Source of the DNA: Micromonospora olivasterospora
GTDB lineage: Bacteria > Actinomycetota > Actinomycetes > Mycobacteriales > Micromonosporaceae
Assembly (NCBI RefSeq): GCF_007830265.1
Contig: NZ_VLKE01000001.1
Location: 6,881,738-6,945,737 of the forward strand
Direction: 5' to 3'
DNA length: 64,000 bases
The notes under the pieces are model-generated. The model did not search any database. It was not told where the DNA came from and saw nothing but the letters and a program-made list of their open reading frames with translations. The translations under genes were made by a program, and so were the position numbers. Positions 1 to 64,000 of the stretch are shown in pieces; the first letter of the stretch is position 1, and every line of letters starts with the position of its first letter.

Positions 1-1395
<1,395 letters not shown>

Positions 1396-1403
<8 letters not shown>

Positions 1404-2601
1404 TCTTGCCGCCCTCACTGTTGTTCCGGTCGAGGCCACGGCCCTCGCTCCGCTTCCGGTCGAGGCCACCGCCCTCGATCAGCTCGGCGAAACGGTCGAA
1501 CAGGTAGTCCGCGTCGTGCGGGCCGGCCGCCGCCTCGGGGTGGTACTGGACGGTGAAGGCGGGCACGTCCCTGGCCCGCAGCCCCTCGACCACGTTGTCA
1601 TTGAGGCAGACGTGCGACACCTGGACACCGCCGAACTCGGTGTCGATCACCTGGTCGGGTACGACGGCGCCGGCCCCCGCGCCCGGTACCTGCACCGCGA
1701 AGCCGTGGTTGTGGCTGGTCACCTCGACCTTGCCGGTGACCCGGTCGAGCACCGGCTGGTTGATGCCCCGGTGGCCGTACCCGAGCTTGTAGGTGCCGAA
1801 GCCGAGCGCGCGGCCGAGGATCTGGCTGCCGAAGCAGATGCCGAACAGCGGCACCCGGCGGCGCAGCACCTCCCGGGCGAGGGCGACCGGACCGTCCGCG
1901 GTGGCCGGGTCGCCCGGCCCGGGCGAGAGGAACACCGCGTCCGCGCCGGTGGCGAGCAGGTCGTCGATGGTCGACGAGGCGGGCAGCACGTGGGTGGTGA
2001 CGCCGCGCTCGGCGAGCCGGCGCGGCACGTTGCGCTTGATGCCCAGGTCCAGCGCGGCGACGGTGAACCGGTGCGCGCCGCGCGCCTGCACCACGTACGG
2101 CTGCGGGGTGGTCACCTCGGCGGAGAGGTCCGCGCCCACCATCCCCGGCGACCGGCGCACCCGCTCGAGGAGGGCGCTCGGGTCGTCCTCGACGCTGGAG
2201 ACGCCGACCCGCATGGCGCCGCGCTCGCGCAGGTGCCGGGTCAGCGCCCGGGTGTCCACGCCGCTGATGCCGACCACGCCCTCGGCGGCGAGCCGCTCCT
2301 CCAGCCCGCCGGTGGCCCGCCAGTTCGAGCCGATCCGGGCGGGGTCGCGCACCACGTACCCGGCGACCCAGATCCGGCCGGACTCGTCGTCCTCGCCGTT
2401 CACGCCGGTGTTGCCGATGTGCGGCGCCGTCTGCACGACCACCTGCCGGTGGTACGACGGGTCGGTCAGCGTCTCCTGGTAGCCGGTCATGCCGGTGTTG
2501 AACACCGCCTCGCCGAACGTCTCCCCGATGCTGCCGTACGCCTCGCCGTGGAAGGTCCGGCCGTCCTCCAGCACGAGGATCGCGGAACGTCTGCGACTCA
2601 C
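1396..2601 (-). CDS. carA: Carbamoyl-phosphate synthase small subunit
   Basis: This is the glutaminase subunit that hydrolyses glutamine and passes ammonia to CarB. It has 401 residues, slightly longer than usual. The class I amidotransferase domain shows the nucleophile Cys256 in GICFGSQ and the His354/Glu356 pair in [13 protein letters not shown] lies between them. The GTG start at 2601 overlaps the pyrC stop as GTGA, indicating coupling. One oddity is the tail after residue 376, where a 10-residue unit of the form GLDR-x-x-SEG occurs twice in tandem (DNA about 1420-1475). This looks like a recent small duplication beyond the catalytic domain and should be harmless. Confidence 0.97.
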
Positions 2602-3875
2602 TTAACTGCCTTTCCGTCGAGAACCGTCGGCTCGCCGCGCAGGAAGGTCGCCACGATGCGACCTGGCAGCGTCATGCGGGCGTACGGGGTGTTGCGACTG
2701 CGGCTGGCCAGGTCCGCCGGTTCGATCACGCGGCGGGCGGCCGGGTCCACCAGGGTCAGGTTGGCCGGCACACCGGGCGCCGGGTCCAGGCCGTGCGAGT
2801 CGAGCCCGGCGATGCGGGCCGGGGCGCGGGACATCCGCTCGGCGATCAGGTCCCACTGCGGGCCGAGCACGTCCAGGGCGATCGACAGCGCCGTCTCCAG
2901 CCCCAGCATGCCCGGCCGGGCGTACGCCCACTCGCACTCCTTGTCCTCCACGGCGTGCGGGGCGTGGTCGGTGGCGACGACGTCGATCACGCCGTCGGCC
3001 AGCGCGGCGCGCAGGGCGGCGACGTCGGCGGCGGTGCGCAGCGGCGGGTTGACCTTGTACACCGGGTCGTAGGTCTCCGCCTTGGCGTCGGTGAGCAGCA
3101 GGTGGTGCGGGGTGACCTCGGCGGTCACCCGCACCCCGCGCGCCTTGGCGTGCCGCAGCACCTCCACGCTGCCGGCGGTGGAGACGTGGCAGACGTGCAG
3201 CCGGCTGCCGACGTGCTCGGCCAGCAGCACGTCGCGGGCGATGATCGCCTCCTCGGCGACCGCCGGCCAGCCGGTGAGCCCGAGCCGGGTGGAGACCTCT
3301 CCCTCGTGCATCTGCGCGCCCTCGGTGAGCCGGGGCTCCTCGGCGTGCTGGGCGATGATCCCGTCGAACGCCTTGACGTACTCCAGCGCCCGGCGCATCA
3401 GCCTCGGGTCGGCGACGCAGTGCCCGTCGTCGGAGAAGATCCGCACCCGGGCGGCCGAGTCGGCCATCGCGCCCAGCTCGGCCAGCCGCTCGCCGGCCAG
3501 GCCGACGGTGACCGCGCCGATCGGCTGCACGTCGACCAGCCCGGCCTCCCGGCCGAGCCGCCAGACCTGCTCGACCACGCCCGCCGTGTCGGCGACGGGC
3601 GAGGTGTTGGCCATCGCGCAGACCGCCGTGTAGCCGCCGAGGGCCGCGGCCCGGGAGCCGGACTCGACGGTCTCGGCGTCCTCCCGGCCCGGCTCGCGCA
3701 GGTGGGTGTGCAGGTCGACCAGGCCGGGCAGGGCCACCAGCCCGGTGCCGTCGAGCACGGTGGCGTCCGGCGCGGTCGGCCCCGCGCCGGTCTCCGCCAC
3801 CACGCCGTCGCGGATCAGCAGGTCGGTCGGCGCGGCGCCGACGACGCTCACGTTGGTGATCAGGTACGCGGTCAC
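2598..3875 (-). CDS. pyrC: Dihydroorotase
   Basis: This zinc enzyme of the amidohydrolase family cyclises N-carbamoyl-aspartate to dihydroorotate, the third step of pyrimidine synthesis. It has 425 residues, normal for the type I bacterial class. The metal-binding HxH is at residues 56-58 ([10 protein letters not shown]), later metal and substrate residues sit in HVCHVST and TPHHLLL, and the catalytic Asp is in ATDHAPH. The GTG start at 3875 overlaps the pyrB stop (GTGA), and its own stop overlaps the carA start in the same way. All joints in this operon are stop-start overlaps, which argues for one mRNA and even production of the enzymes. Confidence 0.97.
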
Positions 3876-4798
3876 AGGTTGTTCCCCCCGAGCAGCAGGT
3901 AGAGGACGGCCATCCGCACGGAGACCCCGTTGGCGACCTGTTCGACGATGGTGGAGCGGGGCGAGTCGGCGACCTCGGTCGTGATCTCCATTCCCCGGTT
4001 CATCGGCCCCGGATGCATGACGATGGCGTGCTCCGGCAGCCGCCGCATGCGCGGCCCGTCGAGCCCGTAGCGGCGGGCGTACTCGCGGGCGGAGGGGAAG
4101 TAGGAGTCGCCCATCCGCTCCCGCTGCACCCGCAGCATCATCACCACGTCCACACCAGGAAGAACGGTGTCGAGGTCGTAGGAGACGTCGGTGCCGGGCG
4201 CGAGCGCCGCCGCGATGTCCACCGGGATCAGCGTCGGTGGGCCGACCAGGGTCACCTTCGCGCCGAGGGTGGACAGCAGCAGCACGTTCGAGCGGGCCAC
4301 CCGCGAGTGGAGCACGTCCCCGACCACCGCGACGTGCAGGCCGGCGAGCCGCCCCAGCCGGGAGCGCATCGTGTACGCGTCGAGCAGCGCCTGGGTGGGG
4401 TGCTCGTGGGTGCCGTCGCCGGCGTTGACCACCGACCCGTCCACCCAGTTGGCGAGCCGGTGCGGGGCCCCGGAGGCGGGGTGCCGGACGACCACCGCGT
4501 CGGCGCCCATCGCCTGGAGGGTGAGCGCCGTGTCCTTCAGGCTCTCGCCCTTGGCCACGCTCGAGCCCTTGGCCGAAAAGTTGATCACGTCGGCGCTGAG
4601 CCGCTTGGCCGCCGCCTCGAAGGAGATCCGGGTGCGGGTGGAGTCCTCGTAGAAGAGGTTCACCACGGTCCGGCCGCGCAGCGCGGGCAGCTTCTTGACC
4701 TCGCGGCCGGCGACGGTGGCCATCTCGGCCGCGGTGTCCAGGATCTGGGTGGCGGTGGCGGCGTCCAGATCGGCGCCGGAGAGCAGGTGCCGGATCAT
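3872..4798 (-). CDS. pyrB: Aspartate carbamoyltransferase catalytic subunit
   Basis: This enzyme transfers the carbamoyl group of carbamoyl phosphate to aspartate, the committed step of pyrimidine synthesis. It has 308 residues, the usual length. The carbamoyl-phosphate loop [11 protein letters not shown], the HPTQALLD segment and the C-terminal [10 protein letters not shown] are all intact. No pyrI regulatory-subunit gene is present, as expected when PyrR controls the operon. The ATG at 4798 overlaps the pyrR stop (ATGA). Confidence 0.97.
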
Positions 4799-5379
4799 GA
4801 GATGGTCTCCCCGTACAGCCGGACCTCGTCGGCGCCGTCGGTCTCGGCGAGGGTGACCCGGACGCTCTCCGCGAGTGAGGTCGGGATGTTCTTGCCGACG
4901 TAGTCGGCGCGGATCGGCAGTTGGCGGTGGCCGCGGTCGACCAGCACGGCGAGCTGCACCGAGGCGGGGCGGCCGAGGTCGCTGAGCGCGTCGAGGGCGG
5001 CCCGGACCGTACGGCCGGAGAAGAGCACGTCGTCGACGAGGACGACCCGCTTGCCGTCGATTCCGCCCGCCGGGAGCTGGGTCGGGCCGACCGCCCGGGT
5101 GCCCTGCCGGTGCAGGTCGTCGCGGTAGAGGGTGATGTCGAGCACACCGGCCGGGACCGTGACGGTCTCGAAGGCGCTGATCCGGCCGGCGAGCCGCCGC
5201 GCCAGGGGCGCGCCCCGGGTGGGGATGCCGAGCAGCACGGTGTCGGCGGCGCCCTGGGTCTTCTCCAGGATCTGGTGGGCGATGCGGTCCACCACGCGCG
5301 AGACGTCCGCTGCGGTGAGGATCACCTTCACCGAGGGTTGTCGCGGTGGCGACGAGTGGGCAGCCGGTGGGTAGGCCAC
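4795..5379 (-). CDS. pyrR: PyrR bifunctional pyrimidine operon regulator / uracil phosphoribosyltransferase
   Basis: PyrR binds UMP and pyr mRNA to turn the operon down, and also has uracil phosphoribosyltransferase activity. The PRPP-binding signature [13 protein letters not shown] and [11 protein letters not shown] mark the family. I chose the GTG at 5379 (194 residues) because a strong ribosome-binding site (AAGGAGG, about 5386-5392) sits just upstream; the frame stays open further but without such a site. It heads the operon pyrR-pyrB-pyrC-carA-carB. A hairpin matching the PyrR recognition sequence lies directly before the ribosome-binding site, so translation of pyrR itself is the likely control point. 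Confidence 0.95.
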
Positions 5380-5393
5380 GGCGGACCTCCTTC

Positions 5394-5411
5394 CCCGCCT
5401 CACGGGACGGG
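5394..5411 (-). promoter_or_regulatory. Putative PyrR-binding RNA hairpin in the pyr leader
   Basis: Read on the minus strand, the leader folds as CCCG / bulged U / CC / loop CGUGA / GG / CGGG. It contains UCCCGUGAGGC, which fits the known PyrR recognition pattern UCCNGNGAGGY at every fixed position. The hairpin ends two or three bases before the AAGGAGG ribosome-binding site of pyrR. This resembles the arrangement described for mycobacterial pyr operons, in which PyrR-UMP blocks translation initiation. No separate attenuator terminator is visible. The match and fold are seen; the mechanism is inferred. Confidence 0.7.
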
Positions 5412-5673
5412 TCGTTAAAGGACGTCTGGCACCTCCGGCGGGCCGCGAGGGCGGCCGACCGGGGCTCCACGCCACGTTACCAGCGGTCACGGGGCCCGCC
5501 GACGCCGGCACTGACCCCTGGATCAGGGTGTCGAAACGGGATAACCCACCCAGCGCCTGCCAACGGTAGGGTCACGACCACTTGACCACGTGTCGCAATC
5601 CCCGTACCGTCACGCTCCGTAGCGAAAACTGGGGAGAACCCCGAAGCACTCGAGCAGCACTGGGAGTGTCCGA
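5412..5673. promoter_or_regulatory. Divergent promoter region between pyrR and bldD
   Basis: These 262 bases carry no gene and must hold the promoters of the minus-strand pyr operon and plus-strand bldD. No convincing -35/-10 pair or BldD operator could be picked out by eye. Confidence 0.6.
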
Positions 5674-6162
5674 ATGCCCTCTGAATACGCCAAGTCGCTG
5701 GGCGCCCGCCTGCGCTCCATCCGCCAGCAGCAGGGCCTGTCCCTGCAGGGGGTGGAGGAGAAGTCCAACGGGCGGTGGAAGGCCGTCGTGGTCGGCTCGT
5801 ACGAGCGCGGTGACCGCGCCGTCACGGTGTCCCGCCTGGCCGAGCTGGCCGACTTCTACCGGGTGCCCGTCTCCGAGCTGCTGCCCGACGGCAGCGGGGT
5901 TCGCCACGAGCCCACCAGCAAGATCGTGCTGGACCTGGAGCGGCTCTACGACGACGCCTCCGAGGAGCTGGCCTACGTCGCCCGGTACGCCCGCGCCATC
6001 CAGCAGCAGCGGGGCGACTACAACGGCCGGGTGCTCTCCATCCGCGCCGACGACCTGCGCGCCCTGGCGATCGTCTACGACGCCTCGCCGTCCGGCCTGA
6101 TCGAGCGCCTCACCGAGCACGGCGTGCTCGTCGCCGACCCCCGGGCGTTCTTCGCATCCTGA
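5674..6162 (+). CDS. bldD: BldD developmental repressor, cyclic-di-GMP-responsive
   Basis: BldD is the actinomycete master repressor of sporulation genes. It dimerises on a cyclic-di-GMP tetramer and then binds DNA. The protein has 162 residues (Streptomyces BldD has 167). The N-terminal XRE-type helix-turn-helix (residues about 5-75, with VVVGSYERGDRAVTV) is nearly the same as in Streptomyces. The C-terminal domain has both cyclic-di-GMP motifs: RGD at 113-115 and, eight residues on, RADD at 124-127 (RQDD in Streptomyces). The gene stands alone on the plus strand and is followed by a strong terminator. Confidence 0.95.
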   Translation: MPSEYAKSLGARLRSIRQQQGLSLQGVEEKSNGRWKAVVVGSYERGDRAVTVSRLAELADFYRVPVSELLPDGSGVRHEPTSKIVLDLERLYDDASEELAYVARYARAIQQQRGDYNGRVLSIRADDLRALAIVYDASPSGLIERLTEHGVLVADPRAFFAS

Positions 6163-6170
6163 CCCCGCAC

Positions 6171-6208
6171 GACGCAGGCCCGCAGCCGTTCGGCTGCGGG
6201 CCTGCGTC
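6171..6208 (+). terminator. Rho-independent-type terminator after bldD
   Basis: A perfect 17-bp stem with a GTTC loop begins 8 bases after the bldD stop, followed by a moderately T-rich stretch. It lies between the convergent bldD and nusB genes, so it probably works in both directions. Confidence 0.85.
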
Positions 6209-6239
6209 GTTGTGCGTTTGCCGGGTGGCGTCGGGTTCC

Positions 6240-6674
6240 TCAGCGGGTCGCGTACTCGGCGATCCGCCCGAGCACGCCGTTGAGGAAGCGCGGCGAGTCG
6301 TCGGTCGACATCTGCCGGGCCAGCTCGACCGCCTCGCTGATCGCCACGGCGTCGTCGATCTCGTCGACGTACAGCAGCTCGTAGACCGCGATGCGGGCCA
6401 GGTTGCGGTCGACCACCGGCATCCGGTCCAGCGTCCAGCCCTCGGCGTAGCTGGCAATCAACTCGTCGATCCGGTCCAGGTGCGCGGCCACCCCCTCGAC
6501 GAGGCCGACCGCGTACCCGAGGTGCTCCGGGTGGGGCTTCTCGATCCGCTCCAGGTAGCTGGCCAGCACCTCCACCGGGGGCCGGTTGCGCAGGTCGGCC
6601 TCGAACAGCACGTCCAGCGCCCGCTTGCGCGCCTTGCGGCGCGCGGGCATCTGCTGCTTCGGACCCTCGGCCAT
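6240..6674 (-). CDS. nusB: Transcription antitermination factor NusB
   Basis: NusB joins NusE (S10) on boxA RNA to support processive transcription of rRNA operons. It has 144 residues, all-helical, starting with a basic stretch (PARRKARKRALDVLFEADL) and ending with the family signature DDSPRFLNGVLGRIA. Its ATG overlaps the efp stop (TGATG), so it is cotranscribed with efp, as in most actinobacteria. Confidence 0.96.
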   Translation of the reverse strand: MAEGPKQQMPARRKARKRALDVLFEADLRNRPPVEVLASYLERIEKPHPEHLGYAVGLVEGVAAHLDRIDELIASYAEGWTLDRMPVVDRNLARIAVYELLYVDEIDDAVAISEAVELARQMSTDDSPRFLNGVLGRIAEYATR

Positions 6675-7231
6675 CAGGCGCGGCCGAGGTAACGGCCGTC
6701 GCGGGTGTCGACCTTGATCTTCTCGCCCGTCGTGATGAAGAGCGGCACCTGCACGGTCGCGCCGGTCTCGACGGTGGCCGGCTTGTTGCCGCCGGTGGAG
6801 CGGTCGCCCTGTAGGCCCGGCTCGGTGTAGGTGACCTCCAGCACGACGGAGGTCGGCAGCTCGATGTACAGCGGCACGCCCTCGTGGGTGGCGACGATCG
6901 CCTCCGCCTCGGGCAGGAGGTAGTTGGCCGCCTCGCCGACGGTGCCGCCGGGCACGGTGATCTGGTCGAACGTCTCCAGGTCCATGAAGACGTAGTCCTC
7001 GCCGTCGGCGTACAGGTACTGCATGGTGCGCTTGTCGACGGTCGCGGTGTCGACCTTGGTGCCCGCATTGAAGGTCTTGTCGACCACCTTGCCGGACAGC
7101 ACGTTCTTCAGCGTGGTACGCACGAAGGCGCCACCCTTACCGGGCTTGACGTGCTGGAACTCGACGACGGCCCACAGCTCCCCGTCGAGGTTGAGTACCA
7201 GGCCGTTCTTCAGGTCGTTGGTGGTGGCCAT
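6674..7231 (-). CDS. efp: Translation elongation factor P
   Basis: EF-P relieves ribosomes stalled at consecutive prolines, which matters here because this locus encodes several extremely proline-rich giant proteins. It has 185 residues with three beta-barrel domains. The tip of domain I reads [10 protein letters not shown] with Lys32 at the position facing the peptidyl-tRNA. The C-terminus is the usual [16 protein letters not shown]. The ATG at 7231 has a short purine-rich site (AGGA) upstream. It is followed directly by nusB. Confidence 0.97.
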
Positions 7232-7276
7232 TTCCTGCCTTGATCATGAATTTGGCGGACAGACCTGGCAAGTCTA

Positions 7277-7732
7277 CTAGCTGCCCGCGGCGGCGGTTTC
7301 CGCGCTCAGGCGTCGGGCCAGGTGGTGCAGGGCGAGCCGGTACCCGTCGACGCCCAGCCCGCAGATCACCCCGGTCGCCACCGCGGAGACCACCGAGTGG
7401 TGCCGGAACTCCTCGCGGGCGTGGATGTTGGAGATGTGCACCTCGACCAGCGGGCCGCGCAGCAGCGCGCAGGCGTCCCGCAGGGCGATCGAGTAGTGCG
7501 ACCAGGCGGCCGGGTTGAGCACCACCGCCGCCCGCTCGTCGGCCGCCGCGTGCAGCCAGCCCACCAGCTCGTGCTCGGCGTCGGTCTGCCGGACCAGCAC
7601 GTCCAGACCCAGCTCGCGGCCGGTCTCCACGCACATGGTCACCAGGTCGGCGTAGCTGGTCAGCCCGTAGACGTCGACCTGCCGGGTGCCCAGCCGGCCG
7701 AGGTTGACCCCGTTCAGCACGTACACCCTCAC
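7277..7732 (-). CDS. aroQ: Type II 3-dehydroquinate dehydratase
   Basis: This enzyme dehydrates 3-dehydroquinate to 3-dehydroshikimate. It has 151 residues, typical of the small dodecameric type II enzymes. [11 protein letters not shown], the His-containing loop [15 protein letters not shown], and [17 protein letters not shown] with the catalytic His are all present. The GTG start at 7732 overlaps the aroB stop (GTGA). It is the last gene of the aroC-aroK-aroB-aroQ run, and efp follows after 45 bases. Confidence 0.95.
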
Positions 7733-8808
7733 GAGGCCACCTCCCGGTAGGCCCGGTGCAGCAACTCCTCGTCGGGGCCTTCCAGGATCGTCGGGCGGGC
7801 GAGGCCGTCCAGCACCACGAACCGCAGCTTCGAGCCGCGCGTCTTCTTGTCCACCCGCATCGTGGCCAGCAGCGCCGGCCAGGCGTCGGCCCGGTAGCTC
7901 GTGGGCAGCCCGAGCGCCGCCAGCACGCCGCGGTGCCGCTCGGCCGTGGCCGCGTCCAGCCGGCCGGCCAGCCGGGCCAGCGTCCCGGCGTAGACCATGC
8001 CGACGGCCACCGCGTGCCCGTGCCGCCAGCGGTAACCCTCCACCTTCTCGATCGCGTGGGCCAGGGTGTGGCCGTAGTTGAGCACCTCGCGCACCCCGGA
8101 CTCGCGCAGATCGCCGGAGACCACGTCCGCCTTGACCCGGATCGCCCGCTCGACCAGCTCCCGGACCAGCGGGCCCCGCGGGTCGGTGGCCGCCGCCGGG
8201 TCCCGCTCCACCAGGTCGAGGATCACCGGATCGGCGATGAACCCGCACTTGACGACCTCGGCGAGCCCGGCGGCCAGGTCGGCCGGCGGGAGGCTGTCCA
8301 GCACCGTGAGGTCGCAGAGCACCCCGGCCGGCGGATGGAAGCCGCCGACCAGGTTCTTCCCGGCCGCGGTGTTGATCCCGGTCTTGCCGCCGACCGCCGC
8401 GTCGACCATGCCGAGCAGCGAGGTCGCCACCGGCACCCAGCGCACCCCGCGCAGCCAGCAGGCCGCGACGAAGCCGGCCAGGTCGGTGACCGCTCCCCCG
8501 CCCACCCCGACGACGGCGTCGGTCCGGGTGAACCCGGCCTCGCCGAGCCGGTCCCAGCACGCGGCCGCCACCTCGATCGCCTTGCCCGCCTCCGCGTCCG
8601 GCACCTCGATCGGCAGCGGCGCCATCCCGGCGGCGGCCAGCCGGGCGCCGATCGCGTCGGCCAGCGCCTTGAGCGGCGGCGCGTGCAGCACCGCCACCCG
8701 GGCCGCGCCGGGCAGCAACGACGGGAGGGCGTCGAGCAGATCGCGTCCCACGAGCACGTCGTACGGCCGCTCGCCGTCGACGGGAATGCGGGTAGTCACC
8801 TCGTCCAT
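7729..8808 (-). CDS. aroB: 3-dehydroquinate synthase
   Basis: This NAD- and metal-dependent enzyme closes DAHP to 3-dehydroquinate. It has 359 residues. Visible motifs are [13 protein letters not shown] (NAD binding), [17 protein letters not shown], the active-site [10 protein letters not shown], and two metal-binding histidine segments, [11 protein letters not shown] and [10 protein letters not shown]. The ATG at 8808 was chosen because conserved sequence starts there; a 71-base gap separates it from aroK. Confidence 0.96.
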
Positions 8809-8879
8809 CGCCCGCCACCCTAGCCCAGCGACCGCCCCCAGACGCCCGCCTGTCCACAGGGTGGTTGGCTGCCGGGCGA

Positions 8880-9386
8880 TCAGGGCTTGAGCAGGGCGAC
8901 GATCTCGGCGGCGATCTCCTCCGGCGTCCGCCCGTCGGTGACCACGGTCACGGTCGCCACCTCGGCGTAGAGCGGTCGGCGCTGGTCCATCAGGTGCCTC
9001 AGCGTCGCCCGCGGGTTGAGCGCCAGCAGCGGCCGGCCGCTGCCCAGCCCGACCCGCTTCACCGCGTCGGGCAGCTCGACACTCAGGTGCACCACGGTGT
9101 GCCCGACCAGGGCGGCCCGGTTCTCCTCGGCGAGCACGGCGCCGCCGCCGAGGGCGAGCACGCCGGCGCAGGAGGCCAGCGCCGCGGCCGTGGCGGCCCG
9201 TTCGAGCGTACGGAAGTGCGCCTCGCCCTCGTCGACGAAGATCTCCGGGATCGGCTTGCCGGCCAGCCGCTCGATGTCCTGGTCGGTGTCCCGGAACTCC
9301 ACGCCGAGCAGCGCGGCCAGCGCCTCGCCGACGGTCGTCTTGCCGGACCCCGGCGACCCCACCAGGACGCACACCGGCCGACTCAT
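8880..9386 (-). CDS. aroK: Shikimate kinase
   Basis: This P-loop kinase phosphorylates the 3-hydroxyl of shikimate. It has 168 residues. The Walker A loop GSPGSGKTT is at residues 10-18, the shikimate-binding Asp is in FRDTDQDIE, the GGG motif is in LALGGGAVL, and the lid arginine is in GSGRPLL. The ATG overlaps the aroC stop (ATGA). Confidence 0.95.
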
Positions 9387-10561
9387 CTGATGACCAGGGA
9401 GTCGAGGTAGCCCGTCAGGTTGCGGCGCATCTCGGTCACCGAGTCGCCGCCGAACTTCTCCGTGGCGGCCTCGGCGAGCACCAGGGCCACCATCGCCTCG
9501 GCGACCACGGCGGCGGCCGGCACGGCGCAGACGTCGGAGCGCTGGTTGATCGCCGTCGCCGGCTCTCCCGTGGTGACGTCGACGGTGGCCAGCGCCCGGT
9601 TCAGCGAGGAGATCGGCTTCATCGCGGCCTTCACCCGCAGCGGCTCGCCGGTGGTGATGCCGCCCTCCAGGCCGCCGGCCCGGTCGGTCACCCGGCGCAC
9701 CCCGGTGGCGGTCGGCACGATCTCGTCGTGCGCCTCCGAGCCGCGCGACCGGGCCTGCTGCCAGCCGTCGCCGATCTCCACGCCCTTGATCGCCTGGATC
9801 GACATGAGCGCGGCGGCGAGCCGGGCGTCGAGCTTGCGGTCCCACTGGACGTGGCTGCCCAGGCCCGGCGGCACCCCGTACGCCAGCACCTCGACCACCC
9901 CGCCGAGCGTGTCGGCGGCCTTCTTCGCGGCGTCGACCTCGGCGACCATCCGGGCGCTGGCGTCCGGGTCGAGGCAGCGCAGCGGGTCGGCGTCGATCCG
10001 CTCGGCGTCCTCCGGCGTCGGGCGCAGCCCCGGCTTCACGGCGATCGGGCCCAGCTCCACCACGTGCGAGACGATCTCGATGCCGAGCGCCTGCCGGACG
10101 AGGGCCTTCGCCACCGTGCCGACGGCGACCCGGGCGGCGGTCTCCCGCGCGCTGGCCCGCTCCAGGATCGGCCGGGCGTCGGTGTGGCCGTACTTCTGCA
10201 TGCCGGCCAGGTCGGCGTGGCCCGGGCGCGGGCGGGTCAGCGGCGCGTTGCGGGCCTGCCGGGCCAGCTCCTCCGGGTCCACCGGGTCGGCGGCCATCAC
10301 GGCCTGCCACTTCGGCCACTCCGAGTTGCCGACGCGGATGGCGACGGGGCTGCCCAGGGTCAGCCCGTGCCGGAGCCCGCCGATGATCTCGACCTCGTCC
10401 CGCTCGAACGACATCCGCGCGCCCCGGCCGTAGCCGAGCCGGCGGCGGGCCAACTCGTCGGCGATCTCGCCGCTGGTCACCTCGATCCCGGCGGGTACGC
10501 CCTCCAGCATCGCGACCAGGGCGGGACCATGCGATTCACCTGCAGTCAGCCAGCGCAACAC
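9383..10561 (-). CDS. aroC: Chorismate synthase
   Basis: This FMN-dependent enzyme converts EPSP to chorismate. It has 392 residues, normal length. The family signatures GESHGPAL at the N-terminus, RPGHADLAG, and the arginine-rich [18 protein letters not shown] are intact. Translation starts at GTG 10561. In related actinomycetes aroE usually lies just upstream; here it is about 8 kb away, beyond an accessory block. Confidence 0.97.
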
Positions 10562-10689
10562 GTCGGCAAGTCTGTCACGACCGCGTCACGTCCCGGCGCA
10601 CCGCCCGCCGCGTCCCGCGAAGCGGACGCCGGGACGCGGCGGGGGGTACGGGCCGCCGCCGGACGGCCCGCACCCCCTCGCGTCAGCGC

Positions 10690-10931
10690 CGTCCAGCGGG
10701 TCGGCTCGGCGACGGACTCGAACCGCACCGTCGCCTCGAACCGGAAGTCGGTGAGGTGCCGGCCGAAGGTGATCTTCCTGGTGCCGCTGGTGGCCGTGCC
10801 GTGCAGCCGGCCGTCGCGCACCGTCCACTCGCCGTCGATCGCGCGCCAGCCGGCGGGCAGCGTACCGGCGGTGAAGTCCTCGGCGACGACGACGGTCCCC
10901 GGCTCGGCGGCGGGGGTGGGGGTCGGGACGA
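10690..10931 (-). pseudogene. Remnant of a secreted lectin/glycosidase-like domain
   Basis: A short minus-strand frame reads DFTAGTLPAGWRAIDGEWTV and then RFEATVRFESVAEPTRWTAL, the pattern of a concanavalin-like (family-16/DUF1080-type) jelly-roll domain. After WTAL the frame turns into low-complexity arginine and alanine, and the only start codon upstream sits in the loop of a terminator. I read it as the front of a domain left after a deletion beside aroC, not a working gene. The domain identity is tentative. Confidence 0.45.
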
Positions 10932-10979
10932 CGGAGCCCTGGTGCCCCCGCGTCTTCATGCGGGGGCACCAGGGCTCCG
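10932..10979. terminator. Long perfect-stem terminator
   Basis: Two 20-base arms (10932-10951 and 10960-10979) are exact reverse complements around an 8-base loop. The hairpin lies 4 bases past the stop of the minus-strand SH3-like gene, so it should end that transcript. There is no clear T-run. Confidence 0.85.
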
Positions 10980-10983
10980 CTAC

Positions 10984-11352
10984 TCAGCAGGCGTAGCTAC
11001 TGCCGTTGTTGACCAGCAGGGAGTCCTTGACCCAGCCCTGCGCGCCGGTGGTGTTGTCCCGCAGGTGCGTCCAGGTGCCACCCGCACCCGAGCGCCAGCA
11101 GTGATAGGTGACGCTGTGGCTGCGATAGCCCAGCCCGACCGAGGTGCACTCGGTGGTCGGGCCGATACGGATGTTGGTGCCATCGGTGGTGAACCCGCCC
11201 CCCTGCGGATGGGACGTCCAGCTGGGCTGGGTGCAGGCCAGCGGGCCGAGCTCGGGCGAGTTTTGGCCACCGGCTGGAGCGGCGCTGGCGGGCGCAGCCA
11301 GGACCGCGGTGGACAACGCCACTGCGGACAGGCCTGTGACAGTGCGTCGCAT
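10984..11352 (-). CDS. Small secreted SH3-like domain protein
   Basis: This 122-residue protein has a clean Sec signal peptide (positively charged start, hydrophobic core, cut near ...APASAA, residue 25). The mature part has four cysteines (about 40, 69, 84 and 122), probably two disulphides, and the SH3b-like pattern IRIGPTTECTSVGLGY ... TWTHLRDNTTGAQGWVKDSLL. Such small secreted SH3 proteins are common in actinomycetes and have no fixed function. A good ribosome-binding site (GGAGGT) precedes the ATG. It stands alone and ends at a strong terminator. Confidence 0.75.
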   Translation of the reverse strand: MRRTVTGLSAVALSTAVLAAPASAAPAGGQNSPELGPLACTQPSWTSHPQGGGFTTDGTNIRIGPTTECTSVGLGYRSHSVTYHCWRSGAGGTWTHLRDNTTGAQGWVKDSLLVNNGSSYAC

Positions 11353-11674
11353 TTCTACACAACCTCCATAGATAGGCGCGTGTGGACCAAGAGCCAGGTT
11401 GGCACCTACCCGTCAGGAAGTCGTCCCATCTGTCGAATTTCGGTCAGAGCGTGTGGCGGCGGAGGTTGCCGCTGGGAGCCGCGGCCCGGTGTCGTGCAGC
11501 GACCAATCGGCCAATATTGGGTGATTGCACAAGAAAGAGCCTGACAGCCATGACGCATGTCTAGCGCTCTGTCTCGCAGTTGCCGGCCCAGCTTCGCAAT
11601 CTGCCTGCCCGGCCAGTCAGCGAAGGCCCCGCCGGGCATGATCCGCCCGTCCCCAAGGACCGTCGCCAGAACGT
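11353..11674. other. Intergenic region with decayed coding sequence
   Basis: These 322 bases separate the SH3-like gene from the permease gene. They hold the SH3 gene promoter, a 24-base palindrome (11503-11526) and a minus-strand open stretch reading RIMPGGAFADWPGRQIAKLG that I cannot assign and take as a remnant. Confidence 0.4.
11503..11526. promoter_or_regulatory. Imperfect 24-bp palindrome (possible operator)
   Basis: The sequence caatcggccaatattgggtg plus attg is self-complementary except at two mirrored positions, centred on CCAATATTGG. It lies about 150 bases upstream of the SH3-like gene on the minus strand. An operator is possible; no matching family was recognised. Confidence 0.35.
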
Positions 11675-13216
11675 TCAGACGCGTAGTCCCGCGGACTGAT
11701 TTTCCTCCGGGTGTTGCTGGGCGTATCGCGTTCCCGCCGCGCCGGCCTTCAACCTGCGCCGGAGGACCAGCAGCCACCAGAGCAGCGGGAGTCCGAGGAT
11801 GCCGGCGAACACGATGCCGTTCCCGGCAAACGCAGGCAGGAACAGCAGGGCGGCCTCGACCACGAGGAAGACCACCAGGCTGATCACCAGCACCGGGGTC
11901 CGCGCTTTCCCCAGGTCGTAGGTTCCGGGCTCCGCCGCGGGAACTCGTCCCTGCCGACTCGCGACGAGCAGTCCGACGGTCTGCAGGACGTAGGTGGTGA
12001 AGAACGCGAGCGTGGCGATTCCCAGGAAGTAGTTGAATGCACGCGCGTTGACCAGGGCGGACAGCAGCATGAGCACCGAGACCACACCGAGGCTGACGAC
12101 GGCGGTGGACGGCGTCTTGCGGGCCGGCGAGACGTGCCGGAGGGCACGGGAGAACGGCATCATGTTGTCGCGCGAGAGGGAGTACAGCAGCCGCGTCGCC
12201 ACCAGGACGTTGGCGAGCAGGCAGACGAGGATGTTCGTCAGTGCGACCGCCACGGTGATGCGCGAGAACACCGGACCCAGCTGCTGGGTGATGATCACCT
12301 CGATCGGGGCGGACGAGTCGGTGAGTTCACTCGGGTTCCTGATGGCGAGGACGTACACGAAGTACATGAGGAATTCGATGACGCACGAGCTCGCGAACGC
12401 GTAGAACATCGTGCGGGGAATGACCCGACGCGCACCCTTGGTTTCCTCGGCCACGTCGGCGACCGCTTCGACGCCGACCAGGCCGAAGAACGGTCCCAGC
12501 GACGCGGTCAGCCAGGCGATGAAGTACGACTGCGTCTGGCCGTCGGGCGTCGTACCTTGGAACAGCGAGCTGATCGGCTGGGCGTCGTCGTGGACGGCGA
12601 ACGCCACCACCGCCACGATGAGCGTGACGGCGATGGTGATGACCAGCTCGAGGCCGACGCCGATGTTGTTGAGGAACGTGGCCAGACGCAACCGGTAGGC
12701 ATTGATTAGTACGCATATGCTGACCACGCCGACGGCGATGAAGATCTGTTCGGCCTGGGTGAGGTCCCACCCCAGGAGGCTGCCCAGATAGCCGGCGAAG
12801 ATGTAACCCAGGCTCGTCATTCCGCTGACCCAGCCGATGAGCGCCGCGCACCCGGTGAACCAGCCGTAGCTGGAGCCGTTGAGCCGGCTCGTCCACTGGT
12901 AGGCGTACCCGGCCAGGGGGATCTTGGCGGCCATGTCGGCGGCGATCAGGGTCCACAGCAGGAACACCGGGATCGCCAGGAAGAGGGTCCAGATGAACGG
13001 GGACCCGGCATTGAAATAGCCGGCGCCGAACCCGGTGAAGACGGCGGTGGTCGCGCTGATCGTCGAGAAGCCGATGGCGAATGAGGCGATCTTGCCGACC
13101 GAGCGGTCGAGCTTCTGCTCGTACCCGAACTCGGCAAGCCGGGCGTCCTCGTCCTCGCCGACGACGCGCGGCGGTGGAGCGAGGTCAAGTCTGGGTCCTG
13201 TCGCCTGGTCGGTCAT
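11675..13216 (-). CDS. APC-superfamily amino acid/amine permease
   Basis: This 513-residue protein has about 12 to 13 hydrophobic membrane spans, the LeuT-type fold of the amino acid-polyamine-organocation superfamily. The soluble N-terminus (to about residue 35) is followed by FAIGFSTISATTAVFTGFGA, the unwound helix-1 region, and GVEAVADVAEETKGARRVIP, the helix 6-7 signature. The ATG at 13216 has AGGGAG upstream; a longer frame upstream lacks a site. The LysR gene lies 115 bases upstream on the same strand, and a catabolic operon diverges beyond it, so the permease may import that pathway's substrate. Substrate is unknown. Confidence 0.88.
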   Translation of the reverse strand: MTDQATGPRLDLAPPPRVVGEDEDARLAEFGYEQKLDRSVGKIASFAIGFSTISATTAVFTGFGAGYFNAGSPFIWTLFLAIPVFLLWTLIAADMAAKIPLAGYAYQWTSRLNGSSYGWFTGCAALIGWVSGMTSLGYIFAGYLGSLLGWDLTQAEQIFIAVGVVSICVLINAYRLRLATFLNNIGVGLELVITIAVTLIVAVVAFAVHDDAQPISSLFQGTTPDGQTQSYFIAWLTASLGPFFGLVGVEAVADVAEETKGARRVIPRTMFYAFASSCVIEFLMYFVYVLAIRNPSELTDSSAPIEVIITQQLGPVFSRITVAVALTNILVCLLANVLVATRLLYSLSRDNMMPFSRALRHVSPARKTPSTAVVSLGVVSVLMLLSALVNARAFNYFLGIATLAFFTTYVLQTVGLLVASRQGRVPAAEPGTYDLGKARTPVLVISLVVFLVVEAALLFLPAFAGNGIVFAGILGLPLLWWLLVLRRRLKAGAAGTRYAQQHPEENQSAGLRV

Positions 13217-13331
13217 GCCGCACTCCCTTTGCTGACGACCTCGGGCCCGCACGGCCGAGGGGTGTCAGCAGTGAATCTCCGGCAGTGGCCGGACCGGAAG
13301 GACGGAGCTTCTATCTACCGGTAACCAGGGG

Positions 13332-14240
13332 TTATGACCGCCGCTGGCTCGTGCGGGGGACGCGTCTGAGCATGTACCGCACCACCTGTCGCCCGCCGGC
13401 CGACAGGCGGTTCGGGCGCCAGGCGACGGCTGTCAAGCTAGCCGGTCGGTCGACGATGGGGACGAACCTGATCCCCGGCCGATCGTAGAGACGCGTGAGC
13501 GAGGACGTCGTGAAGCTGATCCCGACACCGCGGGCGACCATCGTCGTCTCGACCTCGTAGGTGGCCGCCTCCGCGGCGATGTTCGCCGGTCTGCCGTTTC
13601 GGACGTCGCTAGCCATCCAGTAGTCGCGCCAGACACCGGCCGACTGGGGGGCGACGACGATCGGTTCGTCCAGCAGCTCGCCGATGTGCAGCTGGGTGCG
13701 GTCGGCGAAGCGATGCGTACGCGGTAGGCAGGCGACCCAGGACTCCTTGGCGACGACCACCGACTCGAGATCGGGGACGTCCACCGGGAGCCGCAGGAGC
13801 GCGATGTCGCACGCGCCCGACCGGAGGCCTACGGTCGGGTCTGAGAAGTCGTACTCGGTGGTCTCCAGGGACAGCTCGGGCAGGCTTGTCTCCACCCCGT
13901 CAAGCAACTCGAACAGCAGGTCGGCGCCCATGCCGGTCAGGTAACCGACCCGGATCTGGGCGCTGCCGACGAGATTTTCGACGACGTCGAACGCCGCTTC
14001 GACCTCGTGCAGCGCCCTCCGGACGTGGGGCAGCCACTCCTGACCGAGCACGGTGAGCGCGACCGAGTGTGTGTCCCGCTCGAACAGCCGGCCACCGATG
14101 TGGCCCTCGAGTTGTCGAATCGCCGCCGACAGGGCCGGCTGGGAAATGAAGAGCCGTTCGGCCGCTTTATGGTAATTGAGTGTGTCGGCAAGGGCATCGA
14201 AGTATTTCAGCAAGCGAAGGCTCACGCCATGGTTCATCAC
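13332..14240 (-). CDS. LysR-family transcriptional regulator
   Basis: This 302-residue protein has an N-terminal winged helix-turn-helix (residues about 7-66: LRLLKYFDALADTLNYHKAA, FISQPALSAAIRQLEGHIGG) and a periplasmic-binding-like effector domain. It is divergent from the yjbQ-kinase-isomerase-dehydrogenase operon, the standard arrangement for a LysR activator and its target; the permease gene lies downstream on its own strand. A palindrome in the divergent gap is its likely operator. The ligand is probably a pathway sugar or intermediate. Confidence 0.9.
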   Translation of the reverse strand: MMNHGVSLRLLKYFDALADTLNYHKAAERLFISQPALSAAIRQLEGHIGGRLFERDTHSVALTVLGQEWLPHVRRALHEVEAAFDVVENLVGSAQIRVGYLTGMGADLLFELLDGVETSLPELSLETTEYDFSDPTVGLRSGACDIALLRLPVDVPDLESVVVAKESWVACLPRTHRFADRTQLHIGELLDEPIVVAPQSAGVWRDYWMASDVRNGRPANIAAEAATYEVETTMVARGVGISFTTSSLTRLYDRPGIRFVPIVDRPASLTAVAWRPNRLSAGGRQVVRYMLRRVPRTSQRRS

Positions 14241-14255
14241 ACCTCCCAGGGTTCG

Positions 14256-14274
14256 TGATAGGCGCCGCTTATCA
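14256..14274. promoter_or_regulatory. Probable LysR operator in the divergent promoter
   Basis: The 19-base near-perfect palindrome TGATAGGCGCCGCTTATCA fits the LysR box form (TGATA-N9-TATCA). It is 16 bases upstream of the LysR start and 86 bases upstream of yjbQ, so one site could serve autoregulation and activation. Confidence 0.6.
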
Positions 14275-14359
14275 GATCATCGCAATTTTTCCCTTCCGCT
14301 GCAAGAGCTCTCGTCGCATCCTGATCTCGCCGAATCATCCGGCCAACGAAAGGTAGCCG

Positions 14360-14857
14360 ATGTCCGCCTACTACACGTCCGTCACGATCGAGACCCCGGC
14401 TCGGCAGGAGTTCTACGACGTGACCGCCCAGCTGGAGGAGTTCGTCGCCGGCACCGGTGTACGTGACGGGCTCGCCATCGCCTACTCGGCCCACACGAGC
14501 TGCTGCGTCCTGCTCCAGGAGGAGTCCGAGGACGTCACGTACTACGGCACCCAGCTACTGCTGCAGGACACCCTCAACGTCTTCGCCAAGATCGCGCCCC
14601 CGACCCGGCACGAGGGACAGTACCTGCATCCTGGCCCGATCCACATCCGCAATGCCGCCAAATTGCGCGACGAGCTTCCGGAATGGGGCCTGAACACCGA
14701 CGGGCACATTATCTCTTCGATTTTGGGCCGTTCGGAAAGCATTCCGCTCGTCGACGGCACGCTACTGCTCGGAGAGTTCGGCCGAGTCTACTTCGGCGAC
14801 CTCGACGCCGTCCGTGCCCGGACCCGGACCGTTCACTTCCAGGTGCTCGGCGCCTGA
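14360..14857 (+). CDS. YjbQ/UPF0047 family protein
   Basis: This 165-residue protein has the family core YSAHTSCCVLLQEESEDV, conserved HEGQYLHPGP and GRSESIPLVDGTLLLGEFGRV. Members bind metal through conserved histidines; some show weak thiamine-phosphate synthase activity, but the true reaction is unsettled. Here it is first in a sugar-catabolic operon, two bases before the kinase start, which suggests a metabolite-phosphate role rather than vitamin synthesis. A GAAAGG site precedes the ATG. Confidence 0.88.
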   Translation: MSAYYTSVTIETPARQEFYDVTAQLEEFVAGTGVRDGLAIAYSAHTSCCVLLQEESEDVTYYGTQLLLQDTLNVFAKIAPPTRHEGQYLHPGPIHIRNAAKLRDELPEWGLNTDGHIISSILGRSESIPLVDGTLLLGEFGRVYFGDLDAVRARTRTVHFQVLGA

Positions 14858-14859
14858 CC

Positions 14860-16334
14860 ATGCTCGCTTACGCGGTGGACGTCGGTACCACCAACATCAA
14901 GGTCGTCGTCTTCGACGAGTGCCTCCGCCGGCTGGCCGTCGCCGCCGCGCCCGCGGTGTACCAGCGCACGGGCGACCGCGTCGAGTTCCGTCCCGAGGGA
15001 GTCTTCGACCTCGTCATTGAGCTGATTGCCCGGTGTGCCGGATCGATCGGGGACGCCGCCCGCCATGACGCGATGATCGCCCTGACCGGCCAGGCAGAGT
15101 CGTTGGTGCTCAACGACCGGCGGGGCGATCCCGTGCGACCAGCGCTCTCGTGGCTGGACAACCGTGCCACCGCCGAAGCCGGCGAGCTGGGCGAGCGCTT
15201 CGGCGTCGAGAATGCCTTCGCGGTCACCGGCGAGCCCGGCCCGTCGGCGACCTGGCCGGCGGCCAAGCTGCGCTGGCTCGCCAAGAACGAACCACGGACG
15301 CTCGACCGGACGGCGGCCGTCCTCATGGTCAAGGACGACCTGCTCCGCCGCTTCACGGGAACCGCGGTGGGCGAGGTGACGACGCGAGGATTCACCTACC
15401 TCTACGACGTACGACGCGGTCGCTACTGGGAGGAAATGCTCGACTTCGTCTCCGTACCGGCGGGGTCGCTCGCCCCGATCGTGCCGGCCGGGACGGACGT
15501 CGGCCGCGTACTTCCGCAGATCGCCGACCGCCTCCCGCCCGCCCGTTCCTACCGGGTCAACGCCGGAGCGCTCGACCACTTCTGTGCCATGGCCGGCACG
15601 GGTTCCTACACGCCGGGGGCCGTGAGTGAGTCCGCCGGAACGGTGCTGTCGCTGTCCATGCTCACGGCCGGCTGGTCGTTCGATCCCGAGCGGAAGGTGT
15701 CGTTCCACGCCGGGCTGCGCCCCGGCGACATCGTCCTGTTCAACGGCGTCGACAGCGGGGCGTCTCGCTCGAATGGTTCCGCCGCGAGGGTCTCGGCGGT
15801 ATGTCGTACGACGATCTGGAGGAACGCCTCGCCGCGCGTACCGCCGGCAACGCACCGATCTTTCTGCCCTACCTCACCGGGGTGAACCCACCTGACCACT
15901 TCCCCCACGCCCGGGGGGCGTTCCTCAATCTGGACCTCGCGCACGACCGGATCGACCTCGCCTACGCCGTCGAGGAGGGCGTGGCCCACCTCCTGCGCCG
16001 CAACGTGGACTATCTCACCCCTGCTCGCGTACGCGAGATCGTCTCCACCGGCGGTGGTTCGTCGTCCCCGTTCTGGAACCAGCTCAAGGCCGACGTGTGC
16101 GGCGTCGACGTGCTCGTCCCGGACGAGCGGGAGGCCACCTGCCGCGGAGCGGCCGCGCTCGCCCTCGTCGCCTCCGGGCAGATTGCCGGAATTGGTGAGT
16201 CAGCCCACCTCAGTCGGCCGCCGACCGTCCGTTACCAGCCGCGCCGGTCCGCCGAGCGGGACGCGCGGTACGAGTTGTTCGGCGAATACCTGAGACGCCT
16301 GTTCGTGAACGACCCGGAAGGAGCTCCACGATGA
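14860..16334 (+). CDS. FGGY-family carbohydrate kinase (one frameshift)
   Basis: This protein would phosphorylate a sugar or sugar alcohol with ATP. The first frame starts LAYAVDVGTTNIKVVVFDE (phosphate-binding loop of the actin-like ATPase fold) and contains LTGQAESLVLNDRRGDPVRP; the second frame, from about 15760, contains NAPIFLPYLTGVNPP and STGGGSSSPFWNQLKADV, the FGGY C-terminal signature. The two frames join if one G is added to the run at 15757-15760 (reading then continues VSLEWFRREGLGG). With that base the gene is 492 codons, the normal family length. The stop overlaps the next start (ATGA). A sequencing slip is as likely as a real mutation. The substrate is unknown. Confidence 0.85.
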
Positions 16335-17137
16335 TGCTGGCCTGCTCGTCCCCGATGGTCCCGGGAGAGTCGCTGACCGCCAAGGCCGAGTCGCTGAAGC
16401 GGTGGGGTTACGACGCCCTCGCCGTGTTTCACCCGTTGGCGGAATGGAACGACGGCGTGCGCCGTGAGCTCGTCACTCTGGAACAGCGCACCGGCGTCCG
16501 GCCCGTGGAGTTCGTGCTCATCGACGAGATCTACGGCAACGCGATGTCGCCGGACGCCGAGCGCCGGGCCCGCTGCCGCGCGATGTACCTGGAGGCCGCT
16601 GCGGTCTGCGCCGAGATCGGCACGGTTACCGAGATCGAGTACGAGTACGGCGCCCGCGACCCGTTGCCCCTCTTCCATCCCTACCAGAAGCTCGACGCCG
16701 GCCAAACCGAGCAGTTCATCGACTTCTACCGCGAGGTACTGGCCGTGGTCGAGGGAACGCCCGGTCGCGTGCTGCTGGAGCCGATCAACCGATACGAGTG
16801 CCGGTACCTCAACCTCGTGACCGACAACCTCGAGATTCTCGACGCTGTCGCCCACCCGAACGCCGCGCTGCTGCCGGACACCTTCCACATGTCGATCGAG
16901 GAGGCAGACCCCGCCACCGCCATCCGCCGCGCCGGCGACCGGGTCGCCCACGTCCACCTTGGCGACAACAACCGCCTGCTACCGGGGCACGGCCGGCTCG
17001 ATTGGGAGTCCATCTTCGGCGCGCTGCACGAGATCGGCTTCGACGGCGCGGTCAACCTCGAATGCTCGACCGAAGGCGACCCGGCCGTGACCCTGCCCGC
17101 GACCGCCGAGCGCCTGCGGAAGTTGATCGGGGAATGA
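16331..17137 (+). CDS. Xylose-isomerase-like TIM-barrel sugar (phosphate) isomerase/epimerase
   Basis: This 268-residue AP-endonuclease-2 superfamily barrel has the divalent-metal ligands of sugar epimerases: Glu in LLEPINRYE, Asp in LLPDTFHMS, His in HVHLGDNNR, and Glu near the end in NLECST. It overlaps both neighbours by ATGA, so kinase, this enzyme and the TPI-like protein should be made together. It probably isomerises a ketose or its phosphate; the exact substrate cannot be told. Confidence 0.85.
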   Translation: MMLACSSPMVPGESLTAKAESLKRWGYDALAVFHPLAEWNDGVRRELVTLEQRTGVRPVEFVLIDEIYGNAMSPDAERRARCRAMYLEAAAVCAEIGTVTEIEYEYGARDPLPLFHPYQKLDAGQTEQFIDFYREVLAVVEGTPGRVLLEPINRYECRYLNLVTDNLEILDAVAHPNAALLPDTFHMSIEEADPATAIRRAGDRVAHVHLGDNNRLLPGHGRLDWESIFGALHEIGFDGAVNLECSTEGDPAVTLPATAERLRKLIGE

Positions 17138-17850
17138 CCGGCTCCCTGACCCCGCCGTTCTTCGAGATCGGTCCGAAGAACCTGCTCCGCCGCCGCGAGA
17201 TCGAGTCTGTCGCGGTCGCGGCCGGCCGCGCGGGCGACGACCACGGCGTCACGGTACTTCTCACTGTGCCCACCGCACTGGTCGCACCGGTCGAGGGCCT
17301 CGGCTGCGGTGTACGCGTGCTGGGACAGGGCATGCACACCGATCGACTCGGTCCGTCGATGAACCGGGTCACGGCGGAGTCGCTGGCAGATGCCGGCGCC
17401 TGGGGCGTGATGCTCAACCACGACGCCGACCCGCTCGACGGCACGCAGCTGGAGCTGGCGCTACGGCGCGCGGCAGAGGTAGGCCTCGAAACGGTGGTGT
17501 GTGCCGCCACCCAGCACGAGGCGGTCCGGTTTGCCGCTCTGGAGCCGACCGTCGTGCTCTACGAGCCGCCCAGTCTCATCGGCACCAGCGGGGCCGGCCG
17601 CCGCGACTGGATCGCCGCGTCGACCGAAGCCATCCACCGGGCCGGCCACACCGTGTTGGCCATGCATGCCGGTGGCATTTCGACGCCCGCGACAGCCCGG
17701 GCCGTCATGGCGGCCGGTGCCGACGGCACGGGCTCCACCAGCGGAGTGCTGTCGGCCCCGGACCGCGAGGCGGCGGCGCGCCAGTTCATCGCCGCCACCA
17801 GGATCGGCTGGGACGAGGCGCGCCGCGCCCGGCCCGCCACCACCACGTGA
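17134..17850 (+). CDS. Triosephosphate-isomerase-like enzyme
   Basis: This 238-residue barrel aligns with triosephosphate isomerase at the catalytic positions: Lys in FFEIGPKNLL, His in GVMLNHDADPL (usual GHSERR) and Glu in VLYEPPSLIGTS (usual YEPVWAIGTG). The changed loop after the His suggests a substrate other than glyceraldehyde phosphate. TPI-like isomerases of this sort act on tetrulose phosphates in erythritol and threitol breakdown, which would fit a kinase plus SDR operon. That is inference; no RpiB-type partner is seen. Confidence 0.75.
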   Translation: MTGSLTPPFFEIGPKNLLRRREIESVAVAAGRAGDDHGVTVLLTVPTALVAPVEGLGCGVRVLGQGMHTDRLGPSMNRVTAESLADAGAWGVMLNHDADPLDGTQLELALRRAAEVGLETVVCAATQHEAVRFAALEPTVVLYEPPSLIGTSGAGRRDWIAASTEAIHRAGHTVLAMHAGGISTPATARAVMAAGADGTGSTSGVLSAPDREAAARQFIAATRIGWDEARRARPATTT

Positions 17851-17871
17851 GATCAGTTGAGGGAGAGCACC

Positions 17872-18639
17872 ATGACCAGCAACCTGACGGGCCGCACCGC
17901 GGTCCTCACCGGAGGCGCCCGCGGCATTGGCCTGACGCTCGCCAAGACCTTGGCGGCAGGCGGCATGAACGTCGCTCTTCTCGACCTGCTCGACACCGTC
18001 GAGGAGAGCGCGAAGGCCATCGCCGACGAGTACGGGGTCGCCACGCACGGGCAGAAGATCGACGTCACCGATCAGGACGGGGTTGCCGACGCGTTCCGGG
18101 CCGTCCGGCAGACCCTCGGCGTTCCGTCCGTTCTGGTCACGGCCGCCGGTATCGAGATCAACGGCGACTCGGTCAAGGTCACCGCGGAGCAGTGGCGGAG
18201 GGTGATCGACGTCAACCTCACCGGCACGTTCTTCGCGGCCCAGGCGTTCGCCGACGGACTACTGACGGCCGGAATGCCCGGTAGCGCGATCTTCATCGCG
18301 TCCATGTCGGGCTCGATCGTCAACGTGCCGCAATGGGCGGCGTCGTACAACGCGTCCAAGGCCGCCGTCGCGCACCTGGGCAGGTCGCTGGCCGTCGAGT
18401 GGGCGCCCGCCGGGATCCGGGTAAACTCGATCTCGCCCGGATATGTGCTCACCGACCTCACGAAGGCCATCCTCGACCGGGAGCCGGAGCTGCACGACGA
18501 CTGGGTCGCCCGGATCCCGCAGGGCCGCATGGCCAAGCCTGAGGATCTCGCCGGGCTGGTCCGCTTCCTGGCGTCCGACGCCTCGACATACCTGACCGCG
18601 CAGGACATCGTCATCGACGGCGGTTACACCGCGATCTAG
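17872..18639 (+). CDS. Short-chain dehydrogenase/reductase
   Basis: This 255-residue SDR has the classical cofactor loop TGGARGIG, an Asp at the end of strand 2 (LLDLLD) favouring NAD, VTAAGIE, the catalytic Ser in IASMSGSIV and the SYNASKAA Tyr-x3-Lys. GGGAG precedes the ATG. It is the last gene of the operon; a polyol or sugar dehydrogenase acting before the kinase is likely. The gene converges on aroE with a 30-base gap. Confidence 0.9.
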   Translation: MTSNLTGRTAVLTGGARGIGLTLAKTLAAGGMNVALLDLLDTVEESAKAIADEYGVATHGQKIDVTDQDGVADAFRAVRQTLGVPSVLVTAAGIEINGDSVKVTAEQWRRVIDVNLTGTFFAAQAFADGLLTAGMPGSAIFIASMSGSIVNVPQWAASYNASKAAVAHLGRSLAVEWAPAGIRVNSISPGYVLTDLTKAILDREPELHDDWVARIPQGRMAKPEDLAGLVRFLASDASTYLTAQDIVIDGGYTAI

Positions 18640-18669
18640 CTTGATCTTGAAGCTGTGGTGTGGCGGGGA

Positions 18670-19521
18670 CTACCCGACCGGGCGGGCCGCGCGGACCGGC
18701 AGGCCGACCACCGCCGACAGGGCCGCCGCCATCTCCTCCACCGGGGCGCGGACCCCGGTGAAGTGCTCGAACTGGCCGACCGCCTGGGCGACCAGCAGGT
18801 CCAGCCCGGAGACGACCCGGCAGCCGGCCGCCTCGGCCGACGCGGCGAGCGGGGTCGGCCACGGGTCGTAGAGCGCGTCGAAGTAGACCGCCCCGGGCCG
18901 CCAGCGGGCGCCGGCGGCGAGCGGGTCGGCGACGCCCTTCGGCACGGTGGAGACCACCACGTCGGCGTCGGTGTGCGCGGGCGCGTCGGCCCAGTCGGCG
19001 CCGGCGAGCCGCAGCCCGAGCGCGTCGGCGGCCGGGCGCAGCTCGTCGAGCGCCGCCGCGCGCCGGGCCACCACGGTCACCGTCCCGGAGCCGAGGCGCG
19101 CGGCGGCGGCCAGGGCGGCCCGGGCGGTGCCGCCCGCACCGAGCACGGTCACCCGGGCGCCCGGCCGGACGTCGGCCGCCGCTAGCAGCGCGTGCATGCC
19201 GGCGGCGTCGGTGTTGTCCGCGTACCAGGAGCCGTCGGGCCGGTGGACCAGGGTGTTCGCGGCGCCCATCGCGGCGGCGACCGGCGACACCTCGGCGGCC
19301 AGCGCCAGCGTGGCCTCCTTGCAGGGCATGGTCACCGACAGCCCGGCCCACTCGGGGCCGAGGCCGGCGACCATGGCCGGCAGCTCCGCCTCCGCGCACT
19401 CGATCGTCGTGTACGACCAGCCGGCGAGGCCGGCGGCGGCGTAGCCGGCGTTGTGGATCACCGGGGAGAGGGAGTGGCTGATCGGCTTGCCGACCACGGC
19501 CGCCCGGTTTGCTTGCTTCAT
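18670..19521 (-). CDS. aroE: Shikimate dehydrogenase
   Basis: This enzyme reduces 3-dehydroshikimate to shikimate. It has 283 residues. The substrate-binding GKPISHSLSPVIHN, the catalytic Lys in SVTMPCKEA, the Asp in NTDAAG and the nucleotide-binding GAGGTARAAL are all present. It is the missing member of the aro cluster, separated from aroC by the accessory block. The usual upstream partners (mltG, ruvX, alaS) are not here, so the far side is also rearranged. Confidence 0.95.
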   Translation of the reverse strand: MKQANRAAVVGKPISHSLSPVIHNAGYAAAGLAGWSYTTIECAEAELPAMVAGLGPEWAGLSVTMPCKEATLALAAEVSPVAAAMGAANTLVHRPDGSWYADNTDAAGMHALLAAADVRPGARVTVLGAGGTARAALAAAARLGSGTVTVVARRAAALDELRPAADALGLRLAGADWADAPAHTDADVVVSTVPKGVADPLAAGARWRPGAVYFDALYDPWPTPLAASAEAAGCRVVSGLDLLVAQAVGQFEHFTGVRAPVEEMAAALSAVVGLPVRAARPVG

Positions 19522-19588
19522 GTCGTTGCCAATCCACGCTTCATCCGAAGCCGAACCCTAACAAGTCATGACCTCGGCAGAGGCGGAA

Positions 19589-19623
19589 AGAAGGCCCCTC
19601 AGCCTCGCGCCGGGGAGCCTTCT
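19589..19623. terminator. Hairpin between aroE and the DUF397 gene
   Basis: Arms AGAAGGC and GCCTTCT, extended by three more pairs after a mismatch, enclose an 11-base loop. It follows the minus-strand DUF397 stop by about 13 bases and is a plausible terminator for the XRE-DUF397 transcript. Confidence 0.6.
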
Positions 19624-19635
19624 CCGCGTCGCTGG

Positions 19636-19824
19636 TCAGTGCTGCCTGGCGAGGCCGACGAACGCCTTCCAGGAGGCGGGGCCGAAGGTGAGCACCGGCC
19701 CCTCCTTGTCCTTGCTGTCGCGGACGCCGACGACGCCCGGCAGGTTGTCGGCCACCTCCACGCAGTTGCCACCGTTGCCGCTGCTCCGGGTGCTCTTGCG
19801 CCAGACCGCGCCGGTCAGGTCCAT
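19636..19824 (-). CDS. DUF397 domain protein
   Basis: This is a 62-residue protein with the DUF397 hallmarks VWRKSTRSSGNGGNCVEVA, VGVRDSKD and the C-terminal FGPASWKAFV. These small proteins always accompany XRE regulators like the one upstream and appear to act as partners or antagonists of them in actinomycete development. It overlaps the XRE gene by 10 bases. Confidence 0.92.
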   Translation of the reverse strand: MDLTGAVWRKSTRSSGNGGNCVEVADNLPGVVGVRDSKDKEGPVLTFGPASWKAFVGLARQH

Positions 19825-20615
19825 GACTCTGCTGCCTCCGAGATCAACGTGAGGGTGGCCCCGTGGGGCATCGCCTCTGCTCGCACAGACTCCCAGGTCT
19901 GCCGCAGCGAGTGTACGTCCACCGTGCGCTCCACGATCGTCCCCTGCAACTGGTTGTCGAGGTACGCGAGGTCGTCACCCTCCGGTGGGGTGGCGATCAC
20001 GAAGGCACCGTTCAGTCCGGGGTACGCGCCGGTCCCCTTCGGCACCACGTGCAGGTGGACCCTCGGCCGGCGGCCCACCTCCACCAGGTGCCGCAACTGC
20101 TCCCGCATGACCTTCGGGCCGCCGACCGGGCGTTCCAGCACGGTGTAGTCGAGCACCACGACGAGCTGCGGCGGCGCGGGCCGGGCGAGCACCGCCTGCC
20201 GGGCGAGTCGCGCGGCGACCTGCTGTTCCATCTCGTCGCCGACGAACTGGCTCGCGCCCTCGTTCAGAGCTCGCGCGTACGCCTCGGTCTGAAGTAGGCC
20301 GGGCACCACCAGCGGCTCGAAGTTGCGCAGCCCGGTGGCCTCCTGCTCGATCGTCACCCACTCGCGGAACCACGGCATCAGGCTTTCCTTGAGGATGGCG
20401 TCCCGAATCCGCACCAACAGCCCCTCCGCCTGGAGGACATCATCGCAGCGCAGAGTGAACCCCTCGCGGGGTGGCCGGCGGCACTGCTCGACCCCGGCGA
20501 CCAGGGAGGCTGAGTAGTTGATCCGTTCGCCCAGCGCCTCCTGCGAGAGGCCGGCGCGCACGCGCAGGCGGCGCAGCTCTCCGGCGAACAGCTCCAGCAT
20601 GGGCAGTCGATCCAT
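19815..20615 (-). CDS. XRE-family regulator with DUF5753 effector domain
   Basis: The N-terminal helix-turn-helix (LRRLRVRAGLSQEALGERI) is followed by the DUF5753 domain with LVVPGLLQTEAYARAL and a C-terminal NQLQGTIVERTVDV. I chose ATG 20615 (266 residues), which has AGAGG upstream; ATG 20600 is possible. With the overlapping DUF397 gene it forms the WhiJ-like pair found in many copies in filamentous actinomycetes. Confidence 0.9.
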   Translation of the reverse strand: MDRLPMLELFAGELRRLRVRAGLSQEALGERINYSASLVAGVEQCRRPPREGFTLRCDDVLQAEGLLVRIRDAILKESLMPWFREWVTIEQEATGLRNFEPLVVPGLLQTEAYARALNEGASQFVGDEMEQQVAARLARQAVLARPAPPQLVVVLDYTVLERPVGGPKVMREQLRHLVEVGRRPRVHLHVVPKGTGAYPGLNGAFVIATPPEGDDLAYLDNQLQGTIVERTVDVHSLRQTWESVRAEAMPHGATLTLISEAAESWT

Positions 20616-20820
20616 CTCTGCACACCTCTGCACATCCGGGGGCGGGGGCTGCGCTCCTGCGCTGAGCAGCGCGAGTCCCTTCCGACAGTAGTGCTGTCCT
20701 TACCAGACTGTCACGCATGCGGACCTGCTCCACGCCGGATGGCTGGGGCGGACTCCGTCCCGGGCCGCCCTGCCTCCCCCCGGTGCCGGGCGGCCCTTCC
20801 AGCTTTCCGAGGAGGTCGAT

Positions 20821-21003
20821 GTGCGTATCCGTTGGTTCAGGTGCCGGACCAAGGCCCTGCCGTCTCTGCCGAAGCGGGAGCGGGGGAAACACCTGCCGGG
20901 GTGGATGACGCAGCCGACCGATGTCTTCCCGACCAACGACCCGGGCCGCGCCGGCAGGCTGACGAGGGCCCAGGAGTGGCGGGCGAACGGGGGGCGTCCG
21001 TGA
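20821..21003 (+). CDS. Small hypothetical protein
   Basis: This is a 60-residue basic protein starting at GTG (MRIRWFRCRTKALPSLPK), with a purine-rich AGGAGG a few bases upstream. Its stop overlaps the GTG of the next small gene. It is divergent from the XRE gene. No domain is recognised; the coupling and the site make it believable. Confidence 0.55.
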   Translation: MRIRWFRCRTKALPSLPKRERGKHLPGWMTQPTDVFPTNDPGRAGRLTRAQEWRANGGRP

Positions 21004-21356
21004 GGCCCCGCCGGGTGCCGCACCCGCCGCCGCGCTCCACCGGGCCGCGCCCCGCCCCGACGCCGCCGCGCCCGGTCCCCTGGCTCACCCTCGAAGACCA
21101 CTGCGCGGCGGGCCCTGACTGGGTCTGCGAGGCATGTGGCGAGGCTTGGCCCTGCCTCGCGTGGACGAGCCTGCCGGTTGACTCCAGCCTGCGCCGGGCC
21201 CTGCTGCCCAGCTTCGTCGGCCTGACCAGGCAGGCGATCCGAGACCTGCGCGGCAGGCCCGAGGGCCCGGAGCCGCCCGAGATCGTGACGCGCTTCCTGT
21301 GGTTCCTGCCGCTGAACGATGACGAGGCGCGAGCGACGGCGCTGAGGCTGCGCTGA
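21000..21356 (+). CDS. Small zinc-ribbon-like 'WPC' protein
   Basis: This 118-residue protein has a proline/arginine-rich start followed by WVCEACGEAWPCLAWTSLP, a CxxC plus WPC pattern likely to bind zinc. Related actinomycete proteins are often misnamed flavin reductases. It overlaps both neighbours and shares the CxxC..WPC pattern with the next gene, so the two may be an old duplication. Function is unknown. Confidence 0.6.
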   Translation: MRPRRVPHPPPRSTGPRPAPTPPRPVPWLTLEDHCAAGPDWVCEACGEAWPCLAWTSLPVDSSLRRALLPSFVGLTRQAIRDLRGRPEGPEPPEIVTRFLWFLPLNDDEARATALRLR

Positions 21357-21610
21357 TGCCCCGCGTCATCCCACACGTCGCCATGCGCCCGCTGTGGCGG
21401 TGCCGGAACTGCGGTGCGGAGTGGCCCTGCCAGCCGGCCCGGCTGTCCCTGCTCAGCGAGTACCGGGGCAACCGCACCGCGCTCCTCATCTACCTGGCCA
21501 CCCTCATGGCCGAGGCGCGCGACCAGTTCGCCCAACTCCACGACCAGGCGGTGCCGCCCGACCTGACCGACAGGTTCATCACATGGGCACGAGCACGATC
21601 CCGAGACTGA
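21356..21610 (+). CDS. Small zinc-ribbon-like 'WPC' protein
   Basis: This 84-residue protein has WRCRNCGAEWPCQPARLSLL, a CxxC...C pattern, then a helical stretch ending in PPDLTDRFITWARAR. It is the commoner version of this actinomycete family, found beside XRE/DUF397 genes. The ATG overlaps the previous stop (TGATG). It ends just before the decayed tail of giant gene A. Confidence 0.7.
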   Translation: MPRVIPHVAMRPLWRCRNCGAEWPCQPARLSLLSEYRGNRTALLIYLATLMAEARDQFAQLHDQAVPPDLTDRFITWARARSRD

Positions 21611-21649
21611 CGTTGCTCCCACCCAAACGAGAAGGACCCCGGTGTCGCT

Positions 21650-22150
21650 GGCTGCCCTCAGGAGGGTCCGGCAACGGTGCTTGCCGGGCTGACCCGGATC
21701 GGTCACCCCGTACCGCGCCGCCCCGCGACCGTGTGCTTCCTGAACCAGCTGCAGCAGACCACGGTCGCGCAATACCCCGATCCGGCGATGCACCATCGAC
21801 TGCGGTGTGGATGTCGCCGCGGTGAGGGCTGGCTCGCTGGCGGTGATGATCCCGTTGTCGTCCATACGGGTGATGATCCCGTTGTCGTCCATACGGTTGA
21901 TCAGGGCGTTCCACAACTGCCGCAGCCGGTCCCGCTGCGGTGTTGTGGTGGCGATGTGGTCGGCGTGCTGCTCGAACAGCCTCTCGGCCGCATCCGGGTC
22001 GCGCACCCTCCGGCTGCCCGCAGAGGGTTGGGGTTGGGGTTGGTCGGGGTGCAGTGGGGCGGTGGTGGGTGGCTCGTCGGCCGGGTGATGGGGGGTGTCG
22101 CCGGCGTGGAGAGTGCCGGCGTCGGTGCGGGTCACCGCTGGGGATGGTTG
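21650..22150 (-). pseudogene. Decayed 3' continuation of giant gene A with a seventh winged-helix module
   Basis: Beyond the stop of gene A the homology to its linker and module continues in frame: TRTDAGTLHAGDTPHHPADE, then a module at about 21690-22021 (SRRVRDPDAAERLFEQHADH ... HRRIGVLRDRGLLQLV). A 27-base unit (21842-21868) is repeated in tandem at 21869-21895, duplicating RMDDNGIIT inside the module. Homology ends near 21650, 40 bases after a plus-strand gene. Once A stops at 22151 this part is not translated with it. Confidence 0.7.
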
Positions 22151-25100
22151 TCAGTCCATGACCGGCCCCTGGTAGGTGGCCCAGTCGCCGAGCTTCCTGC
22201 GGCCGTCGTCGGGCTGATTGTCGATGGGCGGCGGGCCGAAGTTGGCGGGTATCGCAGCACCGTGCCCGTCGGGCACACCAATGTCGGGAACCCACCCTGC
22301 CGGCCCGGGCATCGGCGACTGAGGTGCCGGATCCTGCACGCCCGGTCCGGGCGGGAACGACTGCGTCCCTGGGAACTGGCTGTGCTGGTCGCCGCTGGGC
22401 GGCGACCACGATGTCGGGCCGGGCGGGGTCTGCGCCCAGGGCGGATCCATCGGTTGCGGCCCGGGGCCGGTTTCCGTGTCCATGGCCGTGGGCGGGCCGA
22501 CCCACGCCGCCGGAGGGAGCGGATCAAACAGATCGAGAGCTGGGTTCCCCTGCCAGGTGGCCCAGTCGCCGAGGTTCCCGCTGCCCTCGCCGGCCTGATC
22601 GTCGATGCGCGGCTGGCCGCGGTCGGTGGACATCGCAGCACCGTGGGCGGTCACATCAATGTCGGAAACCGGCCAACCCGGTTCCGTCCACCCCGCCGGC
22701 CAGGACGACGCGGTGGGGGCATCCGGGTCATCCAGCGGCCCGGGCAGCCAGGGCAGACCCGTGCCCGCCGGCGGGGCAGGTGCCGGCCCGGGCATCGGCG
22801 ACGTATCCCCGCGGTCCAGCCAGGACAGATCCTCACTACCCTGCGGGCGGCGGTCCGGTTCGGGGGCAGCGCCCGGCACCGATGCCTGCCCAGGCTGACC
22901 CGGATCGGTCACCCTGTACCGCGCCGCCCCGCCACGGTGTGCCTCCTGGACCAGCTGCAGCAGACCACTGCCGCGTAATGCCCCGATCCGGTCGCGCACC
23001 GTCTGCCGCGGTGTGGATGTCGCCGCGGCGAGGGCTGGCACGTTGGCGGTGATGATCCCGTCGTCGTCCATACTGCCGATCAGGGCGTCCCACAACTTCA
23101 GCAGCTGTTCCCGCTGCCGCGTTCTGATGTGGCCGGCGTGCTGGTCGAACAGCCTCCGGGCCTCATCCCGGTCGCCCTGCGGGCGGCGGTCCGGTTCGGG
23201 GGCAGCGCCCGGCACCGATGCTTGCCCAGGCTGACCCGGATCGGTCACCCCGTACCGCGCCGCCACGCCACCGTGTGCTTCCCGGACCCGCTGCAGCAGA
23301 CCACGGTCGCGCAATACCCTGATCCGGTTACGCACCGCCGGCTGCGGTGTGGATGTCGCCGCGGCGAGGGCTGACCACCTGGCGGTGATGATCCCGTCGC
23401 CGTCCATACGGTTGATCAGAGCGTTCCACAACCGCCGCAGCTGATCCCGCTGCCGCGTGATGCGGCCGGCGTGCTGGTCGAACAGCCTCCGGGCCTCATC
23501 CCGGTCGCGCACCCTCCGGCTGCCCGCAGTGGGTTGGGGTTGGGGTTGGGGTTGGGGTTGGGGTTGGTCGGGGTGCAGCGGGCGGTGGTGGGTGGCTCGT
23601 CGGCCGGGTGATGGGAGGTGTCGCCGGCGTGGACAGTGCCGGCGTCGGTGCGGGTCACCGCTGGAGAGGGCGCGAGGGATGGCTGCCAGTCCATGACCGG
23701 CCCCTGGTAGGTGGCCCAGTCGCCGAGGTTCCCGCTGCCCTCGCCGGCCTGATCGTCGATGCGCGGCTGGCCGCGGTCGGTGGACAGCGCAGCACCGTGG
23801 GCGGTCACATCAATGTCGGAAACCGGCCACCCCGGTTCCGTCCACCCCGCCGGCCAGGACGACGCGGTGGGGGCATCCGGGTCATCCAGCGGCCCGGGCA
23901 GCCAGGGCAGACCCGTGCCCGCCGGCGGGGCAGGTGCCGGCCCGGGCATCGGCGACGTATCCCCGTGGTCCAGCCAGCACAGATCCTCACTACCCTGCGG
24001 GCGGCGGTCCGGTTCGGGGGCAGCGCCCGGCACCGATGCCTGCCCAGGCTGACCCGGATCGGTCACCCTGTACCGCGCCGCCCCGCCTCCGTGTGCCGCC
24101 TGGACCAGCTGCAGCAGACCACGGTTGCGTAATGCCACGATCCGGTTATGCACCGTCGACGGCGGTGTGGATGTCGCCGCGGCGAGGGCTGGCTCGCTGG
24201 CGGTGATGATCCCGTCGTCGTCCATACTGCCGATCAGGGCGTTCCACAACTTCAGCAGCTGTTCCCGCTGCCGCGTTCTGATGTGGCCGGCGTGCTGGTC
24301 GAACAGCCTCCGGGCCTCATCTCGGTCGCCCTGCGGGCGGCGGTCCGGTTCGGGGGCAGCGCCCGGCACCGATGCTTGCCCAGGCTGACCCGGATCGGTC
24401 ACCCCGTACCGCGCCGCCACGCCACCGTGTGCTTCCTGGACCAGCTGCAGCAGACCACTGCCGCGCAATGCCACGATCCGGTGATGCACCGTCTGCTGCC
24501 GTGTGGATGTCGCCGTGGCGAGGGCTCGCTCGCTGGCGGCGATGGTCCCGTCGGCGCCCATACGGTCGATCAGGGCGTTCCACAACTTCGGCAGCTGATC
24601 CGGCTGCCATGCTGTGGTGACGATGCGGTCGGCGTGCCGGGCGAACAGCGCCCGGGCCTCATCCTGGTCAAGCACCCACCGGCTGCCCTCAGGAAGGTCC
24701 GGCAACGGTGCTTGCTGGGACTGACCCGGATCGCTCACCCCGCCCGGGGACTCGACCTGTCCAGTGTCCTGCGGCGGATCCCACGCGTCGACGTGTGGTG
24801 TACCCAGATCCATCCCGTCAAGATCCGGGTCCCATACGTTCAGGAATTCCTGATCACCGGACGCCGGGCCAGTACCAGACGGGTCGTCGAGGTTCCTGTT
24901 GCCGTCGTCGAGCTGCTTGCCGATGGGCGGGCCGAAGTCGGCGGGTATCGCAGCACCGTTCCCGTCGGGCACACCAATGTCGGGAACCCGCCACCCTGCC
25001 TGCCAGGGCGATGCCGTGGGGATGCCCGGGTCGTCCAGCGGCCCGGGCAGGCCCGTGTCCGTCGAGGAGACAGGTGCCGGCCCGGGCATCGGCAACGTGT

Positions 25101-28100
25101 CCCCGTGGTCCAGCCGGGACAGATCCTCACCCTGCGGGCGGTCCGGTTCGGGGGCAGGGCCCGGCACCGGTGCTTGTTGGGGCTGACCCGGATCGCTCAC
25201 CCTGTACTGCGTCGCCACGCTACTGTGACTTTCCTGGACCAGCTGCAGCAGACCACTGCCGAGCAATACCTTGATCCGGTCGCGCATCGTCTGCCGCGGT
25301 GTGTTTGTCGCCGCGGCGAGGGCTAGCTGGCTGGCGGTGATTTTCCCGTTGTTGTCCATAAGGCGGATCAGGGCGTCCCACAACCGCCGCAGACCATCCC
25401 GCTGCCGTTTTGTGGTGGCGATGTGGTCGGCGTGCCGGGCGAACAGCGTCCGGGCCTCATCCTGGTCGAGCACCCACTGGCTGCCCGCAGGAGGGTCCGG
25501 CAACGGTGCTTGCTGGGGCTCACCCGGATCGCTCACCCGGTACCGCGCCGCCACGCGACCGCGACTTTCCTCGACCAGCTGCAGCAGACCACGGTCGCGC
25601 AATACCCCGATCCAGTTACGTACCGGCTTCTGCGGTGTGTCTGTCGCCGCGGCGAGGGCTCGCCCGCTGGCGGTGATGGTCCCGTTGTTGTCCATACTGC
25701 CGATCAGGGCGTCCCACAACCGCCGCAGATCATCCCGCTGCCGCTGAGTTATGGTGGCGACGATGTGGTTGGCGTGCCGGGCGAACAGCGCCCGGGCCTC
25801 CTCCTGGTCGAGCACCCACCGGCTGCCCTCAGGAAGGTCCGGCAACGGTGCTTGCTGGGACTGACCCGGATCGCTCACCCCGTCCGGGGACTCGACCTGT
25901 CTAGTGTCCTGCGGCGGCTCCAACGCGTCGAGGTGTGGTGTACCCAGATCCATCCCGTCAAGATCCGGGTCCCATACGTTCAGGAATTCCTGATCACCGA
26001 ACGCCGGGCCAGTACCAGACGGGTCGTCCCTGCCCAGTGGATCGGAGTGGGGGAAGTCGGCAGGGTCGGGGGCGGTGGTGTCTGCCCGCATGGCCTGGGA
26101 CGGGCCGCGTGGCGGGCTGGTGGAGGCGAGCAGGAACGCGCTGGTGTCGGTGCCGGTCATGGTTGTCGGCCGCGGGTGGCGGGCGGCCTGGCCGAGGAGA
26201 TCGGTGATGGTGGCGGGCCGACCGTCCCCGTCGAACGCGGCCACCCGGGTGCTGGATGCGAACAGGTGTCGCAGCCACGGATCACGTATCGGGTCGTCCG
26301 GCTCGGGTCGGTCGGCGGCGCCGGGCAGCAGAGGGTCCCGCACCTGGATCCTCGGCGGCCCGGACTCCTGCGGCTGGCTGTGTAGGGCGAACACGTGCTG
26401 CGGTTCGTTCGGTGGCGCGGCCCTGACCACCACCATCGACCCCGGCGCCGCCCGCAACGCGGCCAGCACGTCCTCTCCCGCGACCCCGTCCGGGTGGGCG
26501 ACCCGCTCGGGTACCGTGTCGAGGATCTCCATCAGTTGCGGCCAGCCCATGGTGGGCGCGAGCCGGCCGTCCGGCCCGATGATCCGGTCGTCGAACACCG
26601 CCCGGTTGCCCAGCCGCTTGTACTCGGTGTGGAACACATCGAGAGTGGCCGCCACGCACCACCACAGGTCACCGCTGCCGGGACGTGCCTGCTGCGCGGC
26701 GGCCCAGTCGGCGGCCCGCTGCCCGGACCCGAACGGCGTGAGATCCTGCCCAGTCGCCGCGGCAGCCGGCTCGCCGTGTCTGCCGGGGCCGCCACTGACC
26801 GGTTCGTCCCGCAACGACACATCCCGCCACGAGCCCGCGTCGCTGAACGAATCCGCGTCGCTGAACGAATCCGCGTCGCTGAGGCCGTGCTTGCCAGGCA
26901 CCCCGCCAAGCGACTCGTCCGGCAAGGACACGTCACTGATCGACATGGTGTCGCTGGTGTCGAGGTTGCTGAACACGTCATCGCTGGACACCGACATGTC
27001 ACTGGCGGTGGCGTTGTCACGGCCGCCGACGCTGGCGTTGTCACGGCCGCCGGCGCTGGCGTGGTGGTGGATCGGCGTGCCATCGGCGGGGTAGGCGGCG
27101 CCAGCGGGCACGGTACTACCGGCGCTGACCGCGTCGGGGGTGCCTGGCGTCCCCGCCGTGCCGGGCGTGGCGGGCGTGGCGCTGCCGGCGGCCTGGGCGA
27201 GGACCTGCTGGTACCGGTCCTTCCATTCCTGTTGGAACGATCCGGCGAGGATGTCGTGACCGGCCGGATCCAGGCCGTACCGGTGGGCCAGCGCGGTGAA
27301 CTGGGCCCGCGCCAGACCAGCCGCCGCCACGGTGTGCCGCTCGGGCGTCACCGGCACCGCCGGCGCGCCGGCACGCCCGCTTTCCTGAACGTCGATGGCA
27401 GCCACACCGGCGGCCGCTTCCGTGACGCCGGGAACGACCGCGGCCGAGAAACGGGCGGGCAGGTCGACGACCACCTGCCGGACCGCGTCCGCCACGGCAC
27501 TGACCCGCGCGGCGTCGGGACCGGCCACCACAGCGGGCAGCACGGCCGGCAACACGGCGGGGGCACCGAGGATCGCATCGACCCTCCGGTCCACCTGGCT
27601 CCACACGTCGCCCTCGACCACCGCGCGCACAGCGGCGGACGGCACCGCCACCCCAGCGCCCCCGGCGCACCCGCGCCCCCCGCCATGCCAGCTGCCGACG
27701 ACGTGCCGGGGCCTGTCGGCGTGCCGGGGCCTGTCGACGTGCCGGGGCCTGTCGGCGTGCCGGGGCCTGTCGGCGTGCCAGCGCCTGTGGGTAGGCCGGC
27801 GGCGAGGTACTGGTCGATGTGGTGTTGGACGGCCAGGTGCGCGATCGAGCGCAGCGCCTGCCGGTCGAACTCCGCCGGCAGCGCCGCGATCACCTGCTCC
27901 GACCACACCTCGGCCGGGACCTGCCCACCCGCGGACGCCAACGCCTCGGCCATCCGGGCCACCGCCCGCTCCCGGACACCCGTCAGAAATCCCTCGGTCA
28001 GCGCGGCAGCGGGCAGACCGACATCGGACAGGAAACCCGCAACAACCCGATCACCCTCCCGGGCCTCGACCCAGCCGGCGAAAACCCGCTCGATGGGTAT

Positions 28101-29438
28101 GGCGAGGGCGGCCATGCTCTTGCCCGCCCGAGCCACCCCGGCCAGCAACCCACCGTAACGGTCCACCAGATCCTGCTGGAACCCTCGCCACCGCTCGACC
28201 ACCGGCCCACCCGCTGCCGCGACCCACGCCGGCACCGGCGCAGCCGGCACCGACAGGCTCGGCACCGACCACGACGGCACCGACGGGTCCAGGGGCGGCG
28301 TGGGCAGGTCCAGCAGCTTCGGCGTGGGCAGGTTCGACGCCGGCAGCGGCGGCGGCGCTGCCGGCGGCGGGGCCTGCCCGCCGGTACCCGCAGCCGTCGG
28401 ATCGTCGACCCCAGCCTGGTACCCCGTGGACGTGTCCCCACCAACCGGTGTCGGCCCCACCGGCATGACCGGCTTCCCGTCGGGCGTGAAGTCGGGGCGA
28501 GGCATCTGCACCCGGGGCCCATTCATGGCGCGACTCACGACGAGCCCGAGGCCGCTCGCGGCCGCCCCGCCCGCCCCCGACAGCGCCCCGGACAGAAGAT
28601 CCGCACCGAGATTGCCGGTGTCGTAGTACCCGTCGACCATCAGGCTGGCACCGATACCGAACAGCCCCTCCGTGCCGGTCTCCAACACCGGCCGCGTCAG
28701 CAGATCGGTCAACAGCATTCTGGTGCTGTCCGACAGGCCGAGTTTGCTGACCGCGGCGGCGACCGCGCCAGCGGCCTTGCCCAACGCCGGCCCGCCCACC
28801 GTGCCGAGGAACGCCACCGCCCCCGCGTACGCCGCCTGCTTACCGACCGCCGACCAGTTCACCCCCGACTGCAAACCATCGGTCATCATCGACACCTGCG
28901 CCAGCAGCGCAGAACCCGGCATGGTCAGCATCTGCATCGCCGTGCTACTCGCCGCCGAGCGGACCAACGCCGAACGCAGGATCGCCTGGATGACGCTCCG
29001 CGCCTCGGCGAGGTGTGCCATCGCCCCCACGGGATTCCAGAACCACATCGCGGCGGCGGCGGCGAACTCGGCCTGCATGAAGGAGAACATGGCCACCGTC
29101 GTACGCTTGCCGGTCTCCGTCTCCAGGAAGAACTTCTTCTCCGCATCGACCACGGCGAGCATCAGATCGGCCGTCTCGGCCATCTTCCCCACGAACGGAA
29201 GGGTCTGCGCCACGAACCGGTCGAAGGCCTCACCCTCCCCCGCCCCCCGGACCGCCCTGATCGTCTGCTCCAGCAACGGACCCAGCACCGTACGCACCCG
29301 ATGCTCCAGCGATTCCAGCGTGCCGATGTCATCCCGCAACAACGGCAGCTCCGCCCGGGACACCCTGACCCCGGTGAACGCTTCCAAAGCCCGCAGCGAA
29401 CTCTCACTGAGCTCAAGGGTCGGAACGGCGGCGACCAT
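22151..29438 (-). CDS. Giant gene A: polymorphic-toxin-like protein with papain-like domain and six winged-helix modules (two frameshifts)
   Basis: Start ATG 29438; the first frame runs to about 27680, the second to about 23580, the third to TGA 22151. Adding one base in each of two G/C runs (27651-27684, 23576-23585) gives exactly 2,430 codons. Layout: a helical region of about 350 residues (LELSESSLRALEAFTGVRVS; DAEKKFFLETETGKRTT; WFWNPVGA; hydrophobic SAVGKQAAYAGAVAFLGTVG) shared with B and C and resembling WXG100-like T7SS substrates; a Pro/Ala stalk; a Ser/Asp-rich stretch; a cysteine-protease/deamidase-like domain at about 904-1096 (WWCVAATLDVF, QHVFALH, RDPLLPG as possible Cys-His-Asp); then winged-helix modules separated by Pro/Trp linkers. 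The TGA replaces a Trp codon (DW) kept in paralogues. A conflict or recognition role is inferred; no immunity gene was found. Confidence 0.7.
22894..23525 (-). repeat. Two winged-helix modules of gene A (A5-A6)
   Basis: Modules lie at about 23230-23525 and 22894-23180, after a long Pro/Trp linker. They carry the same motifs as A1-A4 (ALAAATSTPQPAVRNRIRVL; PALAAATSTPRQTVRDRI). The DNA between and around modules is over 90% alike by eye, so slippage or gene conversion between them is expected. Confidence 0.72.
23531..23567 (+). repeat. (TTGGGG)n hexamer repeat
   Basis: Five full TTGGGG units plus part-units run in tandem on the plus strand, encoding the Pro-rich linker on the other strand. Shorter versions stand at the same linker in other copies (near 22028 and 62405). 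The run can form a G-quadruplex and lies about 15 bases from one of the frameshifts. Confidence 0.8.
24048..25828 (-). repeat. Four winged-helix modules of gene A (A1-A4)
   Basis: Modules lie at about 25520-25828, 25183-25484, 24384-24686 and 24048-24333. Each reads W/R-V-x-D-x-x-E-A-R-x-L-F-x-x-H-A-x-x-I, a helix with LWDALIGSMD or LWNALI, DGIITASEPALAAATSTP, then a recognition-helix-like TVHNRIVALRNRGLLQLV and a wing EAHGGGAARYRVTDPGQP. The helix-turn-helix spacing (ALAAATSTPQxTVxxRIxxLRxxGLL) matches MarR/GntR-type winged helices. Linkers differ in length between pairs. Confidence 0.75.
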
Positions 29439-29589
29439 CGCGCAACGCTCCCTTCCTGCCCGGATCAGGGGCACCCAGTGCGAATCAGTCAGCCGCGCTG
29501 ACCGCCACCCAGCCCCGACCATCTGGCCGAAGCCGTCGCGGAGTCCGGCGTCCCACTCGCGCCGTAAGCCGGCCGCGAGCCGTTTGGTA
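29439..29589 (-). promoter_or_regulatory. Upstream region of giant gene A
   Basis: The 75-90 bases before ATG 29438 match the leaders of B and C on their coding strands (TGGTCGGGGCTGGG, CTGAT, ACTGGGTG, GGGAGCGTTGCGCG before the start). A GGAAGGGAG site lies about 12 bases before the ATG. Beyond that the similarity stops. Confidence 0.5.
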
Positions 29590-30209
29590 TCAGGCGGGTC
29601 TCGGCGTGCGCGGCGAACTGGGTCGACGCGCCCTCCGCCGCCACCTCCACGTGGTGCTCAAAGGACAACTGGCACCCAGGCCGTCGGTGAGCCGGTCCAG
29701 GGCGGCATTAGCCGGCGACGTCGACCGATCGGGAGCCAACGGGAAGTGCGCGGCGAAGTTCGCATCCACGTGTGCCAGGTACACCGAACGGATCCGCCCC
29801 AGCGCTGTCGTCGATCCTGCCGACCAGATCCAGGGCCGCTGCCCGGCGCGGCCGTGGACGGCGAGGCGCTGTACGGCGCTCGCATCGCCACCGCTCCGGT
29901 GTTCCTGCTCGCGGCGATCGGACGCGGCACCGGTGTGATCCTGGAACAGCGCCAGGTCCGCGTGAGCCGTGTCCTGGCCAGTGCGTACGGGGCGGCGCAG
30001 GTTTCATGCGAGTCCCCGAGCCGGGCGAGCGTTTCGGCCGCTGCGCTGTCGAGAGCGGCGACATGATCGGAGACGAAGACTCGGAGCGAGTCGTGGACCG
30101 CTCTGGCCAGTGCCACGCCGGCAGCCCGACCGTTGGACATGGCTGATGCCCCGCGCCAGCTGGCGATCCAGCCGATCGCCGGATTCTGCGCGGGCCGGGC
30201 CTGACCGGA
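29590..30209 (-). pseudogene. Broken hypothetical gene
   Basis: Minus-strand frames read MSGQARPAQNPAIGWIASWR, then ALARAVHDSLRVFVSDHVAA, LDSAAAETLARLGDSHETC, and after a frame change VYLAHVDANFAAHFPLAPDR. The pieces look like parts of one gene with at least one frame break. No family is recognised. A short transposase-like stretch on the other strand interrupts it. Confidence 0.35.
29845..29960 (+). mobile_element. Fragment of an ISAs1-type transposase
   Basis: The plus strand reads AAVDGEALYGARIATAPVF and LLAAIGRGTGVILEQRQV, the pattern of the catalytic-core segment of ISAs1 (H-repeat-associated) transposases (A-x-DGK-x-L-x-G ... LLAA ... GVVL-x-Q). About 38 codons survive with no start and no ends. 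Confidence 0.5.
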
Positions 30210-30240
30210 CATGAGCACTCTCCTTGGGATACACACTGCT

Positions 30241-30600
30241 CCATAACCCGGGATTCCTATCAGGAAGCTAGGGTATTGGATAGAACGCCAGCAAGCGATA
30301 CCGCAGAGGTCGAGCAGGGATGTAGGTTCCGTCACAGGAGCCGGATGCTGTTGGTGATCTTGGTTGCTTGATCGCCGTGGGGGTGCTTCGCTGCTGGAGC
30401 TGGGGGCGCTTCGATGCCTAGATAGCGCTATGTCGATGGGTGTTGGTTCGGCTTCTGGCGCCCCGACACCCGGCTTTCGGCTGTGGTGACCGGCAGCGGA
30501 AGGTTCGGTGAATTGGGCCGGCTCGAGTTGCCGGCTGCGGAGCGAGCACTGCAGGACTGGGGAACGATCGCCGTTCCCCTCACGGCGGAACTGCCTGCCA
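30241..30600. other. Unassigned intergenic stretch
   Basis: About 360 bases, less GC-rich than the surroundings near 30241-30330, contain no frame with recognisable protein sequence and no clear repeat. It looks like junk between mobile-element scars. Confidence 0.5.
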
Positions 30601-30762
30601 GTGCGTCTACTGGCGTACCTCGCCGCCCTTGTCGGCGCGCTCCTCGTCGCCGCTCCGGCGCAGGCGCACGTCCGCGCGGCCTCGGTCGCCGTCGACCTGC
30701 GCAGCCAGGGCGACGGCGCCGCGGCTGTCGTCGACGTGGAGTACGGCGTCCTCGCCCGACTG
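30601..30762 (+). pseudogene. Truncated N-terminus of a secreted/membrane protein (HupE-like)
   Basis: From GTG 30601 the frame gives a signal-peptide-like LLAYLAALVGALLVAAPAQA followed by HVRAASVAVDLRSQGDGAAA and VVDVEYGVLAR, resembling the N-terminus of HupE/UreJ-type proteins. The similarity ends abruptly near 30762 where the IS remnant region begins. Confidence 0.4.
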
Positions 30763-30814
30763 CTGAGTCTCTGGGCTTGCATGCCACCCGGATCCTGCTG
30801 GCTTATTGCCGGGT

Positions 30815-31128
30815 TCATGCAGCCAGGGCGAGGCGGGCGAGGTGGCTGGTGCGGGTTCGGTCGAGGGGGTGACCGTTCTGGTAGGCGGTCAGTCGTATCA
30901 GGTTAACCGCGACGGCGCTGAAGACGTTTTGCAGGTGGGTCTTGTCCAGGCCGCGGTAGCGGGCTTGGCGTATGCCAGTGACGTTGGCGGCTTGGCTGAC
31001 GGTCCCTTCGACGCCGGCGCGTCGGGCGTATTTGGCCTGCCAGGCATTGGTGTGCTGCTCGGCGCGGGCCAGTTGTATCGCGTGGTGGACCTCGCGGGGA
31101 CGCACGGACAGCTTGCGGCCGGTGTGCC
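30815..31128 (-). mobile_element. C-terminal remnant of an IS1182-type transposase
   Basis: About 104 codons read GHTGRKLSVRPREVHHAIQL, ARAEQHTNAWQAKYARRAGVEG, then RYRGLDKTHLQNVFSAVAVN and LIRL, the standard end of IS1182-family DDE transposases. The front part is missing; the break lies at the start of the conserved leader of gene B. Confidence 0.75.
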
Positions 31129-31139
31129 CCCGCCGGGGC

Positions 31140-31424
31140 CCGGCGCGGGGTGTGGATGTGTGGGCGGGGATGGCTGGTGTCGCCGGTGTCGACTACCGTC
31201 ACTTTGCGGTGAGGGGTGCGTGGCTCTCGGCGATCAACACTGTCGGTGGTGGTGGGCGTCGGTCGGGTCGTGGGGTGAGGTGTGGGGGTTTTGGCCGGCG
31301 GGTGGGCGACGGGGTGGTGAGGTTGTCGCCGGCGAGGTGGTCGGGGCTGGGGTGGGCGGTCCGCGGGGCTGGCTGATCCGTACTGGGTGTCCTTGGTTCG
31401 GGGGCGGGGAGGGAGCGTTGCGCG
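31140..31424 (+). promoter_or_regulatory. Conserved leader of giant gene B
   Basis: About 285 bases before gene B are roughly 90% alike to the leader of gene C (43603-43890, opposite strand). A small hairpin-like element, ACCGTCACTTTGCGGT, is kept with a G-U-compatible change between copies. Conservation this far upstream suggests promoter or leader-RNA control shared by the paralogues. A GGGGAGGGAG ribosome-binding site precedes the TTG start. Confidence 0.5.
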
Positions 31425-34400
31425 TTGGTCGCCGCTGCTTTTTCGACTGTTGAGCTCAGTGAGAGTTCGTTGCGGGTTTTGGAAGGGTTCACCGGGGTGC
31501 GGGTGTCCCGGGCGAAGTTGCCGTTGTTGTGGGATGACATCGGCACGCTGGAGATGCTGGCGGGTCGGGTGCGTACGGTGCTGGGTCCGTTGCTGGAGCA
31601 GACGGTCAGGGCGGTCCGGCAGGCGGGGGAGGGTGAGGCCTTCGACCGGTTCGTGGCGCAGACCGCTCCGTTCGTGGGGAAGATGGCCGAGACGGCCGAT
31701 CTGATGCTCGCCGTGGTGGAGGCGGAGAAGAAGTTCTTCCTGGAGACGGAGACCGGCAAGCGTACGACGGTGGCGATGTTCTCCTTCATGCAGGCCGAGT
31801 TCGCCGCCGCCGCCGCGATGTGGTTCTGGAATCCCGTGGGGGCGGCGGCGCACCTCGCCCAGGCGCGGACGATCATTCAGGTGGTCCTGCGTTCGGCGTT
31901 GGTGCGGTCGGCGGCGAGTAGCACGGCGATGCAGATGCTGACGATGCCGGGTTCTGCGTTGTTGGCGCAGGTGTCGATGATGACCGACGGTCTGCAGTCG
32001 GGGGTGAACTGGTCGGCGGTCGGTAAGCAGGCGGCGTACGCGGGGGCGGTGGCGTTCCTGAGCACGGTGGGCGGGCCGGCGTTGGGCAAGGTCGCTGGCG
32101 CTGTCGCCGCCGCGGTCAGCAAGCTCGGCCTGTCGGACACGACCAAGATGCTGTTGACCGATCTGCTGACGCGGCCGGTGTTGGAGACCGGCACGGAGGG
32201 AATCTTCGGTATCGGTGCCAGCCTGATGGTCGACGGGTACTACGACACCGGCAATCTCGGTGCCGATCTTCTGTCCGGGGCGCTGTCGGGGGCGGGCGGG
32301 TCGGCCGCGAGCGGGCTCGGGCTCGTCGTGAGTCGCGCCATGAATGGGCCCCGGGTGCGGGTGCCGCATATCGCGTTCACGCCCGACGGTAGGCCGGTCC
32401 TGCCGGTGGCGTCGACACCGGTTGGTGTGGACCCGTCCACGGGCTACCAGAGCGGGGTCGACGATCCGAAGGCTGTGGCTGCCGGCACGCAGGCCCCGCC
32501 GCCCACCCCGCCGCCGCTGCCGGCATCGAACATGCTCACGCCGAAGCTGGACCTGCCCGTGCCGCACCTGGACCCGTCGGTGCCGTCGTGGTCGGTGCCG
32601 AGCCTGTCGGTGCCGGCTGCGCCGGCGCCGCAGTGGGTCGCGGCAGCGGGTGGGCCGGTGGTCGAGCGGTGGCGACAGTTCCAGCAGGATCTGGTGGACC
32701 GTTACGGTGGGTTGCTGGCCGGGGTGGCTCGGGCGGGCAAGAGCATGGCCGCGCTCGCCATACCGGTCGAGAGGGTTTTCGCCGGGTGGGTCGACGCCCG
32801 ACAGGGTGATCGGGTTGTTGCGGCTTTCCTGTCCGCGGTCGGTCTGCCCGCTGCCGCGCTGACCGAGGGGTATCTGACGGGTGTCCGGCAGCGGGCGGTG
32901 GCCCGGATGGCCGAGGCGTTGGCGTCCGCGGGTGAGCAGTTCCCGGCCGAGGTGCGGGCGCAGCAGGTGGTCGCCGGGCTGCCGGCGGAGTTCGACCGGC
33001 AGGCGCTGCGCTCGATCGCGCACCTGGCCGTCCAACACCACATCGACCAGTACCTCGCCGCCGGCCTACCCACAGTCGCGGGCACGCCGACAGGCCCCGG
33101 CACGCCGACAGGCACCGGCGTGTCGTCGGCCGCTGGCACACCGGGAGGCGCTGGCACGTCGTCGGGCGCGGGCGTGCCGGCAAGTGCCGGGGCGGGGGTG
33201 CCGTCCGCCGCCGCGGTCGAGGTGGTCGAGAGGGAAACGCGGAACTGGGTGGACCGAAGCCTCGATGCGATCCTCGGCACCTCCGCGCTGCCCGCAGTGC
33301 TGCCCGCCGTGCTGCCCGCTGTGCTGCCCGCTGTGGTGGCCGGTCCCGACGCCGCGCAGGTCAGTGCCGTGGCGAACGTGGTCCGGCAGGTGGTCACCGA
33401 CCTGCCCGCCCGTTTCTCGGCCGCGACCATTGCCGATATCACCGCACCGCACGCCATCCCGTTCCCGGCGGACGCCCCGGCAAGCTGGCGTACCGGCGCG
33501 CCGGCAGTGTCGGTGACTGTCGAGCAGCACACCGCAGCCGCGGCCAGCCTGGCAGAAAAGCAGTTCACCGCCCTGGCCCACCGCTACGGTGTCGACCCGG
33601 CCGGTCACGACACCCTCGCCGAACTGTTCCGAGGAGACTGGGTGGATGGATACCATCAGGTGCTCACGCAGGCCGGCGGCAGCACGCCCGGCATGCCGGA
33701 CACGGCCAGCGCCCGCGGTACGGAGCCGGGCGGCGCTGCCTTCCGCGTTGACGCCACGCCGATCTACGACAGCGACACGACCCCGGTCAGTGACGTGTCC
33801 GTGGCAAGCGATGCGGTGTTCAGCCCCGATCTCGGCTCCAGGGACACGGATTCGACCGGTTTCAGGGACACGGGTTCGATCGGTGACGTGTCGGTGCTGG
33901 ACGAACCGGTCGGTGTCGACTCTGCCGGTTTCGGCGAGCCGGCCGTCGCGGCTACCGGGTCGGCCGGGCAACGAATCCACGAGCTCGCCAGCGGCGGCTA
34001 CGGCCGTGCCAGCGACGCTCAGTTGCGCCGCCTCGCCGCGGACATCGGTATCCAGACGGCGTCGCCGGACGGGGTCCTGCCCCGACTGTTCGAGGTGTCC
34101 AGGGACATCGTCATGGCGGACACGTTCAGCGGGGTGTACTTCGCAGACCCGGCGGCGGCGGATCCGGACGCGGCGGCGGATCGCACGGCGGCGCAGGCGC
34201 TGCCGTGGGTGCGGGGATGGTTCACCATCGCCGGGCACCGGAACCTGGCCGAGCGGCTGGCCGACGATCCCGTGCGTCAGGCCTTGTTCCTCCGGATGCT
34301 CACCGCCTCGCCCGCCTGGCAACACGCCGTCGCGCAGGCGCGACAGCGCGGCGGCGACGCACCCGACATCATGCTGGTCTGGTGCGACGCGGCATGGCAG

Positions 34401-37400
34401 GCACCGGGACAGGCCACCTCCTTCGGTGAATGGCTGCGCACCCGGCTGCGCGCCCGGCGGCTGATGTCGTCCACGCACGAGGTGGACCAGATACCCGGCG
34501 AGCTGCGGCCACACGTGGACGAGCCGGTGCGGTCGGTGTTGTTCTCGGACGCCTCGGTGGAGTTGTTCGGACCGGATCTCGTGGAGGCGGTACGGACCGC
34601 GGACATCATCGACAACGGTCAGGAACCCGGCGTCCGCTGGCCGGACCAGCAAGACTTCGCCGCCGCTGGCGGCCGGCACCGGTGGGCCGGCAACACCTCA
34701 CACGGGCAGTCACCCGATCCAGCGCAAGACGGCGACCCGTCCGGTCCTGGCCCGGCGTCCGCCGCCCAGTGGATGGGGGGCCCGTCGCGGGATCCAAAGG
34801 CGGAATTGCCGGTGCCGGGCCCCGCCCTCGGACCGGACCGCCCGCAGGGTGAGGACCTGTCCTGGCTGGACGACTGGGATGCGCTGCCGATGTCCGGGCT
34901 GGCACCTGCCCCGCCGGCAGGCACGGGGCTGCCCGGGCTGCCCTGGCTGCCCTGGCTGCCCTGGCCGCTGGACGCCCCGGACGCCCCCAGCGCGTCGGCC
35001 TGGACGGCGGGGCCGGCCGCGTCGGCCTGGACGGTGGGGTGGACGGAACCGGGGTGGCCGGTTTCCGGCATTGATGTGACCGCCCACGGTGCTGGGATGT
35101 CCACCGACCCCGGCCAGCCGCGCGATCAGGCCGGCGACGGCGGGGATCTCGGCGACTGGGCCACCTGGCAGGGGCCGGACATGGACTGGCAACCATCCCT
35201 CGCGCCCTCCCCGGCGGTGACCCGCACCGACGCCGGCACTGTCCACGCCGGCGACACCCCCCATCACCCGGCCGACGAGCCACCCACCACCGCCCCACTG
35301 CACCCCGACCAACCCCAACCCACTGCGGGCAGTCAGTGGGTGCGCAACCGGAATGATGCCCAGACGCTGTTCGACCAGCACGCCGACCACATCGCCACCA
35401 CAACACAGCAGCGGGAACAGCTGCCGCAGTTGTGGAACGCCCTGATCAACCATATGGACGACGACGGGACCATCACCGTCACCGAGTCAGCCCTCGCCGC
35501 AGCGACATCCACACCGCAGACGACGGTGCATAAACGGATCGTGGTATTGCGCGACAGTGGTCTGCTGCAGCTGGTCCAGGAAGCACACAGTCGCGTGGCG
35601 GCGCGGTACGCGGTGAGCGATCCGGGTCAGCCCCGGCAAGCACCGATGCCGGACCTTCCCGCGGGCAGCCAGTGGGTACGCAACCGGAATGATGCCCAGA
35701 CGCTGTTCGACCAGCACGCCGACCACATCGCCACCACAACACAGCAGCGGGAACAGCTGCCGCAGTTGTGGAACGCCCTGATCAACCATATGGGCGCCGA
35801 CGGGATCATCACCGTCACCGAGTCAGCCCTCGCCGCAGCGACATCCACACCGAAGCAGACGGTGCATGACCGGATCAGGGTATTGCGCGACAGTGGTCTG
35901 CTGCAGCTGGTCCAGGAAGGACGCCGTGGTATGGCGGCGCGGTACGGGGTGAGCGATCCGGGTCGGCCCCGGCAAGCACCGTTGCCGGGCCTTCCCGCGG
36001 GCAGCCAGTGGGTACGCAACCGGAATGATGCCCGGACGCTGTTCAACCAGCACGCCGACCACATCGCCACCACAACACAGCAGCGGGAACAGCTGCCGAA
36101 GTTGTGGAACGCCCTGATCAACCATATGGACGACGACGGGACCATCACCGCCAGCGAGTCAGCCCTCGCCGCAGCGACATCCACACCGCGGCCGACGGTG
36201 CATAAACGGATCGTGGCATTACGCGACCGTGGTCTGCTGCAGCTGGTCCAGGAAGCACACCGTGGCGTGGCGGCGCGGTACGCGGTGACCGATCCAGGTC
36301 AGCCCCGGCAAGCACCGGTGCCGGGCCCCGCCCCCGAACCGGACCGCCCACAGGGTAGTGAGGATCTGTCCCGGCTGAACCACGGGGATACGTCACCGAT
36401 GCCCGGGCCGGTACCTGCCCCGCCAGCGGGCACGGGCCTGCCCGGGCTCTCAGGGCCGCCCGGGCCGCTGGACGCCCCGGACGCCCTCACGGCGTCGGCC
36501 TGGCCGGCGGGGCCGCCCGCGTCGGCCTGGCCGATGGAGGAGGGACCGGCGGGACCGGCGGGGCCGGTTTCCGGCATTGATGTGACCACCCACGGTGCTG
36601 CGATCTCCACCGACCCCGGCCAGCCGCGCGATCAGGCCGGCGACGGCAGCGGGAACCTCGGCGACTGGGCCACCTGGCAGGAGGACCCAGCCCTCGATCT
36701 GTTTGATCCGCTCCATCCGGCGGCGTGGGTCGGCCCGCCCACGGCCGTGGGCACGGGACTCTACCCCGGGCCGCAACCGATGGATCCGTCCTGGGCGCAA
36801 GCCCCGCCCGGCCCGACACCGTGGTCGCCGCCCAGCGGCGACCAGCCCAGCCAGTTCCCAGGGACACAGTCGTTCCCGCCCGGACCGGGCATGCAGGAAC
36901 CGGCACCTCAGTCGCCGATGCCCGGGCCGGCACCTGCCCCGCCGGCGGACACGGGGCTGCCCGGGCTGCCCTGGCTGCCCGGGCCGCTGGACGACCCGGA
37001 CGCCCCCACCGCGTCGGCCTGGACGGCGGGGCCGCCCGCGTCGGCCCGGACGGCGGGGTGGGCGGAACCGGGGTGGCCGGTACCCGGCATGGGCGTGACC
37101 GACGGGCACGGTGCGGCGATCTCCACCGACTTCGACCAGCCGGGCATCGACGATCAGGCCAGCGACGGCGGGAACCTCGGCGACTGGGCCGGCGACGGCG
37201 GGAACCTCGGCGACTGGGCCACCTACCAGGGGCCGGACATGGACTGGCAGCCATCCCTCGCGTCCTGGCCGGCGGTGGCCCGCACCGACGCCGGCGCTGT
37301 CCACGCCGGCGGCACCCCCCATCACCCGGCCGACCAGCCACCCACCACGCCCGCCTCGCCGCACCCCGACCAACCCCAACCCCAACCCGCTGCGGACAGC

Positions 37401-38558
37401 CGGCGGGTGCGCGACCCGGGCGAGGCCCGGGCGCTGTTCGACCAGCACGCCGGCCACATCGCCACCACAACACCGCAGCGGGACCGGCTGCGGCAGTTGT
37501 GGAACGCCCTGATCGACCGGATGGACGACAACGGGATCATCACCGCCAGCGTGTCAGACCTCGCCGAGGCGACATCCACACCGCGGCCGACGGTGCATCG
37601 CCGGATCGGGGTATTGCGCGACAGTGGTCTGCTGCAGCTGGTCCAGGAAGCACACGGTCGCGGGGCGGCGCGGTACGGGGTGAGCGATCCGGGTCCGCCC
37701 CGGCAAGCACCGCTGCCGGCCCCTCCCGAGGGCAGCCAGTGGGTACGCGACCCGGGCGAGGCCCGGGCGCTGTTCGACCAGCACGCCGGCCACATCGCCA
37801 CCACAACACGGCAGCGGGAACCGCTGCGGCAGTTGTGGAACGCCCTGATCGACCGGATGGACGACAACCGGATCATCACCGCCAGCCTGTCAGACCTCGC
37901 CGAGGCGACATCCACACCGCAGCAGACGGTGCATCACCGGATCGGGGTATTGCGCGACAGTGGTCTGCTGCAGCGGGTCCAGGAAGCACACAGTCGTGTG
38001 GCGGCGCGGTACGGGGTGAGCGCTCCGGTTCAGCCCCGGCAAGCACCACCGCCGGGCCCTGCCCTCGGACCGGACCGCCCGCAGGGTGAGGACCTGTCCT
38101 GGCTGGACCACGGGGCTACGGTGCCGATGCCCGGGCCGGCACCTGCCCCGCCGGCGGGCACGGGCATGCCTGGGCTGCCCGGGCCGTTGGACGACCCGGA
38201 CGCCCCCACCGCGTCGTCCTGGCCGGCGGGGTGGGCGGAACCGGGGTGGCCGGTACCCGGCATGGGCGTGACCGACGGGCACGGTGCTGCGATCTCCACC
38301 GACTTCGACCAGCCGGGCATCGACAATCAGGCCAGCGACGGCGGGAACCTCGGCGACTGGGCCACCTACGAGGTGGACCCAGCCGGTTCGCTCGATGTGG
38401 ACCCGGCCGATCTGCTCTATCCGTTTGCGGCCGTGGGCACGGAACCCGACCCCGAGCCGCAACCGATGGATCCGCCCCGGCCGCAGGCCCCGCCCGGCCC
38501 GACATCGTGGTCGCAGCTCAGCGGCGACCAGCCCAGCCAGTCCCCCGGGACTCAGTAG
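31425..38558 (+). CDS. Giant gene B: polymorphic-toxin-like protein with a distinct effector region and five winged-helix modules
   Basis: A single open frame of 2,377 residues from TTG 31425, matched by the same TTG in gene C. Residues 1-350 are almost the same as in A and C (helical, WXG100-like, with FFLETETGKRTT and hydrophobic AVGKQAAYAGAVAF). A Pro-rich stalk and coiled region follow to about 760. Residues about 845-1075 differ completely from A (IHELASGGYGRASDAQLRRL, DIVMADTFSGVYFADP, SSTHEVDQIPGELRPH, DASVELFGPDLVEAVRTADI): an unknown candidate effector. Winged-helix modules stand at about 1301-1402, 1412-1514, 1524-1627, 1990-2093 and 2102-2203. The TAG stop replaces a Ser codon (TCG) in the linker and linker homology runs on for some 50 bases. 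No signal peptide is visible. Confidence 0.78.
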   Translation: MVAAAFSTVELSESSLRVLEGFTGVRVSRAKLPLLWDDIGTLEMLAGRVRTVLGPLLEQTVRAVRQAGEGEAFDRFVAQTAPFVGKMAETADLMLAVVEAEKKFFLETETGKRTTVAMFSFMQAEFAAAAAMWFWNPVGAAAHLAQARTIIQVVLRSALVRSAASSTAMQMLTMPGSALLAQVSMMTDGLQSGVNWSAVGKQAAYAGAVAFLSTVGGPALGKVAGAVAAAVSKLGLSDTTKMLLTDLLTRPVLETGTEGIFGIGASLMVDGYYDTGNLGADLLSGALSGAGGSAASGLGLVVSRAMNGPRVRVPHIAFTPDGRPVLPVASTPVGVDPSTGYQSGVDDPKAVAAGTQAPPPTPPPLPASNMLTPKLDLPVPHLDPSVPSWSVPSLSVPAAPAPQWVAAAGGPVVERWRQFQQDLVDRYGGLLAGVARAGKSMAALAIPVERVFAGWVDARQGDRVVAAFLSAVGLPAAALTEGYLTGVRQRAVARMAEALASAGEQFPAEVRAQQVVAGLPAEFDRQALRSIAHLAVQHHIDQYLAAGLPTVAGTPTGPGTPTGTGVSSAAGTPGGAGTSSGAGVPASAGAGVPSAAAVEVVERETRNWVDRSLDAILGTSALPAVLPAVLPAVLPAVVAGPDAAQVSAVANVVRQVVTDLPARFSAATIADITAPHAIPFPADAPASWRTGAPAVSVTVEQHTAAAASLAEKQFTALAHRYGVDPAGHDTLAELFRGDWVDGYHQVLTQAGGSTPGMPDTASARGTEPGGAAFRVDATPIYDSDTTPVSDVSVASDAVFSPDLGSRDTDSTGFRDTGSIGDVSVLDEPVGVDSAGFGEPAVAATGSAGQRIHELASGGYGRASDAQLRRLAADIGIQTASPDGVLPRLFEVSRDIVMADTFSGVYFADPAAADPDAAADRTAAQALPWVRGWFTIAGHRNLAERLADDPVRQALFLRMLTASPAWQHAVAQARQRGGDAPDIMLVWCDAAWQAPGQATSFGEWLRTRLRARRLMSSTHEVDQIPGELRPHVDEPVRSVLFSDASVELFGPDLVEAVRTADIIDNGQEPGVRWPDQQDFAAAGGRHRWAGNTSHGQSPDPAQDGDPSGPGPASAAQWMGGPSRDPKAELPVPGPALGPDRPQGEDLSWLDDWDALPMSGLAPAPPAGTGLPGLPWLPWLPWPLDAPDAPSASAWTAGPAASAWTVGWTEPGWPVSGIDVTAHGAGMSTDPGQPRDQAGDGGDLGDWATWQGPDMDWQPSLAPSPAVTRTDAGTVHAGDTPHHPADEPPTTAPLHPDQPQPTAGSQWVRNRNDAQTLFDQHADHIATTTQQREQLPQLWNALINHMDDDGTITVTESALAAATSTPQTTVHKRIVVLRDSGLLQLVQEAHSRVAARYAVSDPGQPRQAPMPDLPAGSQWVRNRNDAQTLFDQHADHIATTTQQREQLPQLWNALINHMGADGIITVTESALAAATSTPKQTVHDRIRVLRDSGLLQLVQEGRRGMAARYGVSDPGRPRQAPLPGLPAGSQWVRNRNDARTLFNQHADHIATTTQQREQLPKLWNALINHMDDDGTITASESALAAATSTPRPTVHKRIVALRDRGLLQLVQEAHRGVAARYAVTDPGQPRQAPVPGPAPEPDRPQGSEDLSRLNHGDTSPMPGPVPAPPAGTGLPGLSGPPGPLDAPDALTASAWPAGPPASAWPMEEGPAGPAGPVSGIDVTTHGAAISTDPGQPRDQAGDGSGNLGDWATWQEDPALDLFDPLHPAAWVGPPTAVGTGLYPGPQPMDPSWAQAPPGPTPWSPPSGDQPSQFPGTQSFPPGPGMQEPAPQSPMPGPAPAPPADTGLPGLPWLPGPLDDPDAPTASAWTAGPPASARTAGWAEPGWPVPGMGVTDGHGAAISTDFDQPGIDDQASDGGNLGDWAGDGGNLGDWATYQGPDMDWQPSLASWPAVARTDAGAVHAGGTPHHPADQPPTTPASPHPDQPQPQPAADSRRVRDPGEARALFDQHAGHIATTTPQRDRLRQLWNALIDRMDDNGIITASVSDLAEATSTPRPTVHRRIGVLRDSGLLQLVQEAHGRGAARYGVSDPGPPRQAPLPAPPEGSQWVRDPGEARALFDQHAGHIATTTRQREPLRQLWNALIDRMDDNRIITASLSDLAEATSTPQQTVHHRIGVLRDSGLLQRVQEAHSRVAARYGVSAPVQPRQAPPPGPALGPDRPQGEDLSWLDHGATVPMPGPAPAPPAGTGMPGLPGPLDDPDAPTASSWPAGWAEPGWPVPGMGVTDGHGAAISTDFDQPGIDNQASDGGNLGDWATYEVDPAGSLDVDPADLLYPFAAVGTEPDPEPQPMDPPRPQAPPGPTSWSQLSGDQPSQSPGTQ
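35327..36308 (+). repeat. Three tandem winged-helix modules of gene B (B1-B3)
   Basis: Modules lie at 35327-35630, 35661-35966 and 35998-36308, period about 336 bases. Each contains RNDAQTLFDQHADHIATTTQ, LWNALINHMDDDGTITV, ESALAAATSTP and VHKRIVVLRDSGLLQLVQE. They are near-identical apart from the turn and recognition-helix start (TPQTTVHKRI, TPKQTVHDRI, TPRPTVHKRI) and the wing (SRVAARY, RGMAARY, RGVAARY). Confidence 0.78.
37394..38033 (+). repeat. Two tandem winged-helix modules of gene B (B4-B5)
   Basis: Modules lie at 37394-37704 and 37731-38033 with DPGEARALFDQHAGHIATTT, IDRMDDNGIITASVSDLAEA and VHRRIGVLRDSGLLQLVQEA. They are closer to module A7 than to B1-B3, so modules have moved between paralogues. 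Confidence 0.75.
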
Positions 38559-38735
38559 TTCCCGCCGGGACCGGGCGTGCAGGACTCGGCACCTCAGATC
38601 GCGCGGCCTGCCGGTCCGGGCGGCTGACCGCCCCGGCGGGCCTGTCCGCGTGGACAGCTCCGAGACCAGATCCAGTACATGCTTCTGGCAATCGGCCAGG
38701 GTCGCCCCGGCTGCGTTTGCCGAAAGGGCCTCGCC
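38559..38735 (+). pseudogene. Linker remnant past the gene B stop, then unassigned DNA
   Basis: The first 50 bases still follow the paralogous linker (FPPGPGVQDSAPQ in frame after TAG), showing that the reading frame was once longer. From about 38610 on no coding sequence is recognised. Confidence 0.55.
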
Positions 38736-38864
38736 GTAGTTTCCGGACCGGACCGAAAACAACGCCAGCCCTGATCGCGGCCCCGTACGAACGCCAGGGA
38801 ACTTGGATATCCATCACGTCCTTGACCAGCGTTGGCGTTGTTTTCGGTCCGGAAACTACCGGCG
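38736..38864. repeat. MITE-like inverted repeat
   Basis: Arms reading gtagtttccggaccg...gaaaacaacgcca on the left and its complement on the right pair over about 28 bases (the left arm has an extra ggacc), with weaker pairing further in. The whole is about 128 bp with no gene inside: a miniature inverted-repeat element or a long hairpin. Confidence 0.5.
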
Positions 38865-39148
38865 GGCCGGATGATGTCCGTCTGATCCAACTGTCATCAA
38901 ACGCTGTGGTCGACTCGGATCGGCCTGCATTGGATCGGGGGGTCGGATTCCCGTGGTCGGGAGTGATCCATTGGCTCCGTTCCGTACCTGTCGTCAAATG
39001 GTCCTCTGCCGACAGAGACATCCGGGGCGAATGCCGCATGCCCGGCCAGACACTCAACCCCGCACCCTAAAGATCAACTACAGTAAATGATCCCGGGTGA
39101 CATGAGCGTTAGGAGACCCCTAAGGCCCGTGAAACTCAAGAACTAAAA
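38865..39148. other. Unassigned stretch
   Basis: About 285 bases of lower GC than the rest, with no supported gene, repeat or RNA. The giant genes B (plus) and C (minus) converge on it. Confidence 0.5.
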
Positions 39149-39240
39149 CTAAAGCAGAAGGTGTAAATCAAATGGCAACTCAAGACCTTGACCCGTTCCG
39201 GGTGGCGGTGGAGGGAGCGGCGGCGCCGCCTCCCGCCAAT

Positions 39241-40231
39241 GAGCTGATCTCAGCGACGCGAATGTGTTGATTGGTGCGACACGGATGAAGGCACTCAGGC
39301 CGGACAGTGCTGGAAGTGGACGTGAGGTCCTCGGTAGGTAGTTCTCACCACAAGATCACCCACACGGTGAGGACCCCACGTGATCGCATATCGTGCCATG
39401 GTCGACGTCCCGAGGGAACTCGTGCGGTACCTCAGCCGGCTGCTTGCCGCGGAACGCCGAGCCAAGGGGACACGGCGCGGCACCCGCGCGTTGACCTGCT
39501 TCTACCAGGCACTGCTGGTGCTGGTCTGGTTCCGCAAGGCCGAGGACGTGACCCTGCTCGGCGCCGGGTTCGGCATCTCCCGGGCGACCGCGTACCGCTA
39601 CCGCGACGAGGGCATCGCCGTGCTCGCCGCGCAGGCGCAGGATCTGCACACCGCGCTGCGCCGAGTCGCCGACGACGGCTGGTCCCACGTGATCCTCGAC
39701 GGCAAGCTGTTCGACTGCGACCGGCTCACCGAGACCACCCTGTCGGTCAAGGGCGAGATCATCGACGCCTGGTACTCCGGAAAGCACCGCGACTTCGGCG
39801 CGAACATCCAAGCGATCATCCGCCCGGACGGACTGCCGATCTGGACATCGGCGGCGATGCCCGGGCACCTGCACGACACCAGCTGCGCCCGCGAACTCGG
39901 GGTGACCGCCGCGCTGAACTGGTCCGCCGCCGAACTGGACCTACCCGCACTGGCCGACTCCGGCTACGAAAGCGCAGGCCACGGCATCAAGACCCCAGTC
40001 AAGCAGCCTACTGACGGCAGCCGGCTCGCACCCGACAACCGCGCCTACAACCGGCTGCTGCGCGGGCTGCGCTGGCAAGGCGAATGCGGCTTCGCCATCC
40101 TGATCGGACGCTGGAAAACGCTACGCCATACCACCGCCAGCCCACGCCGGATCGGCGACGTCGTCGCCGCCGCGCTGCATCTGACTCATTTCGAGTACAA
40201 GTACCTACCCGAATCTTGTTGAGATCACTTC
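39241..40231. mobile_element. IS5-family insertion sequence inside gene C
   Basis: A 991-bp element with 14-base imperfect inverted ends (GAGCTGATCTCAGC / GAAGTGATCTCAAC, 11 of 14 match) and a 3-base target duplication AAT (39238-39240 and 40232-40234). The borders are confirmed because removing the element plus one AAT restores the host frame as VGRYWREAAPP, identical in form to the neighbouring repeat unit (VGTYWREAAPP). Confidence 0.85.
39380..40222 (+). CDS. IS5-family DDE transposase
   Basis: This 280-residue transposase has an N-terminal HTH (FGISRATAYRYRDEGIAVL) and an RNase-H-like core with Asp in VILDGKLFDCDR, Asp in LADSGYESAG and a C-terminal GFAILIGRWK in place of the usual Glu segment. 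It is complete within its IS. GTG 39380 is taken as the start; ATG 39398 is also possible. Confidence 0.88.
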   Translation: MIAYRAMVDVPRELVRYLSRLLAAERRAKGTRRGTRALTCFYQALLVLVWFRKAEDVTLLGAGFGISRATAYRYRDEGIAVLAAQAQDLHTALRRVADDGWSHVILDGKLFDCDRLTETTLSVKGEIIDAWYSGKHRDFGANIQAIIRPDGLPIWTSAAMPGHLHDTSCARELGVTAALNWSAAELDLPALADSGYESAGHGIKTPVKQPTDGSRLAPDNRAYNRLLRGLRWQGECGFAILIGRWKTLRHTTASPRRIGDVVAAALHLTHFEYKYLPESC

Positions 40232-40234
40232 AAT

Positions 40235-40740
40235 ATCTCCCGACCGATTCTTGGCTGATCAGTTTGCCGGATAGTGTGGCTACCTCATCCTCGGTGTAGC
40301 GGTGGCCGTCGGGGGCGGTCTTACCCTGTAGTCCCTGTGCCCAGGCTTTCACCCATGCGGCCATCCCCCGCCCCAACTTTTTCTTTTTGGGCAGGGATAC
40401 CCGGTCGGGGAGTTCACCCTTTTCTCCCAGCGCCTTCAGGTATTCGCGAAGGGTGGCGGGCCCGTCCTTGCTGGGCCGCCAAGTGACCACGTGATCTGGT
40501 GGTGGGGGCAGCGGCGGCGCCGCCTCCCGCCAATATGTCCCGACCGATTCTTGGATGATCAGTTTGCCGGATAGTGTGGCTACCTCCTTCTGGCTGTAGC
40601 GGTGGCCGTCGGGGGCGGGCTTACCCTGCAGTCCCTGTGCCCAGGCTTTCACCCATGCGGCCATCCCCGGCCCCAGCCTCCCCTGTTCGTCGGGGGTCAG
40701 GGATACCCGGTCGGGGAGTTCACCCTTTTGTCCGGGTGGG
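40235..40740 (-). repeat. 102-residue HTH-like repeat cassette of gene C
   Basis: One full and one IS-split unit read KGELPDRVSL, GMAAWVKAWAQGLQGK-x-APDGHRY, then EVATLSGKLIxQESVGxYWRE, a Pro stretch and HVVTWRPSKDGPATLREYLKALGE. The part EVATLSG...QESVGRYWRE has helix-turn-helix spacing. It is unrelated in sequence to the A/B module but sits in the same C-terminal place, so different DNA-binding-like repeats appear to occupy one slot. Confidence 0.6.
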
Positions 40741-40982
40741 CGACACGCTCGGGTACCGTGTCGAGGATCTCCATCAGTTGCGGCCAGCCCATGGTGGGCG
40801 CGAGCCGGCCGTCCGGTCCGATGATCCGGTCGTCGAACACCACCCGGTTGCCCAACCGCTTGTACACGGTGTGGAACACATCGAGAGTGGCCGCCACGCA
40901 CCACCACAGGTCACCGCTGCCGGGACGCACCTGCTCCGCAGCGGCCCAGTTAGCGACCCGCTGCCCGGACTCGAACATCCCG

Positions 40983-41066
40983 ACGGCCTGCCCGGTTGCC
41001 GCAACGGCCTGCCCGGTTGCCGCAACGGCCTGCCCGGTTGCCGCAACGGCCTGCCCGGTTGCCGCG
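40983..41066 (-). repeat. Four 21-bp tandem repeats in gene C
   Basis: Four near-perfect copies of a 21-base unit encode AVAATGQ four times in the spacer before the papain-like domain. Gene A has a single copy at this place (AAATGQ), so the array is a recent expansion. Confidence 0.85.
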
Positions 41067-43602
41067 ACAGCCGGCTCGCCGTGTCTGCCGGGGTCGCCAC
41101 TGACCGGTTCATCCCGCGACGAAGCCGCGTCGCTGAGACCGTGCTTACCCGGCACCCCACCAAGCGACTCGTCCGGCGAGGACACGTCACTGATCGACAT
41201 TGTGTCGCTGGTGTCGAGGTTGCTGAACACGTCGTCGCTGGCGACAGACATGTCACTGTCACTGTCACGGCCGCTGGCGTTGGCGGTGGCGGTGGCGGTG
41301 GCGTTGTGGTGCATCGGCGTGTCATCGGCGCGGGAGGCAGCGCCAGCCGGCACCGTGCTACGGGCGCTGGCCGCCTCCGGCGTCCCAGCCGTGCCGGGCG
41401 TGCCGGGGGTGGCGCTGCCGGCGGCCTGGGCGAGGACCTGGTGGTATCCGTTGACCCAGTCCCGTTGGAAGGATTCGGCGAGGGGGTCGTGGCGGGCCGG
41501 CTTGACGCCGTACTGGTGGGCCAGGCCGGTAAACTGCTCTACTGCCTGGCTGGTCGCTGCTGCGGTGTGCTGCTCGGGCGTTATCGGCACGGTCGGCGCG
41601 CCGGCGCGCCCGCTTTCTGTAACGCCGACGGTAGCCCAGTTGGCGGCCGGTGCGGTGGCGCCGGGGATGGCCGCGGCCGAGAAACGGGCGGGCAGGTCGG
41701 TGACCGCCTGCCGGACCACGTTCGCCACGGCGCTCACCTGCGCGGCGTCGGGACCGGCCACCACAGCGGGCAGCACGGCCGGCAGGACGGCGGGGGCACC
41801 GAGGATCGCATTGAGGCTTCGGTCCACCCGGTCCCGCACGGCGCTCTTGACCGCCTCGATCGCGGCGGCGGACGGCACCGCCGCCCCGGCACCTGCCGGC
41901 ACGCCGGCACCTGTCGGCGTGCCAACGGCCCACGACGTGCCAGCGGCCGTCGGTAGGCCGGCGGCGAGGTACTGGTCGATGTGGTGTTGGACGGCCAGGT
42001 GCGCGATCGCGCGCAACGCCTCCAGGTCGAACTCCGCCGGCAGCCCGGCGACCACCTGCTCCGACCACACCTCGGCCGGGAACTGCCCACCCGCGGACGC
42101 CAACGCCTCGGCCATCCGGGCCACCGCCCGCTCCCGGACACCCGTCAGATACCCCTCGGTCAGCGCGGCAGCGGGCAGACCGACCGCGGACAGGAAACCC
42201 GCAACAACCCGATCACCCCGCCGGGCGTCGACCCACTCGGCGAAAACCCGCTCGATGGGTACGGCGAGCGCGGCCATGCTCTTGCCCGCCCGAGCCACCC
42301 CGGCCAGCAACCCACCGTAACGATCCACCAGATCCTGCTGGAACCGATACCACCGCTCCACCACCGGCCCACCCGCTGCCACAACCCACTCCGGCACCGG
42401 CGCAACCGGCACCGACAGGCTCGGCACCGACCACGACGGCACCGACGGGTCCAGGTGCGGCGTGGGCAGGTCCAGACTCGGCGTAGGCAGGTTCGAAGCC
42501 GGCAGCGGCGGCGAGGTGGACGGCGGGGCCTGCCCGCCGGTCACCGCAGCCTTCGGGTCGTCGACCCCAGCCTCGTACCCCGTGGACATGTCCCCACCCA
42601 CCGGTGTCGGCCCCACCGGCATGACCGGCCTACCATCCCACGTGAAGTCGGGGCGAGGCACCCGCACCCGGGGCAGGTTCACGGCGCGATTCAAGACGAG
42701 CCCGAGCCCGCTCGCGGCCGATCCCCCTCCCCCCGAAATCGCCCCGGAAATTGTGTCCGCAGCAAAATTATCGGGGTCGAACTCGAGCTTCCGGTCGACC
42801 ATCGCGGTGGCAAACCAACCGAGAATTCCCTCCGTGCCGGCCTCCAACACCGGCCGCGTCAACAGATCGGTCAACAGCATCCTGGTGCTGTCCGACAGGC
42901 CGAGTTTGCCGACCGCGCCGGCGACAGCGCCAGCGGCCTTGCCCAACGCCGGCCCGCCCACCGTGCTCAGGAACGCCACCGCCCCCGCGTACGCCGCCTG
43001 CTTACCGACCGCCGACCAGTTCACCCCCGACTGCAAACCATCGGTCATCATCGACACCTGCGCCAACAAGGCAGAACCCGGCATCGTCAGCATCTGCATC
43101 GCCGTGCTGCTCGCCGCCGAGCGGACCAACGCCGAACGCAGGACCACCTGGATGATCGTCCGCGCCTGGGCGAGGTGTGCCGCCGCCCCCACCGGATTCC
43201 ACCACCACATCGCGGCGGCGGCGGCGAACTCGGCCTGCATGAAGGAGAACATGGCCACCGTCGTACGCTTGCCGGTCTCCGTCTCCAGGAAGAACTTCTT
43301 CTCCGCATCGACCACGGCGAGCATCAGGTCGGCCGTCTCGGCCATCTCCCCACGAACGGAGCGGTCTGCGCCACGAACCGGTCGAAGGCCTCACCCTCCC
43401 CCGCCTGCCGGACCGCCCTGATCGTCTGCTCCAGCAACGGACCCAGCACCGTACGCACCCGATGCTCCAGCGTTTCCAGCGTGCCGATGTCATCCCACAA
43501 CAACGGCAACCTCGCCCGGGACACCCGCACCCCGGTGAACGCTTCCAAAGCCCGCATCGAGCTCTCACTGAGCTCAACAGTCGAAAAAGCGGCGGCGACC
43601 AA

Positions 43603-43890
43603 CGCGCAACGCTCCTTCCCCGCCCCCGAACCAAACGCACCCAGTACGGATCAGCCAGCCACGCGGACCGCCCACCCCAGCCCCGACCACCTCGCCGGCG
43701 ATAACCTCGGCACCGTCGCCCACCCGGCGGCCAAAACCCCCAACACCTCACCCCACCCGGCCGACGCCCACCACCACCGGCAGTGTTGATCGCCGATAGC
43801 CACGCACCCCTCACCGTAAAGTGACGGTAGTCGACACCGGCGACACCAGCCATCCCCGCCCACACGTGCGCCACCACACACCCTGACCCC
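43603..43890 (-). promoter_or_regulatory. Conserved leader of giant gene C
   Basis: This is the inverted counterpart of the gene B leader, including ACCGTCACTTTACGGT (perfect five-base arms) and the GGGGAAGGAG site before TTG. Retained although gene C is broken, which points to recent breakage. Confidence 0.5.
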
Positions 43891-43929
43891 GCGCCGGGCC
43901 CCGGCGGGGCCTCACCCCGACCCGAGCCG

Positions 43930-44640
43930 TCGAGCAGGCCCATGCCAGATCAGACCCACCACCTGATCGACCAACCCGCAGCGGTACTTCGAGGCGTTGG
44001 GGCCCCGGCGCAGCAATGCGCTGGGGCTACCCGACGACGTCGACGTCGACGTCGACGGCGAGATCGATTCATCAGGTACCGAGTACCACCAGGCGAGTGT
44101 GTACTGCGTCGTCACCGGACCAGACCAGTAACGCACCGCTGACTCCAGCGCCGAACAGCCCGACCCACTCAACTGGAATCTCCTCGACCTCGACAAGCCC
44201 CGCACCGTCGGCTGACCCACGCACTGCATCGGCCCGAGAGCAGCAGCTCGCTCTCGAGCCGTTCCGGCGCCTGCCCCACATCTGAAACTTGCACGTGCTG
44301 CCGATCCGCGCGGCGGTCAAGTCGTAGGCGGCGCTCAGCTCCGTCACGAGCAGGACCCTCGGCGCCGCCGCGGCGGCCGCCGCCGAACGGGACACCGCCC
44401 GCACCGCCCCGGCCGAGTCCGAGACAGCCCGCCGCGACGCCAACGCCGAACTGCGCGCCGAGCGGGCCGCCCTGGCCGAGGTACGCCGCCAGGTCGAGCA
44501 ACTCCACACCGACCGGCGGCAGGCTGAGCAGGCGGCCCAGGACGCCCGCACCGACGCCGCCCGACTCCAAGCCCAGCTCGACCAGGCCCAGGGCGGGCGG
44601 CGGTGACCCGCCGACCTGGACGGGGCGGACCGTTTGGACG
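43930..44640 (+). pseudogene. Two gene scraps: acidic C-terminus and coiled-coil C-terminus
   Basis: At about 44020-44130 a plus frame ends YFEALGPRRSNALGLPDDVD...EYHQASVYCVVTGPDQ with a stop; the front is missing. At 44347-44607 another plus frame without a start gives an Ala/Glu/Arg coiled coil (ERDTARTAPAESETARRDAN, EVRRQVEQLHTDRRQAEQAA), like the tail of KfrA-type plasmid DNA-binding proteins. Both are cut at the 5' side. Confidence 0.4.
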
Positions 44641-45123
44641 CTAGGCTGTGTCTCGTCGATCTTGGGTGAGGTCACGTAGCCAGATCTTCATCGTGGCGAT
44701 GTCGACGGTGGCCCGGTACATGTAGTCGCGCTTGTCGTACCTGGTCGCGACCGCCCGGAACTGCTTGAGCTTGTTGAACGCCCGCTCGGCGGTGTTGCGC
44801 TGCTTGTAGCGCTCCCGGTCGAAGGTCGGTGGCCGGCCGCCGCGGGATCCCTTCTTGCGACGGTTGGCCGCCTGATCGGCCTTGATCGGGATCGTGGCCT
44901 TGATGCCGCGGCGGCGTAGGTGAGCACGGATAGCCTTCGAGCTGTACGCCTTGTCAGCCAGGACATGCCCGGGGCGGGTACGCGGCCGGCCGACCCGGCG
45001 CGGGATCCGGATAGCGGCCATGACCTGCGTGAAGCCGGTACAGTCGGCCCGCTGCCCGCACGTGGTGTGCCGCGCGATCGGACGGCAACGCCGGTCAGCG
45101 GCCAGGCGCAGCTTGGTGGTCAA
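44641..45123 (-). CDS. IS5-family transposase, second frame (C-terminal half)
   Basis: This 160-residue frame contains TTKLRLAADRRCRPIARHTT, the second Asp in LADKAYSSKAIRAHLRRRGI and the Glu-containing RNTAERAFNKLKQFRAVATR, completing the DDE core of the first frame. Fusion is probably by frameshift, as in many two-frame IS5 elements. Confidence 0.85.
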   Translation of the reverse strand: MTTKLRLAADRRCRPIARHTTCGQRADCTGFTQVMAAIRIPRRVGRPRTRPGHVLADKAYSSKAIRAHLRRRGIKATIPIKADQAANRRKKGSRGGRPPTFDRERYKQRNTAERAFNKLKQFRAVATRYDKRDYMYRATVDIATMKIWLRDLTQDRRDTA

Positions 45124-45600
45124 CCCGCCACGGGACCGGCCGAGGGCTTCCCTTCCGCCCTTTCATCCCTGGCGGCCTCCCCCTTTTCGGGTGATCCGCC
45201 GCCGGGGCGGGCCGCGCACCCGCCGCGTGCTGGTGCGCCCGGATCGAGGAGGTGTCCACCCCGACCGTCCACTCGTCGCCTTCCTCCGCGTCGCAGTCGA
45301 TCCGCAACGCCGCGCAGATCCGCGACCAGGTGCCGTCCATCGCCCACCTGCGTTTGCGCTGGTAGACCGTCTTCCACGGACCGAACCGCTCCGGCAGGTC
45401 ACGCCACGGAATCCCGGTACGTTCCCGGTACAAGATCCCCGAGACCGTCGTCCGATGGTCACGCCATCGGCCCCCACGCGGCGGATCCGCTGGCAGCAAC
45501 GGCGCCAGAAGCGCCCACTCGTCATCGGTCAACTCATGCCGTCGAGACACGCCAATCTATCTACCAAAACCTGCCCCGAAGATCCACGAGACACGCCCTA
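44642..45600. mobile_element. IS5-family element with two overlapping transposase frames
   Basis: The ends are inverted repeats (TAGGCTGTGTCTCGTCGATC at the left; the right end complements it with three mismatches and an indel). CTA stands at both outer borders and may be the target duplication. The stop codon of the second frame (44641-44643) is made by this border CTA. An IS4-family element is inserted directly at its right end. Confidence 0.8.
45095..45550 (-). CDS. IS5-family transposase, first frame (N-terminal half)
   Basis: This 151-residue frame carries the DUF4096-type start (RHELTDDEWALLAPLLP), GILYRERTGIPWRDLPERFG, and the first catalytic Asp in TVGVDTSSIRAHQHAAG. It overlaps the second frame at 45095-45123; a frameshift around the AAAGGG / AAGGGAAG stretch would fuse them. 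Confidence 0.85.
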   Translation of the reverse strand: MSRRHELTDDEWALLAPLLPADPPRGGRWRDHRTTVSGILYRERTGIPWRDLPERFGPWKTVYQRKRRWAMDGTWSRICAALRIDCDAEEGDEWTVGVDTSSIRAHQHAAGARPAPAADHPKRGRPPGMKGRKGSPRPVPWRVDHQAAPGR

Positions 45601-45603
45601 GAT

Positions 45604-47193
45604 CCAAGGCCGGGTAGTTAGGGCGTTGCGGCTGCTGTCAAGCGGGGTTTGCGGGGTTTGCGGGGTGGGGATGGTGTGGGTGGTGGGAGTGGTTCGGTGG
45701 TGTCGTCGTGGATGGTGATGGCGAGGTTGGTGATCTTCTGGTTGGTGGTGGGTCTGCCGGGTGGGTGTTTGGCGTAGCGGGACAGTGGTGATTTGACGCG
45801 GCGGGTGCTGGTGCGTGCTCGGCGTGGTGGGAGGAGTTCAGCGAGGACGGCGCGGCCGATAGCGCCGGTGAGGTCGGTGTTCTCGGGCAGGACGTCGGCG
45901 GCGTTGGTGAGTTGTTCCCGGGCGGTGTGCAGGGCGATGGTGAAGCTGGCCCGGTCGGGGTCGGTCCCGGGCCGGGTTTCGGTGGCGTGGACCATCGCGG
46001 TGCGCAGCGCCTGGTAGACGGTCAGCAGTGCCCACAGTTCCTGCTGGATGCCGGTCGGGTCGCCGGAGCGCAGGATTCGTCCGTGCAGGATGGTGTGGCG
46101 CAGGGCGTAGTACGCCGATTCGTGTTCCCAGCGCTGGTGATAGAGCTCGACCAGGCGGTGTGCCGGGTGCCGGCGGGGGTCGCGCAGGGAGGTGACGAGG
46201 CGGTAGACGCCGGTGTAGGTGGTGGCGTCGGCGCAGGTGACGGTGACGGTGGCGTCGATGACCCGGACGGGGACGTGGTTGAGGACGCTCAGGTATGAGC
46301 CGTCGTCGAGGCGGGCCAGGACCGGCAGGCGGCGGTTGCCGCGCAGCCGGCCCAGGAATTGGGCGCCGGTGCCGGCGACCGCGGTCAGGAACATGTTGGA
46401 GTCGAAGCCCTTGTCCCACAGCACGAGCATGCCGGCATCCAGCAGATGCAGCAGTTTGCTGGCGTAGCTGGTCTCGCCCTCGGCGGTCGGTCCGAACACC
46501 GCACCGAGCATGCCGCGGGTGCCGGTCTCGACCAGCGTCATCAACTCCACCGCCGGGTAGCCGTTTCCGGTGCGTTTGCCGAGCCAGGCACGGTTGCGGG
46601 CGGTGTCGGCGGTGCGTTGGGAGGTACAACCGTCGAAGGACACCGTGCGATAGCGGCCGAACCGCACCCCGGGAGTGTGTGGCTGCGCGAGAGGCCCGGC
46701 GAGGACCTCGAAGAGGGCCTTCACCGGAGCGGGACCGACGCGGCGGCGCAGGTCACGTAGCCCTTTACCCGATGGGACGACCACGACCAGCCCCACCAGC
46801 CCGGCGATCATCTTGGCCCAGACCCGCCGGTAGCCGACCTCCGGGAACAGGCACATCGCCAGCACGAAGTACACCCCGACCCGGGACGGCAGGTTCCGTA
46901 GTCTTGCCTGCACCGTACCGGTCTCGGCCAGCACCGCATCGACGAGTTCAAAGGGCACGATCGAGGTGAGTTCCCCGAGATGGCCCGGGGCGAACACTCC
47001 CGCCGCGACCCGGACAGTGCGGGTGATGGCGGCCACAGTGCGGGACAGGGCAGAATGATCCGGCAACGGAACTCCCGGGCAGAAACGGTGGATCTTGGTC
47101 GACCGCCAGTTCTACCGGAGTTCCGTTGCTTTTACCGCCCCCGGGCCCATCGGCTTGACAGCCACGCCCGCCGCCTAACTACCCGGCCTTGGC
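45604..47193. mobile_element. IS4-family insertion sequence
   Basis: A 1,590-bp element with perfect 19-bp terminal inverted repeats (CCAAGGCCGGGTAGTTAGG) and an 8-base direct repeat CCCTAGAT on each side (45596-45603 and 47194-47201). The left copy contains the last bases of the neighbouring IS5 element, so this element came in second, exactly at its end. Confidence 0.92.
45618..47066 (-). CDS. IS4-family transposase
   Basis: This 482-residue protein has an N-terminal IS4 domain (ELVDAVLAETGTVQARLRNL), a first Asp in VSFDGCTSQRTADTARNRAW, a second Asp in LVLWDKGFDSNMFL, and the Y-(2)-R-(3)-E signature YHQRWEHESAYYALRHTIL. It fills the IS and appears intact. Confidence 0.92.
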   Translation of the reverse strand: MPDHSALSRTVAAITRTVRVAAGVFAPGHLGELTSIVPFELVDAVLAETGTVQARLRNLPSRVGVYFVLAMCLFPEVGYRRVWAKMIAGLVGLVVVVPSGKGLRDLRRRVGPAPVKALFEVLAGPLAQPHTPGVRFGRYRTVSFDGCTSQRTADTARNRAWLGKRTGNGYPAVELMTLVETGTRGMLGAVFGPTAEGETSYASKLLHLLDAGMLVLWDKGFDSNMFLTAVAGTGAQFLGRLRGNRRLPVLARLDDGSYLSVLNHVPVRVIDATVTVTCADATTYTGVYRLVTSLRDPRRHPAHRLVELYHQRWEHESAYYALRHTILHGRILRSGDPTGIQQELWALLTVYQALRTAMVHATETRPGTDPDRASFTIALHTAREQLTNAADVLPENTDLTGAIGRAVLAELLPPRRARTSTRRVKSPLSRYAKHPPGRPTTNQKITNLAITIHDDTTEPLPPPTPSPPRKPRKPRLTAAATP

Positions 47194-47199
47194 CCTAGA

Positions 47200-47859
47200 T
47201 CAGTCTCTTGGCCGACGGCCGCGCGGTCGGTCCGCAGGCAGCTGAGCATCCAGAGCTGCCACCACCACCTCGGAGCGGGTAATGCGGCCACCCAGCGACC
47301 GAGGACCCGCGCCGATCTGCTGCTGGACCCATCCGACCAGGGTGTCCATCACCTGCAGCTCACCGGCCAGAGGCCGGATCGGCAACTGCACTCTGCGTAC
47401 CTTTGCCGTCTTGCCACGCTGCGCTGAGGTACGCCATGGGAACGGCTCACCGGCGTCTGCGGCAGCCGGCCGGCGAGCTTCGGCGACCAGCCGGGGTAGA
47501 TCGGCCAGGTGCGCGCGGAGCGCGTCGAGAACAAGCTCCGTGTTGCTGGTCGAGTTGCGCCGTGCTCGCTCGAACCGGGCCATCAGCGGCGCCGGGACGC
47601 TGAGGACCGTCGGGCTGACCGCCAAGGCGGCGGGATCGTCCAGGTCCACCGACAGGTCCGGCATCCCGATGGCGCGGGCACGGCCCGTTGACGCCTCCTC
47701 CGGCGAGGGCGCAGACGCTGCCGGCGCAGGAGCGGCGGGAGCAGCCTCGGTGCGGCCGGCGCCGGACGCCGGCGGTTCCTCGGTGGCCGCGGGGGCCGCG
47801 GGGGCCGCCTCAGCCCGGGTGGCGGGGGCGGGGGGCGGGGCTGGCTGATTCCGTGTCAT
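47200..47859 (-). CDS. Possible plasmid partition partner of ParA
   Basis: This 219-residue protein has a Pro/Ala/Glu-rich N-terminus of about 60 residues, then TVLSVPAPLMARFERARRNS and LVLDALRAHLADLPRLVAEA and a basic C-terminus (RRVQLPIRPLAGELQ ... RGRRPRD). It follows the ParA-like gene directly, as ParB-like or ribbon-helix-helix partners do on actinomycete plasmids. No firm domain is seen. Confidence 0.5.
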   Translation of the reverse strand: MTRNQPAPPPAPATRAEAAPAAPAATEEPPASGAGRTEAAPAAPAPAASAPSPEEASTGRARAIGMPDLSVDLDDPAALAVSPTVLSVPAPLMARFERARRNSTSNTELVLDALRAHLADLPRLVAEARRPAAADAGEPFPWRTSAQRGKTAKVRRVQLPIRPLAGELQVMDTLVGWVQQQIGAGPRSLGGRITRSEVVVAALDAQLPADRPRGRRPRD

Positions 47860-47889
47860 CAGGCACGCGCGGGCTGGTCGCCGGCGCGG

Positions 47890-48261
47890 TCAGCGCCGAC
47901 ACCGCCGAGGTGCCGTCCCTGCCTGCAAGGCCGTCATCAGGCCCTTGCCGTCGTCGCCCACCTGCACGCCCTCCGGTAGCCGCCCGTCGACGGGGACGTC
48001 CTCCGGCTTGAGGTAACCGAGGTCCAGGCCGAGGTTGCCCTGCGGGTCGCAGTCGACCAGGAGCACCCGCCGTGGCGAGTTCGCCTGCTCCGCCGCCAGC
48101 GCCAGCAGACCTCCGAGGTTGGCGGTGACCGACGTCTTGCCCTGACCACCCTTCCCGTTGAGCACCGCCAGCACGCGGCCGAGGGACGGCCGTAGTCGAC
48201 GCGACAGCTCCATCGCCGCCGCGAGGTCGGGATCGGCTCCCACCATCTGCCCGAACGTCAT
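47890..48261 (-). pseudogene. Truncated ParA-type partition ATPase
   Basis: From ATG 48261 (AGAAGG upstream) the protein has the deviant Walker A motif LNGKGGQGKTSVTANLGGLL and the Walker A' region VLLVDCDPQGNLGLDLGYL, but ends at about residue 120 in GTAPRRCRR; the full family is 250-350 residues. A few conserved bases past the end suggest an internal deletion joining it to the region before the next gene. A plasmid or ICE partition remnant. Confidence 0.75.
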
Positions 48262-48432
48262 CGGTCTGCCTTCTCTCATCGCGCAGGTTGCGTCTTCGGC
48301 CGTGTGCACCATGCGACATGCGATACGACGCGCTATAGAGCACGCAACAACGTTCGTCACTCGACAAGCCATATTGTCACCACCAGAGTGGACGGTATGA
48401 CAAGTCATCTTGTCCAGACGAGTAGGTCAGCT

Positions 48433-48719
48433 ATGTCGCGAGAGCGGGTGAGCACCACGCCGCGGGAAGGCGCACACGATATCGATCGCCAGTTGGTACA
48501 GGCCCTTGTTTGCGATCCGGCGTCGCGTATCACGGGACAGACCGTGCACGACAGCGCCGGTACGCCTCAGGAGCGGATCCACCTGCGGCAGCTCACTGCC
48601 TTGGTGGCCATCCGCGCAGCGGCGGAGGAGCTGGCGAACACCGCCGCCTCCGAGGCCGCGCGGTGCGGCGCCAACTACCCGGCGATCGGTGAAGCGGCCG
48701 GGATGACGCGGCAAGCCGC
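48433..48719 (+). pseudogene. Truncated small HTH protein
   Basis: The frame from ATG 48433 reads DIDRQLVQALVCDPASRITG, LTALVAIRAAAEELANTAAS and GANYPAIGEAAGMTRQAAR, ending at the start of an HTH of the kind found in actinomycete plasmid proteins (IGEALGVSRQAAW). At 48719 it is cut by transposon sequence. It is divergent from the parA remnant. Confidence 0.5.
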
Positions 48720-48842
48720 GAGAACGTGCACTTCTACGGCACCCACTCGGTCGACATCGACGGCGAGCTCGCCCAGCTCGACGCCGACGGCTACCGGCCG
48801 CTGCGGCTGCCCGAGGACTCCGCGGCCTCCGCGGTGGGCTGA
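48720..48842 (+). mobile_element. Possible C-terminal scrap of a Tn3-family transposase
   Basis: Forty codons read ENVHFYGTHSVDIDGELAQL and DADGYRPLRLP before a TGA. The pattern (a His-Val-x-x-Tyr-Gly motif, then RPLR near the end) resembles the end of Tn3-family TnpA, and a Tn3-type resolvase converges on it. Weak on its own. Confidence 0.4.
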
Positions 48843-49486
48843 CCGGGTACGGCCGGCGCAACGTTGCTGGCGATGCCCAGCGCCCGGTACAGCGTCGAAC
48901 GCCCCACCCCGAGGTGCGCCGCGATCGCGGTCACCGACTCGCCCCGGGCCAGCCGGGCCCGGGCGATATCGAGCTGGTCGGCGGTGACCGCGACCGGTCG
49001 ACCACCGCGACGCCCGGCCGCGGCCGCCGACCGCAGCCCGTCAAGGGTGCGCTCGCGGATCAGCTCGCGTTCCAGCTCGGCCGCCAGCGCGGCGACGGCG
49101 AACAGCAGCCGGTCGGCGATGGTCGCGCCGTCGGGCCGGTGCACGCCGGCGCACACCCCCGTCAGGATTTCCAACACGATGCCGCGGGCGTGCAGCTCGT
49201 CCTCGACGAACACCAGCAGCTCCTTCATGCTGCGGGCCACCCGGTCCGGCTTGTAGATGACCAGGGTGTCACCGGGTTGGAGCCGGTCCAGGGTGGCGCG
49301 CAGCTTCGGCCGCTCGCCGCGGGTGCTCGCCGTCTCGACCACCACCTCGCGGCAGTGGGCGCCGGCCAGGGCATCGAGCTGCGTCTGGTGGTCCTGCCCG
49401 CGGGTCGACACCCGCGCGTACCCGACCCGGATCCGGTTGTGCGGTTGCCCGGCGCCGGCCGGCCCGACGGTGGGGACGGTCGTCAT
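48791..49486 (-). CDS. Tn3-type serine resolvase
   Basis: This 231-residue resolvase has the catalytic Ser in VGYARVSTRGQDHQTQLDAL, DTLVIYKPDRVARSMKEL, the RERTLDGLRSAAAAGRRGGR hinge and a C-terminal HTH (ESVTAIAAHLGVGRSTLYRA). ATG 49486 is chosen; ATG 49495 is also possible. It lies beside a likely res site and a transposase scrap: the end of a decayed Tn3-like transposon. Its own last 17 codons overlap the transposase scrap. Confidence 0.9.
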   Translation of the reverse strand: MTTVPTVGPAGAGQPHNRIRVGYARVSTRGQDHQTQLDALAGAHCREVVVETASTRGERPKLRATLDRLQPGDTLVIYKPDRVARSMKELLVFVEDELHARGIVLEILTGVCAGVHRPDGATIADRLLFAVAALAAELERELIRERTLDGLRSAAAAGRRGGRPVAVTADQLDIARARLARGESVTAIAAHLGVGRSTLYRALGIASNVAPAVPGQPTAEAAESSGSRSGR

Positions 49487-49497
49487 GGCGAGCATCG

Positions 49498-49629
49498 TCT
49501 CGGAAACGTCCCGCAACCACGGCGACGACACGCCGGTTCCGGGACGGGTTTCGGGACTCGGCGGCCTGCGGGAACATCGGCGGCCGCGCCCGGTAGTGGA
49601 TCGTCCCGCAAACGAGCGTTTCCGGGACG
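49498..49629. promoter_or_regulatory. Probable res site
   Basis: Upstream of the resolvase there is a 28-bp dyad (49602-49629: cgtcccgcaaacg, 2-base spacer, cgtttccgggacg; 12 of 13 pairs). Related half-sites (cggaaacgtcccgcaa near 49501; ccgggacgggtttcggga near 49539) lie between it and the gene, as in three-subsite res regions. Confidence 0.6.
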
Positions 49630-50045
49630 GCTGATCCGGCCCGTCAATCCGGCCGTGCAGCCCGCCACCCCAACGCTTTAGCGCCCGATTCCCGGCCGTT
49701 GGTCCAACGGGCCGTGCCGGGAACGGACGACATCGCCGAGTACACCGCCCTGCTGTGCTGGCCCGCAAGGAACAGGTGCGGGCCGAACGGCAGGCCATGG
49801 TAAGCGCGATGGGCCTGCCGATCGGCAGCGTGCGCACGAGGCAGTCGACGCCTGTGGTGTGCTGGCTTCCGCTGAGCGTCGGTGAGCGGACCGGGATCGT
49901 CCGCCGTAGCGGCAATGCCTTCGAGCGGGTCTCGGCCCGTCGTGCGCCCCGGCGGCGGGCAAGCATCCATAGCAGGGGCCCGTACGAAGCCATCCACCGA
50001 CCCACCATCGAGCGGAGTCAACAACGGCGTCGCTACCTCGTCGAT
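49630..50045. other. Unassigned stretch between the transposon and giant gene D
   Basis: About 415 bases. A plus-strand segment near 49715-49840 looks weakly coding (VPGTDDIAEYTALL, then after a frame change ARKEQVRAERQAMVSAMGLP), perhaps a gene scrap. Nothing else is supported. Gene D ends at its right border. Confidence 0.4.
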
Positions 50046-53000
50046 CTACGACATGGACGAGTCCGGGTTGTCGTCCGCATCTTCCATTGGCGAGTCCGGG
50101 TCGTCATTCACATCTTCCATTAGCGAGTCCGGGTCGTCATTCACATCTTCCATTGGCAAGTCCGGGTTGTCGTCCGCATCTTCCATTGGCGAGTCCGAGT
50201 CATTTTGGGCGGCCAATGCCACAGGTTCGGGGTTGTTTCCAGCGGCAACCCGCCCACCCGGCACGGCAGGCAATCCCGCCAGCCCTGCAGCACCATCTGG
50301 CAGGGGCCACAACCGCACCGTCCAGTCCTGGCTTGCGGAGGCCAGCATCCGCCGGCCCGGCCCCGCCTGCCACGACGTCACCCCCCACACCGGGCCGGTG
50401 TGGCCTTCCAACGTCTGGAGCAGGCGGCCGTCGGCCGTATCCCAGATCCGTACCGTCCGATCCGCGCTGGCGGAGGCCAGCAGCCGCCGGCCCGATTCCT
50501 CCTGCCACGACGTCACCGCCAACACCGGGCCGGTGTGGCCTTCCAACGTCCGGAGCAGGCGACGGTCGGCCGCATCCCAGATCCGCACCGTCCGATCCCT
50601 GCTGGTGGAGGCCCGCATCCGCCGGCCCGACGCCTCCTGCCACGATGTCACCGCCCACACCGGGCCGGTGTGGTCCAACGTCTGGATCAGGCGGCCGTCG
50701 GCCGCATCCCAGATCCGCACCGTCCGATCCGTGCTGGTGGAGGCCAGCATCCGCCGGCCCGACACCGCCGGCCACAACGTCACCGCCCACACCGGGCCGG
50801 TGTGGCCTTCCAACGTCTGGAGCAGGCGGCCGTCGGCCGCATCCCAGATCCGCACCGTCTGATCCATGCCGGCGGAGGCCAGCATCCGCCGGCCCGGCCC
50901 CGCCTGCCACGACGTCACCGCCCGCACCGCGCCGGTGTGGCCTGCCAATGTCCGGAGCAGGCGGCCGTCGGCCGCATCCCAGATCCGCACCGTCCCGTCC
51001 CCGGCGGCGGAGGCCAGCAGCCGCTGGCCCGACGCCTCCTGCCACGACGTCGACGCGTACACCGGGCCGGTGTGGCCGGTCAGCAGCTGCGGGGACACCA
51101 CCGGTGGCGGCGTGGCAGCACCGGCGGGAGCCTGTCCGGCGTGCGCGTCCGATTCCGCGGCCGCTGCCTCACCCTGGCCAATCCGGCCGCTCAACTCCCC
51201 GACACTGGTCGCGGGCACAGGTGCGGGGTCGTTTCCAGCGGCAGCCCGCCCACCCGGCGCGGCAGGCAATCCCGCCAGCTCTGCAGCACGATCCGGCAGG
51301 GGCCACAACCGCACCGTCTGATCCCCGCCGGCGGAGGCCAGCATCCGCCGGCCCGGCCCCGCCGGCCACGACGTCACCGTCAACACCATGTCGGTGTGGT
51401 CTTCCAACGTCTGGAGCAGGCGGCCGTCGGCCGCATCCCAGATCCGCACCGTCTCGTCGTCGCTGGCGGAGGCCAGCAGCCGCCGGCCCGACGCCTCCTG
51501 CCACGACGTCACCGCCGACACTTCGTCGGTGTGGCCTTCCAACGTCCGGATCAGGCGGCCGTCGGCCGCATCCCAGACCCGCACCGTCCGATCCTCGCCG
51601 GCGGAGGCCAGCAGCCGCCGGCCCGACGCCTCCTGCCACGATGTCACCGCGTACACCGTGCCGGCGTGGCCTTCCAACGTCCGGGGCAGGCGGCCGTCGG
51701 CCGCATCCCAGATCCGCACCGTCTCGTCCGCGCTGGCGGAGGCCAGCAGCCGCCGGCCCGACGCCTCCTGCCACGATGTCACCGCGTACACCGTGCCGGC
51801 GTGGCCTTCCAACGTCCGGAGCAGGCGGCCGTCGGCCGCATCCCAGATCCGCACCGTCTCGTCCCCGCTGGCGGAGGCCAGCATCCGCCGGCCCGGCCCC
51901 GCCGGCCACGACGTCACCGCCGACACCGTGCCGGTGTGGCCTTCCAACGTCTGGAGCAGGCGGCCGTCGGCCGCATCCCAGATCCGCACCGTCTCGTCCG
52001 CGCTGGCGGAGGCCAGCATCCGCCGGCCCGGCCCCGCCGGCCACGACGTCATCGCCAACACTGTGCCGGTGTGGCCTTCCAACGTCTGGAGCAGGCGGCC
52101 GTCGGCCGCATCCCAGATCCGCACCGTCCGATCCCCGCCGGCGGAGGCCACCAGCCGCCGGCCCGACGCCTCCTGCCACGACGTCACCGCCCACACCATG
52201 CCGGTGTGGCCGGTCAGCAGCTGCGGGGACACCACCGCCGGCGGCGGCGTGGCAGCACCGGCGGGAGCCTGCCCGACGTGCGCGTCCGACTCCACGGCCG
52301 CTGCCTCAACCCGGCCAACCCGGCCACTCAATTCCCCGATACTGGTCGCGGGCACAGGTGCGAGGTTGTTTCCAGCGGCAGCCCGCTCACCCGGCACGGC
52401 AGGCAACCCCGCCAGCCCCGCAGCACCATCCGGCAGGGGCCACAACCGCACCGTCCGATCCTCGCTGGCGGAGGCCAGCATCCGCCGGCCCGGCCCCGTC
52501 TGCCACGACGTCACCGCCGACACCGTGCCGGTGTGGCCGTCCAACGTCCGGACCAGGCGGCCGTCGGCCGCATCCCAGATCCGTACCGTCCGATCCGCGC
52601 TGGCGGAGGCCAGCAGCCGCTGGCCCGACGCCGCTGGCCACGATGTCACCGCCCGCACCGTGCCGGTGTGGCCTGCCAATGTCCGGATCAGGCGGCCGTC
52701 GGCCGCATCCCAGATCCGCACCGTCTGATCCCCGCTGGCGGAGGCCAGCATCCGCTGGCCCGACGCCGCCGGCCACGATGTCACCGCCAACACCGGGCCG
52801 GTGTGGCCTTCCAACGTCCGGACCAGGCGGCCGTCGGCCGCATCCCAGATCCGCACCGTCTGATCCCAGCTAGTGGAGGCCAGCATCCGCTGGCCCGACG
52901 CCGCCGGCCACGATGTCACCGCCAACACCGGGCCGGTGTGGCCTTCCAACGTCTGGAGCAGGCGGCCGTCGGCGGCATCCCAGATCCGTACCGTCCGATC

Positions 53001-56000
53001 CGTGCTCGTGGAGGCCAGCATCCGCTGGCCCGACGCCGCCGGCCACGATGTCACCGCCAACACCGCGGCGGTGTGGCCTTCCAACGTCCGGACCAGGCGG
53101 CCGTCGGCCGCATTCCAGATCCGTACCATCCGGTCGTAGCTGGTGGAGGCCAGCATCCGCTGGCCCGACGCCGCCGGCCACGATGTCACCGCCGACACCG
53201 CGGCGGTGTGGCCTGCCAATGTCCGGATCAGGCGGCCGTCGGCCGCATTCCAGATCCGTACCGTCCGGTCGTAGCTGGTGGAGGCCAGCAGCCGCTGGCC
53301 CGACGCCTCCTGCCACGATGTCGACGCGTACACCGGGCCGGTGTGGCCGGTCAGCAACTGCGGAGACACCACCGGCGGCGGTGTGGCAGCGCCGGCGGGA
53401 GCCTGCCCGACGTGCGCGTCCGGCTCCGCGGCAGCTGCCTCACCCTGGCCAATCCGGCCACTCAACTCCCCGACACTGGTCGCGGACACAGGTGCGGGGT
53501 CGTTTCCAGCGGCAGCCCGCCCACCCGGCACGGCAGGCAACCCCGCCAGCCCCGCAACACCATCCGGCAGGGTCCACAACCGCACCGTCCGATCCTCGCT
53601 GGCGGAGACCAGCATCCGCCGGCCCGGCCCCGCCGGCCACGACGTCACCGCCCACACCGAGCCGGTGTGGCCGTCCAACGTCCGGACCAGGCGACCGTCG
53701 GCCGCATCCCAGATCCGCACCGTCCGATCCTCGCCGGCGGAGGCCAGCAGCCGCCGGCCCGACGCCTCCTGCCACGACGTCACCGCCCACACTTCGTCGG
53801 TGTGGCCTTCCAACGTCTGGAGCAGGCGGCCGTCGGCCGCATCCCAGATCCGCACCGTCGAGTCGTCGCTGGCGGAGGCCAGCAGCTGCCGGCCCGACTC
53901 GTCCTGCCACGACGTCACCGCCGACACTTCGTCGGTGTGGCCTTCCAACGTCTGGAGCAGGCGGCCGTCGGCCGCATCCCAGATCCGCACCGTCTCGTCC
54001 CCGCTGGCGGAGGCCAGCAGCTGCCGGCCCGACTCGTCCTGCCACGACGTCACCGCCGACACTTCGTCGGTGTGGCCTTCCAACGTCTGGAGCAGGCGGC
54101 CGTCGGCCGCATCCCAGATCCGCACCGTCTCGTCCCCGCTGGCGGAGGCCACCAGCTGCCGGCCCGGCCCCGCCTGCCACGACGTCACCGCCCGCACCTC
54201 GTCGGTGTGGCCTTCCAACGTCCGGATCAGGCGACCGTCGGCCGCATCCCAGATCCGCACCGTCCCATCCCCGCTGGCGGAGGCCACCAGCCGCCGGCCC
54301 GACTCCTCCTGCCACGACGTCACCGCCCACACCGGGAGGGTGTGGCCTTCCAATGTCTGGAGCAGGCGACCGTCGGCCGCATCCCAGATCCGCACCGTCC
54401 CATCCGTGCCGGCCGAGGCCCGCAGCCACCGGCCCGACGCCTCCTGCCACGACGTCGACGCGTACACCAGGCCGGGGTGGCCGGTCAGCAGCTGCGAGGA
54501 CACCACCGCCGGCGGCGGCGTGGCAGCACCGGCGGGAGCCTGCCCGACGTGCACGTCCGGCTCCGCGGCAGCTGCCTCAACCCGGCCAATCCGGCCACTC
54601 AACTCCCCGACACTGGTCGCGGGCACAGGTGCGGGGTCGTTTCCAGCGGCAGCCCGCCCACCCGGCACGGCAGGCAACCCCGCCAGCTCTGCAGCACCAT
54701 CCGGCAGGGGCCACAACCGCACCGTCTGATCCCCGCCAGCGGAGGCCAGCATCCGCCGGCCCGGCCCCGCCGGCCACGACGTCACCGTCAACACCATGTC
54801 GGTGTGGTCTTCCAACGTCTGGAGCAGGCTACCGTCGGCCGCATCCCAGATCCGCACCGTCTCGTCGTCGCTGGCGGAGGCCAGCAGCCGCCGGCCCGAC
54901 GCCTCCTGCCACGACGTCACCGCCAACACTTCGTCGGTGTGGCCTTCCAACGTCCGGATCAGGCGGCCGTCGGCCGCATCCCAGACCCGCACCGTCTCGT
55001 CCCCGCTGGCGGAGGCCAGCATCCGCCGGCCCGACTCGTCCTGCCACGACGTCACCGCCGACACCGTGCCGGTGTGGCCTTCCAACGTCCCGACCAGGCG
55101 GCCGTCGGCCGCATCCCAGATCCGCACCGTCTCGTCCGCGCTGGCGGAGGCCAGCAGCCGCCGGCCCGACGCCTCCTGCCACGACGTCACCGCGTACACC
55201 GTGCCGGTGTGGCCTTCCAACGTCTGGAGCAGGCGGCCGTCGGCCGCATCCCAGATCCGCACCGTCTCGTCCCCGCTGGCGGAGGCCAGCATCCGCCGGC
55301 CCGACTCGTCCTGCCACGACGTCACCGCCGACACCGTGCCGGTGTGGCCTTCCAACGTCTGGAGCAGGCGGCCGTCGGCCGCATCCCAGATCCGCACCGT
55401 CTCGTCCGCGCTGGCGGAGGCCAGCATCCGCCGGCCCGACTCGTCCTGCCACGACGTCATCGCCAACACTGTGCCGGTGTGGCCTTCCAACGTCTGGAGC
55501 AGGCGGCCGTCGGCCGCATCCCAGATCCGCACCGTCCGATCCCCGCCGGTGGAGGCCAGCAGCCGCCGGCCCGGCCCCGCCGGCCACGACGTCACCGCCC
55601 ACACCATGCCGGTGTGGCCGGTCAGCAGCTGCGGGGACACCACCGCCGGCGGCGGCGTGGCAGCACCGGCGGGAGCCTGCCCGACGTGCGCGTCCGGCTC
55701 CGCGGTCGCTGCCTCACCCTGGCCAATCCGGCCGCTCAACTCCCCGACACTGGTCGCGGGCACAGGTGCGGGGTCGTTTCCAGCGGCAGCCCGCCCACCC
55801 GGCACGGCAGGCAACCCCGCCAGCTCTGCAGCACCATCTGGCAGGGGCCACAACCGCACCGTCTGATCCCCGCCAGCGGAGGCCAGCATCCGCCGGCCCG
55901 GCCCCGCCGGCCACGACGTCACCGTCAACACCATGTCGGTGTGGTCTGCCAATGTCTGGAGCAGGCGGCCGTCGGCCGCATCCCAGATCCGCACCGTCTC

Positions 56001-59000
56001 GTCGTCGCTGGCGGAGGCCAGCAGCCGCCGGCCCGATTCCTCCTGCCACGACGTCACCGCCGACACCTCGTCGGTGTGGCCTTCCAACGTCTGGAGCAGG
56101 CGGCCGTCGGCCGCATCCCAGATCCGCACCGTCTCGTCCCCGCTGGCGGAGGCCAGCAGCCGCCGGCCCGATTCCTCCTGCCACGATGTCACCGCGTACA
56201 CCGTGCCGGTGTGGCCTTCCAACGTCCGGATCAGGCGACGGTCGGCCGCATCCCAGATCCGCACCGTCTCGTCCCCGCTGGCGGAGGCCAGCAGCCGCCG
56301 GCCCGACGCCTCCTGCCACGATGTCACCGCGTACACCGTGCCGGTGTGGCCTTCCAACGTCCGGATCAGGCGGCCGTCGGCCGCATCCCAGATCCGCACC
56401 GTCTCGTCCCCGCTGGCGGAGGCCAGCAGCCGCCGGCCCGACGCCTCCTGCCACGACGTCACCGCCGACACCGTGCCGGTGTGGCCTTCCAACGTCTGGA
56501 GCAGGCGGCCGTCGGCCGCATCCCAGATCCGCACCGTCTCGTCCCCGCTGGCGGAGGCCAGCATCCGCCGGCCCGACTCGTCCTGCCACGACGTCATCGC
56601 CAACACTGTGCCGGTGTGGCCTTCCAACGTCTGGAGCAGGCGGCCGTCGGCCGCATCCCAGATCCGCACCGTCCGATCCCCGCCGGTGGAGGCCAGCAGC
56701 CGCCGGCCCGGCCCCGCCGGCCACGACGTCACCGCCCACACCATGCCGGTGTGGCCGGTCAGCAGCTGCGGGGACACCACCGCCGGCGGCGGCGTGGCAG
56801 CACCGGCGGGAGCCTGCCCGACGTGCGCGTCCGGCTCCGCGGCCGCTGCCTCACCCTGGCCAATCCGGCCACTCAACTCCCCGACACTGGTCGCGGGCAC
56901 AGGTCCGGGGTCGTTTCCAGCGGCAACCCGCCCACCCGGCACGGCAGGCAACCCCGCCAGCCCCGCAGCACCATCCGGCAGGGGCCACAACCGCACCGTC
57001 CGATCCCTGCTGGCGGAGGCCAGCAGCTGCCGGCCCGGCCCCGCCTGCCACGATGTCACCGCCGACACCTCGTCGGTGTGGCCTTCCAATGTCTGGAGCA
57101 GGCGGCCGTCGGCCGCATCCCAGATCCGCACCGTCTCATCCCCGCTGGCGGAGGCCAGCAGCCACTCGTCCGGCCCTGCCTGCCACGACGTCACCGCCCA
57201 CACCGGGCCGGTATGGCCTTCCAATGTCCGGACCAGGCGACCGTCGGCCGCATCCCAGATCCGTACCGTCTGATCCCCGCTGGCGGAGGCCACCAGCCGC
57301 TGGCCCGACCCCTCCTCCCACGATGTCACCGCCAACACCGGGCCGGTGTGGCCGTCCAATGTCTGGATCAGGCGGCCGTCGGCCGCATCCCAGATCCGTA
57401 CCGTCCAACCCATGCCGGCGGAGGCCAGCAGCCGCTGGCCCGACTCCTCCTGCCACGACGTCACCGCGTACACCGGGTCGGTGTGGCCCTGCAATGTCTG
57501 GATCAGGCGGCCGTCGGCCGCATCCCAGATCCGCACCGTCCGATCCACGCTGGCGGAGGCCAGCATCCGCCGGCCCGACCCCTCCTGCCACGACGTCACC
57601 GCCAACACCGAGCCGGTGTGGCCTGCCAATGTCCGGAGCGGGCGGCCGTCGGCCGCATCCCAGATCCGCACCGTCCGATCCACGCTGGCGGAGGCCAGCA
57701 TCCGCCGGCCCGACCCCTCCTGCCACGACGTCACCGCGTACACCGGGTCGGTGTGGCCCTGCAATGTCTGGAGCAGGCGGCCGTCGGCCGCATTCCAGAT
57801 CCGCACCGTTTCATCCATGCTGGCGGAGGCCAACCGCAGGCCCGACTCCTCCTGCCACGACGTCACCGCCGACACCGGGCCGGTGTGGCCGGTCAGCAGC
57901 CGCGGAGACACCACCGCCGGCGTGGCAGCACCGGCGGGAGCCTGCCCGACGTGCGCGTCCGATACCGCGGTCGCTGCCTCAACCCGGCCAACCCGGCCAC
58001 TCAACTCCCCGACACTGGTCGCGGACACAGGTGCGGGGTTGTTTCCAGCGCCAACCCGCCCACCCGGCAGGGCAGGCAACCCCGCCAGCCCCGCAGCAGC
58101 GCCCGGCAGGGGCCACAACCGCACCGTCCGATCCATGCCGGCGGAGGCCAGCATCCGCCGCCCCGGCCCCGCCGGCCACGACATCACCGCCGACACCATG
58201 TCGGTGTGGCCTTCCAACGTCCGGACCAGGCGACCGTCGGCCGCATCCCAGATCCGCACCGTCTCGTCCCCGCTGGCGGAGGCCATCAGCTGCCGGCCCG
58301 ACTCGTCCTGCCACGACGTCACCGCCAACACCGGGCCGGCGTGGCCTCTTAATGTCTGGAGCAGGCGGCCGTCGGCCGCATCCCAGATCCGCACCGTCCG
58401 ATCCGCGCCGGCGGAGGCCAGCAGCCGCCGGCCCGACTCGTCCTGCCACGACGTCACCGCCAACACCGGGCCGGCGTGGCCTCTTAATGTCTGGAGCAGG
58501 CGGCCGTCGGCCGCATCCCAGATCCGCACCGTCCGATCCATGCCGGCGGAGGCCACCAGCCGCCGGCCCGACTCCTCCTGCCACGACGTCACCGCCAACA
58601 CCGGGTCGGTGTGGCCGTCCAACGTCCGGAGCAGGCTACCGTCGGCCGCATCCCAGATCCGCACCGTCTCGTCGTCGCTGGCGGAGGCCAGCAGCCGCCG
58701 GCCCGACTCCTCCTGCCACGACGTCACCGCGAACACCGCGTCGGTGTGGTCTTCCAATGTCTGGAGCAGGCGACCGTCGGCCGCATCCCAGATCCGCACC
58801 GTCTCGTCCATGCTGGCGGAGGCCACCAGCCGCCGGCCCGACTCCTCCTGCCACGACGTCACCGCCAACACCGGGCCGGTGTGGCCTTCCAACGTCCCGA
58901 CCAGGCGACCGTCGGCCGCATCCCAGATCCGCACCGTCCCATCCGCGCTGGCGGAGGCCACCAGCCGCCGGCCCGACTCCTCCTGCCACGACGTCGACGC

Positions 59001-62000
59001 GTACACCGGGCCGGTGTGGCCGGTCAGCAGCCGCGACGACACCACCGCCGGCGGCGGCGTGGCAGCACCGGCGGGAGTCGGCCCGACGTGCGCGTCCAAC
59101 TCCGCGGCCGCTGCCTCAATCCGGCCAATCCGGCCGCTCAACGCAGCGATGTCGGACACCGATCGGACGTACTCGCTCAGGTCACGCGACCTCCCCCGCG
59201 CGAGCCTGAGGTCCCGCAGCCCGTCGAGGTACCGGCCGGACAGCCGATCCAGGACCGACCGCGCCTGGCCGACGTCCTGGCCGCGTTCGGCCGCCTCCAC
59301 CAACGGCCTCTCAGCGGCTTCAAGTCTGTCAATACGCGCCGCATGGCCACCGACCAGAGCCTCCCACCGCTGGATGAGATGATCGGTGATGGTGGCCGCG
59401 CCACCGAGAGCGGCGGCATGCACCGTATCGACGAACAACGGATAGAACGTACCCATTTCCTCATCGGCCGGACCGCCCCGACCACCCGAACCGGGTGACA
59501 CGAACTCGACCAACATCAACGGCGCGTTTCCGTCGCGTCCCACCACCGGGTGTCCGTACCACCTGCGGTCGCCTCCTTGCTCGACGACCTGGACCCGCAC
59601 CTGGAAAAGCTCCGCCAACTCGTTGAGGAACCCACCCGAATACACTTCGGCACCGCGCGCAGACCGCAGATCCCGGATCACCACATGATCGGAACCCAGC
59701 CGCCCCTCCATCCGGTCCAGCAGCGCCTGCGCCCGTGTCTCCACGTTGTCGAACCCGCGATACTGGCCCGGCCGCACACCATTGAGCGTCTGCGCCAACG
59801 AGTCCAGCAAACACAGCAGCCCGTCGCCCCGGCGATCCCCCCGGTGCATCCACTCCGGCAACCCACCCGCCGACGGCTGCCCCCCACCCGGAGCCACACC
59901 GTCCGGCCCGGCCACCCACTCGTACACCACCGGAGCATCGCCGGCGTGTGGTGACGGTGCCGGTTGCGGTGGTGGCACGGTTACGCTGGCCTGCCCCGGC
60001 AACACCGCCGCCCGAGCCGGCAGCAACCGGATCTGTTCCTCCAACAACTCCCGCGCCAACCCGAACGCGCTCACCGCGGAGAGCAACTCCGCGCTCCGCT
60101 GCTCGGACACCCCCGGCACCCGCCCCACCACGTCCACCCGCCGCGGCACCAGCGGCACGTCCAGGGCAGCCCGGAGCCTGGAAACCCGCGCTCGCGGGTC
60201 TGCCGGACCGTCCGCCGACCACAACAACGCCACGTCCCCGCCATGATCAGCCAGGAACCGGGTGAACTCCGCCCCACTGCCAGACCGCACGCGGGACAGG
60301 TCAGCCTGCCGCCCGCCGGATCCTCGAACCACGACCGGCCCGTCCGATCCCGTAGAGAGGGCCCAGGCGCCCAGATACACCGCCCGCAACACGTCCCGGA
60401 CGGAGTCCGGTACCGTCGCGCCCTCTCCGGCCAAGACGATCCCCGGTGGCACCGCCGCGGCCCACACCCGCCCAATATGGTCCGCTACCAGGCCTTCCAC
60501 CTCACCGGTCAACCGCCCAGCCCTCGCGAACGCCGTCACCAACTGCTGACTGTCGCCGTGCCCCGCCCATTCCTCCAGCCGCAGATCGAGCCGATCCGTT
60601 ACCGCAGCCCCACCCACCCACTCGCGTGTATGCCGGACCAACTCCTCACCCAACGCGACCAGCTGCTCCACCCGCTCACCCATCCGGCGGTGCGCCCGCA
60701 CCCCTACCGTGCCGGCGGCGTCCGGGGTCGACAGGTCGACCGCCAGCGGATCGGTCACGGTCACATCGGGAAGCATCGCCGTCAGCTCCGGAACCCGAGC
60801 CCGCCACTGCTCAGCCGCCCCGCCCGGTTGCAGCGCCGCCGCGATCGGGGGCAACTCGGACCGCACCCGGGTCCAACTCTGCGCCTCGACGAGATTCGAC
60901 ACCTCCCGAGTGCCTACCACCGGCTGGCCGGCGGCCATCTCACCCATCCGCACCGGCCACAGGTCACCCTCCGCCACATGCGCCAACACCACCGGCGATG
61001 CCCGCCCACCGAACCCGTGCACCACCACATACACCGGCTCCCGCAACCCCGACTCCACCGGCGGCAACGCACTGTTCAGGAACGTGTCGAACAATGTGTC
61101 CACGACCGCCGTGGGATGCACCGGATGCGGCCGCGGCACACCCACCACCAACACCCGCGCGCCATCCGGCACCCACCCCACCGGCCCCACGTCCGGCGTC
61201 GCCCCCGCCACACTCTCCCCGGCAAGCAACCCCGCCTGCCGCAACTCCACCACCCGCCACCGACCAAGCCCTGACGACGGCACCGGAGGGAACACCCAAT
61301 CCCGCATATACGAGGCCGCCCGCTGCCCGAACCGCGCCCAACGCCGGTCCGGCGGCAGAAGATACGGCGCATGCACACCGTGCAATCCCCGCGCCTCCCG
61401 GTAGAACTGAGCCGACCGGGCATCCTCCGGACGGATCGGACGCGCGTGGAACTCCCACAGCAACGCCCCACCCGCGAACGTCTCCCGACCCGAGAAATCG
61501 ACAGGAATCAGACCCTGAGGAACAGACCTCGCCCCCACGCCCGCCACATACCGCGAACGGATCGCTACCGCCCCCGACTGGCCACGCCTTACCCGCAACG
61601 CCGCGACCTCGACCACCGTCCGAGGCTCCACCAACGGACCAGCACCATACGGCGACAACTCGATCACCGCCGTCGCAGGCACCTGCACCCCCGGGAGCCG
61701 GCCATCAAGCAATCGCCTCACGAGATCCAGCACACCCTCATGCCCGCGATCGCCGAACGCCAGTACCACCCGCCACACCCCACCACGGCCCTGCACCTCG
61801 TCCAGCAGTTCATCCGCAGACCGATTCCACGTCCTCTCAACCGCCCTCGCCGACCACGTTTCGGCATCCGTCACCGCCTGCCGCTGCGCCACCACAGACA
61901 GACCTCGCGGATCAACCTCAGCGCCCACACCATCCGGATACACCACCACCGCCTCGGCGGGGCCGGCAGCACTGGCGACACCCCGAACCGTCAGGAAACC

Positions 62001-64000
62001 TGGGGCGGAGCCGGCCGAGTCGGCCGGGACCGTCGGCGGCCGTGCGGTGACTTCCTCGGCGATGCGGTCTGGCGGGACCGATAGTCGCCGGGGCTGACCC
62101 GGATCGATCACCCTGTACGGCGCCCCCACGCGACCGTGACCTCTCTGGACCGGATGCAGCAGACCACTGCCGCGCAATACCCCGATCTGGTGATGCACCC
62201 TCCTCCGCGGTGTGGATGTCGCCGCGGCGAGGGCGAACCCGCTGGCGGTGATGATCCCGTAGGCGTCCATATGGTCGATCAGGGCGTCCCACAACTGCCG
62301 CAGCTGATCCCGCTGCCGTGTTGTGGTGGCGATGTGGTCGGCGTGCTGGTCGAACAGCGTCCGGGCCTCATTCCGGTCGCGCACCCACCGGCTGCCCGCA
62401 GCGGGTTGGGGTTGGTCGGGGTGCAGCGGGGCGAGGGTGGTGGGTGGCTCGTCGGCGGGGGAATGAAGGGTGTCGCCGGCGTGGACAGTGCCGGCGTCGG
62501 TGCGGGTCACCGCCGGGGAGGGCGCGGATGGTTGCCAATCCATGATGTCCGGCCCCTGGTAGGTGGCCAGGCGCCGAGGTTCCCGCTGCCGTCGCCGGCC
62601 TGATCGTCGATGCTCGGCCGGCCGACGGACGTCGCACCGTGCCCAGCGGTCACACCAATGCCGGGCCCGGACACAGGTGCGGGGTTGTTTCCAGCGGCAG
62701 CCCGCCACCCGGCACGGCAGGCAATCCCGCCAGCCCCGCAGCACCATCCGGCAGGGGCCACAACCGCACCGTCCGATCCTCGCTGGCGGAGGCCAGCATC
62801 CGCCGGCCCGGCCCGTCTGCCACGACGTCACCGCCGACACCGTGCCGGTCCGTCCAACGTCCGGACCAGGCGGCCGTCGGCCGCATTCCAGATCCGTACC
62901 GTCCGATCCGCGCTGGCGGAGGCCAGCAGCCACTGGCCCCGACGCCGCTGGCCACGATGTCACCGCCCGCACCGTGCCGGTGTGGCCTTCCAACGTCCGG
63001 ATCAGGGACCGTCCGCCGCATTCCAGATCCGCACCGTCTGATCCCCGCTGGTGGAGGCAGCAGCCGCTGGCCCGGCCCTCCTGCCACGACGTCACCGCCA
63101 ACACCTGGCCGGTGTGGCCTTCGTCCGGACAGGCGACCGTCGGCCGCATCCCAGATCCGCACCGTCTGATCCCACTGGTGGAGGCCAGCATCCGCTGGCC
63201 CGACGCCGCCGGCCACGATGTCACCGCCAACACCGGCGGTGTGGCCCTCCAACGTCTGGAGCAGGCGGCGTCGGCGGCATCCCAGATCCGTACCGTCCGA
63301 TCCGTGCTGGTGGAGGCCAGCATCCGCTGGCCGACGCCGCCGGCCACGATGTCACCGCCAACACCGCGGCGGTGTGGCCTTCCACGTCCGATCAGGCGGC
63401 GTCGGGCGCATTCCAGATCCGTACCATCCGGTCGTAGCTGGTGGAGGCCAGCAGCCGCTGGCCCGACGCCGCCGGCCACGATGTCACCGCCGACACCGCG
63501 GCGGTGTGGCCTTCCAATGTCCGGATCAGGCGGCCGTCGGCCGCATTCCAGATCCGTACCGTCCGGTCGTAGCTGGTGGAGGCCAGCAGCCGCTGGCCCG
63601 ACTCCTCCTGCCACGATGTCGACGCGTACACCGGGCCGGTGTGGTCAGCAACGGAGACACCGCCGCGGCGGTGTGGCAGCACCGGCGGGACCTGCCCGAC
63701 GGTGCGCGTCCGGCTCCGCGGCAGCTGCCTCACCCTGGCCAATCCGGCCACTCAACGCCCCCGACAGGTCGACAGGTCCGGGATCGTTTCCAGCGGCAAC
63801 CCGCCCACCCGGCACGGCAGGCAACCCCGCCAGCTCTGCAGCACTATCCGGCAGGGGCCACAACCGCACCGTCTGATCCCCGCTGGTGGAGGCCAGCAGC
63901 CGTCGCCCGACTCCTCCTGCCACGACGTCACCGCCCACACCGTGCCGGTGGCCTTCCAATGTCCGGATCAGGCGGCCGTCGGCTGCATCCCAGATCCGCA
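50046..64000 (-). CDS. Giant gene D: multi-propeller WD40 protein with winged-helix and OTU-like regions (5' end outside window)
   Basis: One protein of more than 4,100 residues here, read from the right edge to TAG 50046. In order: WD40 sequence with many small indels (64000-62650); a Pro/Trp linker; one winged-helix module (62395-62100) of the A/B type; an uncharacterised region (62050-59860; VVAQRQAVTDAETWSARAVE, LIPVDFSGRETFAGGALLWE, VVHGFGGRASPVVLAHV) like the giant 'lonely Cys' proteins of actinomycetes; a cysteine-protease-like domain (59850-59450); a coiled coil; eight WD40 propellers; and an acidic tail with repeated MEDxxDDNPDS. The frame is clean from 62550 to 50046. No signal peptide or NB-ARC domain is visible. 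Recognition or scaffold function is inferred. Confidence 0.75.
50049..50215 (-). repeat. Acidic C-terminal repeat tail of gene D
   Basis: Five copies of a 10-11-residue unit, SPMEDADDNPD or SLMEDVNDDPD, close the protein; the DNA unit is about 33 bases. Charge and repetition suggest a flexible or calcium-binding tail rather than a domain. Confidence 0.8.
50299..59040 (-). repeat. Eight tandem WD40 beta-propellers
   Basis: Propellers (N- to C-terminal) at 58105-59040, 56978-57905, 55841-56775, 54702-55635, 53566-54500, 52432-53365, 51295-52225 and 50299-51095. The first seven have seven blades each, the last six: 55 blades. A blade is 45 residues (135 bp): LEGHTGTVSAVTSW, ASGRRLLASASGDETVRIWD. 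Each propeller begins LLTGHTG and ends RLWPLPDGAAGLAGLPAVPGG, and is joined by a ~60-residue linker with SVGELSGRIGRVEAAAAEPD. The super-repeat is about 1,135 bp. GH and WD signatures are kept in nearly every blade. Confidence 0.93.
59440..59850 (-). other. OTU/papain-like domain candidate in gene D
   Basis: The segment begins HRGDRRGDGLLCLLDSLAQT (compare OTU DGNCLFRAL, with Cys as nucleophile), continues MEGRLGSDHVVIRDLRSARG and ELFQVRVQVVEQGGDRRWYG and ends NAPLMLVEFVSPG ... GTFYPLFVD, where an active OTU protease would have His-Tyr. The fold order fits a cysteine protease, but the expected late His is not obvious, so it may be inactive or a divergent family. Confidence 0.4.
62100..62395 (-). 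repeat. Winged-helix module in gene D
   Basis: This is the same module as in A and B: SRWVRDRNEARTLFDQHADH, LWDALIDHMDAYGIITASG, ALAAATSTPRRRVHHQIGVL and GAPYRVIDPGQP. Here it is a single, more diverged copy. The linker before it (VTRTDAGTVHAGDTLHSPAD) is also shared, linking D to the A/B/C family. Confidence 0.72.
62650..64000 (-). repeat. Further WD40 propeller sequence with many small deletions
   Basis: The DNA closely follows 52430-53600 (same blades, e.g. STSYDRTVRIWNAADG, WPLPDGAAGLAGLPAVPGG) but lacks single or a few bases at more than ten places (near 62700, 62808, 62846, 63001, 63055, 63118, 63329, 63382, 63640), so the frame changes repeatedly. Either a decaying copy or poor consensus. 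It continues past the window edge. Confidence 0.7.

Follow-up and report, generated by a model that had tools for sequence, protein, structure and literature searches.

The window, which is the whole 64,000-nucleotide stretch of the Micromonospora olivasterospora genome that was analysed, encodes giant toxin-like proteins in which a winged-helix module is repeated in tandem, and the putative ligand-facing residues of this module change in excess of the synonymous level within the limits of the counting tests used. The arrays are interpreted as serving hypervariable recognition and as being coupled to a putative effector that is conserved; their modules would contact DNA, and they may be used in conflict. 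This reading is attractive but tentative.

Winged-helix modules of the window

A module profile built from six hand-picked window modules was run on the six frames of the whole window. It returned modules of ~99 residues on the minus strand in protein A (four in the frame 23419-28050 and two in the frame 22154-23809), five on the plus strand in protein B and one on the minus strand in protein D, and none in the third paralogue C. A seventh module of A was found in the frame 20840-22150, beyond the coordinates first given for A; it was split into two overlapping pieces of 71 and 99 bits, and inspection of the DNA revealed an internal 27-base duplication. The profile thus reproduced the count of the original prediction, which had placed six modules in A and one more in its tail, five in B and one in D, but A did not stand as a single gene frame, its sequence being split over several frames. 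Scores for the 12 full modules, including the six that had made the profile, were 142-185 bits, and a chance repeat was ruled out because of these scores. The features of the window are as follows.

27348..29438, minus strand: N-terminal helical region of A, in the first frame of its broken gene (87% identity to the B N-terminus, residues 2-548)
26044..26733, minus strand: A middle domain with conserved Cys/His/Asp (papain-like by eye only)
25516..25818, minus strand: A winged-helix module 1 (166.1 bits)
25180..25476, minus strand: A winged-helix module 2 (153.7 bits)
24382..24678, minus strand: A winged-helix module 3 (172.4 bits)
24046..24327, minus strand: A winged-helix module 4 (142.2 bits)
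23228..23515, minus strand: A winged-helix module 5, next frame (147.6 bits)
22892..23173, minus strand: A winged-helix module 6 (145.2 bits)
21686..22009, minus strand: A module 7 in the tail, third frame, with the internal duplication (70.8 and 99.2 bits)
31425..33056, plus strand: B N-terminal helical region (paralogue family)
33966..34766, plus strand: B middle domain with invariant GH and WCD motifs, putative effector
35337..35633, plus strand: B winged-helix module 1 (184.9 bits; residues 1-99 of the AlphaFold2 model)
35673..35969, plus strand: B winged-helix module 2 (180.9 bits; residues 113-211 of the AlphaFold2 model)
36009..36305, plus strand: B winged-helix module 3 (179.1 bits)
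37404..37700, plus strand: B winged-helix module 4 (172.8 bits)
37740..38036, plus strand: B winged-helix module 5 (163.4 bits)
40697..43602, minus strand: C, third paralogue in two frames (N-terminus and part of an A-type middle domain)
50046..63614, minus strand: C-terminal part of the longer gene for D, a giant protein of WD40 repeats (Pfam WD40)
62091..62387, minus strand: D single winged-helix module (177.0 bits)

As judged from Pfam HTH_20, the topology of an AlphaFold2 model and the Foldseek neighbours, the module is a winged helix, the fold that had been proposed. In B, the Pfam families HTH_20, MarR_2, HTH_24 and IclR exceeded their cut-offs with scores summed over the repeats (8.9e-21 for HTH_20, over five repeats), and HTH_20 reached 28 bits in A against a cut-off of 27. 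The AlphaFold2 model of B modules 1 and 2, made from 9 window rows (pLDDT 82.8), predicted helices at residues 5-19 and 23-37, a strand at 45-48, a helix at 50-57, the recognition helix at 61-74 and strands at 77-81 and 89-93. This topology, helix-strand-helix-helix-strand-wing-strand, is that of the winged-helix domain superfamily; the module pair had a pTM of 0.51 and the relative orientation of its two modules is unreliable. The Foldseek neighbours of the model backed the fold and included ScpB and ESCRT-II, whose winged helices bind protein and are not known to read DNA, and the ligands of some neighbour winged helices are RNA or protein. Neither a different fold nor a known non-DNA-binding repeat family emerged for the module. 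When the proteins were searched with PADLOC, the matches of B included CARF/Csa3 and SoFic, which fell on the modules, and nothing was returned for A, C or the D piece.

Distribution and architecture of the giant proteins

The profile search for other module-bearing proteins, as originally proposed, covered 160 genomes of the genus with 31 candidates scored per genome. Arrays were found in 2 of the 160, namely this genome (G000), with 180 full modules at 19 loci, and a second Micromonospora genome (G050), with 150 full modules. Fourteen further genomes of the genus gave one weak match each (E 2.9e-5 to 9.7e-4) in ordinary HTH regions. Outside the two genomes, no array was found in 397 genomes at E<=1e-3, where 20 non-G000 genomes had one weak match each, or in a second search of 396 genomes at E<=1e-4, where 3 non-G000 genomes had one weak match each. 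A short-pattern scan of genome contigs with the module also gave no array, which is a weak absence as the scan may omit near relatives. One typed module had no match in 72,556 plasmid records, no module match was confirmed in viral contigs, and a plasmid- or phage-borne family was rejected in the absence of such matches, although one copy in G000 lies on its 126-kb second contig.

Up to 19 module hits, 17 of them full, lie within one frame. The modules stand in runs of one to five, are joined by Pro/Gly/Asp-rich linkers, and are most commonly spaced at a period of 112 residues (142 of 200 steps over short links). Many of the G000 copies are frame-broken, A included. Of 313 modules, 294 had their nearest neighbour within their own species.

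In a typical giant protein, a chain of winged helices follows an N-terminal region and a middle domain that are both conserved. The N-terminus of C is 74% and 90% identical to that of B in its two frames, the open frame of A shifts near 27.3-27.9 kb, and relatives of the B N-terminal region were found in 8 of 160 Micromonospora genomes; relatives in the genus lie in open frames that span 1,971-14,824 residues. Within the A middle domain, C26, H113 and D133 were invariant in 7 of 7 sequences, including those of two other Micromonospora strains, and the B-type middle domain is present in 2 of 160 genomes of the genus with 13 and 11 copies. The N-terminal and middle domains of A and B matched no family in Pfam or NCBIfam at E<=10, and PDB profile searches with the A and B middle domains gave one hit each at E about 1. 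The AlphaFold2 model of B residues 1-1122 had a pLDDT of 30 and was unusable as fold evidence. The middle domain is probably the effector of a typical giant protein; the domains first called effector-like are among those that matched no Pfam or NCBIfam family. The WXG100-like N-terminus found no support, as Pfam and NCBIfam gave no match to a T7SS-toxin-type start (WXG/LXG/PPE) in the N-termini. T7SS machinery was represented by three EccCa matches over cut-off in each of G000 and G050.

At the other end of the proteins, eight frames (7 of the 54 frames of one set and one more) finish with a module followed by the 7 residues RRxVSRD, and 3 of the 54, B among them, finish with a linker-like tail closing in PGTQ. 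The G000 frame 6620049 is an exception that continues into a 462-residue stretch of another kind. Other frame ends are possibly broken rather than natural. Comparison of the upstream regions gave no upstream partner gene, and the conserved upstream DNA, open in several frames, is read as non-coding.

D carries 35 and 9 Pfam WD40 stretches in the two parts scanned and 59 WD40 repeats by a custom profile, with hypervariability chiefly at repeat positions 8, 10, 29 and 31. The D gene runs over the contig end, and its WD40 repeats go on at C1:1-6000 on the minus strand. Furthermore, WD40 repeats and a winged helix occur together in the gene 4796778 of G000, joined to the N-terminus of the family and a middle domain of the A type.

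Excess amino-acid change and the putative ligand

Selection was assessed by counting methods (nearest-neighbour pairs and a tree-based count) on 313 of 320 aligned modules, seven short ones being dropped, and exchange between modules may distort such tests. The pN/pS of the modules was 1.68 in G000 (90 nearest-neighbour pairs) and 1.87 in G050 (66 pairs), and three control regions of the same proteins gave 0.69/0.37, 0.63/0.50 and, for the B-type middle domain, 0.30/0.32, with 4-9 pairs each. The excess was strongest in both species at the exposed start of the recognition helix, where sites 60, 61, 62 and 66 surpassed the synonymous level 4.6-12.3-fold; the tree-based count agreed, and sites 61, 62 and 66 remained at 4.4-10.3 times when weighted for G+C. 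When change was summarised by model element, residues 58-66 came top in both species (3.6 and 5.4), the wing reached 2.6 and 2.8, and the helix 49-57 reached 2.2 and 2.6. Position 66 varied more than any other column (2.75 bits). The 313 modules carried 126 distinct residue sets at positions 60-62 and 66, and 183 of 195 pairs of neighbouring modules were unlike there. As far as the test allows, these counts show an excess of change at the residues predicted to face the ligand.

Fast change was also noticed off the expected face, at positions 2, 7, 10, 17 and 24, and site 50 ranked first in the tree-based count of G050. Change along the recognition helix had no significant helical moment (p 0.21 and 0.35). 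When only near-identical pairs (<=8 differences) were kept, the enrichment did not reach significance in G000, where 20349 of 200000 permutations scored as high for 16 pairs, and it was moderate in G050, with 4075 of 200000 for 36 pairs. A five-position set gave 6 and 147 of 200000 permutations over all pairs, counts that are supportive only, the set having been fixed by homology but after the entropies were known; a 15-position face picked after the entropies was not counted as evidence.

The suggestion that the modules act as a protein ruler is disfavoured in its simple form because a ruler would not predict hypervariable ligand-facing residues, and the suggestion that they bind DNA in arrays or a partner survives, the putative ligand-facing residues being hypervariable with excess amino-acid change. 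In the reading that we prefer, the modules stay near-identical within a genome, presumably by duplication and exchange, and residues of the face by which winged helices touch a ligand (the start of the recognition helix, the preceding helix and the wing) diversify. Each module would most likely contact DNA through its recognition helix, and a run of modules would read a composite site and either bring the effector there or trigger it there. The likely use would be conflict, through recognition of non-self DNA or of DNA from a competitor or a relative, and the some twenty giant toxin-like genes look like a recognition repertoire. A stricter version, in which each module reads a few bases through positions 61, 62 and 66 and runs produced by duplication and exchange spell a site, giving about 20 targeting proteins with a conserved effector, is conceivable but doubtful.

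The same array logic with protein- or peptide-binding modules, used for kin or non-self discrimination, is a real possibility. The D-type WD40 repeats, presumably protein-binding, showed a like excess of change, with pN/pS of 1.47 (100 G000 repeats) and 1.82 (22 G050 repeats) on the 122 of 187 aligned repeats that had at most 3 gaps (100/130 in G000 and 22/57 in G050). In addition, gene 4796778 joins WD40 repeats and a winged helix to the same N-terminus and middle domain, and the fold neighbours include the protein-binding ScpB and ESCRT-II. Acidic residues are common on the helix that precedes the recognition helix (61-66% at positions 50, 52 and 55), position 66 is 32% acidic and position 60 is 20% hydrophobic; these residues do not favour DNA. 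Against protein binding, positions 61, 62, 65 and 66 are only 0-3.5% hydrophobic compared with 52.5% at WD40 position 10 (12% at 8 and 18% at 29), a contrast that is partial, since WD40 positions 7 and 31 are equally low (1-2%). The module core also equals ordinary wHTH regulators in charge, the net charge of residues 45-93 being +2.4 in the modules and +2.6 in 29 such regulators, a comparison that is rough because the regulators were weak hits of the module profile itself, many of them near-identical. DNA appears to be the likeliest ligand, only modestly ahead of protein.

Structural spacers or adhesive wall-like repeats, with exposed residues drifting in decaying, recently amplified genes, would fit the regular 112-residue period, the Pro/Gly-rich linkers and the broken frames of many G000 copies. 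Drift, however, would give a pN/pS near 1 over exposed sites, and the recognition-helix sites were several-fold above 1 in two species; the excess also held in four genes with seemingly unbroken array frames (53 modules, pN/pS 1.84, site 66 at 12.5), with the middle domain held at 0.3, and this explanation appears improbable. Writing of the variable codons by a diversity-generating retroelement or other targeted mutagenesis, with which the mostly NNC codon 66 and its free first two bases would agree, is very improbable and was rejected: all the RVT_1 places (8 and 10 in the two genomes) match a group II intron reverse transcriptase too (6 of 20 such matches over cut-off, the others partial or weak), a constant third base is expected at the G+C content of these genes, and a second-base T at codon 66 in 1 of 313 modules argues against random A-to-N change.

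Comparison with known systems

The architecture had been called unfamiliar, and literature searches found no description of winged-helix arrays in this role. The modules share the fold and HTH sequence pattern of ArsR/MarR-type regulators, which are however single dimerising domains, unlike the up to 17 full modules in one frame seen here. TAL effectors and TALE-like proteins consist of near-identical modules in array, of which only a few residues, at the DNA-reading surface, vary, and the present modules likewise seem to have few variable residues at the surface expected to read DNA. TALE repeats are ~34-residue helical hairpins packed in a superhelix, whereas these are separate 99-residue winged helices on linkers with a commonest period of 112. 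The about 330 natural full modules of the two species, which differ at defined residues of the recognition helix, would form a library for studying target reading by winged helices. Should the ligand be DNA, they could provide a modular scaffold for DNA binding that is independent of both TALEs and zinc fingers.

Polymorphic toxin systems, as presented in the available part of their survey, involve T7SS together with internal peptidases of papain-like or caspase-like type (Zhang et al, 2012; PMC3482391). The giant proteins resemble them in being very large actinobacterial proteins with a putative peptidase in the middle, but in the frames examined, with exceptions, the last module is followed by RRxVSRD or a linker-like tail and no recognised toxin, and the array proteins have no WXG match. 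The available parts of two accounts of diversifying conflict systems in multicellular bacteria describe repeat-bearing or diversified sensors with peptidase-type effectors, and winged-helix arrays are not among the repeats described there (PMC7159879, PMC10907252).

In the available parts of the work on fungal NLRs, the diversifying receptors described have WD40, ANK and TPR repeats, and the HNWD or HIC-repeat NLRs of Podospora (HET-D, HET-E) carry tandem repeats that concerted evolution keeps near-alike, while diversifying selection acts on a few hypervariable codons at the interaction face (PMC12222747, PMC4986451). The present modules are similarly highly conserved internally and homogenised by species (294 of 313 nearest neighbours), and by counting methods both the winged helices and the D WD40 repeats have excess change at putative interaction-face positions. 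In our own alignment, the main variable WD40 positions of D correspond to those of what we take to be the HNWD repeat sequence. At E<=1, neither A and B (for B, among the best 25 of 26 families) nor the A and C heads had a Pfam match to NACHT, NB-ARC or HET, and none was found in the parts of D scanned. Unlike in HNWD proteins, the repeat here is a winged helix and not WD40, ANK or TPR, the host is bacterial and the proteins are giant and toxin-like; if the proposed reading is true, this winged-helix version would add a new fold to the repertoires of non-self recognition.

Winged-helix modules in the window

The modules of A and B (giant toxin-like genes) and D (a giant WD40-repeat gene) were counted using a profile from six window modules, and the numbers in the original prediction were reproduced: six in A with a seventh in its tail, five in B and one in D. 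In the alignment (A1), the first module showed 59–88% identity with the nine others. The seventh A module (21686–22009, minus strand) carries a 27-base tandem duplication, which may be a glimpse of the repeat slippage possibly driving array change. B exceeded the curated Pfam cut-offs for HTH_20, MarR_2, HTH_24 and others with scores that are sums over repeats, and A was barely above that for HTH_20. The AlphaFold2 model, made from a pair of B modules and nine window rows, contained two winged helices (mean pLDDT 82.8), and together with the Pfam winged-helix group matches it bore out the predicted winged-helix fold of the ~99-residue module. The modelled elements are helices at 5–19 and 23–37, a strand at 45–48, a helix at 50–57, the recognition helix at 61–74, and strands at 77–81 and 89–93 flanking the wing; the placement of one module against the other is untrustworthy because pTM was 0.51. 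The top PDB neighbours of the pair in Foldseek were largely winged-helix proteins (E ≤ 0.001 for three), with mostly low TM-scores for the pair and often high probabilities. They included CodY, NolR, a Rep–DNA complex, MarR proteins, SelB, RPC62, ScpB and ESCRT-II, a mixture of DNA, RNA and protein binders, and therefore the fold alone leaves the ligand unnamed.

Distribution and architecture of the array genes

The modules are laid out in tandem and restricted in distribution. The profile search for other module-bearing proteins found arrays in only two of 160 genus genomes, those of M. olivasterospora (G000) and a second Micromonospora species (G050), with 31 candidates scored per genome. 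In samples of the order (397 genomes) and the phylum (396), the matches outside G000 were single, weak and to ordinary regulators. Searches of genome contigs, plasmids and viral contigs confirmed no relative, and no description of such winged-helix arrays was found in the open-access literature searched. The whole-genome search of G000 gave at least 151 matches (150 of 215 candidates scored). In the retrieved stretches, 189 matches of ≥25 bits in G000, spread over 19 loci by our count, and 134 in G050 included some half modules cut at frame or stretch ends; full modules numbered 180 and 133, with 17 more in another G050 gene (L145). The runs have one to five modules, and the step between linked modules was 112 residues in 142 of 200 short links, 113 in 31 and 111 in 14. 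Pro, Gly and Asp account for 20.7, 13.5 and 10.5% of the long linkers (n = 65, median 268 residues), and Lys and Cys each for 0.0%.

In the array proteins, the N-terminal region is followed by one of two middle-domain types. The N-terminal region had been called WXG100-like and did not match any known secretion domain; T7SS EccCa gave three matches above cut-off in G000 and three in G050. Of the 160 genus genomes, 8 have this region; in the six without arrays, the open frames that contain it span 1,971 to 14,824 residues. Its named relatives were from Micromonospora at 3/3 loci. It starts giant frames in MW-13, MP36 and M. rubida, which were partly read and are cut by locus ends. Frames of 14824, 9313 and 11802 residues at L121–L123 in other Micromonospora species (G033, G102 and G012) also start with it, and the predicted proteins there are unusually large. 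In the A-type middle domain, which array proteins share with MW-13 and MP36, a Cys, a His and an Asp are invariant (7/7 sequences). The B-type has invariant GH and WCD motifs and occurs in two of 160 genus genomes (13 and 11 copies), all 24 copies being at array loci. Neither type matched a Pfam or NCBIfam family, and each had one PDB match with E about 1; the middle domain is therefore a putative effector, judged from its position, conservation and published architectures (PMC3482391). About 250–400 bases ahead of the array genes, the copies resemble one another in DNA, mostly within species, and comparing them gave no evident shared protein in this stretch; a shared promoter is possible.

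Among 54 module-bearing frames in the retrieved stretches, seven, from both species, end with a module and RRNVSRD or RRTVSRD, three (B included) with a linker-like tail finishing in PGTQ, and many others stop at apparent frame breaks. The L145 gene, a single 4443-residue frame, contains the N-terminus, a B-type middle domain, 17 full modules and a short end terminating in RRHVSRD; the gene at 1248332 is L145-like with 15 modules. The G000 frame 6620049 has a 462-residue stretch of a different kind beyond its modules, and WD40-bearing genes extend past their module. Many G000 genes, A among them, are split across frames, which were taken as read and left unmended.

An array gene with 13 modules and an A-type middle domain (L085) adjoins IS21-type DNA on the small second contig of G000 (C2, 126 kb), so plasmid-borne movement of the family is possible. 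One G050 array gene is found twice in opposite orientation (C2:3108652–3120067 and 3173062–3182969). The two copies agree in their series of recognition-helix residues, and a large inverted duplication appears to have taken place recently. In C, the paralogue in which no module was found, the middle domain stops short and gives way, at 40230–40760 (minus strand), to two copies of a different repeat, HTH-like by eye, with no further copies in the retrieved loci. A run of mobile-element genes occupies 44641–50008 (minus strand).

Mobile-element features
39380–40222, DDE transposase gene (Pfam DDE_Tnp_4), just beyond the HTH-like repeat of C
45095–45550 and 45618–47066, minus strand, IS4/5-type transposases
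47890–48408, minus strand, ParA-like fragment
48791–49600, minus strand, serine resolvase

Amino-acid change is in excess at the recognition helix

Comparison of nearest-neighbour module pairs gave a pN/pS of 1.68 for G000 and 1.87 for G050 (90 and 66 pairs, respectively). The control regions of the same proteins, with 4 to 9 pairs each, gave (G000/G050) 0.69/0.37 for the N-terminus, 0.63/0.50 for the second helical region and 0.30/0.32 for the middle domain, which is under constraint; codon bias alone is therefore insufficient to explain the module excess. Weighting mutation by fourfold-site base composition lowered the excess, which was still present, and it persisted in 53 modules (26 pairs) of four genes with array frames reaching the short conserved end. 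By model element (G000/G050), the turn and first half of the recognition helix were highest (3.64/5.39); the wing had 2.64/2.76 and the helix before the recognition helix 2.19/2.64, and strand 75–81 was high in G050 alone (2.43 vs 0.72 in G000). Sites 66, 62, 61 and 60 ranked top in both species, 50, 51 and 83 were also high in both, and 17, 24, 2 and 7 chiefly in G050. The tree-based count in G050 placed site 50 highest, and the tree parsimony count agreed overall with the pairwise count. Among 313 modules, position 66 was the most variable of all columns (2.75 bits; D, A, R, H, N, K, S, Y), with 62, 60 and 24 ranking next. The residue set at 60–62/66 differed between adjacent modules in 183 of 195 cases, with 126 distinct sets among the 313. 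The nearest neighbour came from the same species for 294/313 modules, which fits homogenisation within each genome. Module exchange breaks the assumptions of tree-based tests and can look like selection, an effect lessened and not removed by the nearest-pair design and within-gene controls. In pairs with ≤8 base differences, recognition-helix enrichment was moderate in G050, where 4075 of 200000 permutations reached the observed level, and did not attain significance in G000 (20349 of 200000).

The variable face would bind a ligand, and DNA is our leading, though tentative, candidate. Hydrophobic residues make up only 0–3.5% at positions 61, 62, 65 and 66, and the net charge of residues 45–93 (+2.4 vs +2.6 in 29 ordinary regulators) was likewise counted for DNA. 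A protein ligand is somewhat less probable. Several points were counted against DNA: hydrophobic residues make up 20% at position 60, acidic ones often occupy 50, 52, 55 and 66, the average whole module is neutral, some fast-changing positions fall away from the expected face, and the same gene family has WD40 arrays, which usually bind proteins. With DNA as the favoured ligand, binding by the array would be coupled to a middle domain acting as effector, in a system that would serve conflict or non-self recognition.

WD40 repeats of D

Pfam found WD40 along D in 35 and 9 stretches (two parts scanned). Our own profile aligned 187 repeats in the retrieved loci, and the 122 with few gaps were used for counts. 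D runs past the contig end (63614–64000, minus strand), with WD40 repeats going on in L147 (C1:1–6000, minus strand); the 6.95-Mb contig, of which the window is the right-hand end in a genome of 7.07 Mb, is therefore probably a circular chromosome cut within D. The repeats are nearly the same in sequence, with hypervariability confined to a few positions, 8, 10, 29 and 31 above all; 3, 7, 18 and 44 vary too, in one or both species. Their pN/pS was 1.47 in G000 (100 repeats) and 1.82 in G050 (22 repeats), and the hydrophobic share was 12, 52 and 18% at positions 8, 10 and 29 and only 1–2% at 7 and 31. Modules and WD40 repeats being alike hypervariable, the same regime is seen in two unrelated folds of one gene family. 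When aligned with a fungal HNWD repeat, the main variable positions correspond, 8, 10, 29 and 31 being, as we take it, fungal 12, 14, 30 and 32. In fungal HNWD WD40 repeats, according to PMC12222747, positions 10, 11, 12, 14, 30, 32 and 39 were used for high dN/dS, and the selected sites fall on the interaction surface.
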